Of a DNA stretch of 33,126 nt, positions 1 through 33,126 are shown piece after piece; the first letter of the stretch is position 1; every line of letters begins with the position of its first letter. The position numbers and the translations under genes were made by a program. The stretch comes from Desulfobacterales bacterium. GTDB lineage: Bacteria > Desulfobacterota > Desulfobacteria > Desulfobacterales > Desulfosalsimonadaceae. The stretch lies in the NCBI GenBank assembly GCA_018334555.1, contig JAGXLR010000012.1, positions 1-33,126 on the forward strand. The letters run 5' to 3'. The notes below the pieces were generated by a model. The model ran no database searches and was not told the origin of the DNA. It was given only the letters and a program-made list of their open reading frames with translations.

Positions 1-389
1 GGGAAAACCGGGCCATTAGACATCTGGAAAAGGGGCGGGTGGTTATTTTTGCCGCCGGTACCGGCAATCCGTATTTCACCACGGACACGGCATCCGTACT
101 TCGGGCCGAAGAGGTCCACGCCGATGTCCTGTTAAAGGCGACCAAGGTCGAAGGCGTCTATGACACGGACCCCGTTGGCAACAAGGAGGCCGTATTTATT
201 GAAGAGATCAACTATATGGATGTGTTGAACCGCCGTTTGAAGGTGATGGACAGCACGGCGATCTCTCTGGCCATGAATAACCATCTTCTCCTGATCGTCT
301 TTAACCTGAAGGTCAAGGGCAATATCATGCGGGTGATTACCGGGGAAAAAATCGGCACCAAAATATACGAGCCCGAGGTCGAGGAGTAG
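1..389 (+). CDS. pyrH: UMP kinase, C-terminal part (cut by window start)
   Basis: UMP kinase phosphorylates UMP to UDP in cytoplasmic pyrimidine synthesis. The frame is open from base 3 with no start in the window, so the N-terminal half lies upstream. About 128 C-terminal residues are present, against about 240 for the whole family protein. Recognisable stretches are the [18 protein letters not shown] segment, the [12 protein letters not shown] segment (acceptor and nucleotide site of the amino-acid kinase fold) and the C-terminal [11 protein letters not shown] segment. The gene lies immediately upstream of frr, the usual bacterial order (rpsB-tsf-pyrH-frr). The identification is secure; the start cannot be assigned. 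Confidence 0.95.
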
Positions 390-390
390 G

Positions 391-425
391 ATTGGGTATT
401 GGGTATTGGGTATTGGGTATTGGGT
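391..425. repeat. Tandem 7-bp repeat, ATTGGGT x5
   Basis: Five perfect head-to-tail copies of ATTGGGT start two bases after the pyrH stop codon and lead straight into a partial palindromic repeat at 433. A short open frame on the minus strand through it is only a by-product of the repeat. Similar low-complexity tandem tracts sit beside other copies of the same palindromic repeat in this window. Confidence 0.95.
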
Positions 426-432
426 GTTGTGG

Positions 433-490
433 GTCATTTCGAGCGGCAGCGAGAAATCTTTATTGCGGCAGCGAGAAATCTTTATTGCGG
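433..490. repeat. Half copy of the 72-bp palindromic repeat, internally duplicated
   Basis: Bases 433-460 match one arm of the 72-bp hairpin element found complete at 12610, 27005 and 30560 (it begins GTCATTTCGAGCGGCAGCGA). A 22-bp piece starting at 443 is repeated exactly at 465. The other arm is missing. It lies in the pyrH-frr gap, so it is probably transcribed with the operon. Confidence 0.85.
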
Positions 491-528
491 AAGGTAGGCC
501 GCGTTAGGACAAAGATGGGGTGGAACGT

Positions 529-1086
529 ATGATTGATGCGGTCAAGGACGAAGCCAAGGAAAAAATGGGAAAGTCGATCAATTCGATGAAAAGCGAATTA
601 AAAAAAATCCGTACGGGCAGGGCTTCGCTCAGCCTGCTCGATGATATCAAGGTCGAGTATTACGGCACGATGACGCCGCTCAATCAGCTCGCGACGCTGT
701 CCGTGCCGGAAAGCCGTTTGATTACCATCCAGCCGTGGGATGTCTCTTCTGTCAACAGCATCGAAAAGGCGATCCTAAAATCCAATCTCGGATTGACCCC
801 CTCCAACGACGGCAAGATCATACGGATTACCATTCCCTCGCTCACTGAGGAAAGGCGCAGGGAAATCGTCAAGCAGGTCAACAAAATGTGTGAGGACTAC
901 CGGGTGGCGGTAAGAAATATCCGCAGAGAAGCCAACGATACGTTAAAGCAGCTCAAAAAGGACGGCGACGCCTCCGAGGATGAAGTCTTCAAGGCCCAGG
1001 AGGATATCCAGAAGTTGACCGATGAACATATAAAAAAGATCGACGAGATTTATAAAGAGAAAGAGTCAGAGGTTCTTGAACTCTAA
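529..1086 (+). CDS. frr: Ribosome recycling factor
   Basis: RRF works with EF-G to split the post-termination ribosome. The chosen ATG at 529 gives 185 residues, the usual length, and aligns the N terminus with the E. coli protein; GGGGTGG lies 6 bases upstream as a ribosome binding site. An in-frame GTG at 520 would add three residues. Family landmarks are KIRTGRAS near residue 28, the LLDDIKVEYYGTMTPLNQLA stretch, PSLTEERRREIVK in the middle, and the helical VAVRNIRREANDTLK segment. The stop codon overlaps the start of uppS, suggesting translational coupling. Confidence 0.96.
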   Translation: MIDAVKDEAKEKMGKSINSMKSELKKIRTGRASLSLLDDIKVEYYGTMTPLNQLATLSVPESRLITIQPWDVSSVNSIEKAILKSNLGLTPSNDGKIIRITIPSLTEERRREIVKQVNKMCEDYRVAVRNIRREANDTLKQLKKDGDASEDEVFKAQEDIQKLTDEHIKKIDEIYKEKESEVLEL

Positions 1087-1813
1087 TTTGGCGAACACCG
1101 GTCTGGAACCGGAGAAACTGCCGTCGCATATCGCGGTTATCATGGACGGCAACGGCAGGTGGGCTCAGAAACGCTTCTTAAACCGTATTAAGGGCCATGA
1201 AAAGGGGGCGGACACGGTGCGTATGGTGGTCCGGACGTGCCGGGAAATCGGCATCCAGTTCCTCACCCTTTATGCATTCTCCACCGAAAACTGGGAGCGG
1301 CCCAAGGCGGAAATCACAGCGTTGATGACGCTGCTGAAAAGGTTTCTGGCCGATGAAAAACAGGAGATGCTGGAAAACAACATCCGCTTAAATGCCATTG
1401 GCCAGACCGATCGGCTCTCGGCGGAGGTTCAGCAGGCGCTTGGCGATACCATGAACGCTACCGCGTCGAATAACGGGATGTGCCTGAATTTGGCGTTAAG
1501 CTACGGCGGTCGTGCGGAAATCGTCGAGGCTGTCAAGAAAATCGGCGCGCGGATCAAAAACGGGGAAATCGACGCCGAATCGATTACCCCTGAGCTGATC
1601 ACTCAGCATCTTTATACGGCTGAAATGCCGGACCCTGAACTTTTGATACGCACCAGCGGCGAATTCCGCATCAGCAATTTCCTCCTCTGGCAGATTGCCT
1701 ATTCAGAAATTCATGTGACTCCGACCCTTTGGCCGGACATGACGCGCGAGGAGCTGATTGGCATCCTCAAGGACTATCAGCAGCGGGAACGCCGGTTCGG
1801 CCGGGTGACATAG
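1076..1813 (+). CDS. uppS: Undecaprenyl diphosphate synthase (cis-prenyltransferase)
   Basis: This enzyme adds isopentenyl units to farnesyl diphosphate to make undecaprenyl diphosphate, the lipid carrier for peptidoglycan and O-antigen. The protein has about 245 residues, normal for the family. HIAVIMDGNGRWAQKR (residues 18-33) carries the catalytic Asp24, and RTSGEFRISNFLLWQIAYSE near residue 190 is the conserved C-terminal substrate-binding motif. The start is taken as TTG 1076, which overlaps the last codons of frr behind an AGAGG sequence; a second in-frame TTG at 1088 is a real alternative. Its product depends on the isoprenoid route served by dxr two genes downstream. Confidence 0.95.
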   Translation: MNSNLANTGLEPEKLPSHIAVIMDGNGRWAQKRFLNRIKGHEKGADTVRMVVRTCREIGIQFLTLYAFSTENWERPKAEITALMTLLKRFLADEKQEMLENNIRLNAIGQTDRLSAEVQQALGDTMNATASNNGMCLNLALSYGGRAEIVEAVKKIGARIKNGEIDAESITPELITQHLYTAEMPDPELLIRTSGEFRISNFLLWQIAYSEIHVTPTLWPDMTREELIGILKDYQQRERRFGRVT

Positions 1814-1882
1814 CCTTGACCTTACAAGCCGGGCCAGTTAATCAATTTTCGTATTTTTCTATAGGTCGCGTCCGTCCATAAA

Positions 1883-2755
1883 ATGGAGGGGCACGGGGTA
1901 AAAAAAGAGGAACCCGATCTTTGGGTTGACGACCCTATGCATCTGAAGCGTTGGCTCACCAGCATTGTCGCCGTTCCGATCCTGGCCGTATTTCTCTACA
2001 AAGCCCCCGCCAGCCTGTTTTCCGCATTTATCGGTCTGCTCGCGGTTATCAGCCTGGGGGAATACTACCGGATCGTATACAAACCTATCAGACCGGCCGT
2101 AGGTTTAATTATACCTCTCTGGGGCGGCTTTGTCGGCGTGCTTCTCCTGTTTACGGCCTATGCGTCAGCCTGGCATGTGATACCGGAATTAATTATTGTC
2201 AATACGCTGGTGACGGCATTTTTATCCATACCCCGATTCAAAATCCATACCGGCGTGGTTGATGTGGTTTCTAAAGAGATTCAGGGCCTGATCTATATCC
2301 CGCTTGCCCTGGCCACGTTGATTCTGTTACGTATGGAACCCAATGGGGTGCGCTGGATTTTTTTCCTGGTCACCATTGTCTTTGCCGGGGATGTGGGGGC
2401 GTTTTATGCGGGCCGCCTCTTCGGCCGCCATAAGTTAAGCCCGGCCGTAAGCCCCGGAAAAACAGTAGAGGGCGCAGTTGGCGGGCTTCTGACCAACGTC
2501 ATCGTAGGGTATGCGTTCATGCGCCTTTTTATCCCCCATTTATCCGTTGCCGGCAGCCTGTTTTTTTTCATCGCTGTCGGGGTTGCCGGTCAAGTGGGGG
2601 ATCTGTTTGAATCCGAATTCAAGCGGGTCCAGCAGGTTAAGGACTCCGGGGCGATTCTGCCGGGCCACGGCGGGCTGCTCGACCGGATCGATGCCCTGCT
2701 GTTCGCCGCACCAACCGCGTATTTGGTTAAAACCTATTTTTTAGGCGGTTTTTAA
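1883..2755 (+). CDS. cdsA: Phosphatidate cytidylyltransferase
   Basis: CdsA converts phosphatidic acid and CTP into CDP-diacylglycerol, the precursor of all membrane phospholipids. The sequence is a multi-pass membrane protein with at least six hydrophobic segments. Near residues 252-279 it has the family signature: SEFKR, then KDSG, then LPGHGGLLDRID, which includes the metal-binding aspartates. The annotated ATG gives 290 residues. An ATG at 1937 would begin MHLKRWLTSI, a common CdsA N terminus, so the first 18 residues are uncertain; neither start has a strong ribosome binding site. Confidence 0.94.
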   Translation: MEGHGVKKEEPDLWVDDPMHLKRWLTSIVAVPILAVFLYKAPASLFSAFIGLLAVISLGEYYRIVYKPIRPAVGLIIPLWGGFVGVLLLFTAYASAWHVIPELIIVNTLVTAFLSIPRFKIHTGVVDVVSKEIQGLIYIPLALATLILLRMEPNGVRWIFFLVTIVFAGDVGAFYAGRLFGRHKLSPAVSPGKTVEGAVGGLLTNVIVGYAFMRLFIPHLSVAGSLFFFIAVGVAGQVGDLFESEFKRVQQVKDSGAILPGHGGLLDRIDALLFAAPTAYLVKTYFLGGF

Positions 2756-2763
2756 AAGAACTT

Positions 2764-3939
2764 ATGAAAAATATTGCCATACTCGGCGCAACCGGCTCCA
2801 TCGGCCGCAATACGCTCGCCATCGTGGAGATGTTTCCCGAGCGCTTTGCCGTTAAAGCCCTAACCGCCAAGGAAAACATTGAACTGCTGGCCGACCAGAT
2901 CGAGCAGTTTGCCCCGGATCTGGCCGTGGTCTATGATGATGCCGGCGCCCGGCGGCTTAAATCGGCCCTCCCGTCAGGCGTCGGCACGGAAATCATGGTC
3001 GGAGACGAGGGGTATAAAACGGCCGCTACGCTCGGCGGGGTGGATATTGTGGTTTCCGCCATGGTGGGCGGCGCCGGCCTCCTCCCCACGCTGGCCGCCA
3101 TTCATGCCGGAAAGGACCTCGCCCTGGCCAATAAGGAGGCCCTGGTGATGGCCGGGGATCTGGTCATGCGCGAGGCGGCCCGGGCAAACATTGAGATCCG
3201 ACCGGTGGATTCTGAGCACAGCGCCATCTTTCAATGCCTATGCGGCAACCGTCGGGAGGATTTAAGGAAGGTGATTCTGACGGCATCCGGCGGTCCGTTC
3301 CGGACACTACCCAGGGAGCGGTTCCCTTTGATTACCCCCAGGGACGCCCTGGCCCATCCCACCTGGGAGATGGGCACCAAAATCAGTATTGATTCCGCAA
3401 CCCTTATGAATAAAGGGCTGGAGGTCATCGAAGCGGCCCATCTGTTTGACGTCGCCCATCATTCGATCGAGGTCGTGATTCACCCTCAAAGCATCGTCCA
3501 CTCAATGGTCTCCTACAGGGACGGCTCGGTTATCGCCCAGATGGGGATACCGGATATGAAGGGCGCCATCGCCTACGCCCTCTCCGGCCCGGAACGGCTT
3601 CAAATGCAGATTCCGCCGCCGGATTACAAGAGCCTCGGCGCCCTGACATTCGAGGCCCCGGACATGGAACATTTTCCCTGCCTGGATTTGGCATACAGGG
3701 CCTGTGCAGCCGGCGGCACGGTGCCGGCGGTTATGAACGCCGCCAATGAAGCGGCCGTAGATGCGTTTTTGCGCGAACAGATCGGGTTCCTCCAGATCCC
3801 GATCGCTATCGAGGCGGTGATGGCGGCCCATGGGCAGGTTTCCTCCCCGGATATGGCGGATATCCTGCAGGCGGATCAATGGGCCCGAAGAGCGGCCGTT
3901 CAATGGGTGGACAGAAACGGCAAAGGACTTGTTAAATGA
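2764..3939 (+). CDS. dxr: 1-deoxy-D-xylulose 5-phosphate reductoisomerase
   Basis: DXR (IspC) makes 2-C-methyl-D-erythritol 4-phosphate from DXP with NADPH, the committed step of the MEP isoprenoid route. The 391-residue length is typical. Visible motifs are the NADPH-binding GATGSIGRNT (residues 8-17), LANKEALVMAG near 120, metal-binding DSEHSAIFQC near 150, TASGGPFR near 176, and HPTWEMGTKISIDSATLMNKGLE near 200-222. It starts 8 bases after cdsA and its last codons overlap the start of rseP, so it belongs to the same operon. Confidence 0.97.
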   Translation: MKNIAILGATGSIGRNTLAIVEMFPERFAVKALTAKENIELLADQIEQFAPDLAVVYDDAGARRLKSALPSGVGTEIMVGDEGYKTAATLGGVDIVVSAMVGGAGLLPTLAAIHAGKDLALANKEALVMAGDLVMREAARANIEIRPVDSEHSAIFQCLCGNRREDLRKVILTASGGPFRTLPRERFPLITPRDALAHPTWEMGTKISIDSATLMNKGLEVIEAAHLFDVAHHSIEVVIHPQSIVHSMVSYRDGSVIAQMGIPDMKGAIAYALSGPERLQMQIPPPDYKSLGALTFEAPDMEHFPCLDLAYRACAAGGTVPAVMNAANEAAVDAFLREQIGFLQIPIAIEAVMAAHGQVSSPDMADILQADQWARRAAVQWVDRNGKGLVK

Positions 3940-5000
3940 GCATGGTCATCGGGATTGTGATTGTTCTTGGCGTTCTGATCTTCTTTCACGAACTGGGGCA
4001 TTTCCTGTGCGCCAAGGCTTGCGGGGTGGGGGTGGTAAAGTTTTCCCTGGGTTTTGGCCCCAAGCTGGTCAGCAAAACCCTTGGCCGGACGGAATACTGC
4101 ATATCCGCCATCCCGCTCGGCGGTTTTGTCAAAATGGTCGGGGAACAGCCCAACGAAGAGATCGATCCGGCAGAGGCGCCGCTGTCGTTTACCCATAAGT
4201 CGGTGGCCCGGCGGATGCTGATTGTGGCCGCCGGCCCCCTGTTCAACTTCTTTTTGGCCGTACTGATCTTCTTTTTCGTTTTTGCGATTTCCGGCCTCAT
4301 GGTATTACAGCCGGTGGTCGGCGAGGTAAAGGCGGATTCCCCGGCTGAGGCGGCCGGGCTCAAGCAGGGGGACCGGATCGTCCGCATCGGTGAAAAGGCC
4401 ATTGAAGACTGGTCGGAAATGGCTTCGGTGATAAGGGAAAGCGGTGGAAGGGCGCTGCCGGTTGTGGTCGAGAGGGGCTCTCGCCGGATCGAAATGCGGG
4501 TGGCTCCCGAAGAACAGAGCCTCGAGGATATCTTTGGCGAAACCGAGACCCGGTATGTCGTGGGCATTACGGCCGCCGGAAAGACCTCGGCCAAACGCCT
4601 GGGTCCGGTTGATGCGTTCAAGGAGAGTATCGTGCGCACCTACCTGATTACCAAGCTGACCATCGTCAGCGTGGTAAAGCTCATTCAGGGGGCGATTTCC
4701 GTCAAAACCCTTGGCGGGCCGATCATGATCGCCCAGATGGCCGGCGAACAGGCGGAGCAGGGGCCGGTCAACCTGCTGTTTTTCATCGCCCTTGTGAGCA
4801 TCAACCTGGGGATATTGAACCTTTTGCCCATACCCGTGCTTGACGGGGGCCATCTTATGTTTTTCTCCATCGAGGCGGCAACCGGCCGGCCCGTCAGCCT
4901 CAGGACCCGAGAGGTCGCCCAGCAGGTGGGGATTCTTGTTTTGATGCTGCTCATGGTGTTTGTTTTCTATAATGATATCATGCGGATCGTTTCAGGGTGA
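3936..5000 (+). CDS. rseP: Site-2 intramembrane zinc protease, RseP/RasP family
   Basis: This is a membrane metalloprotease of the regulated intramembrane proteolysis type; in E. coli RseP cleaves the anti-sigma factor RseA. HELGH (residues 18-22) in the first membrane segment supplies two zinc ligands and the catalytic Glu. NLLPIPVLDGGHL near residue 295 supplies the third ligand. One PDZ domain (about residues 120-200) lies between them; at 354 residues the protein is shorter than E. coli RseP, which has two PDZ domains, and resembles the single-PDZ forms common elsewhere. The start ATGA overlaps the dxr stop. The natural substrate cannot be read from the sequence. Confidence 0.94.
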   Translation: MSMVIGIVIVLGVLIFFHELGHFLCAKACGVGVVKFSLGFGPKLVSKTLGRTEYCISAIPLGGFVKMVGEQPNEEIDPAEAPLSFTHKSVARRMLIVAAGPLFNFFLAVLIFFFVFAISGLMVLQPVVGEVKADSPAEAAGLKQGDRIVRIGEKAIEDWSEMASVIRESGGRALPVVVERGSRRIEMRVAPEEQSLEDIFGETETRYVVGITAAGKTSAKRLGPVDAFKESIVRTYLITKLTIVSVVKLIQGAISVKTLGGPIMIAQMAGEQAEQGPVNLLFFIALVSINLGILNLLPIPVLDGGHLMFFSIEAATGRPVSLRTREVAQQVGILVLMLLMVFVFYNDIMRIVSG

Positions 5001-5010
5001 GTCCCGTATC

Positions 5011-8004
5011 ATGGCCCATCGGCTGGAAATCACGTTAAAACCGGAGCTGTTGGATGCCGAGGGGGAAGGCGTCTGTAAAAAAGCCGCCGCCTATTTCAGC
5101 CTTCCCCTTGAAGGCGTGCGCACGGTGCAGGTACTGACCATCGATGCGGAACTGTCCGCCGCGCAGCTGGAGATCGTCCGGACGGAAATATTCACCAATC
5201 CGGTGACCCAGATCTCGTCATATGAGCCCCTGCCCATTGATTTCGACTGGTGCGTCTGGGTGGGCTATCGGCCGGGTGTGCGGGATAATCCCGGAAGCAC
5301 GGCGGTCGAAGCCATCCAGGATGTGCTGGAGATCCGGCTGCCCCGGGATGCGGATGTGTATACCTCGCGCCGTTATTGCCTTGCCGGTTCCCGGATGACC
5401 CGGGCGGATGCGGAGCTGATCGCCCGGGAGCTCCTGTCAAACGATATTATCCAGCAGGTCCGGGTGTTTTCCAGATCCGAGTGGGATCCGAAGACGGGCA
5501 TCGGGATTATCATCCCCCGGGTCCGCCTGGACCATACGCCCACTGTGACGACCCTTCCCATAGCTTCCGATGAAGCCCTTAAACGGATCAGCGACGAGCG
5601 CAACCTGGCCTTAAACGTCAATGATATGCCGGTGATCCGCAACTATTTTATGGATCCCTCGGTTCAGGCGGACAGACGGCAAATGGGGCTTTCGGATCCG
5701 ACGGATGTGGAGCTTGAATACATCTCCCAGGCCCGCAGTGACCACTGCAACCACAATACCTTCCAGGGGCTTTTCCGGTATACGGATCTGGATACCGGGC
5801 AAAACGAGGTGGTGGACAACCTGTTCGACACGTTTATCAAGCAGCCCACATTGACCCTAAAGGAAAAAAAGGACTGGGTCGTCTCGGTTTTGTGGGATAA
5901 TGCCGGCGTGGGCCGATTTGATGACGATCATTACTATGTCATTACCGGCGAGACCCATAATTCCCCGTCCAACATGGAGGCCTACGGCGGCGCCATCACC
6001 GGTATCGTGGGGGTATACCGCGATCCCCTGGGGACCGGTCTGGGCTCGCGGCTTGTGATGGGCAGCTACGGCTTTTGCGTGGGGCCCCGGGACTACGATG
6101 GGGATCTAAAGCCGCGTCTCCATCCGAGGCGGCTTTTGGACGGCATCATCGAGGGGGTCCGCGACGGCGGGAACAAAAGCGGGATCCCGACCCCGTTCGG
6201 CCAGGTGATTTTTGACGACGGCTACCTGGGAAAATGCCTGGTCTATGTGACGGCCGTCGGCATCATGCCGGCGCAGGCCGCCGGAGCGCCGGCCGAGCTT
6301 AAAACCACAAGCTCCGGCGACCGGGTCATCATGTGCGGCGGCCGGGTGGGAAAAGACGGCATCCACGGCGTTACCGCCTCCTCCGAAACTTTCTCCGAGC
6401 ACACCCCGGCCGGCCATGTGCAGATCGGCGACCCCTACACCCAGAAAAAAATGCATGACTTTCTGCTGGAAGCCCGGGATGCGGGATTGATTCAGTTTAT
6501 CACGGACAACGGCGGCGGCGGCCTATCATCCTCTGTCGGCGAATCCGCCCGGTATTCAGGCGGCTGTGAAGTGTGGCTGGATCAGGTGCCGCTTAAATAC
6601 AGCGGCCTGGATCAATGGGAGATCTGGGTGTCTGAATCCCAGGAGCGGATGACGGTGGCGGTAAAAGCCGACGATGTGGACCGGTTCATGGCCCTGTCCC
6701 GAAAGCATGCGGTAGAGAGTACGATCATCGGGGCATATACCGATACCGGAAAGCTTCACCTGACCTATGACGGTAAAACCTGCGCCTATATCAACATGGA
6801 TTTTCTGCAGTCCGGATTCCCGCAGTGGGAGTTTGACGCCGAGTGGCGGCCTCCGGCGCATCGCGGGCTTCATGAGCCTGTTTTAAGCGAGCCGGCTGAT
6901 TACAGCCGCCTGCTATGCGACTTGCTCTCCCGGCCCAATATCGCCTCCAAGGAATGGATCGTGCGCCAATACGACCATGAAGTCCAGGGCGGCAGCGTGG
7001 TCAAGTCTTTGGTGGGGGCGGAGCGGGATATGAACAGCGATGGGACAGTCCTGCGGCCGGTGCTTACATCCAACCGTGGATTGGTGTTCGCCCAGGCCAT
7101 GCTGCCCATGTATTCGGCCATCGATGCCTGGCATATGACCACCTGCACCATTGATGAGGCGCTCCGGCGTATGCTTGCCCTGGGCGCGGATCCCGACCAT
7201 ATCGGCGGGGTGGACAACTTCTGCTGGCCGAGCATCCAGTACGACCCCCAAAAAAATCCGGACGGCAAATTCAAGGCCGCCCAGCTGGTCCGGTCCTGCC
7301 GCGCGCTTGCCGAAACCTGCCTGGCCTACGGGATACCGCTTTTGTCCGGAAAGGACTCCATGTACGTGGATGGCCATCTTGCCGGGCGGTATGGAGAAAC
7401 CCACAAGGTCTCGGCGCTGGAATCACTTCAGTTTTCAACCATCGGCGTGATCCCCGATGTGGAAACTGCGGTTACCATGGATGTGAAGATGCCCGGGGAT
7501 CTCGTCTATGTCCTGGGCGAGACCCGGGATGAACTCGGCGCCTCCGAGTATTATCAATGCTTCGGATATACAGGCGCGAACGTACCAAAAGTAAGGCATG
7601 AACGGTTCATGAAAACCTACCGGGCGCTTCACCGGGCCATCGCCCGGGGATTGATCGCTTCGGCCCACGGCATCTACCGGGGCGGCCTGGGCGTGCATCT
7701 CGCCATGATTGCCATGGGCGGCAATCATGGGCTTTCTGTTGATATTGCCCGGGTCTTCTCCGATGACCCCCTGCGGACGGATCATCTGCTGTTTTCCGAA
7801 ACCCCGGGCCGGTTTCTCGTCTCCCTGGCCCCGGAAAATGCGCGGGCCTTCGAATCCCTGTTTGAACCCGGCCAGTTCGCCTGCATCGGCGAAGTGACGG
7901 ATACGGCGGTTCTCAATGTTTGCCGCGGATCGAATTCATTTATTTCCGTACCGGTATCTGACCTGAAATCTGCATGGAAAATGCCGTTCGGGGGGTTGAT
8001 ATGA
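5011..8004 (+). CDS. purL: FGAM synthase synthetase subunit, PurS-PurS-PurL type
   Basis: PurL makes formylglycinamidine ribonucleotide from FGAR, ATP and ammonia, the fourth step of purine synthesis. The ATG at 5011 (997 residues) follows the rseP stop by 10 bases; an in-frame ATG at 4960 lies inside rseP and is less likely. About residues 1-160 look like two PurS-like units: one around LEITLKPELLDAEGEG, the other around VWVGYRPGVRDNPGSTA, each followed by a helix and a terminal beta strand. The catalytic core follows: RSDHCNHNTFQG near 237-248, ITGETHNSPSNMEAYGGA near 312-329, then two AIRS-type halves. There is no glutaminase domain; purQ, overlapping by four bases, supplies it. Confidence 0.95.
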   Translation: MAHRLEITLKPELLDAEGEGVCKKAAAYFSLPLEGVRTVQVLTIDAELSAAQLEIVRTEIFTNPVTQISSYEPLPIDFDWCVWVGYRPGVRDNPGSTAVEAIQDVLEIRLPRDADVYTSRRYCLAGSRMTRADAELIARELLSNDIIQQVRVFSRSEWDPKTGIGIIIPRVRLDHTPTVTTLPIASDEALKRISDERNLALNVNDMPVIRNYFMDPSVQADRRQMGLSDPTDVELEYISQARSDHCNHNTFQGLFRYTDLDTGQNEVVDNLFDTFIKQPTLTLKEKKDWVVSVLWDNAGVGRFDDDHYYVITGETHNSPSNMEAYGGAITGIVGVYRDPLGTGLGSRLVMGSYGFCVGPRDYDGDLKPRLHPRRLLDGIIEGVRDGGNKSGIPTPFGQVIFDDGYLGKCLVYVTAVGIMPAQAAGAPAELKTTSSGDRVIMCGGRVGKDGIHGVTASSETFSEHTPAGHVQIGDPYTQKKMHDFLLEARDAGLIQFITDNGGGGLSSSVGESARYSGGCEVWLDQVPLKYSGLDQWEIWVSESQERMTVAVKADDVDRFMALSRKHAVESTIIGAYTDTGKLHLTYDGKTCAYINMDFLQSGFPQWEFDAEWRPPAHRGLHEPVLSEPADYSRLLCDLLSRPNIASKEWIVRQYDHEVQGGSVVKSLVGAERDMNSDGTVLRPVLTSNRGLVFAQAMLPMYSAIDAWHMTTCTIDEALRRMLALGADPDHIGGVDNFCWPSIQYDPQKNPDGKFKAAQLVRSCRALAETCLAYGIPLLSGKDSMYVDGHLAGRYGETHKVSALESLQFSTIGVIPDVETAVTMDVKMPGDLVYVLGETRDELGASEYYQCFGYTGANVPKVRHERFMKTYRALHRAIARGLIASAHGIYRGGLGVHLAMIAMGGNHGLSVDIARVFSDDPLRTDHLLFSETPGRFLVSLAPENARAFESLFEPGQFACIGEVTDTAVLNVCRGSNSFISVPVSDLKSAWKMPFGGLI

Positions 8005-8816
8005 GCAATCGAATAAACGCCCTGGTCCTCTGCGGATACGGCTTGAACTGCGACATCGAGACCGCCCATGCGCTGGAACTGGCCGGTGCGAAAGCCAGGC
8101 GGGTCCATATCAATTCCGTGATAGACGGTTCGGTGGATCTGGCGGATTTTCAGCTCATGGTGTTCGTGGGTGGATTTTCCTGGGGCGATGACCATGGGGC
8201 CGGTGTTATCCAGGCGGTCCGCATGAAAAAGAACGCGGGCGAAAAACTCCTTAAATTTGTGCAGGACGGCAATCTGGTGCTGGGCATCTGCAATGGGTTC
8301 CAGACCCTTGTCAACCTGGGCCTTTTGCCCGGCTTTGACGGCGACTACGGGGGGCGCTCCGTTGCCCTCACGTTCAATGACTGCGGCAATTTCCGCGATG
8401 ACTGGGTGCATTTGCAGGTCAATGGGAGCGCGCCCTGCGTTTTCACAAAGGGGCTTGCCCATATGGAACTGCCCGTCCGACACGGGGAGGGCAAATTTAT
8501 AACGGATGAGGGCGTATTAAACCGCCTGATCCGTGAAAACCAGGTGGTCTGCCGGTACGCGGGCCCGGACGGCGCGCCTGCGGACGGCCGTTTCCCTGAC
8601 AACCCCAACGGGTCCATCCATGATATTGCCGGCATCTGCGATCCCACCGGCCGGATCTTTGGCCTTATGCCGCACCCGGAGGCTTTCAACCATCCCACCA
8701 ACTATCCCGACTGGCCGCGACGCAAGGCGTTTGACAGCCGTTCGGGGGGCGAAGCGAAGCCCCCACCGACTATGGGAATCCGCCTGTTTCAGCAGGCAAT
8801 AAACTATTTTATGTAA
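8001..8816 (+). CDS. purQ: FGAM synthase glutaminase subunit
   Basis: PurQ is the class I glutamine amidotransferase that feeds ammonia to PurL. The ATG at 8001 overlaps the purL stop (ATGA), indicating coupled translation and matched amounts; an upstream ATG at 7974 inside purL is less likely. The 271-residue chain has CGYGLNCDIETAHALELAGA near the N terminus, FVGGFSWGDDHGAG, the nucleophile Cys in LGICNGFQTLVNLGLLPG, and the catalytic His/Glu pair in GLMPHPEAF. It is longer than Gram-positive PurQ (about 227) and closer in size to the glutaminase domain of large one-chain PurL. Confidence 0.94.
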   Translation: MSNRINALVLCGYGLNCDIETAHALELAGAKARRVHINSVIDGSVDLADFQLMVFVGGFSWGDDHGAGVIQAVRMKKNAGEKLLKFVQDGNLVLGICNGFQTLVNLGLLPGFDGDYGGRSVALTFNDCGNFRDDWVHLQVNGSAPCVFTKGLAHMELPVRHGEGKFITDEGVLNRLIRENQVVCRYAGPDGAPADGRFPDNPNGSIHDIAGICDPTGRIFGLMPHPEAFNHPTNYPDWPRRKAFDSRSGGEAKPPPTMGIRLFQQAINYFM

Positions 8817-8843
8817 TTTCAAAATGTTTATGGAGGATGAGAT

Positions 8844-8938
8844 CCCATGTAGGGGTGGACGCCTGTCCGCCTTTTACAGGGCTAAGCGGTGGAGAGGGGT
8901 CGCTAAAGGAGGAGGACTGGCGTCCTTGCCTACATGGG
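8844..8938. repeat. 95-bp imperfect palindrome between convergent operons
   Basis: CCCATGTAGG at 8844 pairs perfectly with CCTACATGGG ending at 8938. Just inside, GGACGCC (8857) pairs with GGCGTCC (ending 8925), separated by a 3-base mismatch. The result is a 17-bp stem with one internal bulge around an approximately 55-base centre. It sits in the gap between the converging purQ and leftward pilin operons, so it may act as a bidirectional RNA end, although there is no run of T. Confidence 0.7.
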
Positions 8939-8943
8939 CGGGC

Positions 8944-9456
8944 CTAGTGGCGCCGTTTTATGAAAAACTGTTTTTTGTTGAGGATCTCATCCCACCATTT
9001 CGGCAGCGTACCGTTGTGGATGGCTAAGATTTCCTCGCGCATCCGCTGTCTTTCCATCTTTAGGTCGGTCAGCCGCCTCCATGCCTTGTCTTTGGCTGTT
9101 TCCAAATTATATTTTTTTGCCAGCCTGAAATTTTCCCGTTGAATCCGCATTTCCCTTTGGTTTTGCCGCAGGGCCGCTTGGTACGGCGCCGCTTTATCCG
9201 TGGGGGCCTTTGCTCGGGGGCTGTCGGTCTCTTCAGCCGGCAGCGCATCGGAGTTTTTTATTGCTTCGAGGCTCTGCCTGGTAATCCCTATCCTGCCGTT
9301 TAAATAGGAAAATCTGACAATCCCGGGTTCAAGCCGGTACTGGTCGGTGGTAAAGACGTGGCCGTTTTTCAGTTGAATATCGTGAGCCGCCGGAGACTCA
9401 ATGGCTGTGGCAAAGACGAAGCATAGGGCGGACATTATGGCAAACCGCTGTTTCAT
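8944..9456 (-). CDS. Secreted protein with C-terminal coiled coil, last gene of leftward pilin operon
   Basis: I do not recognise a family. The 170-residue protein has an N-terminal signal peptide (hydrophobic to about residue 22, ending near SPAA). A short beta-rich part follows (DIQLKNGHVFTTDQYRLEPGIVRFSYLNGRIGITRQSL). The rest is a charged helical region (residues 85-150), likely coiled coil, with a basic C terminus. It starts 17 bases after the stop of the PilX-like gene and has a GGAGGGG ribosome binding site, so it is probably co-transcribed. A role in pilus assembly at the cell envelope is inferred from position only. Confidence 0.75.
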   Translation of the reverse strand: MKQRFAIMSALCFVFATAIESPAAHDIQLKNGHVFTTDQYRLEPGIVRFSYLNGRIGITRQSLEAIKNSDALPAEETDSPRAKAPTDKAAPYQAALRQNQREMRIQRENFRLAKKYNLETAKDKAWRRLTDLKMERQRMREEILAIHNGTLPKWWDEILNKKQFFIKRRH

Positions 9457-9473
9457 AGACCCCTCCGCGATGT

Positions 9474-10805
9474 TTAATTTTTTTGCTCCCAGGCGATGAG
9501 CGCCAGGTCGTTTGAAGCGATGGCGTACTTGCCTGCCAACGCCTGATCATAATAAAGATCCCCGGAGTTCCTTATATCTACCCGCCTGCCCCATAGAAGG
9601 CCGTATACGCATCCGCTGTTATTTACGAGGATGTTTGCCTTGGGTGCATATACGGTGCCCCTGAGGTCGGCGTCATGGTGGAACTCAATGGCCGGACGGC
9701 CGTCGGTGGATTCGTAATTGGCATAAATGGCAAAGTCCGCCGCCTTTTTGCCGGTATTGGCGATTGAGCCGCTTTTCGCATCAAACCCGCCCCCGTCGAT
9801 GAAGATATTGACCGGCCCCTCGGTTGTATCTATCCTCAGCTCGGCGCCGGGATTCAGCTCGACCGACGTGAAGTAAAAGTTTGAACCGCCCGGCTTTCCC
9901 TCAAGCGTGATGCTGTCCCCGTTGTCGGTCGAAATCGAGGTGCCGACCGGCCGGGGCGCCCCCTTGCCGTCGACATGGGTCATGTGGGTCGCGTTGTCAT
10001 TGGCGCCGGTATAGGTCGTCGGATCATATGTCCCGCCGGCATCGATCCCCAATGGATCCGGATCGATCCTTCCGACCGCTTTTCCTCGGGATCCATAGAT
10101 ATCGGTTTTTTTGTGGATATTATCGACCGCCGGATCCCCAAGGCTATTTTCCCCGAGGTCGGCGTTGCCGTCAATGTGGGCGTTTTTTTTCGTGGTGGTG
10201 TTTCCGTTTGAGCCGATATGCGCCGCGTGGGTGGGTTCAAAGCCCGCCGCCCCCGGTTTACGATGGATCGGATCGGCGCTTTCACTGTCATAGCTTTGTA
10301 CATGCCCCCTGTTTTTAATAGCTACCAGCGCATCACCAAACGCCGCATAACCAAGCGATTTGGGCTTCGGACGGATGAATCGGGCGGTTATTTCCGATTT
10401 GATTACACCCAAGGCATTTCCGGCTGTTCCCGTGATGCTGAATTCATATATCTCCGGCCCCGCCCTATCGATCAGTCGGATCCGGGTTCCCGTACCAAAG
10501 GCAAAGTCATCCGGCGGCGGAGAGGGGAAACAATAAGAAACCGGGGTGGACGCGTCATGCGGCAATACGTCATTTTCCGCCTCGAGCGCTTTTTTAAGGC
10601 ACGCAACGGTAAAGCGGATCCCGGCATCCGCATTGTAGAACGCCTGCTTCTGGGTATGCAGATGGGTGCTGATTTGCTGTTCGGTAGTGGATAGGCTTAC
10701 CGCATACAATCCCATAATGCTCAATACCGCCATGACCATCAGGACCACCACCATCATGCTGCCCTCCTGTCTTTGGATAAACTGGCTTAAAAAACAGTTG
10801 TTCAA
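9474..10805 (-). CDS. pilX: PilX-like pilus assembly protein with large C-terminal beta domain
   Basis: The N terminus (QEGSMMVVVLMVMAVLSIMG, then QAFYNADAGIRF near residue 60) matches the PilX N-terminal family of minor pilins, in which the usual GFTLIE motif is replaced. The start is TTG 10805 with AGGAGA 7 bases upstream; the next Met lies inside the membrane helix. At 443 residues it is far larger than classical PilX (about 170-200). The C-terminal half (about 270-430) is beta-rich, ending in the DLRGTVYAPKANILVNNSG and GLLWGRRVDIRNSGDLYYD segments, like repeats of surface-exposed beta-helical domains. It is fourth in the leftward operon. An adhesive or tip role is plausible but unproven. 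Confidence 0.82.
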   Translation of the reverse strand: MNNCFLSQFIQRQEGSMMVVVLMVMAVLSIMGLYAVSLSTTEQQISTHLHTQKQAFYNADAGIRFTVACLKKALEAENDVLPHDASTPVSYCFPSPPPDDFAFGTGTRIRLIDRAGPEIYEFSITGTAGNALGVIKSEITARFIRPKPKSLGYAAFGDALVAIKNRGHVQSYDSESADPIHRKPGAAGFEPTHAAHIGSNGNTTTKKNAHIDGNADLGENSLGDPAVDNIHKKTDIYGSRGKAVGRIDPDPLGIDAGGTYDPTTYTGANDNATHMTHVDGKGAPRPVGTSISTDNGDSITLEGKPGGSNFYFTSVELNPGAELRIDTTEGPVNIFIDGGGFDAKSGSIANTGKKAADFAIYANYESTDGRPAIEFHHDADLRGTVYAPKANILVNNSGCVYGLLWGRRVDIRNSGDLYYDQALAGKYAIASNDLALIAWEQKN

Positions 10806-10820
10806 GAATTGTCTCCTATC

Positions 10821-11204
10821 CTAAATATCCGCGACCATATAGGTGAATGCGGCGCGGCGCCGGCCGCCCCCGCTGTTCCAGCTAACTGTCAGGGTAATGG
10901 TTTTGATCCCGGCAAGGGGGGAATTATTTTCTACGATCCAGTCAAGATTGTACTGACCGGCCGGACCGACATCGGATTCCCTGTGGCTGCCGCCGGCAAG
11001 CCGGGCGTCTTCATACGGCAGGGCCGCCAGTTCTTCCAGGCGCTGGGCGGCCAGTGAAACGGCTTCAGTCTGCCGCCTGGCTGATCGATTGCCCTTAAAT
11101 GCGGTAAGCTGCATGCTGGCAACCGCCAGGATGCCGATGGCCAAAATTCCGATGGCAACCACGGCCTCAATCAGCGTAAACCCCTTGTTCCTTTCCCCTT
11201 CCAT
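10821..11204 (-). CDS. pilV: PilV-like minor prepilin
   Basis: A short prepilin of 127 residues. The leader MEGERNKG ends in the prepilin peptidase site G8/F9, followed by FTLIEAVVAIGILAIGILAVASMQL, with Glu at mature position 5. The AIGILAIGILAVASMQ pattern and the AQRLEELAALPY segment are typical of the PilV/GspI type. Minor pilins of this type prime pilus assembly and form the tip complex. It lies 17 bases after the PilW-like gene and 15 before the PilX-like gene. It is shorter than the second PilV-like protein at 14472 (199 residues). Confidence 0.88.
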   Translation of the reverse strand: MEGERNKGFTLIEAVVAIGILAIGILAVASMQLTAFKGNRSARRQTEAVSLAAQRLEELAALPYEDARLAGGSHRESDVGPAGQYNLDWIVENNSPLAGIKTITLTVSWNSGGGRRRAAFTYMVADI

Positions 11205-11221
11205 CTTCCCCTTTCCCCTTA

Positions 11222-11761
11222 TTAATAATCCAGGTTACGGCAATGCACCGTCGTAACGAGCGATCGGTTGACCGATGCCGCCCTGCCCGCGGGTTCCTCC
11301 ACCGCCAGGGAAATTTTTACTTCGCTGCCCGAATAGGCAAATTTCAGTTGGGCGACGTTTTCGATGATAGTGGCGGTGTTCTGGCTGCCTGTGCCCTCAT
11401 AAAGGATCCGGCGGAGATCCGAACCGGAAAGCATATAGGAAACCCTTTCAAAATCGGTCTCGTCAATATCCCCATCCTGGTTCCTGTCCGAGGTGACCCG
11501 GATTTTCCGTGGTTTGGCTTCTTCAATGCCCGAGCCGGCGCCCCCGGTGGCATCCAGACCGGCCAAGCGGATATCCCTGGCCATCAACTCAAGGCCGCCC
11601 CGCACATTCTGCTGGGCCCAGGCCGAGGCGTTCTGAATGCCGGCCGTTTTGGCGCAGGAAATATAGATCCCGTAGACCGCCGTCATGACAATCGAAAAAA
11701 CGGCCATGGCGATCATCAGTTCAATGAGGGTGAGTCCCTTGTTTGCCCGGCGTTTTTTCAT
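11222..11761 (-). CDS. pilW: PilW-like minor prepilin with EF-hand-like loop
   Basis: A 179-residue prepilin. MKKRRANKG is the leader, cut at G9/L10, followed by LTLIELMIAMAVFSIVMTAVYGIY with Glu at mature position 5. The later GGLELMARDIRLAGLD segment and the RVSYMLSGSDLRRILYEG segment are characteristic of PilW/GspJ-type proteins. Residues 92-103 read DRNQDGDIDETD, a near-ideal calcium-binding EF-hand/dockerin loop. It sits second in the leftward pilin operon. Confidence 0.87.
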   Translation of the reverse strand: MKKRRANKGLTLIELMIAMAVFSIVMTAVYGIYISCAKTAGIQNASAWAQQNVRGGLELMARDIRLAGLDATGGAGSGIEEAKPRKIRVTSDRNQDGDIDETDFERVSYMLSGSDLRRILYEGTGSQNTATIIENVAQLKFAYSGSEVKISLAVEEPAGRAASVNRSLVTTVHCRNLDY

Positions 11762-11783
11762 ACCGTTAGGGTGCCTCCATTTT

Positions 11784-12269
11784 TTATCCCTTTGCCACCC
11801 GGATCCGTCCCACCAGGTTTACAATGATTCGCATGGGCGAACCGGTGCCGCGGCCAAGCCCTACCGACCCGGCCGGGCAGACCGCCCCGGATGGATGAAA
11901 CGCCGTCTTCGCATCGGTAAAGGTGGTTTGGCGCATGGCAACGCCCGGTGGATAGCTCTTCTGCCGCAGGATTTCCTCGCCTGCATTTGGGGCCCCGTCA
12001 TTATTAGCGTCGATAAACATCTTATAGCCTTCCGTCGCGAACCGGACACTAACTTCTTCCCCCTTTTTGACCGCATGCATGCGCGCCATGGAAAGGTCTG
12101 ACATCAAATCCAGGCTCGCGCCTCGAAGCCTGGCGGACGCCCGCCAGGCATAGAAGCCTGGCACTGAAATCGATGCCAATATGCCGATGATGGCAACAAC
12201 GGTCATTATTTCCACCAGGGTAAACCCCCGGCGGGTGGTTAAACATTTTTTTTGAAATGCCTTCATCAT
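11784..12269 (-). CDS. fimT: FimT/GspH-like minor prepilin, first gene of leftward pilin operon
   Basis: The prepilin leader MMKAFQKKCLTTRRG is cut before FTLVEIMTVVAIIGILASISVPGFYAW. The tail has GspH/FimT-type beta structure. I chose the ATG at 12269: it gives a 15-residue leader, and it lies about 45 bases downstream of a predicted -24/-12 promoter at 12324-12339. The upstream in-frame ATG at 12323 would precede the expected RNA start. Residues FIDANNDGAPNAGEE form an Asp/Asn-rich turn that may bind calcium. The protein is about 161 residues long and lies 22 bases before the PilW-like gene. Confidence 0.87.
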   Translation of the reverse strand: MMKAFQKKCLTTRRGFTLVEIMTVVAIIGILASISVPGFYAWRASARLRGASLDLMSDLSMARMHAVKKGEEVSVRFATEGYKMFIDANNDGAPNAGEEILRQKSYPPGVAMRQTTFTDAKTAFHPSGAVCPAGSVGLGRGTGSPMRIIVNLVGRIRVAKG

Positions 12270-12323
12270 TCCGACAAGCCCTTCCACCTTTTCCCTCTTT
12301 TCCTTGAGGAAATGAATCCCCAA

Positions 12324-12339
12324 AGCACGGATTGTGCCA
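12324..12339 (-). promoter_or_regulatory. Sigma-54 (-24/-12) promoter of leftward pilin operon
   Basis: On the minus strand the sequence is TGGCACAATCCGTGCT. It matches the RpoN consensus TGGCAC-N5-TTGCW with correct GG-to-GC spacing and one mismatch in the -12 box (GTGC for TTGC). The expected RNA start is near 12313, giving an untranslated leader of about 44 bases before the ATG at 12269. Pilin genes are often RpoN-dependent, which fits. Confidence 0.65.
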
Positions 12340-12609
12340 AATCCATGGGGCTGATCCAGCAGGCGCGGCGGTATTAACAGATCAAATCGAAATCCGGAAG
12401 GTTATAGGTTTTTCTGCAGTATTTGGGGGACCACTAAGTGGGCTAGGGAAAGCAAAAAAAACGAAAGGATTTTCGGAAGACACCGAAGAAATTTTCGGTT
12501 ATAGTTATCGTCATTAGACGATAGCTCGTCGTTTCATTTGGTCATTAGACCTGAAGTGGCTTCTAAGTGACTTAAAAATATATATCAATATTCCAGAAGC
12601 TTAGCTCTC

Positions 12610-12681
12610 TGTCATTTTGAGGAGCAAAAGCGACGAGGGATCTTGTTTGTTAAAGATTTCTCGCTGCCGCTCGAAATGACA
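12610..12681. repeat. 72-bp palindromic (REP-like) element, copy 1
   Basis: It starts TGTCATTTTGAG and ends CTCGAAATGACA, with arms that pair imperfectly over about 28 bases around an AT-rich loop. The same 72-bp length and arms recur at 27005 and 30560, with half copies at 433 and 24261. All copies are between genes. Confidence 0.9.
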
Positions 12682-12702
12682 AAATTGGATGAATCGTCTC
12701 AG

Positions 12703-12733
12703 TGCCTTAATGCCTTAATGCCTTAGTGCCTTT
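12703..12733. repeat. Tandem 8-bp repeat, TGCCTTAA x4
   Basis: Three full copies of TGCCTTAA (the third ends in AG) and one partial copy run head to tail, 21 bases after palindromic element copy 1. It follows the same arrangement as the other tandem tracts in this window. Confidence 0.85.
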
Positions 12734-12821
12734 AAACATACAGTAAAAGTTAATTTTAGGTTCGGTGCCGGGCCTCGGCCCCCGCGGGGGTATTTCTAAG
12801 GAACTTGTGCCCATTTTTTAG

Positions 12822-13031
12822 ACCTAAACTGAGCGATTTTCAAGTTTGCTGCAGATACGAGGAAGCGGATGTTGAGCTATAGCGGGCTATGCGAAACATC
12901 CGCTGACAAAGTAGATGCGGCAAAATTGGAAATCCCGGAGGGTTTCGAATTTTTAAATGGGAAATTGATTTAAGCCCTTTAAAATAATATAGAAACAAAA
13001 AGTTTAAAAATTTGAAACGCTCAGTTTAGGT
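12822..13031. repeat. 210-bp MITE-like element with 14-bp terminal inverted repeats
   Basis: The ends are perfect 14-bp inverted repeats: ACCTAAACTGAGCG at 12822 and its complement ending at 13031. Similarity extends about 10 more bases inward. Inside lie nested inverted repeats: GCTGCAGATAC/GTAGATGCGGC, GCGGATGTT (12865) with AACATCCGC (12895), and ATAGC-GG-GCTAT at 12879. The element is therefore one long imperfect palindrome. No target-site duplication is clear and no transposase is encoded. Confidence 0.8.
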
Positions 13032-13263
13032 TGGAGTAAGAGTAAGACGGTCGCAAGTTACTTTCTGCAAAAATGCCGCTCCCCTTCATGATTGGGCTAT
13101 AAAAAATGTTAATCAGACTATTAAATTTTTTTATAGCTATGGGCTGAATAGACCCCCGAAGGAGCGGGCGAATCACGCCCAGCTGTTCCGGTGTAAAAAA
13201 TAAACCCTTTAATCCTGATAAGTTAACAGGCAACCCCATTTTTTCCACGGACGGACGAGGTTC

Positions 13264-13279
13264 TGGCATGAATTTTGTT
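13264..13279 (+). promoter_or_regulatory. Candidate sigma-54 promoter of rightward pilin operon
   Basis: TGGCATGAATTTTGTT follows TGGCACG-N4-TTGCW with the right spacing, but has T for C in both boxes. It lies 40 bases upstream of the ATG at 13320, so the expected RNA start would leave room for the GGAGG ribosome binding site. It is weaker than the site of the divergent operon. Confidence 0.4.
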
Positions 13280-13319
13280 TCAAGAAAATCAAAAGGTGAA
13301 AAAACCCGGAGGCGATCAG

Positions 13320-13769
13320 ATGAGAAAAAATAACGGCTTTACATTAATGGAACTGATGGTAGCCATCGCTATTATTGCCATCCTCACCACTATAGCCATA
13401 CCGAATATTATCAGTTACATAGGTAATCAACGGATAAACCGGGCGGCCTACGAAGTCAAGTCGGCGATTCAGTCGACACGTGTCAAGGCCATCAAGGAAA
13501 ATTCGGACGCCAGGATAGATTTTCCGAGTTCTACTGAATATCAGATTCGCATCTGGGACCGGAGCAGCGGCGGCTTTATTGATGATGGGGCGGTGAATAA
13601 GATGCCACTGGGGGTTACCCTGACGACGGGGTTTACTAGTGGTGATAGTTATCTGGAATTTGGCCCGCGGGGAACGTCCAATTCCGTGGAGACGGTGACA
13701 ATCAACGACGGCGATGGCCGTACCCGCCAGATTACGGTTCAGATCTCCGGAACTTCTAAGATTGGTTGA
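13320..13769 (+). CDS. fimT: FimT/GspH-like minor prepilin, first gene of rightward pilin operon
   Basis: The ATG at 13320 has GGAGG 8 bases upstream and gives a short leader MRKNNG, cut before FTLMELMVAIAIIAILTTIAIPNIISYI, with Glu at mature position 5. The 149-residue protein has the GspH/FimT layout: N-terminal helix, AAYEVKSAIQSTRVKAIKEN helix, then a beta sandwich. An upstream in-frame start at 13275 would give an atypically long leader and overlap the candidate promoter. It is a paralogue in kind of the leftward FimT-like gene, but the mature domains differ clearly. Confidence 0.9.
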   Translation: MRKNNGFTLMELMVAIAIIAILTTIAIPNIISYIGNQRINRAAYEVKSAIQSTRVKAIKENSDARIDFPSSTEYQIRIWDRSSGGFIDDGAVNKMPLGVTLTTGFTSGDSYLEFGPRGTSNSVETVTINDGDGRTRQITVQISGTSKIG

Positions 13770-13791
13770 TTTTTGAAAGGGTTTGTGTCCA

Positions 13792-14451
13792 ATGATTGCA
13801 GCAGACGACAAAAATAAAGGCTTTACCCTGATTGAGCTGTTGGTCGCTATGGCGGTGGCCGCCATTGTGATGGCGGCGATCGTTTCCGCCTATCAGGTAC
13901 AGGTTAAGGGCAAGTTGACCCAGGATATTACGATAGATATGCAGCAGACCGCAAGGGCGGCGCTCCAGATAATGGCCTCAGATATCCAGCTAGCCGGTTG
14001 TGATCCGGAGGGTAGTGCCAACGCAGGATTCGATACGGCGGATTCCGGAAACATCGAGGTTAGCATGGACATTGATGATGATTCGTCTACAGGGCTTCCG
14101 GACGGGGATACGGAGGCGCCCGGTGAACAGGTTGAGTATCGTTTAAGCGGCGATCAACTCCAAAGGGATATCGGGGATGGCAACGGGTTTAGAACCATTG
14201 CCCAAAACGTGGACGCCCTGGATTTCGTCTATCTGGATAGTGACGGCGCGACTACGAGCAACAGAAGCGACATCCGCCGTGTCGAGATGACCATCATCGT
14301 CCGTTCGGATCGGGATCCGTGGCTGAGTGATTATGTCAACAATAAAACCTATCAAAACAAGCAGGGAAATGATATCTACGGGCCGGCCAATGATGAGTCC
14401 CCGCGTCTCTGCCTGACCAAAACCGTTTTTTGCCCGAATATGGGGCTTTAA
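13792..14451 (+). CDS. pilW: PilW-like minor prepilin
   Basis: The leader MIAADDKNKG is cut before FTLIELLVAMAVAAIVMAAIVSAYQVQ. The segment TARAALQIMASDIQLAGCDPEG and a later GEQVEYRLSGDQLQRDIGDGNG segment are the usual PilW/GspJ marks. The ATG at 13792 is preferred to an in-frame TTG at 13783; AAAGGG lies upstream. The 219-residue chain has an acidic stretch (DIDDDSSTGLPDGDTE) and a C-terminal pair of cysteines that could form a disulphide. It is second in the rightward operon. Confidence 0.88.
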   Translation: MIAADDKNKGFTLIELLVAMAVAAIVMAAIVSAYQVQVKGKLTQDITIDMQQTARAALQIMASDIQLAGCDPEGSANAGFDTADSGNIEVSMDIDDDSSTGLPDGDTEAPGEQVEYRLSGDQLQRDIGDGNGFRTIAQNVDALDFVYLDSDGATTSNRSDIRRVEMTIIVRSDRDPWLSDYVNNKTYQNKQGNDIYGPANDESPRLCLTKTVFCPNMGL

Positions 14452-14471
14452 ACAGGGAGGTAGAATTCATT

Positions 14472-15071
14472 ATGCGTCAAGAGAAGAGAAAGACAAACGC
14501 TTCCAGCGGATACACGCTTATGGAGGTTCTCATTGCCCTGGCCATATTCTCAATCGGGCTTATGGCTATGGGATCCCTTCAGAGCCGTTCGCTTATGAGT
14601 ACCAACCGCTCCACCGATCTGACCGAGGCCTGGACAGTGCTGGAGGACTGGGTGGGCATGCTGAACACCATACCGTTTTATCCAAATGATAATAACATGA
14701 ATGACGATGGCGACGGCGCGACCGACGAGACGGATGAAATCCATCCCTGGCTCGAGGATACCGACACAAGTGCGGCGGGCTTCGATCACCAGGTTAGTGA
14801 TTTTGTCGGTGATACTATCGGTGATTCTGATTTTTCTGATCTTAAGCTGCCCCAGGACGGGCGCTACGAGGTCCATTGGCGGGTTGTCAATGACGAGCCG
14901 ATCAGCCAGAAGGACGAAACCGAGCTGCCGGGTGTGAGCGCAGGCAGCTACACGGTTTCCAAAACCATCACCGTTTCAGTTACGCGTCCAAACGGTGACC
15001 CACAGGCCGATGCCCTGGCGATGGCCGAATTTGTGAAGGTATGGGGCGCCGATGAGGGCGGAATTCCATAG
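14472..15071 (+). CDS. pilV: PilV-like minor prepilin with Asp-rich insert
   Basis: The leader MRQEKRKTNASSG is cut before YTLMEVLIALAIFSIGLMAMGSLQ, with Glu at mature position 5; the SIGLMAMGSLQ pattern is typical of PilV. The ATG at 14472 has GGGAGG 11 bases upstream; a start at 14430 would lie in the previous gene. Residues 72-89 form an Asp/Asn-rich insert containing NDDGDGATDETDE, resembling a calcium loop. The 199-residue protein ends with a beta-rich domain. It is third in the operon, overlapping nothing. Confidence 0.87.
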   Translation: MRQEKRKTNASSGYTLMEVLIALAIFSIGLMAMGSLQSRSLMSTNRSTDLTEAWTVLEDWVGMLNTIPFYPNDNNMNDDGDGATDETDEIHPWLEDTDTSAAGFDHQVSDFVGDTIGDSDFSDLKLPQDGRYEVHWRVVNDEPISQKDETELPGVSAGSYTVSKTITVSVTRPNGDPQADALAMAEFVKVWGADEGGIP

Positions 15072-15112
15072 GCTGTTAATTTTATTATTTTATATAGAAG
15101 AGGCATAAACAA

Positions 15113-15718
15113 ATGATGCGGAGCATACTCGAAAGACTGCAATGGGCGAGGGAGGACCAGAGCGGATCGGTTATCGTGGTCGCCCTGCTTTTGCTGGTGG
15201 TAATGACGCTCGTCGGCGTCACGGCAACGGATACCGTGGTCACTGAAGATCTGATCATCCGGAACGTCGGCCTTCATCAGCAAAATGTCAACCTCGTCAC
15301 AGCGGGGGCCATGGAGGGGTTCCAGGAGATTCTAACGGCCCCCGGTGCTGAACTGCAGCAGATTAATGAAGGCGGCGCCGGCGGCTCCGGCATTCTGTCC
15401 TGGTCAAACGCGATGTCCACCTGGGATGGGAGCGGAAATCTTGATGAGGACTTTTGTAACCCCAATACCGACCAACAACTGGATTCGTCGATCAACTGGA
15501 AGGTTCCGGAGAGCATCCAGGACGGGGATATCACCCTTATTAATACCCGTGGCGAGACAGCCTCAGATCCGCTCCGGATCGCCCTGATAGGCTGGGATGT
15601 GGTAGGCACCCTAAAGACCGGCGGGCAGAAAATTTACACGGGCGTCCTTCTTTCGGAATACCTTTCCGATAAACACGGCATGCAGCGCCTGGTGGTAAAA
15701 TTTAAGCATCTGTTTTAA
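15113..15718 (+). CDS. pilX: PilX-like pilus assembly protein
   Basis: A 201-residue protein with the PilX N-terminal pattern: EDQSGSVIVVALLLLVVMTLVGVTATD, a single membrane helix lacking the Glu5 motif, then a helical region with QQNVNLVTAGAMEGFQEIL. Length fits classical PilX. It starts at ATGATG 41 bases after the PilV-like gene, with AGAGG upstream, and directly precedes pilY1, the conserved order in type IV pilus minor-pilin operons. PilX and PilY1 normally act together in the priming and tip complex. Confidence 0.87.
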   Translation: MMRSILERLQWAREDQSGSVIVVALLLLVVMTLVGVTATDTVVTEDLIIRNVGLHQQNVNLVTAGAMEGFQEILTAPGAELQQINEGGAGGSGILSWSNAMSTWDGSGNLDEDFCNPNTDQQLDSSINWKVPESIQDGDITLINTRGETASDPLRIALIGWDVVGTLKTGGQKIYTGVLLSEYLSDKHGMQRLVVKFKHLF

Positions 15719-15748
15719 ATCCCGACAAAATGAAAGGGAGATGATAAT

Positions 15749-18700
15749 ATGATACCGAGACATAAAAAACGAATTTGTCAATTGACGGCGGTGCTTGCGG
15801 CGGTGATGTTTTTGTTCGGGGCGGCGCCGGCAATGGGGGGGGATTGTCTGGACCTTGCCGATGTGCCCCTTAGAAGCCTGCGGACCCTGACCCCGCCGGG
15901 CCTGATCATGTTTATTTTTGACAACTCGGGCAGCATGGACTGGGAAACCATGACCCAGACGCTGGGAAAGGACGCCACCCTTTGTGATGATTCGGATGCG
16001 GGTTTTTACCTTAACCTGGACCAAAAGTATTATGGATACCAGTACATATTTGATACAACGGGCCTGGGCGGCTCGGACAATATTCTGGAAACCGACGGCT
16101 CGGCGCGGGACAAGTTCCTCTGGCTGGCCAGATGGCACGGCTACAACAAGGTCTATTACAATCCGACCGTTGACTACCAGCCCTGGCCGAAGTGGGTGGA
16201 ACTCGCCAATGCGGACCAGAGCGAGTTAAACCACCCCAACAAAGAGCAGCCCGACACGCCGGACGCGACCACCAACGGGGAAAACGCGCACCCGGACCAG
16301 CCGCGCATCCATCCCATGTATAACAAGTATACCTATGATCTCACGCAGGATTTTGCCAGCATAACACTCGTTGACAAGTGCGCGACGGAGACCGAGACCA
16401 TATTCGTGGATGATGTGAACTCGAACAATGAAACGGGCGATACGTTTTCCGCCACCCACGAGACAGCGGGCGATAGCACCTGGGGAACGTCCTCGTCCGG
16501 CGACGCCTACCCGGCGATGGGTGACCCGAACACCTCGTCTTCCACCTACCATTACTCCTATGTGGATCGGTATGAGAAAAACGTCGACTTCACGGCGACC
16601 TGGGAGACCACCAACCTGGACCCCACCAAGGAATACCATGTGTATGCCACATGGCGGGGTGAGCTTTACAACCGAACGACGGATGTTGAGTATGTCGTGT
16701 ACGACGGCTCCGTCAGCAACCAGACGGACGTGGCTTCAAGAAGCGTGAACCAGAGATACACCAGCGGGCAATGGGTGCAGTTGACGAGCTCCTCCGGCCC
16801 GATAACGTTTTCCGGGTCCACGGGGATCGTTCAGTTCGAGCATACGCAGAACTATAATATCAATGAGACTTACTATGATGAAAGAGTCTGCGCGGATGCG
16901 GTGAAGTTCGTCGAGGTGCCGCCGGATGCGGGTACGGCTACGATCCAGCAGCGGCATTATTATATTGTAGAAAACGGAACGCCGTATCTGATCAACCTGA
17001 ACGGATCGGATTTTGAGTATTACAAGGTTTGTGACAATAACGACAATAAGATTGTTGAAGACGGGGATTTGGTTCAGTTAACCGAAGAAGAGGCATCAAC
17101 TGCCGGTATCATTCCGGATTGTACCTACGCGGATGCGGAGCAGAACTTCGCCAACTGGTTCTCCTTTTACCGCAAACGCGACTATACGGCCCGCTACGCC
17201 GTATCCCAGGTCATCACCCAGATGTCCAATGTCCTGTTCGGCTTCTCCACCATTCCGGAGCGCGAGGACCTGGGGGTGCGGTGGATAGATACGCATTTTG
17301 ACGGCAAGGATTTTGATAACACAAATGAGCTCTTAAACCGGGTGTATATGCTCTCGGACCCGAACTCGGGCACCCCGCTAAGGAAGGGCATGAACAAGGT
17401 GGGCAAGTATTTCCAGGAGCTGGGCGGCACCTTTGCCAATACCGCGGATGTGAACGCCCTGGGCATTTATTCGGACAAGGGCACAACCTACCCCTATTTT
17501 ACGGCCGAATACGGCGGTGAGTGCCAGCAGGCGTTTACCATCATGATGACCGACGGCGCCTATAACGGCCAGGGGCCCAATATCCCCAACGCCGACGGGG
17601 ATAACAACACCGCGTTTGACGGGGGAAAGTATGCCGACACCCAGCAAGACACCCTGGCGGACGGGGCGATGGAGTTTTATGAGACGGATTTAAAGACCAA
17701 CCTGGAAGACCTGGTGCCCACCAATCCGGCGGATGACAACAAGCAGCAGCATATGGTCACCTATACGCTCTCCTACGGGGTCCATGGCACCGAAGATCCG
17801 GCTGACTACCCGGATTGCATCGGTTTGGAGTGCGAAGGCTCCGGCTGCTGCCCGGAACCCTGGCCCACGGTTACCAAGGGGTCGCTGACCACGTTGGATG
17901 ACCTGTATCACGCGGCGGTTAACGGCCGGGGCTTGTATTTGAACGCCTCTAATCCGCCGGAGCTGGTCGAGGCGCTCCTAAGGATCAAGGCGGATATCGA
18001 AAGCCGCCTGGGATCGGCCGCTGCCGTGGCGACCAATTCCGTGCAGCGCCGGGCCGGATCCAAGGTGTACCAGGCGAAATACCTCGAAGGCTGGATGGGT
18101 AATCTAATCGCCTTTAACGTTAAGGTCGGCACAGGCACAATCGGCGAAAAGGTATGGGAGGCCAAGGAAGTCCTGAAATCCACGGATTGGGACAGCGGGC
18201 GGACTATCTTCACATTCGGCACGACCAACGGCGGCAGCGCCTTCAGGTATACCAGCCTGTCCGACGTCCAGAAGGCCAAGCTGCAGAACGGCCTGGACTA
18301 TGCGTTCGGCACCGGTCAGGCGCCGACGGTTGAAGAACTGGTTCCGTATCTTCGCGGAAACCATGCCCAGGAGAAGAAGAATGGCGGGATAGCCCGAAAC
18401 CGGGACGGGAAGCTGGGCGACCTCGTCCATTCCACACCGTTTTACCATGACGGGGTGGTCTATGTGGGGGCCAATGACGGGATGCTTCACGCGTTTGACT
18501 CCGAGAGCGGCGAGGAGCATTTTGCGTATGTGCCCGGCAGGGTATACGATCATCTGGCGGAGCTGGCGGATCCCGAGTATGAACATCGGTTTTTCGTGGA
18601 CGGACCGCCCTATGTCGCGGATGTGTCTTCAACCCAAACCCTGCTTGCCGGCGGATTCGGCAAGGGCGCCAAGGGCGTGTACTGCCTGGATGTCAGTGGT

Positions 18701-20050
18701 GCCAAGGGCGCGGACGAGGCAAACGCCTCTGATTTTACCATGTGGGAATATGACGGGACCTCGGAATCATCGCCTTCGGATTTGGGCTATGTGTACGGCA
18801 AGGCCTATATCATCCAGACCACGGATGGCTGGAAGGTGGTTTTCGGCAACGGGTATAACAGCGAGAGCGAGGAGGCGGTCCTGTACCTGGTTGATGCCAA
18901 GGGCGGCCCCACTGCTGGTGTGACAAAGATTGAAACCGGCGTTACCGGCTGCAACGGCATGTCCTCGCCGGCTGTGGTGGACTATCAAACGGACGGAATC
19001 ATCGACGCGATTTATGCCGGGGATTTAAAGGGCAATCTCTGGAAATTCGATATATCCGGGGATAAAGCCGAGTGGGGAAGCGCCTATACCGACGGCACGA
19101 ATCCAAAGCCCCTGTTTACCGCGCAGAGTGCGTCCGGCGGCACCCAGCCGATCACCTCTGAGCCGGATGTCATGTACCACTGTCAATCGGAGAAGTCCGG
19201 CTATATCGTCGTCTTCGGCACCGGCAGCTATTTGAACGAGGATGATCTGAGCGATACGAGCCAGCAGACCATGTACGGCGTCTGGGACTGGAAGAAGGAG
19301 CTGGAAGCCCGGGGGGATATCTCAAACCCCGAGCAGCAATACCTGGGTGCATTCTCGACCGGGTCGCCGCGCGTGTTGACCAATATAGACGGGGCATCCT
19401 ATCTGAACGGGAACCCCCCGACGCTGCAGGAGCAGACAATAGACTATGAAGATGCGGATAAGTTGATCCTGTCCGACAACGAGGTCTATTATTTTGGCAC
19501 TGCGGAGCCCAGTACCGGGGAGACCCAATTGGGCTGGTACTTTGATCTGCCGCATTCCGGAGAACGGGTGGTGGAGGACCCCATGATCCGTTGGGACACG
19601 GCTGTCTTTGTTGGTATGTGGCCGGAATGCGATTACTGTGATTTAGGCGGCGGCAGCTCCGTTTTGTATCAGGTGGATGCATGCAACGGGGGACAAACAG
19701 AGGAAGCCCGGTTTGATGCCGACGGGGATGATGTCGTTGATCAATATGACATGGTCCATCCGGACAACCCGGACGTGACGTTTAACCCGGATGAGGATTA
19801 CGACGGGGACGGGGATACCGGCGATGAAGACGATATAATCGCGTTTTTAGAAATGTATGGGGATGGTACCACTGATTATGACGCGGATGATCTGGCGACG
19901 GTATCCGGTCAAGCATATGGCGATATCGTCCGTCCCACGCAGCTTCCGCCTGATCGGCTGGCAATCAATCCATCCACCGGGGCTCCGCCGAATACAACAC
20001 CGGTTGTCAAAATCGGCTCGGGATTCATATACTGGCGGATGATTGAGTAG
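15749..20050 (+). CDS. pilY1: PilY1-type pilus tip protein with inserted golvesin-like domain
   Basis: A 1433-residue secreted protein, long for PilY1. Signal peptide is about residues 1-31 (to AMG). A von Willebrand A-like domain starts at IMFIFDNSGSMDW (MIDAS Asp58, Ser60, Ser62) and resumes near 464 with IMMTDGAYNGQG (598-609). Between these halves, about residues 218-390, lies a domain resembling golvesin/xanthan-lyase C-terminal modules: Trp-containing strands, YNRTTDVEYVVY, VNQRYTSGQWVQL, CADAVKFVEV. The PilY1 propeller spans about 885-1300 (LGDLVHSTPFYHDGVVYVGA; a calcium-type blade with D1078, D1082 and D1086). Near 1322-1382 are two dockerin-like Asp-rich loops. The protein likely promotes pilus assembly and binds surfaces; the ligand is unknown. 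Confidence 0.93.
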   Translation: MIPRHKKRICQLTAVLAAVMFLFGAAPAMGGDCLDLADVPLRSLRTLTPPGLIMFIFDNSGSMDWETMTQTLGKDATLCDDSDAGFYLNLDQKYYGYQYIFDTTGLGGSDNILETDGSARDKFLWLARWHGYNKVYYNPTVDYQPWPKWVELANADQSELNHPNKEQPDTPDATTNGENAHPDQPRIHPMYNKYTYDLTQDFASITLVDKCATETETIFVDDVNSNNETGDTFSATHETAGDSTWGTSSSGDAYPAMGDPNTSSSTYHYSYVDRYEKNVDFTATWETTNLDPTKEYHVYATWRGELYNRTTDVEYVVYDGSVSNQTDVASRSVNQRYTSGQWVQLTSSSGPITFSGSTGIVQFEHTQNYNINETYYDERVCADAVKFVEVPPDAGTATIQQRHYYIVENGTPYLINLNGSDFEYYKVCDNNDNKIVEDGDLVQLTEEEASTAGIIPDCTYADAEQNFANWFSFYRKRDYTARYAVSQVITQMSNVLFGFSTIPEREDLGVRWIDTHFDGKDFDNTNELLNRVYMLSDPNSGTPLRKGMNKVGKYFQELGGTFANTADVNALGIYSDKGTTYPYFTAEYGGECQQAFTIMMTDGAYNGQGPNIPNADGDNNTAFDGGKYADTQQDTLADGAMEFYETDLKTNLEDLVPTNPADDNKQQHMVTYTLSYGVHGTEDPADYPDCIGLECEGSGCCPEPWPTVTKGSLTTLDDLYHAAVNGRGLYLNASNPPELVEALLRIKADIESRLGSAAAVATNSVQRRAGSKVYQAKYLEGWMGNLIAFNVKVGTGTIGEKVWEAKEVLKSTDWDSGRTIFTFGTTNGGSAFRYTSLSDVQKAKLQNGLDYAFGTGQAPTVEELVPYLRGNHAQEKKNGGIARNRDGKLGDLVHSTPFYHDGVVYVGANDGMLHAFDSESGEEHFAYVPGRVYDHLAELADPEYEHRFFVDGPPYVADVSSTQTLLAGGFGKGAKGVYCLDVSGAKGADEANASDFTMWEYDGTSESSPSDLGYVYGKAYIIQTTDGWKVVFGNGYNSESEEAVLYLVDAKGGPTAGVTKIETGVTGCNGMSSPAVVDYQTDGIIDAIYAGDLKGNLWKFDISGDKAEWGSAYTDGTNPKPLFTAQSASGGTQPITSEPDVMYHCQSEKSGYIVVFGTGSYLNEDDLSDTSQQTMYGVWDWKKELEARGDISNPEQQYLGAFSTGSPRVLTNIDGASYLNGNPPTLQEQTIDYEDADKLILSDNEVYYFGTAEPSTGETQLGWYFDLPHSGERVVEDPMIRWDTAVFVGMWPECDYCDLGGGSSVLYQVDACNGGQTEEARFDADGDDVVDQYDMVHPDNPDVTFNPDEDYDGDGDTGDEDDIIAFLEMYGDGTTDYDADDLATVSGQAYGDIVRPTQLPPDRLAINPSTGAPPNTTPVVKIGSGFIYWRMIE

Positions 20051-20098
20051 CTGCAATCAGCCAAGCAGTAAATATTATCAAGCAAGAGGGGAACTAAC

Positions 20099-20461
20099 AT
20101 GTACAAAAGAAAACTTAGTTGTCTCATAATGATGCTGGTCGTTGTGGCCTGGTTGTTCACACCGGGTATGGGGGCTGCCGAGAATAATGGGGCCGATATT
20201 GAAAAGATTCAGCCGCCAGAGCGGTTTGATGCCGGTGAGATCGATTATGTCGAGGAGGCGAAAGAAAATTTTGCCATTATCGGTCCGTTGGATGCGGTAT
20301 ATGACGAGCATGTGGTGATAAACGACCAGTCCTGCCCCCTGGCTGATTTCGCCGATATGGGCGGCACGTCTGTGGGCGATTTCGTGGGGGCGAAGGCGAA
20401 CGATGACGGAGAAGTCGTTGAACTGGAAAAGCTGGATCCAAAGACGTTTGAACGCCGATAA
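20099..20461 (+). CDS. Small secreted protein downstream of pilY1
   Basis: Not recognised as a named family. The 120-residue protein has a signal peptide (hydrophobic residues 8-22, probable cut after GMGA). A compact acidic domain follows with the pattern FAIIGPLDAVYDEHVVINDQ, then VGDFVGAKANDDGEVVELEKL. This looks like a small beta barrel of the kind found in secreted DUF5666-like proteins, but that is only a fold impression. It has an AGAGGGG ribosome binding site and lies 48 bases after pilY1, so it is probably part of the pilus operon. Confidence 0.75.
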   Translation: MYKRKLSCLIMMLVVVAWLFTPGMGAAENNGADIEKIQPPERFDAGEIDYVEEAKENFAIIGPLDAVYDEHVVINDQSCPLADFADMGGTSVGDFVGAKANDDGEVVELEKLDPKTFERR

Positions 20462-20499
20462 CGTTTTTGCTTGAAATGGATAACGGGTAAAGGCGGTAT

Positions 20500-20988
20500 A
20501 TGCGACTACTTACCGGATTTTCAGTAATGGCTCTGATGATGCTGATGTTGACGGCGGCAGCCTCGGCGGAATGCTACAAGTACAGGGATGAGGACGGGCA
20601 TCTGCATTTTACGGATGATATGAGCAATGTCCCCGTGGAAAAGCTGCCGGAGGTGGAGTCATTCGAGTCTGTAGACAAGGAACCCGTTCGACCTCCGCGC
20701 CGTTCGGATGCGGCTGCGTCTTCGGCAAAGCCGACGGCCTCCCCGCATACCTGGGATGGAAGACTCCGGATAAAGGTCGAGGATCTGGAGAAAGAAAAAA
20801 AGAAACTTGACCGGACCTTCAGCGAACTGCAGAAACAAAAGGCCGCCCTCCAGCAGAAGGCTCCGGAAAAAATGGGGCCTTCGGAGCGGGAGGCTTACCA
20901 GGCGCAGGTCAAGGAGCTAAACGCGCGTATCAAAAAATATGACAGGAAACGCGAAGAGTTCGAGAAGGCCATGGAGCGCATGTTTTAA
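20500..20988 (+). CDS. DUF4124-domain secreted protein with coiled coil
   Basis: The 162-residue protein has a signal peptide ending near ASA, then a DUF4124 domain (CYKYRDEDGHLHFTDDMSNVP, residues 25-45). A Pro/Ser-rich linker follows, then a long charged helix (about 88-162) predicted as coiled coil. DUF4124 proteins are periplasmic or envelope proteins of unknown activity. It lies 38 bases after the previous gene and is the last gene before the terminator at 21051, so it probably ends the rightward pilus operon. Confidence 0.82.
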   Translation: MRLLTGFSVMALMMLMLTAAASAECYKYRDEDGHLHFTDDMSNVPVEKLPEVESFESVDKEPVRPPRRSDAAASSAKPTASPHTWDGRLRIKVEDLEKEKKKLDRTFSELQKQKAALQQKAPEKMGPSEREAYQAQVKELNARIKKYDRKREEFEKAMERMF

Positions 20989-21050
20989 AGCCGGCTCATC
21001 CATATAATAAAACCTAAATTGACAATTACGGTTTCTACAACCAGAAAAAC

Positions 21051-21082
21051 AGCCGTAGGGCTCCCCTGCGGCTGCTTTTTTT
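21051..21082 (+). terminator. Intrinsic terminator of rightward pilus operon
   Basis: AGCCGTAGGG (21051-21060) pairs with CCCTGCGGCT (21064-21073), a 10-bp stem with one G-T pair and a 3-base loop, followed closely by TTTTTTT. It lies 62 bases after the DUF4124 gene stop. Confidence 0.88.
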
Positions 21083-21154
21083 GGCACAACAGGCAATTGG
21101 GGCTAAGGTAGCAGGGTGTCAATGCCATTGACTCAAACCCCGTAATAGATGCCT
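21083..21154 (+). other. Possible folded RNA segment upstream of the secretion ATPase
   Basis: Nested complementary pieces are visible: GGCA (21083) with TGCC (ending 21153), ATTGGGG (21096) with CCCCGTAAT, and a perfect hairpin GTCAAT-GCC-ATTGAC (21118-21132). It matches no riboswitch class I can name. The pairings are short and could be chance. Confidence 0.25.
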
Positions 21155-21181
21155 ATGTCATTTCGAACTATTTGTTTTCAA

Positions 21182-21209
21182 TTGACATTTAATCTGATAA
21201 GGGTAAAAT
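21182..21209 (+). promoter_or_regulatory. Candidate sigma-70 promoter before secretion ATPase gene
   Basis: TTGACA (21182-21187), a 16-base spacer and TAAAAT (21204-21209) match the housekeeping consensus well. However, it would start RNA almost at the ATG (21216), leaving no ribosome binding site, so either the RNA is leaderless or this match is accidental. Confidence 0.3.
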
Positions 21210-21215
21210 CGGAAT

Positions 21216-23039
21216 ATGACTACCGAAAAACAACATCCCTTCGCCGACAAAGCCGTCTGCAAAACCCTGGTCAGGCACGGCCTTTTAACCAAGGAGCAGG
21301 CCCGGGATGTCCTGGAGAAAAAGGCGCGCATACAGGGCAATCTCGAAAAGGAAAAGGCGGATCAAGCCCAAGATGGCGCTGCAAGTACCAGTGTCAGAAA
21401 CCCCGTTACCATAGTGGATGTCATTGCCTCCTTCAAGTTCAAGCGGGCGGACAACCCCTCGCTGGAACTCGACGAGGACGCGATTTTTAATGTCCTGGCC
21501 GATGAATGGGGCTATCCCTACAAAAAGATCGATCCGGTAAAACTGGATCTGAACCTCGTGACCACCACCATCCCCCGCAATTTTGCCATGAAGCACCTTG
21601 TGCTGCCCATTGGCGTGGAAAGCGGAAGGCTTGTGGTGGCCACCGCCAATCCGTTTAACGCAGAGGTGATCGAGGACCTCGGCCGGGTCAGCCAGATGCC
21701 GGTAACCCAGGTGGTGACCGCCAAGTCCGATGTGATCCGCCTGATTAACGAATTTTTCGGGTTCAAACGATCCATCGCTGCGGCGGAAGTTCAATTCGGC
21801 GCCCCGTCCATCGACCTGGGAAACCTTGAGCAGTATGTCCGGCTGAAGGCGACGGACGAGCTGCCGGCCAATGATCACCATATCGTCAATGCGGTTAACC
21901 ACCTTTTAAGCTATGCCTTTGACCAGCGGGCCAGCGATATCCATATCGAGCCCAAGCGCGATACGGACCTGGTCCGTATGCGGATTGACGGGGTGCTGCA
22001 TACGGTCTACAAGCTGCCCAAAAAGGTGCATTCTGCCATTATCAGCCGCATCAAAACCCTGTCCCGCTTGGATATCGCCGAAAAGCGGCGCCCCCAGGAT
22101 GGGCGGATAAAAACCGCCAAGGGCGATGCGGAGGTGGAAATCCGGATTTCGACCATTCCCGTGGCATTCGGCGAAAAGGTGGTCATGCGGATCATGGATC
22201 CGGATATCCTGTTCCAGGAAGTGGAGGAGCTGGGGTTTACATCACAGGATTTTGAGCACTACCAGCGGATGTTTTCCATGCCCTACGGGCTTATTCTGGT
22301 TTGCGGCCCCACCGGCAGCGGCAAATCAACCACCCTGTATTCCACCCTGAGGCGGATCTCCACGCCGGATATCAATATTACCACCGTTGAAGACCCCATC
22401 GAGATGATCCACGAGGAATTCAACCAGATTGCGGTCCAGCCGGCGGCGAATGTGACGTTTGCCACGATCCTGCGAAATATTCTGCGGCAGGACCCGGATG
22501 TGGTGATGGTAGGGGAGTTAAGGGACCTGGAAACCGTTCAGAATGCCATACAGACCGCCCTGACCGGGCACCTGGTGCTCTCCACCCTTCATACCAACGA
22601 TGCCCCGTCCGCCATTATCCGGCTCATGGATATCGGATTGCCGCATTTTCTGATCCAGGCCACGTTGACCGGGGTGATTTCCCAGCGCCTGGTCAGAAAG
22701 ATCTGTCCCAAGTGTATGGAGTCTTTCGAAATGGACTGCGAACAGCTTCGCCAGATGGGCCTGGATCTGGGAAGGGACGGCCGTGTTAAGCTTTATCGGG
22801 GCAAGGGGTGTATTAACTGCCGGTATACGGGCTACTACGGTCGAACCTCTGTCTTTGAGGTCATGCCCTATACAAGAACGCTTCGGGAAAAAACCACGGC
22901 GACCGCGGATCTTTCCGTTGTGCAGGATCAGGCCCTGAGAGAGGGAATGGTGACATTGAGGGAAAACGCCGTCAAAAAACTTTTGGACGGCGTTACCACC
23001 TATCAGGAAGTCATGCGGGTTACATGGGAACAGGCCTAG
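21216..23039 (+). CDS. GspE/PilB-family secretion or pilus assembly ATPase
   Basis: A 607-residue hexameric-type ATPase powering type II secretion or type IV pilus extension. The N-terminal region (about 65-190) is a GspE N-domain. The core has SDIHIEPKRD near 240, Walker A GPTGSGKST (364-372), the Asp box with TTVEDPIE near 390, Walker B with DPDVVMVGELRD (426-437), the His box TGHLVLSTLHTNDA, and a tetracysteine zinc site (C497/C500 and C532/C535). All catalytic residues are present, so it should be active. It is a separate transcription unit from the pilin operon. PilB versus GspE cannot be decided here, because no PilC, PilT or PilM-Q gene is nearby. Confidence 0.93.
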   Translation: MTTEKQHPFADKAVCKTLVRHGLLTKEQARDVLEKKARIQGNLEKEKADQAQDGAASTSVRNPVTIVDVIASFKFKRADNPSLELDEDAIFNVLADEWGYPYKKIDPVKLDLNLVTTTIPRNFAMKHLVLPIGVESGRLVVATANPFNAEVIEDLGRVSQMPVTQVVTAKSDVIRLINEFFGFKRSIAAAEVQFGAPSIDLGNLEQYVRLKATDELPANDHHIVNAVNHLLSYAFDQRASDIHIEPKRDTDLVRMRIDGVLHTVYKLPKKVHSAIISRIKTLSRLDIAEKRRPQDGRIKTAKGDAEVEIRISTIPVAFGEKVVMRIMDPDILFQEVEELGFTSQDFEHYQRMFSMPYGLILVCGPTGSGKSTTLYSTLRRISTPDINITTVEDPIEMIHEEFNQIAVQPAANVTFATILRNILRQDPDVVMVGELRDLETVQNAIQTALTGHLVLSTLHTNDAPSAIIRLMDIGLPHFLIQATLTGVISQRLVRKICPKCMESFEMDCEQLRQMGLDLGRDGRVKLYRGKGCINCRYTGYYGRTSVFEVMPYTRTLREKTTATADLSVVQDQALREGMVTLRENAVKKLLDGVTTYQEVMRVTWEQA

Positions 23040-23088
23040 CCTGCCTGCCCGGGGCCCAAAGGTTTTTTATCCCGCCATTTAAACAGGC

Positions 23089-24099
23089 CTATTGGGGGCT
23101 TCGGATCATGTCCTCGGGTTTGACCGGTTTTTTGGACTGTGTAATCAGGCCGGTTGCCGTAGCCGCTTCCGTATGTAAGACCAGGATTTGGCCCACATTT
23201 ATCGGCTTTAACCCGATCGGTATTTCATAGTCGTCGGGCGCGGCGACGGGCTGATGCAAAATATCGTAGGATTGCCCCACTTTGACCCCGTCATCCTCGC
23301 CTTTATTGATAAAGACATGCCTTTGCTGGTCGATCAGGACGTTTCTTTCCCCTTCCCCGATAATTTCGCCGGTGAGCCCGGGGACCGAGGCCTTCTTTTC
23401 GATTTTGGGCGAACGCTTTTGAAACGGCATTACCTTGTCTTCATAGTGAATGTCCCGGAATGACTTGACGACCCTGCCAATGGCGTATTCCGGTTTGATA
23501 TCGGTGACCTCGACGATACCGGTCAGGTAATGCTGGATGCCGGCGCAGGCCTGTCCGTACGAGGATTTGCAGACTTCAAACGTTCGGTAAACGGTATATA
23601 GCTTGCCGACAACCATATCAGGGCCTTCCTCCGGCCTTATGTACACGGTATCATGTTCGGAAACCAGCGTTTTATCATCAGTGGCGTGGAATATGGCCCC
23701 GCTGGGCGTTATCTCTTTTTCACAGACAAAACCCACCGAGTCGATCATTTCGTAGTGAAAATATTCTTTGGCGGGTTTTTTAGCCGGTTTCTTTTCAGGC
23801 GACGGCTTTTTCCTGCCGAGCCATGCCTTCTCATAAATCAGGATTTTCTGTCCGGGGTAGATCCAGTGCGGATTTTTGATATCCGGATTGTAATGCCAGA
23901 TTTCAGGCCATTTCCAGGGCGAATCGGCGAATTCCTGGGAAAGATCCCACAGGGTATCCCCTTTTTGGACGGTATAATAAAAACCGCTTTCCGTCTTGGT
24001 GATATGATCCTCGATGTCTGCCGTTGCCGGTGCTGCCAAAATTAAAAGAAGAATGGCCGATGCCATCACCCAGCCTAACCACTTGATTTTCCCGAACAT
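23089..24099 (-). CDS. Secreted LysM-domain protein
   Basis: Starting at ATG 24099 (AAAGGGG 7 bases upstream; an ATG at 24120 is possible), the 336-residue protein has a signal peptide ending near APATA. One LysM domain follows (about residues 41-90: [17 protein letters not shown], then a long insertion with [25 protein letters not shown]). LysM binds peptidoglycan. A Lys/Pro-rich linker (about 95-115) leads to a C-terminal region of about 220 residues with repeated beta-rich units, such as [14 protein letters not shown] and [16 protein letters not shown], that may be small barrels. It converges with the ATPase gene. Function beyond wall anchoring is unknown. Confidence 0.85.
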
Positions 24100-24180
24100 A
24101 AGGTGCCCCTTTTGTTCCATAGGTTAAAAAAACTCGGTTTCACCCCAACAGGACTTGCCATAATCCCATGTGTTCCTTTC

Positions 24181-24210
24181 TTAATAGCCAAAGTCGGTGG
24201 GTTTTGTCAA
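24181..24210 (-). promoter_or_regulatory. Candidate sigma-70 promoter of the LysM gene
   Basis: On the minus strand TTGACA (24205-24210), an 18-base spacer and TATTAA (24181-24186) precede the LysM ATG by about 80 bases. The -35 box is perfect and the -10 box matches four of six positions. Confidence 0.45.
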
Positions 24211-24260
24211 GATTTTCATTTTTTTCAAAATAGTTGCAGGGTTGATTTTTTGGGTATTTA

Positions 24261-24289
24261 TTTGTTAAAGATTCCTCGCTGGCGTTCGA
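24261..24289. repeat. Half copy of the 72-bp palindromic element
   Basis: The sequence beginning TTTGTTAAAGATTCCTCGCT matches the loop and right arm of copy 1 at 12610. The left arm is absent. A CCCTAAA tandem follows directly. Confidence 0.7.
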
Positions 24290-24291
24290 CT

Positions 24292-24318
24292 TAAACCCTA
24301 AACCCTAAACCTTGAACC
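24292..24318. repeat. Short CCCTAAA-type tandem tract
   Basis: TAAACCCTAAACCCTAAACC then TTGAACC. It lies directly before, and almost in, the start region of the M48 protease gene. The AAACCTTGAACC part is shared, on the opposite strand, with the larger tract at 26861. Confidence 0.75.
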
Positions 24319-24326
24319 GTGTACTT

Positions 24327-25586
24327 ATGAATTTTATCGCCGTCATCATTTTAGTCGCTTTGGCCTTAAACCTGATTCTGCATATCACCGCCGACATATG
24401 CAACCTAAAGAATCTGAGTACGCAGCTGCCCGAGTCATTCAAGGGTTGGTATGACCCGGATCGGTACCGTGACGCCCAGGCGTACCTTCTGGCCAATACC
24501 CGGTTCGAGTGGGTGTCATCCGGCGTCTCGCTGGCGGTATTCCTTTTGCTGTGGTTTGGCCATGGGTTCCCCATGCTCGACCAGTGGGTGCGTTGCCTCG
24601 CGCAGTCGCCGATCATCCGGGGGCTTGTCTATATCGGCGTGCTGGTCGGTGTAAAGGCGGTGATCGGCCTGCCGTTTTCCGTCTATTCGACGTTTGTAAT
24701 CGAAGAGCGCTTCGGATTCAACCGGACCGATGCAAAGACATTTGTCTCGGATTTGATCAAGCGAACCGTGCTGGGCGTCTTGATCGGAGGCGCCCTGCTC
24801 GCCGGCGTCCTGGCCTTTTTTGAATACGCGGGCGACAATGCCTGGTGGTATTGCTGGATCGCGGTGGCGGCTTTCATGGTGGCTATGCAGTTCGTCGTAC
24901 CCACGTGGATCATGCCGCTTTTCAACAGGTTCACCCCGCTCGAGCCGGGGGAGTTGAAAACCGCCATCCTCTCCTATGCCGAATCCATCGGGTTCCCGCT
25001 GAAAAACGTATTCGTCATGGACGGCTCGAAACGCTCGGGCAAGGCGAACGCTTTTTTCGCCGGATTCGGCCGGAATAAACGGATCGTTTTATTCGACACC
25101 CTGATCGAAAACCACGATGTCTCCGAGCTGGTGGGGATCCTCGCCCATGAAATGGGGCATTACAAAAAAAAGCACATTTACTGGATGATGCTTGCCGGCA
25201 TTATTCAAAGCGGGGCGCTCCTTTTTCTCCTGTCCCTGTTTATCTCAGCCCGGCCGCTTTTCGAGGCGTTTTATATGGATCAGGCATCCGTTTACGCGGG
25301 CCTTGTGTTTTTCGGGATTCTCTACAGCCCGATCGATTTTTTTATCGGCATTTTCGTGCAGATGTTCTCCAGGCAGAATGAGTACGCGGCCGATCGGTTC
25401 GCCGCGGAGACAACAAGGCGGCCGAATGAATTTATCCGGGCGTTGAAAAAACTTGCGGTGCACAACCTGGCCAATCTGCGGCCGCACCCCCTGTATGTGT
25501 TCTTAAACTATTCGCACCCGCCCATACTGGACCGGATCGAGGCGATCTCTAAAATAGGGGCGGAATCAAGGCCTTGGAATGGTTAA
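24327..25586 (+). CDS. M48-family membrane metalloprotease (Ste24/CAAX protease-like)
   Basis: A multi-pass membrane zinc protease. The zinc site HEMGH is at residues 274-278, followed by KKKH, and a later NEYAADRFAAE supplies the third ligand. KRSGKANAFFAGFGRNKRIVLFDTL just before HEXXH is typical of the Ste24 group, which removes C-terminal tripeptides from prenylated proteins in eukaryotes; bacterial members probably do membrane protein quality control. The ATG at 24327 gives 419 residues; an in-frame TTG at 24312 lies in the tandem repeat. Neither has a clear ribosome binding site. Its last 38 bases overlap the convergent DUF362 gene. Confidence 0.9.
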   Translation: MNFIAVIILVALALNLILHITADICNLKNLSTQLPESFKGWYDPDRYRDAQAYLLANTRFEWVSSGVSLAVFLLLWFGHGFPMLDQWVRCLAQSPIIRGLVYIGVLVGVKAVIGLPFSVYSTFVIEERFGFNRTDAKTFVSDLIKRTVLGVLIGGALLAGVLAFFEYAGDNAWWYCWIAVAAFMVAMQFVVPTWIMPLFNRFTPLEPGELKTAILSYAESIGFPLKNVFVMDGSKRSGKANAFFAGFGRNKRIVLFDTLIENHDVSELVGILAHEMGHYKKKHIYWMMLAGIIQSGALLFLLSLFISARPLFEAFYMDQASVYAGLVFFGILYSPIDFFIGIFVQMFSRQNEYAADRFAAETTRRPNEFIRALKKLAVHNLANLRPHPLYVFLNYSHPPILDRIEAISKIGAESRPWNG

Positions 25587-26847
25587 GGCGGGCTCTGGCA
25601 AGCAGGGCCAGGGATTTTACCGGGTTCATATCGGCCAGCGTCATGGGATTCACCTTCATGTGCCGGCAGAGCGCGTAAACGGTTGCCGGCAGGTTGTTGC
25701 AGCCCTGGCTGAAGGTGACATTTTTTTTGCCGAACCGGCGGACCATCTCCCGGCCGTAATCCTGTATCGCACAGCTGCCAGCCAAATGCACCGGCGGTTT
25801 TTCTATTCGGTCCACCGCCGCCGGATCGATGTCCTTGCCCATGAGGATCGTAAAATCCCCACCTCCGTTGTGGTCGTTGTATAGGATCTCAACCACGGTT
25901 TCGGTGTTGCGCCGGCATCCCTCCATGCAGCAGCGCGTTTTTCCCCTCAGGATACGAAGATCCGGCGGAAATTTTTCCAGTAAATGATGGGTCAAAACCC
26001 GTTTGCGGGCCTCAAACAGGTGCCGGTTGATGATCTCGACCGTATCCGGCTGGGATGCGGTGCTGATGCCGGTTTTTGCGGCAAGCGCCAGATGCGGTAC
26101 ATCTTCGATTTTGTAGCCCAGAAAGGCTGCGGCGATAATGTCCACGGCGAGCGGGTCGTCCCCGCCGATCAGGCAGTTCATGGGAATAATGCATTCGTCT
26201 TCGAATTTTTCGGCAATATAGTGGCCGTGGTGGGTGGCGATCAGGCCGTCTGTGACGACGAAGTCCGGCCGCAGCACCCGGTAAATATCGGCGAATTTCT
26301 GGTGAAGCCGGAAGTTGTGGTCCGCCACCCGGCTGTGCTGGTGGACCAGTCCGAACTGGTTTTTTATGGAAAGCGTGACCTGGGACATGGAATGGGTTTT
26401 TAGCTTGGGAAGCGACACGTAGAGGTTGGCGTCTTTTTGCTCAACCAGCCGGCAATAGACGAAGTCCGAAATGTCGACAAAGGACTGGAGCCCTTCGAGA
26501 TAGACCGGGACCGCCCCGGTTTCATCCAGGTATACCGGGATGGCCCCGGTTTCTTTGCATGCCCGGGCCAGGCCAGCGGCCTCAAAGACCAGCCGGGTGA
26601 TGTTGCCCTGGGTGCAGTTCTCGATGACGTATATGTTGTTGGCGCCGGCTTTCTGAAAATGGCGGATGACCGCCTTCAGGACCTCCGGGTGGGTGAAGGC
26701 ATGCTTTTTTAGATCCACGGCGTTGGGCTTTAAGAAGACGTCGCCGCTGGATTTCAGTAGCGAACCGGCACCTCCCGCATGGTCGAATATCTCTGCCACG
26801 GCCCTGTCAATGCCTTGGTTGGTGTCGGAAAAAATGACCCTGTGCAT
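25549..26847 (-). CDS. DUF362-domain protein
   Basis: A 432-residue cytoplasmic protein of the DUF362 family, common in anaerobes and of unknown biochemistry. Visible features are DVFLKPNAVDLKKHAFTHPEVLKAVI near the N terminus, LYVSLPKLKTHSMSQVTLSIKNQFGLV in the middle (the most conserved part), and GGDDPLAVDIIAAAFLGY. A cysteine group, CCMEGCRRNTE, near residue 310 and later CNNLP could hold metal, but no classical ferredoxin motif is present. GGAGG precedes the ATG. It lies downstream of the FGGY kinase on the same strand, across a 349-base repeat tract, so a link with that cluster is uncertain. Confidence 0.85.
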   Translation of the reverse strand: MHRVIFSDTNQGIDRAVAEIFDHAGGAGSLLKSSGDVFLKPNAVDLKKHAFTHPEVLKAVIRHFQKAGANNIYVIENCTQGNITRLVFEAAGLARACKETGAIPVYLDETGAVPVYLEGLQSFVDISDFVYCRLVEQKDANLYVSLPKLKTHSMSQVTLSIKNQFGLVHQHSRVADHNFRLHQKFADIYRVLRPDFVVTDGLIATHHGHYIAEKFEDECIIPMNCLIGGDDPLAVDIIAAAFLGYKIEDVPHLALAAKTGISTASQPDTVEIINRHLFEARKRVLTHHLLEKFPPDLRILRGKTRCCMEGCRRNTETVVEILYNDHNGGGDFTILMGKDIDPAAVDRIEKPPVHLAGSCAIQDYGREMVRRFGKKNVTFSQGCNNLPATVYALCRHMKVNPMTLADMNPVKSLALLARARLNHSKALIPPLF

Positions 26848-26860
26848 CGCTTCCTCCGGA

Positions 26861-26968
26861 AAGGTTCAAGGTTTAAGGTAAAAGGTGCAAGGTTCAGGGT
26901 AAAAGGTTCAGGGTGCAAGGTTCAGGGTAAAAGGTTCAGGGTGCAAGGTTCAGGATGCAAGGTTCAGG
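26861..26968. repeat. Tandem tract of a 14-bp unit
   Basis: From 26885 the 14-mers GTGCAAGGTTCAGG and GTAAAAGGTTCAGG alternate as two exact 28-bp units (26885, 26913) and continue with two single 14-mers to 26968. Degenerate copies precede them. The tract is not a CRISPR: there are no unique spacers. Confidence 0.92.
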
Positions 26969-27004
26969 TTTCATTCCGTAGGTTTAAGCGCCATTTGGCC
27001 GCAT

Positions 27005-27076
27005 TGTCATTTCGAGCGAAAGCGAGAAATCTTTTACAAACAAGATTCCTCGTCGCTTGCGCGCCTCGGAATGACA
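27005..27076. repeat. 72-bp palindromic (REP-like) element, copy 2
   Basis: TGTCATTTCGAGCGAAAGCG at the left end pairs with the CTCGGAATGACA right end. Length and arms match copies 1 and 3. Confidence 0.9.
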
Positions 27077-27133
27077 AGGCAAAAAGCTTGCGCGCCTCGG
27101 AATGACAAGGCAAAAAGCTTGCGCGCCTCGGAA
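27057..27133. repeat. 31-bp tandem derived from the palindrome's right arm
   Basis: The unit beginning TTGCGCGCCTCGGAATGACA occurs at 27057 and 27088, exactly 31 bases apart, with a truncated third copy at 27119. The first copy overlaps the end of palindromic element copy 2, so the tandem grew from it. Confidence 0.9.
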
Positions 27134-27183
27134 CGAAAAATTCAATAGAGGGCAAGGCTATAGCCTTCCAGTCGCAAGGTGCC

Positions 27184-27212
27184 GGGTGTATCGACATCAT
27201 GTCGGATACCCC
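27184..27212 (-). other. Hairpin over the FGGY kinase stop codon
   Basis: On the minus strand GACAT/ATGTC, GTATC/GATAC and GGG/CCC pair in order with single-base bulges around the stop codon. No T-run follows, so this is only a possible factor-dependent terminator or RNA-stabilising hairpin. Confidence 0.3.
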
Positions 27213-28753
27213 GTAATCGTCCGGATATCCTTGTATAATGGCTTCAGCCGGTTGTACATTTTCTTATAAACCCGGGTGTATAGCTGATCATACAGCCTAT
27301 GGGTCTGGGGGTCCGGTTCGAACACATCGCCGGTACGGGTCATCGCATTGACCGCGGATTGGAAATCCGGCGCAAGGCGTAACCCCACGGCGGCGTTAAT
27401 GGCCGCGCCGAGCCCGGAGGTCTCATAGAGATGCGGCCGGGCGGTCGGCAGGTTGAAAATATCCGCGGTGACCTGCATGGCATGCCGGCTCTGGGAGCCG
27501 CCGCCGGAAACCCGCAGGGCCTTAATTGGAATCTTGGTCCGTTTTTCAATTTGCTCCTTGCCTTGCCGCAGGGCGTAGGCGAGTCCTTCAAGAATGGCGC
27601 GGTAGACATGGGCCCGGCGATGGATATCGCCGAACCCGATGATGGCGCCTTTTGCCTCCGGCCCCGGCTGAATGATCCCCGGGCTCCAATAGGGCTGGAG
27701 CATCAGTCCCATGGCGCCCGGGCGGGTATCGTCGATCAGCCGGTCAAACAGGGCTTCGGCATCCACGCCTAAATCCTCGGCCTTCTCCTGTTCTTCATGG
27801 CCGAACTCGTTTTTAAACCAGCTTACCATCCAGTAGCCCCGGAAAATCTGGATTTCTAATGAAAACCGGCCGGGAACCGCGGACGGGTAGGGGGGCATCA
27901 GGGGGATCGGCTCCACGTATTGGGTGTGGGTGACATTGATGGTAGCGGTGGTGCCGTAGCTGATACAGCCGATTGAGGGCTCAAGGGTGCCGGAGCCGAT
28001 GATTTCACAGGCTTTATCCGCAGCCGCGGCGATTACCGGAAGATCCTTGGGGATGCCGGTCTGCTCGGCGGCTTCAAGCGTAACGTGGCCGAGGATATCG
28101 CCCGGTGCGGTAAGCGCCGGCAGCTTCTCAGCCGCCACCGCCATCCCCTGCCATTTCCAGTCCGAGGCCTTGGCCCAGGTCTGGCGCTTGTAGTCAAACG
28201 GGATATACCCCACCTGGCAGCCCACGGAATCGGTAAATTTTCCGGTCAATCGGTAGGTGAGGTACCCGGATAACAGAAGATACTTGTGTGTGTTCTCCCA
28301 GATTTCCGGCTGGTGCGTCCGGATCCAGTTGGCCTCGGCTTCGCGCTGGAAGTAGGCCACGGTCTCCGAGAGCCGGGCAATTTTAAACAACAGGCCCCAT
28401 GCCCCGCCAATCGGTGGCAGGCCGAATGCCTTGCGCTGATCCAGCCATAGGATGGCCGGCCGAAGCGGTTTTCCCGAGCGGTCCACGTTGATGACGGTGC
28501 CTCGTTGGGTGGTGAGGGCCATCCCCGCAATTTTTTCCCTTTCCATATTTTCGCGCCGCCACAGCCGCTGGCAGGCCGTACAAAGCGTTCGCCAGTAGAG
28601 ATCCGGATCCTGTTCCGCCCATCCCGGATTTTTGGAAAAATACGGCTCAAACGGAATTTTTTCGATGGCCACCATATTTCCGGCCAGATCGAAAATCATG
28701 GCCTTAAGACTCTGGGTGCCATTGTCAATGGCAAGAAGGAGATCTTTTGTCAT
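27197..28753 (-). CDS. FGGY-family carbohydrate kinase (glycerol/xylulose kinase-like)
   Basis: A 518-residue ATP-dependent sugar or polyol kinase. The N-terminal phosphate motif is [18 protein letters not shown] (residues 5-22). The [11 protein letters not shown] segment is typical of many FGGY members. The catalytic Asp lies in [13 protein letters not shown] near 250, and the second FGGY domain has [12 protein letters not shown] and [22 protein letters not shown] near 430. Its ATG lies 31 bases after the glpD stop with an AAAGGGG binding site, so it is co-transcribed. Context makes glycerol or a related three-carbon substrate plausible, but the sequence is not a close match to classical GlpK, so substrate stays open. 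Confidence 0.88.
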
Positions 28754-28783
28754 CGCAGCCCCTTTCCCCTTATACCTTTTCCC

Positions 28784-30337
28784 TTATAGTGGAATCCCAT
28801 GCGCATAATCCCAGTGCCTGATGTAGCATTGCCGCTCCTTTTCCCATCGGGTCGCGTCCCAGGGGAGCATCGGCGCACACAGCCGTTGAATCCGGTCAAG
28901 ATGGTTTCTTCCGCCGCCTTCCATCAGGAGGCCGATGCGGACCCGTCGCAGCAGCAAGTCCGAGAGGTGCCGTATCCGTTCTTTTTTGGCCAGCATGGGC
29001 AGTTCCGCCCACAGGGTGTCTGTGCCGGGCATAGGCTTTAGGTCATCGGTCGATGCGGTTTCGAGCATTGCTTCCGCATCCCTGCCATAACGGCCGTAAA
29101 GCCTTCTTAACTGATAGGGGGGAAGCCGTTTTTCAAATTCCGGTTTTGGAAAGGCCGGTGTAAAGGCCGGTTCGTTCATACGGAGTCGCGGGCCTCCGGG
29201 CAGATAGGGCATCGCCGCATTCAGGGCGTCCCTTGCAAGGGAGCGGAATGTGGTAAGCTTGCCCCCGGTAATGGTTACCAGCCCGTCTTTTACCCAGACG
29301 ATATACTCCCGGGATTCTTTGGACGGGGGCTTGTCCCCCTTGCTCAGGACCGGACGAATGCCCGCCCACGAGGATACCGCGTCGCTTAGCCGGATATTTA
29401 GGGAGGGGAAATGCACATTAAGGGCCGCCATCATGTATTCGGCCTCCGGTTGGTCCATTACCGGCTCTTTAAAAAGCTCCATGCCGTGGTCGAGGTCGGT
29501 TGTGCCGAGCATCAGGGCGCCTTCCCAGGGAATGATAAACAGCGGCCGGTCATCGGCCGGATGGATGAGGGTTACCGCCTGGTTGATGGGAAGCATCCAT
29601 CGGGGAAATACCAGGTGGCTGCCGCGAAGGGGGCGTAAATGCAGATGGGGCTTCGGGGATGGATGCAGTTTCTCCGCCCAGGCGCCGGTGGCATTAACTA
29701 CCGTTTTGGCCGAGACCTCCCGCACCACACCGGTCTCCGTATCCTCCAGGCCGATACCGGCGACCTTCCCTTTTCGGTCCCGGTTGACGCGGACGACCCG
29801 GGTGTAGTTGAGAGCCGCGCCCCCGGCGGCGATCCCTTCGTTTATCAACCGAAGCACCAGCCGGGCGTCATCCACCTGGGCGTCCACGAACCGGAAGCCG
29901 CCGGTGAGCCCCTCCTCCGAGATGCCGGGGACGAGCCCGGCGAAGGCCTTTTTGTCATAACGGCGGCGGTTTTTTTCGCCGGCCATGCCGTCATATAGGG
30001 TCAGTCCGGCCTGTATGGAGAGTTTTCCGGGGCCGCGGTTTTTATAAACCGGCATCAGGAAGGAAATCGGCTCCACCATCCCCGGCGCTTCCCGCAGCAT
30101 CCGTTCGCGCTGTTTTACCGAATCATAGGTTAAAAAGAGTTTTCCCTCTTTTAAATACCTGAGCCCGCCGTGGATCAGTTTGGAGGAGCGGCTGGAGGTT
30201 CCCCAGGCGAAATCACTGGCTTCGCACAACAGGGCGCTAAGCCCCATCCGCACCGCCTCCCGAAATACGCCGGCCCCGGTGATGCCGCCACCGACCACCA
30301 CCACGTCCCAATCGGTCTTGATTTCTTCAGGTCCCAT
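28784..30337 (-). CDS. glpD: FAD-dependent glycerol-3-phosphate dehydrogenase
   Basis: GlpD oxidises sn-glycerol 3-phosphate to dihydroxyacetone phosphate and passes electrons to quinones at the membrane. The 517-residue length is typical. VVVVGGGITGAGVFREA (residues 12-28) is the FAD dinucleotide fold; TSSRSSKLIHGGLRYLK near 50 is the family signature; ADDRPLFIIPWEGALMLGTTD and TITGGKLTTFRSLARDAL are further conserved blocks. The C-terminal alpha-helical domain is complete. It is followed directly by the FGGY kinase gene. A 421-base repeat-containing gap separates it from the upstream flavoprotein gene. Confidence 0.94.
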   Translation of the reverse strand: MGPEEIKTDWDVVVVGGGITGAGVFREAVRMGLSALLCEASDFAWGTSSRSSKLIHGGLRYLKEGKLFLTYDSVKQRERMLREAPGMVEPISFLMPVYKNRGPGKLSIQAGLTLYDGMAGEKNRRRYDKKAFAGLVPGISEEGLTGGFRFVDAQVDDARLVLRLINEGIAAGGAALNYTRVVRVNRDRKGKVAGIGLEDTETGVVREVSAKTVVNATGAWAEKLHPSPKPHLHLRPLRGSHLVFPRWMLPINQAVTLIHPADDRPLFIIPWEGALMLGTTDLDHGMELFKEPVMDQPEAEYMMAALNVHFPSLNIRLSDAVSSWAGIRPVLSKGDKPPSKESREYIVWVKDGLVTITGGKLTTFRSLARDALNAAMPYLPGGPRLRMNEPAFTPAFPKPEFEKRLPPYQLRRLYGRYGRDAEAMLETASTDDLKPMPGTDTLWAELPMLAKKERIRHLSDLLLRRVRIGLLMEGGGRNHLDRIQRLCAPMLPWDATRWEKERQCYIRHWDYAHGIPL

Positions 30338-30390
30338 TGTCTATTCCCTATTTAGTCTTGATCGAAGTATTTTGAGGATTAAAATTTGAC

Positions 30391-30525
30391 AGTCTCGTAA
30401 AAAGTCCAAGCCCCGGCTAAGATCCGGGGGCTCGCAAAATCCCGTGGAATGCAGCGTACTTAGCTGTACGTGAAATTCCGAGGGACGGAAGCGCAACACA
30501 GATATTGGACTTCTAAGTAACTCGA
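30391..30525. repeat. 135-bp inverted-repeat (MITE-like) element
   Basis: AAGTCCAA (30402) pairs with TTGGACTT (ending 30512), with weaker pairing out to GTCTCG/CTCGAC at the ends. The centre is a nested stem: GGAAT (30446), 4 bases, CGTAC, a 6-base loop, GTACG, 4 bases, ATTCC (ending 30479). This is the same layout as the centre of the 12822-13031 element. Confidence 0.7.
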
Positions 30526-30559
30526 CAATATTTAATATTATTTTAGATGCTTTCGCTGT

Positions 30560-30631
30560 TGTCATTCCGAGGAGCGAAAGCGACGAGGAATCTTGATTGT
30601 TCAAGATTTCTCGCTGCCGCTCGAAATGACA
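30560..30631. repeat. 72-bp palindromic (REP-like) element, copy 3
   Basis: TGTCATTCCGAGGAGCGAAA at the left pairs with CGCTCGAAATGACA at the right; its left arm is nearly identical to copy 1's. Confidence 0.92.
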
Positions 30632-30758
30632 ATGCGGATGTTTTTTAGAGTTACTTTCTGTAAAAATACCGCACCAGCGGAATAAACCGCTTTTTACGAA
30701 GCCATCAAAATTTAAGCCTGACACAGAAATTGAGCAAAAGGGGACATTTTCAATAAGG

Positions 30759-32354
30759 CTATGAGAGTTTGCCCGGATTCATCCGCATATCCGGATCCGT
30801 ATACGACCAGATCCGATTTAGCAGGTCCACGCCCATCCGGCCTTTTTCCGCGGCCAGGTAAGGCTTATGGTCCGTTCCCACCCCGTGCTGATGGGAGATG
30901 GTGCCCCCGGCATCAACAATGGCCTGGCTGGCTTTGGTTTTAAGCAGCTGCCAGCGGCTCATGGTCTCCTCGGCGGTTTCCGCCAGCCGGTATACAAACG
31001 TCGTGTAAACGCTTGAGCCCGTCTTATAAACATGGGAGAGATGCGAGAAGACGTGGACGCTTTCGTTTTTCTCCGATAGGGCGCTGCTGACAGCGGACTC
31101 CACCGCTGCCATGGTCGGCCGCACGTTATCCCAGTTAACGGCGGTTTCAAGGGTGTCCACGCCGTAGCCATAGTCCCACAGGGTGTTCCTTAAATAGGGG
31201 GCCAGGAATCGGTTCTTCTTCCAGGCGTTGCCCATGGATTTGCCGACGGGGACGCCGTTAAACTTTTTGATGACGTCCCGCGCATTGCGCCAGCCGATAT
31301 GCACCGCTTTCCGGCTGCCGATGAGGCCGATAAGCGCCATGCAATAGGTGCTGTCACATAGCCCCCTGAGCCTCAAGTATCGTTTTAAAAGGGCGATCTG
31401 CTTTTCATGACCGGCCAGGATGAGGTTGGTCATGGTCTCCGTGGGATTGCTCAAACGGACCATGGAAAGCGGCAGCTCGGCGGCAGTCAAGGCGCGTACG
31501 GCATCGACCGCCTTATCCCAGGAGGGGAAAAAGACGCCGTATATATCATCCGATGCCGGTATTTCCGATATTCTGACCCGGGCATCGGCAAGGACGCCCA
31601 TCCGGCCCTCGGAGCCCATGACGATTTGACGGATATCAGGCCCGGCCGCCGAGGCGGGATAGGGCGGCAGCATCATATCGTCTTTGGCGGTGATGAGCCG
31701 GCCGCCGGCGAAGAGCCCCTCGATGCGGCCGTAGTACATGGACTGCTGACCGCTGGATCGTGTGGTCACCCAGCCGCCGAGGGTTGATTGTTCATATGAC
31801 TGGGGATAGTGGCCCAGCGTATAGCCGTAGGTCCTGAGCTGGGCCTCCAGGTGCGGCCCGCGGACGCCGGCTTCGAATGTGGCCAGCCGGTTGTAAGAAT
31901 TGATGTCCACCAGGCGGTTCAACCGTTCGAGGGATAATGACACGACGGGGCGGTCGCCATCCGGTACATTCAGGTGTCCGACGACGCTGGTGCCGCCGCC
32001 GTACGGGATGACGACGGCGTTTTCCTTTTCGGCAAATGCCAGTATATCGGCTATTTCATCCGTTGTCGTGGGGTAGGCCACGGCATCCGGAAACCGGTCT
32101 AATGAGCCGTAGCGAAACCCGATCCAATCCGGAAAACTCTGGCCATAGGCATGAAGGAGCCGCTCTTCGGAATCGGTCGAGACGAGCGATATGGGCTGCC
32201 GGATACGGCTTTGCGGGACACGGGAAAGGAGCTGTTTTTTCGAACAGGCCGGGCCGGGGGCGGCGCTGCCCACGAGTTCATTAAGCATTGTAGCCGCCCC
32301 TTCGGGCAGCGGCATCTCAACCTGATCATCCCCCCATCCGTTCCAACGATACAT
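30759..32354 (-). CDS. FAD-linked oxidase/synthase resembling alkylglycerone-phosphate synthase
   Basis: A 531-residue VAO-type flavoprotein. ATG 32354 has a perfect AAGGAGG 6 bases upstream. The opening YRWNGWGDD resembles the conserved KWNGWGYND of alkylglycerone-phosphate synthase. The FAD loop PYGGGTSV is at 117-124; PQSYEQSTLGGWVTTRSSG near 184 and GPDIRQIVMGSEGRMGV at 238-254 match that family. The C-terminal TISHQHGVGTDHK (near 487) corresponds to its His-rich catalytic loop. That enzyme swaps an acyl for an alkyl chain on dihydroxyacetone phosphate; related bacterial proteins (for example E. coli YgcU) have unproven reactions. The gene start overlaps fadR by 29 bases, implying co-expression. 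Confidence 0.85.
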   Translation of the reverse strand: MYRWNGWGDDQVEMPLPEGAATMLNELVGSAAPGPACSKKQLLSRVPQSRIRQPISLVSTDSEERLLHAYGQSFPDWIGFRYGSLDRFPDAVAYPTTTDEIADILAFAEKENAVVIPYGGGTSVVGHLNVPDGDRPVVSLSLERLNRLVDINSYNRLATFEAGVRGPHLEAQLRTYGYTLGHYPQSYEQSTLGGWVTTRSSGQQSMYYGRIEGLFAGGRLITAKDDMMLPPYPASAAGPDIRQIVMGSEGRMGVLADARVRISEIPASDDIYGVFFPSWDKAVDAVRALTAAELPLSMVRLSNPTETMTNLILAGHEKQIALLKRYLRLRGLCDSTYCMALIGLIGSRKAVHIGWRNARDVIKKFNGVPVGKSMGNAWKKNRFLAPYLRNTLWDYGYGVDTLETAVNWDNVRPTMAAVESAVSSALSEKNESVHVFSHLSHVYKTGSSVYTTFVYRLAETAEETMSRWQLLKTKASQAIVDAGGTISHQHGVGTDHKPYLAAEKGRMGVDLLNRIWSYTDPDMRMNPGKLS

Positions 32355-33057
32355 CGTCAACCTCCTTTTCGGTTGTTTTCATTTGCTTCCATAGATCGAT
32401 ACTTTTTACCATGGCTTTCCGGACGGTCGTCTCCACCCGGGTCCTGTCATTGTCAATCGCCTGTCGCAGCCCCTTATAGAAGGCGAGCGAGGCCTCCCTG
32501 GCGGCTTCACGGCTGAAATAGAGGGCCGCCATGGTCTTAAAAATCGTTTCGAAATCGTTTAAAATCATCAGATGAACCGGGTTCCCGGAATGCCGGGCCA
32601 AGAGCTGCTGCAGCTGCCAGTCGTATTCGGTAAATGCCGCCGGATCGTTTTTAAGGCCCGTACACCGCTCCAGGTAGGCGGCAATGGGCTCGGGTGCCTT
32701 TTCAATCGCCTGTTTGGCAATCGGCGGGTTGATTATGACCCGGAGCTCGAGCAAATGCTCAATAAAGGACGCCGGTAGATAGCTGCCGTATTTGACCAGG
32801 GTGCCCAGCAGCCGCAACCCCCCTTTTTCCCAGAAATAGTTGACCTCGGTGGGTTTTCCATGCCTTATCGTGACCCATCCTTCGCTGGCCAGGCGCTGCA
32901 GCGTCTCCCGGATCGTCGGGCGCGTCACTCCCAGATTCTCCGCGAGTTTTCGCTCCGCAGGCAGCGCGGATCCCGGCGGGTATCGCCCGTCGAGGATTCG
33001 CTCGATGAGCTGTTGTTCGGTAAATCGTCCCGGTCGAAGGGGGGTGTCGGTATGCAT
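32326..33057 (-). CDS. fadR: FadR-type acyl-CoA-responsive regulator (GntR family)
   Basis: A 243-residue DNA-binding protein that closely resembles E. coli FadR along its length. The winged helix shows YPPGSALPAERKLAENLGVT, then RPTIRETLQRLASEGWVTIR, then HGKPTEVNYFWE. The residues matching E. coli's DNA contacts R35, T44, R45, T47, R49 and H65 are all present, shifted by one. In the ligand domain Ser219 and Trp223, whose E. coli mutants fail to respond to acyl-CoA, are kept; Tyr215 and Gly216 are replaced by Ala and Met. In E. coli long-chain acyl-CoA releases FadR from DNA. It heads the cluster with its own operator upstream, suggesting autoregulation and control of the downstream flavoprotein. 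Confidence 0.92.
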   Translation of the reverse strand: MHTDTPLRPGRFTEQQLIERILDGRYPPGSALPAERKLAENLGVTRPTIRETLQRLASEGWVTIRHGKPTEVNYFWEKGGLRLLGTLVKYGSYLPASFIEHLLELRVIINPPIAKQAIEKAPEPIAAYLERCTGLKNDPAAFTEYDWQLQQLLARHSGNPVHLMILNDFETIFKTMAALYFSREAAREASLAFYKGLRQAIDNDRTRVETTVRKAMVKSIDLWKQMKTTEKEVDDVSLERMGG

Positions 33058-33082
33058 CGTGACCTCTTTTTATTATATTGGT

Positions 33083-33099
33083 AAGAGGTCATACCAGTT
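33083..33099 (-). promoter_or_regulatory. FadR-type operator upstream of fadR
   Basis: On the minus strand the 17-mer is AACTGGTATGACCTCTT. It resembles the known E. coli FadR site (AGCTGGTCCGACCTGTT type), agreeing at 13 of 17 positions including the CTGGT and GAC cores. It overlaps the -10 region of the predicted fadR promoter. A second half-site, TGACCTCTT, lies at 33060-33068 in inverted orientation. Confidence 0.65.
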
Positions 33100-33116
33100 T
33101 ATTTTGATTTTGTCAA
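33088..33116 (-). promoter_or_regulatory. Sigma-70 promoter of fadR
   Basis: On the minus strand TTGACA (33111-33116), a 17-base spacer and TATGAC (33088-33093) form a good housekeeping promoter. The RNA start would be near 33081, leaving about 24 bases before the ATG with AGAGG as ribosome binding site. The -10 box is covered by the FadR-type operator. Confidence 0.6.
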
Positions 33117-33126
33117 TCAAAAAAAA

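Follow-up and report, generated by a model that had tools for sequence, protein, structure and literature searches.

The window, by which we mean the whole 33,126-nt stretch of DNA analysed, from a relative of sulfate reducers, carries on its minus strand an operon for a FadR-type regulator, an AGPS-like flavoprotein, a GlpD-like flavoprotein and an FGGY kinase. We tentatively read this operon as a FadR-repressed, acyl-CoA-induced system for recovering the glycerol backbone of ether lipids, with somewhat less than even confidence, and we hold the assigned substrate and direction of the pathway with about the same reserve. A sequence-only reading had recognised the four genes as a single-strand group with these identities, and their coordinates were confirmed. 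The features of the region are as follows.

25549 to 26847, minus strand: DUF362 protein (Pfam DUF362), possible fifth operon gene in the window's family
27197 to 28753, minus strand: FGGY kinase of YgcE-like type, 518 aa (FGGY_N and FGGY_C above cut-off)
28784 to 30337, minus strand: GlpD-like FAD protein, 517 aa (DAO and DAO_C domains)
30338 to 30758, no strand: high-copy interspersed repeat between the AGPS-like and GlpD-like genes, with no part in function (repeat match rows)
30759 to 32354, minus strand: AGPS-like FAD protein (ATG at 32354 preferred; the ORF listing began at TTG 32360)
32326 to 33057, minus strand: FadR-type GntR regulator, 243 aa (FadR_C 1.9e-33)
33079 to 33099, minus strand: predicted FadR operator, 21 bp (pattern search and conservation)
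33088 to 33093, minus strand: predicted -10 hexamer TATGAC inside the operator (17-nt spacer, preceded by TGG as in an extended -10)
33111 to 33116, minus strand: predicted -35 hexamer TTGACA of the fadR promoter (read from the sequence)

The ATG at 32354, which lies six bases past an AGGAGG and overlaps the 3' end of fadR, is the likely start codon of the AGPS-like gene. The 421-bp gap between the AGPS-like and GlpD-like genes consists of an interspersed repeat for which the 3.2-Mb genome yielded 61 match rows, its own copy counted. A DUF362 gene 3' of the kinase on the same strand was found in the window and in loci L037, L038, L040, L110 and L111.

FadR is best known from gammaproteobacteria. 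The regulator in the window exceeded the cut-off of NCBIfam PRK04984 (208.2 versus 189), fell under that of TIGR02812 (198 versus 249.2), and shared 38% identity with E. coli FadR over 220 residues, with a similar DNA-reading region and HGKPT wing; the L099 row of this alignment was out of frame and uninformative. Upstream of fadR we found the site TGGTATGACCT, which differs by two mismatches from TGGTCNGACCA, the sequence that we take to be the FadR-type operator consensus, and which is present in relatives too. A search allowing up to 3 mismatches gave one match in the window and none in 100 shuffles. The 21-bp operator occurred exactly in 14/60 genomes, upstream of a FadR gene in 13 of these 14, and it preceded FadR exactly or with one mismatch at 11 of the 17 FadR-bearing loci drawn from the best 80 of 588 confirmed loci. 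It was also exact at the start of all seven weaker FadR-like regulators beside a second AGPS group. Most Desulfobacterota rows compared have TTGACA or a near variant 5' of the operator. The predicted fadR promoter was not called by a simple promoter scan, because the scan demands T at position 6 of the -10 element. As the operator lies over the putative -10 box, acyl-CoA should derepress the gene, an arrangement that fits a repressor released by acyl-CoA. The fatty-acid-type control proposed by the sequence-only reading is thus supported by a conserved operator, and the predicted FadR control through this 21-bp site is what is new here. In Desulfobacterota and Chloroflexota, FadR would thereby govern an operon devoted to lipids through a conserved operator. 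A looser pattern with up to 2 mismatches gave 11 hits in the window's genome and 11 in the control, so the site before fadR is the only one that we claim.

Next to the regulator lies the AGPS-like protein, whose top PDB matches were Dictyostelium AGPS (7.4e-79) and guinea pig AGPS (1.2e-60), with D-lactate dehydrogenase at 1.8e-20. In a tree that included E. coli GlcD and three GlcD-like proteins of the window's genome, the AGPS branch split from the GlcD-like proteins with support of 95/88, subject to a long-branch warning affecting YgcU and the GlcD side. We take Arg419, Tyr578, His300, Arg515 and His615-617 to be catalytic in AGPS. Among 122 sequences, R419 and R515 were present in 122, H300 and Y578 in 121, and H615 and H617 in 120, and the window's protein keeps all six. 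It therefore resembles eukaryotic AGPS in sequence family, in most catalytic residues and in nearest solved structures. It differs in that Asp303 is replaced by Gln nearly throughout the sequences compared (121/122), in that His616 is Gln in the window's subtype (89/122, the window's protein included), in its bacterial operon, and in the reverse direction that we propose. On tree and residues together we reject a hydroxyacid-dehydrogenase identity, in agreement with the AGPS assignment first made from the sequence. The sequence-only reading had named clustering with hydroxyacid dehydrogenases as a refutation of its view, and the tree shows no such clustering. Distant AGPS-like genes (about 29%) adjoin genes for acyl-CoA synthetase, CoA-transferase or aldehyde dehydrogenase, and neighbourhoods this varied indicate a mixed family.

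By sequence, the kinase is not of the GlpK type. It scored 150.1 bits against the GlpK profile NCBIfam TIGR01311, below the cut-off of 590.35; its top NCBIfam score, to xylulokinase, was likewise below cut-off (250.5 versus 380.25); and among E. coli proteins it matched YgcE at 221 bits, GlpK at 117 and XylB at 114. The nearest solved structure was an archaeal glycerol kinase. In an alignment of 95 kinases, numbered as in GlpK, Arg84, Trp104 and Asp246 were found in all 95 and Lys stood for Gln247 in 93, and neither Glu85 nor Tyr136 occurred in any, the Tyr136 column being aligned less securely. GlpK Phe271 (Thr in 24 sequences, but a gap column in a larger alignment) was left out of the argument. 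Arg84, Glu85, Tyr136, Asp246 and Gln247 presumably bind glycerol in GlpK. With Glu85 and Tyr136 missing and Lys in place of Gln247, the pattern suggests a substrate other than glycerol, perhaps a larger one. A true GlpK is encoded elsewhere in the window's genome (710.5 versus 590.35); 35 of the 41 kinase-bearing genomes have a GlpK above cut-off, and in 6/41 none reached it. Both annotated actinobacterial loci carry a lipid kinase in the kinase slot; two further loci lacked annotation. The GlpD-like protein fell under the cut-off of the NCBIfam GlpD profile PRK12266 (288.9 versus 360), and R54, Y55, H233, R317, R332 and K354, which we assume to be the active-site residues of E. coli GlpD, were present in 93/93 sequences. 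A search of the window's genome for another GlpD homologue found none at E<=1e-40.

Several of these results bear on an alternative in which the operon serves catabolism of glycerol, of another polyol or of a different glycerol ether, and in which the AGPS-like protein is simply an FAD dehydrogenase. The kinase is closest to YgcE among the three E. coli kinases compared, and YgcE is encoded near the AGPS-like YgcU, as the sequence-only reading had noted, together with flavoprotein and transporter genes. The xylulokinase score, the missing second GlpD homologue and the varied settings of distant AGPS-like genes point the same way. Against this stand the AGPS residues of the flavoprotein, which do not follow the GlcD pattern, the FadR control, the lipase and WS/DGAT setting in part of the family, and the two Actinobacteria with a lipid kinase instead of the FGGY kinase. 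We consider such catabolism quite unlikely.

For recovery of the ether-lipid backbone, we propose that 1-O-alkylglycerol would remain once lipases or phospholipases had stripped the lipid of its acyl chains and head group, and that the FGGY kinase would phosphorylate the free end of this alkylglycerol to give alkyl-glycerol 3-phosphate. The GlpD-like flavoprotein would then oxidise C2 to give alkyl-DHAP, passing electrons to the quinone pool. Running in reverse, the AGPS-like flavoprotein would bind C1 of alkyl-DHAP at flavin N5 with loss of the fatty alcohol. Replacement of the alcohol by water or by a fatty acid would yield DHAP (or acyl-DHAP). The freed alcohol could be oxidised to acyl-CoA, the putative FadR inducer. 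We prefer the cleavage direction because the kinase is not of the GlpK type, GlpK is encoded elsewhere, and a lipid kinase occupies the actinobacterial slot. Also in favour of the ether-lipid reading are the recurrence of the gene set across phyla, the kept AGPS and GlpD residues, the patatin-like genes near fadR or the kinase, the position of the operator on the putative -10 box, and the phospholipase C and lipid kinase raised along with the P. aeruginosa operon. Counting against it are the replacement of AGPS Asp303 and His616, the mixed AGPS-like family, the xylulokinase score and archaeal glycerol kinase match of the kinase, the lack of a growth phenotype in the P. aeruginosa deletion, the possible glycerol route in strains without glpD and glpK, and the placement of patatin outside the operator's reach in three loci. 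The WS/DGAT of the neighbouring island counts against it too, as that enzyme makes lipid and does not break it.

The opposite direction was suggested by the sequence-only reading and by Kotecka et al. In it, the kinase and GlpD supply DHAP, an acyltransferase encoded elsewhere makes acyl-DHAP, and the AGPS-like protein exchanges the acyl group with a fatty alcohol; the alkyl-DHAP so formed would enter membrane or storage ether lipids. AGPS catalytic residues are mostly kept, induction by acyl-CoA would fit synthesis from fatty acids taken up by the cell too, and WS/DGAT and PhaR-type genes adjoin, which makes a storage lipid with an ether link conceivable. However, a kinase that is not GlpK-type, in a genome that has GlpK, argues against biosynthesis, and DHAP supply requires neither kinase nor GlpD. 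Moreover, no DHAP acyltransferase or fatty-alcohol-forming reductase, the genes that the sequence-only reading had named as possible neighbours, was found among the recurrent neighbours annotated, a subset of all neighbours. We therefore judge biosynthesis unlikely. A further alternative keeps the order of steps and changes the substrate: the kinase would act on monoacylglycerol from storage TAG, oxidation would then yield acyl-DHAP, and the acyl half-reaction of AGPS would release DHAP and fatty acid from it. It shares its residues and storage-lipid neighbourhood with the ether reading, but ordinary lipases already free acyl chains, so a three-enzyme route for acylglycerol would seem needless, and we regard it as highly improbable.

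Linkage among the three enzyme genes was examined over 60 related genomes, the window's own included, with presence lists drawn by hand. Counts for both genes, AGPS only, partner only and neither were 36/4/5/15 with the kinase (Fisher 7e-7) and 29/11/0/20 with the GlpD-like gene (Fisher 2e-8), p values that kinship makes a guide only. Of 588 confirmed loci the best 80 were kept, and 61 of these, in several phyla, have all three genes together. The grouping is not due to chance, in keeping with the single functional module proposed earlier.

The lipid setting is more local. The window ends just past fadR, and a second contig of the same genome, which starts with the window's final 127 bases, carries two PhaR-type genes, two ArsA ATPases, a wax-ester/TAG synthase (WS/DGAT) and a patatin-like lipase. 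A patatin-like gene adjoins FadR in L041, L219 and L111, where the operator lies between patatin and fadR and the patatin gene is thus not downstream of it; in L102 it immediately precedes the kinase. WS/DGAT was present in 25/60 genomes and, as read from tables, in 7 of the 15 with a close AGPS orthologue, and there is thus no genome-wide link to AGPS. The lipid setting that the sequence-only reading had envisaged accordingly holds by position in part of one family (WS/DGAT, PhaR-type genes, patatin), and fails as a genome-wide association. Beyond the core, neighbour clustering returned mostly antisense frames, FadR, AraC and locally conserved genes. The last included SelA and TPR genes in four genera and prismane and Fe-S genes in genus g5.

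The same trio is described in P. aeruginosa, where PA3026-PA3025-PA3024 form one operon regulated by the AraC-type GliR (PA3027), its products being described as an oxidoreductase placed at the alkylglycerone-phosphate step, a homologue of GlpD and a kinase of the FGGY family; the biosynthetic idea has already been published for it (PMC8151288, parts available). In those parts, GliR overproduction raised PA3026-PA3024 together with phospholipase C and a lipid kinase, and deletion of the operon gave no growth phenotype, alkylglycerols not being among the conditions named (PMC8151288). The same source identifies non-Pseudomonas strains without glpD and glpK homologues, in which the operon may therefore be the glycerol route. 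Our comparison rests on the available description in PMC8151288 and on a Pseudomonas sp. copy (L128). Where that description reports clustering of all orthologues in four genomes and a similar picture in eight, we find the trio in 61 of our 80 loci, the best among 588 confirmed. Divergent AraC genes (PF12625) lie beside both annotated beta/gammaproteobacterial copies, and the frame family occurs in 21 of the same 80 loci. The window's operon differs from that of GliR in having no divergent AraC regulator and, instead, a FadR with its own operator, and in the storage-lipid island beside it in its family. The E. coli ygc cluster shares a related kinase, YgcE, and a YgcU with AGPS H300, R419, R515, Y578 and H615-617; unlike the window, that stretch has no GlpD and includes an SDR (YgcW), other flavoproteins and transporters. 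The available parts of the literature found on the gene set, PA3026-PA3024, YgcU/YgcE, alkylglycerol catabolism and ether lipids of sulfate reducers contained no experimental function for the AGPS/GlpD-like/kinase operon.

Extending backbone recovery to the family, we put forward with more caution that many aerobic and anaerobic bacteria may cleave alkyl ethers independently of O2, by reversed AGPS chemistry after phosphorylation and C2 oxidation, under FadR induction where FadR is present. Alkyl ether bonds are chemically stubborn, and their cleavage is otherwise credited to an O2-using enzyme. That enzyme, AGMO, is a tetrahydrobiopterin-dependent monooxygenase, a class that implies a need for O2, and is called the only known enzyme cleaving alkylglycerols in the available parts of PMC9192799 and PMC7911779. 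If true, the proposal would derive O2-free ether cleavage in several phyla from three familiar enzyme types, explain anaerobic ether-lipid recycling, and give a widespread operon a function.

Ether lipids are made in bacteria, anaerobes among them, by the Ger/ElbD route, in which Ger differs from the operon's enzymes in converting an ester bond to an ether bond (PMC11150832, PMC8788747, parts available). The sequence-only reading had cited ether lipids of sulfate reducers in its support; for one such organism, Desulfatibacillum alkenivorans, the same parts credit these lipids to the ester-reducing Ger, not to AGPS, and they are thus no evidence for the AGPS operon and tell against its biosynthetic direction. 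By size and domains, the window's genome encodes two candidate Ger-like proteins, of 1413 and 1465 aa.

An FGGY kinase, a GlpD-type DAO protein, a FAD_binding_4/FAD-oxidase_C protein and a GntR/FadR_C regulator were returned by family searches of the window proteins, confirming in place the four minus-strand genes that the sequence-only reading had proposed as a glycerol or ether-lipid synthesis module. The features are as follows.

32326-33057, minus strand: FadR regulator
30759-32354, minus strand: AGPS-like flavoprotein
28784-30337, minus strand: GlpD-like protein
27197-28753, minus strand: FGGY kinase
33079-33099, minus strand: predicted FadR-type operator, AACTGGTATGACCTCTTACCA, immediately ahead of fadR
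30338-30758: high-copy interspersed repeat between the AGPS and GlpD genes, core about 310 bp
30375-30404 and 30690-30719: 30-nt inverted arms of this repeat, 80% complementary
26861-26986: 14-bp unit repeated as a tandem array, lying between a DUF362 gene and the kinase gene
26999-27077: partial copy of the interspersed repeat, in inverted orientation
27055-27147: three 31-bp direct repeats after the tandem array

The AGPS-like protein likely starts at the ATG at 32354, which stands behind an AGGAGG and overlaps the fadR end. The interspersed repeat gave 61 match rows in the window's own genome (G000), its own copy counted. As the window is the entire contig C24 of G000 (33,126 bases), no sequence past fadR can be read there. 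The first 127 bases of G000 contig C189 are identical to window 33000-33126, an overlap that we read as an assembly junction and with which gene order in the related genomes G001 and G002 is consistent. C189 carries two genes with a PhaR DNA-binding domain, two for ArsA-type ATPases, a WS/DGAT wax-ester/TAG synthase and a DegP-type protease, with a patatin-like lipase gene 8.4 kb in. Thus fadR has the operon on one side and an island for neutral-lipid storage on the other. A patatin-like gene adjoins fadR, with the operator in between, in G030, G035 and G008, and lies immediately ahead of the kinase gene in G006.

The PDB sequences nearest to the flavoprotein are the Dictyostelium and guinea pig AGPS enzymes (7.4e-79 and 1.2e-60), with D-lactate dehydrogenase next (1.8e-20). 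We take R419, R515, H300, Y578, H615-617 and D303 to be the functional positions of AGPS. Among 122 AGPS-like sequences, R419 and R515 are kept in 122, H300 and Y578 in 121, and H615 and H617 in 120; at the H616 position 89 carry Gln and 31 His, and D303 is replaced by Gln in 121. E. coli GlcD has only H617 of these residues. In a tree that carries a long-branch warning, the bacterial groups join animal and Dictyostelium AGPS, separate from four GlcD-like proteins (support 95/88). This split and the mostly kept residues argue for an AGPS-type enzyme, as had been proposed, rather than a hydroxyacid dehydrogenase. H300, R419, R515, Y578 and H615-617 are all present in E. coli YgcU (L056, 7965-9419), so the uncharacterised ygc cluster may likewise act on a phosphorylated glycerol ether. 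A second AGPS-like protein of G000 (contig C200, L051 11379-12929), with an intact HHH motif and 30% identity to the window's, is encoded near a methylmalonyl-CoA mutase-type gene.

The E. coli GlpD residues R54, Y55, H233, R317, R332 and K354 are conserved in all 93 GlpD-like sequences, so the substrate likely resembles glycerol-3-phosphate. The kinase scores 221 bits against E. coli YgcE, 117 against GlpK and 114 against XylB. Its best NCBIfam score is to xylulokinase (250.5, below the cut-off of 380.25), that to GlpK is 150.1 (cut-off 590.35), and among PDB sequences it best matches a glycerol kinase from an archaeon. GlpK Arg84, Glu85, Trp104, Tyr136, Asp246 and Gln247 presumably bind glycerol. 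Across 95 kinases Arg84, Trp104 and Asp246 are retained; Glu85 is replaced by Gly, Ala, Ser, Asp or Asn in all 95, Gln247 by Lys in 93, and Tyr136 is absent from all 95, in a less securely aligned column. A separate GlpK above cut-off is encoded at G000 contig C112 (710.5 bits); 35 of 41 kinase-bearing genomes have such a GlpK and 6 have none. In Tsukamurella and Streptomyces fungicidicus (L227, L228), the two annotated loci among four actinobacterial ones compared, a diacylglycerol-kinase or YegS/Rv2252/BmrU family gene follows the flavoprotein gene and replaces the FGGY kinase; the opposite flank holds TetR and GlpD. A lipid kinase in this slot suggests that the substrate phosphorylated is a lipid.

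Searching 60 genomes, G000 included, with the flavoprotein gave close orthologues in 15, along with a second AGPS-like group of lower similarity. Profile matches of at least 100 bits in 41 stretches (40 fetched loci and the window, many ending at contig ends) were AGPS-like in 40, kinase in 24, GlpD-like in 21 and FadR in 19 (12 strong, >300 bits; 7 weak, 113-130 bits); the sole stretch without an AGPS-like match is C189 itself. Over the 60 genomes, AGPS (E ≤ 1e-40) and kinase were both present in 36, AGPS alone in 4, kinase alone in 5 and neither in 15 (p 7e-7), and AGPS and GlpD-like (≥ 390 bits) were both present in 29, AGPS alone in 11, GlpD-like alone in 0 and neither in 20 (p 2e-8), from gene lists compiled by hand and with p a guide only, as the genomes are related. 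At least 588 stretches of named genomes were confirmed to encode relatives. The best 80 of these, spanning Desulfobacterota, Chloroflexota, Beta-, Gamma- and Alphaproteobacteria and some other MAGs, hold AGPS, GlpD-like and kinase in 61, AGPS and GlpD-like in 75 and FadR in 17; L115, one of the 80, and L039 are a single contig, so the named and fetched sets share at least one locus. That the three genes form one module is borne out by the 61 joint loci and the AGPS/kinase and AGPS/GlpD-like associations, and varied gene order (L085, L088, L090, L092, L099) favours function over mere inheritance. A divergent 358-aa frame family occurs in 21 of the 80 named loci, its two annotated members being AraC regulators with an Arabinose_bd domain. 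Three genomes of genus g5 (L039, L040, L042) have in common, upstream of the module, genes that the annotation of L040 gives as a prismane-type protein, an Fe-S protein and a pyridine-nucleotide-disulfide oxidoreductase.

Allowing up to three mismatches, AACTGGTATGACCTCTTACCA gave 22 rows in 20 of the 60 genomes versus 5 rows for the reversed control, the two G000 rows being one place on two overlapping contigs; it is exact in 14. By sequence and coordinates, the site precedes a same-direction FadR gene in 16 of the 20. In G022 it is reversed, with FadR about 160 bases or more distant, and FadR is not beside the three-mismatch matches of G014 and G042. G044 has two sites (L220, contig C80, 4820-4840; L223, contig C21, 4324-4344; 2 and 3 mismatches), neither adjacent to FadR: one is flanked by a GlpA-like DAO gene and a DeoR regulator, and one stands about 80 bases upstream of a kinase-AGPS pair. 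At the FadR start of the 17 FadR-bearing named loci, a TGGTCNGACCA-type site, exact or with one mismatch, was found in 11, TGGTATGACCT in 2 and a two-mismatch variant in L140; L119, L137 and L183 showed no site there, the L137 gene being truncated by the contig end. An exact TGGTCNGACCA is also found at the start of each of the seven weak FadR-like regulators that accompany the second AGPS group. Together with the GntR/FadR_C domains, the predicted operator supports the proposed fatty-acid-type regulator. The putative window fadR promoter (TTGACA, 17-nt spacer, TATGAC), for which the promoter scan made no call, has its -10 box covered by the operator; bound FadR should thus repress the operon and acyl-CoA should release it.

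The operon type is already known from Pseudomonas aeruginosa, where, according to the available part of PMC8151288, the AraC regulator GliR activates PA3026-PA3025-PA3024. The window module has the same gene set, whereas its predicted control is by FadR with an operator; this, and the adjoining storage island in the window's family, are new. Deletion of PA3026-PA3024 had no growth effect on rich medium, citrate, glycerol, osmotic stress media or Biolog plates, and GliR overproduction also raised phospholipase C and a lipid kinase (PMC8151288, same part). According to its authors, the non-Pseudomonas strains that they identified have neither a glpD nor a glpK homologue, which points to simple glycerol use by the operon. 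They place the products on a route from glycerol to alkylglycerone phosphate, the direction that the sequence-only reading had also favoured, in which kinase, GlpD and AGPS-like enzyme would act in biosynthesis. The module stands, but we rate this direction less likely than breakdown: ether-lipid synthesis needs neither kinase nor GlpD, and no DHAP acyltransferase or alcohol-forming reductase is present among those recurrent neighbours that were annotated. In breakdown, lipases would release 1-O-alkylglycerol, the kinase would convert it to alkyl-G3P, the GlpD-like enzyme would oxidise this to alkyl-DHAP, and the AGPS-like enzyme, through a flavin step, would yield DHAP and fatty alcohol. Breakdown is favoured because each gene would have a necessary part in one order, and it would suit acyl-CoA induction. 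Its main weaknesses are the single GlpD homologue in G000 (no second at E ≤ 1e-40), distant AGPS-like genes in other gene contexts, and the WS/DGAT beside the operon, which would suit ether-lipid storage too; genome-wide, WS/DGAT does not track close AGPS orthologues (7/15 versus 25/60 genomes).

Two G000 proteins of 1413 and 1465 aa carry BcrAD_BadFG and DUF2229 domains, a make-up that we assume would suit Ger, making them candidates for it; DUF2229 proteins occur in 56 of the 60 genomes. The ether lipids of Desulfatibacillum alkenivorans are credited to Ger in the available parts of PMC11150832 and PMC8788747. Ahead of the module, at window 15749-23039, type IV pilus genes for a PilY1-like protein and a PilB/GspE-type ATPase were recognised by reading.

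Follow-up and report, generated by a model that had tools for sequence, protein, structure and literature searches.

A FadR homologue of Desulfobacterota joined to a conserved AGPS-like, GlpD-like and FGGY kinase gene set, and its possible role in acyl-CoA-controlled ether-lipid cleavage

The window analysed here, a stretch of 33,126 nucleotides from a Desulfobacterales genome (contig JAGXLR010000012.1), carries near its right end, on the minus strand, an operon in the order fadR, AGPS-like flavoprotein gene, glpD-like gene and FGGY kinase gene, and the same parts recur beside FadR genes across the phylum. The FadR membership of the regulator, the make-up and conservation of the operon and the architecture of its operator and promoter are evident from the sequences, and the predicted regulation of the operon by FadR is well supported. 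The whole proposal, in which acyl-CoA would relieve FadR repression of the operon and the encoded enzymes would cleave alkylglycerols independently of oxygen, is given a probability of roughly 0.5. The window represents one contig (C24) of a 3.2-Mb genome that is 95% complete and contains dsrA, and the organism is therefore probably a sulfate or sulfite reducer. The features of the operon are collected in Table 1.

Table 1. Positions of genes and regulatory elements of the fadR operon within the window
Feature	Position	Strand	Remarks
fadR, 243 aa	32326..33057	-	GntR-type winged helix and FadR_C acyl-CoA domain
AGPS-like flavoprotein gene (type a), 531 aa	30759..32354	-	ATG at 32354 behind AAGGAGG
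GlpD-like FAD glycerol-3-phosphate dehydrogenase gene, 517 aa	28784..30337	-	domain/profile search, G3P-site residues
FGGY-family kinase gene, 518 aa	27197..28753	-	domain/profile search; not glycerol kinase
Ribosome-binding site AAGGAGG of the AGPS-like gene, within fadR	32361..32367	-	
Repeat element(s) between the AGPS-like and glpD-like genes	30429..30699	-	copies elsewhere in the genome
DUF362 protein gene after the kinase gene	25549..26847	-	operon membership uncertain
Predicted FadR operator AACTGGTATGACCTCTTACCA, core TGGTATGACCTCTTACCA at 33079-33096	33079..33099	-	conservation
-10 box TATGAC, within the operator	33088..33093	-	
-35 box TTGACA	33111..33116	-	17 bp before the -10 box

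The regulator, which a preliminary description of this DNA had taken for a FadR homologue, displays a GntR winged helix ahead of the FadR_C domain (Pfam domain search, 4.4e-22 and 1.9e-33, respectively), scores 208.2 bits against the NCBIfam FadR equivalog NF003444, above its cut-off of 189, and falls below the cut-off of the gamma-specific TIGR02812 (198 against 249.2), with FadR as its nearest solved protein. In a tree of 95 proteins, the window protein was placed inside a FadR clade (SH-aLRT 99) that joins 64 sequences from the phylum with five FadRs of Gammaproteobacteria, including that of E. coli, FadR beyond this phylum being sampled by these five sequences alone; 18 FadR_C paralogues from the phylum, PdhR, LldR and NanR were placed outside, and the tree, built by a quick method, contains long branches and is not to be relied on for the branching order inside the clade. 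A scan of genome contigs with FadR gave matches from Rheinheimera only. The DNA contacts R35, T44, R45, R49, H65, G66 and K67 are present in the window protein, as are the pocket residues S219 and W223, so that the homology and most of the DNA contacts claimed earlier were upheld, the exception being T46 of E. coli FadR, which is Pro in the window protein and in 58 of the 64 relatives. The residues R35, R45, R49, G66, R105, D145 and Y193 are invariant across the clade, W223 is kept in 62 and S219 in 50 of its 64 members, and the roles of these DNA-contact and acyl-CoA pocket residues are presumably those known from established FadR structures. The paralogues, on the other hand, display R49H, H65P, G66R, Y193H, S219G and W223L. 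On sequence criteria, the window protein is thus regarded as a true FadR. A FadR_C paralogue of this latter type on another contig of the same genome (C89) was rejected as the FadR of the organism, as it belongs to another clade, has altered DNA and ligand residues and lacks the operon.

Within the window, the stop codon of fadR at 32326 and the AGPS-like ATG at 32354 give an overlap of exactly 29 bases, as had been reported; the pairing of these two genes also stood, and the glpD-like and FGGY kinase genes further along had been missed. The AGPS-like and glpD-like genes are separated by 420 bases in the window, where the gap holds copies of a repeat, and by about 160 bases in a sister species, and the repeat element(s) are regarded as inserted and foreign to the system. 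A DUF362 gene at the position after the kinase gene was observed in the window's own family only. Upstream, the contig runs into another (C189) through an exact assembly overlap of 127 bases, and C189 encodes a phasin-like protein, two PhaR-like regulators, two ArsA-type ATPases and a wax-ester/TAG synthase. The same gene set was found in two sister species of the window's genus.

The conservation of the gene set was assessed by searching for FadR_C in two partly overlapping genome sets, 297 from the phylum and 292 from the order, and by searching the neighbourhoods of the FadR_C genes with the proteins of the window. One order supplied most of the 64 resulting FadR-clade loci and a different family of the phylum supplied two, and many of the genomes are fragmented. 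Within about 6.8 kb of the 64 genes, GlpD-like genes were observed in 52 loci, FGGY genes in 50 and AGPS-like genes in 48, many of the missing neighbours being contig ends; all three enzyme genes are near 42 of the 64 and at least one is near 58, against none of the 18 paralogues. Several operator-bearing fadR genes have no AGPS gene within about 6 kb. The AGPS slot is occupied either by type a (18 loci, about 57% identity to the window protein) or by type b (30 loci, about 31%), and at least five gene arrangements were observed, such as the co-directional orders fadR-AGPSa-glpD-fggy, fadR-glpD-fggy-AGPSb and fadR-glpD-AGPSb-fggy, and the divergent orders in which fadR-glpD faces fggy-AGPSb or AGPSb alone. 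The coupling of fadR with AGPS-like genes recurs in about 20 family-level groups, and since the reshuffled orders keep the same parts across these groups, there is strong evidence that fadR and the GlpD-like, FGGY and AGPS-like genes would represent one functional unit. No further gene family was found beside the operon in more than seven loci, and in the surveyed loci neither a fatty-alcohol or fatty-aldehyde dehydrogenase, a transporter or a lipase recurs beside the operon, nor a DHAP acyltransferase or an alkyl-DHAP reductase within it.

A site at 33083-33099 had been proposed as a target of FadR, and it proved real and not due to chance, as it lies within a 21–22 bp element that is found at 58 of the 64 FadR-clade genes and is absent elsewhere. 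The operator consensus AACTGGTAWGACCWCTTACCA overlaps the -10 box in these 58 loci; the core TGGTATGACCTCTTACCA is located upstream of fadR exactly in 39 of the 64 and with at most two mismatches in 58, and the conserved element extends to AACTGGTAWGACCWCTTACCAG, a pseudo-palindrome with the arms ACTGGTA and TACCAGT, whose flanks are unconserved. A TTGACA-like -35 box (five or six of six) stands 16–18 bp ahead of TATGAC in 50 of the 58 loci, against 2% of random positions, and a predicted operator lying over the -10 box has the geometry of a repressor site. Coding conservation was considered, as ATG ACC TCT TAC CA (MTSY) is in the fadR frame in some genomes, and was rejected: the reading frame of the operator relative to fadR is random (20/18/20 in 58 loci), and the constraint therefore acts on DNA. 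No other operator with at most two mismatches was found in the 783 kb of the same loci, the 18 FadR_C paralogues are without it, and across 395 genomes the exact 18-mer is located solely at FadR-clade fadR genes. Each of 12 fadR-bearing genomes has a single operator site, apart from matches with three mismatches, and a global FadR regulon was rejected, as further operators with at most two mismatches are absent from them; likewise, no second operator of this quality, and hence no fad target, was seen in the genome of the window. Because the operator occurs once per genome, at the fadR promoter, FadR in this phylum is best read as a local autoregulator, presumably an autorepressor. A second exact copy on the upstream contig (C189:80-97) is the same site, seen through the 127-base overlap. 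Single-mismatch matches in three genomes (G109, G412 and G284) are at about the level expected by chance. Three operator matches in a row were observed at one locus (G488), and G054, which is only distantly related but has the complete operon, carries another palindrome, ATCAGGTAATACCTGAT, upstream of fadR, which does not exceed chance.

The flavoprotein consists of FAD_binding_4 and FAD-oxidase_C domains, and its best solved relatives are the alkyl-DHAP synthases of Dictyostelium (1.3e-78) and guinea pig (1.5e-60), the next enzyme following at 1.8e-20 (phmmer), which agrees with the AGPS-like character claimed for it at the outset; type a and type b proteins are both closest to eukaryotic AGPS among solved proteins. 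Residues R352, R447 and Y508, to which a study of Dictyostelium ADPS attributes importance in catalysis (PMC3509576), are kept in the window protein when the three-residue offset of the PDB chain is taken into account. The protein is called AGPS-like and not AGPS because its His-His-His motif reads His-Gln-His, as in most type a proteins, the motif being HHH in type b. The GlpD-like protein scores 289 bits against NF008899, below the cut-off of 360, and no match above that cut-off was found in 12 genomes; the residues R54, Y55, H233, R317, R332 and K354, which we take to be those of the glycerol-3-phosphate site of GlpD, are kept in all 50 operon copies. The kinase scores 150 bits against the GlpK model TIGR01311, far from its cut-off of 590, and resembles several FGGY subfamilies, the xylulokinase model scoring highest yet below its own cut-off, and no close solved relative of it was found. 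R83 of GlpK and the catalytic D245 are retained, and the GlpK signature is lost in all 48 copies, with E84 replaced by A, G, N or S, Y135 mostly by L, F, I, A or V, and F270 deleted. In GlpK, E84 and Y135 bond the glycerol hydroxyls and F270 touches the carbon chain of glycerol (PMC3245297). A separate canonical GlpK is encoded in 11 of 12 genomes, that of the window included (G000:C112), and the kinase was accordingly rejected as the glycerol kinase of the organism; since the glycerol-specific residues are lost and a canonical GlpK lies elsewhere, its substrate is probably a glycerol bearing a greasy substituent.

From these data we infer a scheme of repression, acyl-CoA response, substrates and pathway direction in which FadR would repress transcription by binding the predicted operator over the -10 box of the fadR promoter, and rising long-chain acyl-CoA would release FadR and permit expression of the operon. 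The FGGY kinase would then convert an alkylglycerol (glyceryl ether) to 1-alkyl-glycerol-3-phosphate, the GlpD-like enzyme would oxidise carbon 2 to yield 1-alkyl-DHAP, and the AGPS-like enzyme, working in reverse, would put a fatty acid in place of the alkyl chain, giving acyl-DHAP and a fatty alcohol that could enter beta-oxidation. The kinase, the carbon-2 dehydrogenase and AGPS would align without a gap as a route of alkylglycerol cleavage, induction by acyl-CoA suits lipid breakdown, and dsrA was detected in 13 of 14 genomes checked, so that an oxygen-dependent cleavage enzyme would be unexpected in them; in P. aeruginosa, moreover, the triple of enzymes is activated together with a phospholipase C (PMC8151288). 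No report that AGPS catalyses net cleavage was found in the open-licence literature. The ether-lipid or acyl-DHAP step assumed in the preliminary description is accordingly plausible, with the correction that the coupling is to a three-enzyme set and not to AGPS alone.

The same regulation could serve the opposite direction, that is, an acyl-CoA-induced synthesis of ether lipids, in which the kinase and the GlpD-like enzyme would supply DHAP, an unlinked acyltransferase would form acyl-DHAP, and the AGPS-like enzyme would convert it with a fatty alcohol to alkyl-DHAP. This reaction is proven for eukaryotic AGPS (PMC3509576), the direction has been proposed for PA3026-PA3024 of P. aeruginosa (PMC8151288), and alkyl ethers are made by sulfate reducers (PMC11150832); moreover, a PF01553 acyltransferase gene directly follows the AGPS-like gene in one relative (G331), and this gene, like the wax-ester/TAG synthase and phasin-like genes upstream in the window's genus, is compatible with synthesis or storage. 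However, the acyltransferase and the reductase that a synthetic order would need are not recurrent in the operon and the special kinase would be superfluous to it, the alkyl ethers of one such bacterium have been ascribed to a glycerol ester reductase (Ger) (PMC11150832), and a kinase lacking the glycerol-specific residues, with a canonical GlpK encoded elsewhere, would be a poor source of DHAP. Synthesis, the main alternative, is considered rather unlikely; the genes suit ether-lipid cleavage no less well than synthesis, and cleavage appears the somewhat more likely direction.

As for the signal, long-chain or fatty acyl-CoA is the likeliest ligand of FadR in the phylum, as judged from its sequences, because the pocket residues are kept and because FadR and its operator face beta-oxidation-type genes in one family (f152). 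In two of its genomes (G503 and G461), a FadR clade member and the exact operator are divergent from genes for a fadE-like acyl-CoA dehydrogenase, a FadB/J-like protein and a thiolase, the operator standing 51 bp ahead of the fadE-like start codon, and the ether operon is absent from these neighbourhoods; a third locus (G535) is interrupted by a contig end. The suggestion that the regulator controls an ether-lipid step instead of beta-oxidation is therefore supported in so far as the coupling to AGPS-like genes recurs, and is incomplete in view of this family, with its fadE-fadB-fadA-like genes. A ligand other than acyl-CoA, such as an alkyl- or acyl-glycerol phosphate produced by the operon, is unlikely: Y215, G216 and F149 of the E. 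coli FadR pocket differ throughout the clade of the phylum and S219 is Ala in 13 of the 64 members, but W223, Y193, R105 and D145 are almost invariant, and the family just described has the same regulator and operator facing beta-oxidation genes. Under the same regulation, the enzymes might instead act on another glycerol-like substrate, such as a sugar or a lyso- or monoacyl-glycerol, and the AGPS-like protein might serve as a dehydrogenase or exchange esters; this is still more improbable, for although the kinase is near to several FGGY subfamilies with only a sub-cut-off xylulokinase match and no close solved relative, and the flavoprotein has His-Gln-His, the latter retains R352, R447 and Y508 and clearly prefers AGPS over other FAD oxidases, and one AGPS type replaces another in the same operon.

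Ether lipids are abundant in anoxic sediments, the habitat of such bacteria, and if the operon cleaves glyceryl ethers without oxygen, it would fill a gap, as the sole described cleaving enzyme is a monooxygenase. A near-invariant operator ties nearly all of the 64 FadR genes to one glycero-ether operon, which yields a clear prediction, and the same enzyme triple is present, uncharacterised, in P. aeruginosa. FadR, a textbook example of a regulator, has been regarded as restricted to Gammaproteobacteria, and a regulon study of 196 genomes states that it is absent outside them (PMC5343134); 64 clade members in another phylum widen its history. The view that sulfate reducers possess an acyl-CoA-controlled, oxygen-independent ether-lipid cleavage under a FadR lineage broader than the gammaproteobacterial one, with beta-oxidation as one use of FadR among others, is nevertheless offered tentatively. 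In the open-licence literature, no paper joining FadR with AGPS was found, nor one on bacterial alkylglycerol catabolism by such an operon, and on FadR in Deltaproteobacteria only the statement of absence was found. FadR, AGPS, the enzyme triple under an AraC-type regulator (GliR) and an actinobacterial set of AGPS, GlpD and lipid kinase under TetR are already known; FadR as a dedicated regulator of the operon across the phylum, together with its operator, appears undescribed as far as open papers show, in line with what had been supposed of this wiring.

Compared with the FadR of E. coli and other Gammaproteobacteria, the regulator shares the clade, the two domains, the DNA contacts (apart from Pro in place of Thr46) and the main pocket residues. 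The operator contains TGGTNNGACC, as does the gamma FadR box, but it represents a longer pseudo-palindrome (TGGTA, 8 bp, TACCA) with a spacing unlike that of the E. coli box, and FadR here appears to act locally, with a single site in each genome, where the gamma FadR is global; the window FadR would differ from the fad/fab regulator in role and not in descent. An actinobacterial cluster on a Tsukamurella plasmid (GlpD - TetR / AGPS-like - diacylglycerol kinase) likewise places a local regulator among AGPS-like and GlpD-like genes; that regulator is, however, a TetR, and a diacylglycerol-kinase-type protein replaces FGGY; Rv2249c-Rv2252 of M. tuberculosis is presumably of the same cluster type. 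PA3026-PA3024 of P. aeruginosa, compared by annotation and not by sequence, encode an FAD-binding oxidoreductase, a glycerol-3-phosphate dehydrogenase and an FGGY kinase in the same order, and are turned on by GliR (PA3027), which also activates a lipid kinase and a phospholipase C and which, in contrast to FadR here, is an AraC-type activator with other motifs and no acyl-CoA link; their deletion gave no phenotype on glycerol, and the pathway was drawn by its authors in the synthetic direction without proof (PMC8151288). Eukaryotic AGPS/ADPS shares the domain make-up and the catalytic R352, R447 and Y508 with the AGPS-like protein, which is distant from it (phmmer 1e-78 to 1e-60), lacks the peroxisomal part and has Gln for the middle His of HHH. 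Alkylglycerol monooxygenase (AGMO), described in two papers as the sole known glyceryl-ether-cleaving enzyme (PMC3617469, PMC7911779), would serve the same purpose, breaking glyceryl ether bonds, but is a tetrahydrobiopterin-dependent monooxygenase of unrelated chemistry.

The right end of the window (contig C24) overlaps exactly by 127 bases with contig C189 of the same genome, which is therefore its upstream continuation, the shared stretch being the assembly k-mer. Past fadR, C189 carries phasin-like, PhaR-like, ArsA-type ATPase and wax-ester/TAG synthase genes. Within the operon itself lies a repeat element, of which copies with 83–96% identity were found elsewhere in the window and on further contigs of the genome. 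Also in the window, what appears to be a cluster of type IV pilus minor pilins was read by eye; it includes several N-termini of prepilin type and a PilY1-like protein of 1433 aa, and a PilB-type ATPase adjoins it.

Positions of the features described in this section
Feature	Position	Remark
Repeat element	window 30429-30699	between AGPS-like and glpD-like genes
Repeat copies	window 12560-12682; 26999-27077	
Minor pilin cluster	window 9474-20050	apparent; read by eye
PilB-type ATPase	window 21216-23039	read by eye
Contig overlap	window 33000-33126; L103 1-127	C24/C189
MIF-family gene	L198 7632-7976	G022:C13
FadR_C paralogue	L081 1-2759	G000:C89
Second AGPS-like gene	L082 7350-8969	G000:C200

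At L192 (G488), the 18-bp operator stands three times, exact and in tandem, upstream of a single fadR gene. At L198, the FadR-clade gene has neither operator nor operon and is followed by a MIF-family protein gene (PF01187). A third, weak FadR_C group (40–60 bits; L211-L215, in G004, G019, G016, G013 and G022, respectively) precedes AGPS type b and FGGY kinase genes without a GlpD-like gene; the operator is absent at these five loci, and the group represents a further regulator on the same theme. In the window's genome, the gene immediately downstream of the FadR_C paralogue encodes a glycyl-radical enzyme (655 aa, running off the contig end), and fatty-acid genes are not what follows it.

The same genome harbors a second AGPS-like gene (30% identical), whose neighbors encode methylmalonyl-CoA mutase subunits, MeaB, a 2-methylcitrate-dehydratase-like protein, a glycyl-radical activase and a partial glycyl-radical enzyme, a mixture reminiscent of anaerobic hydrocarbon activation.
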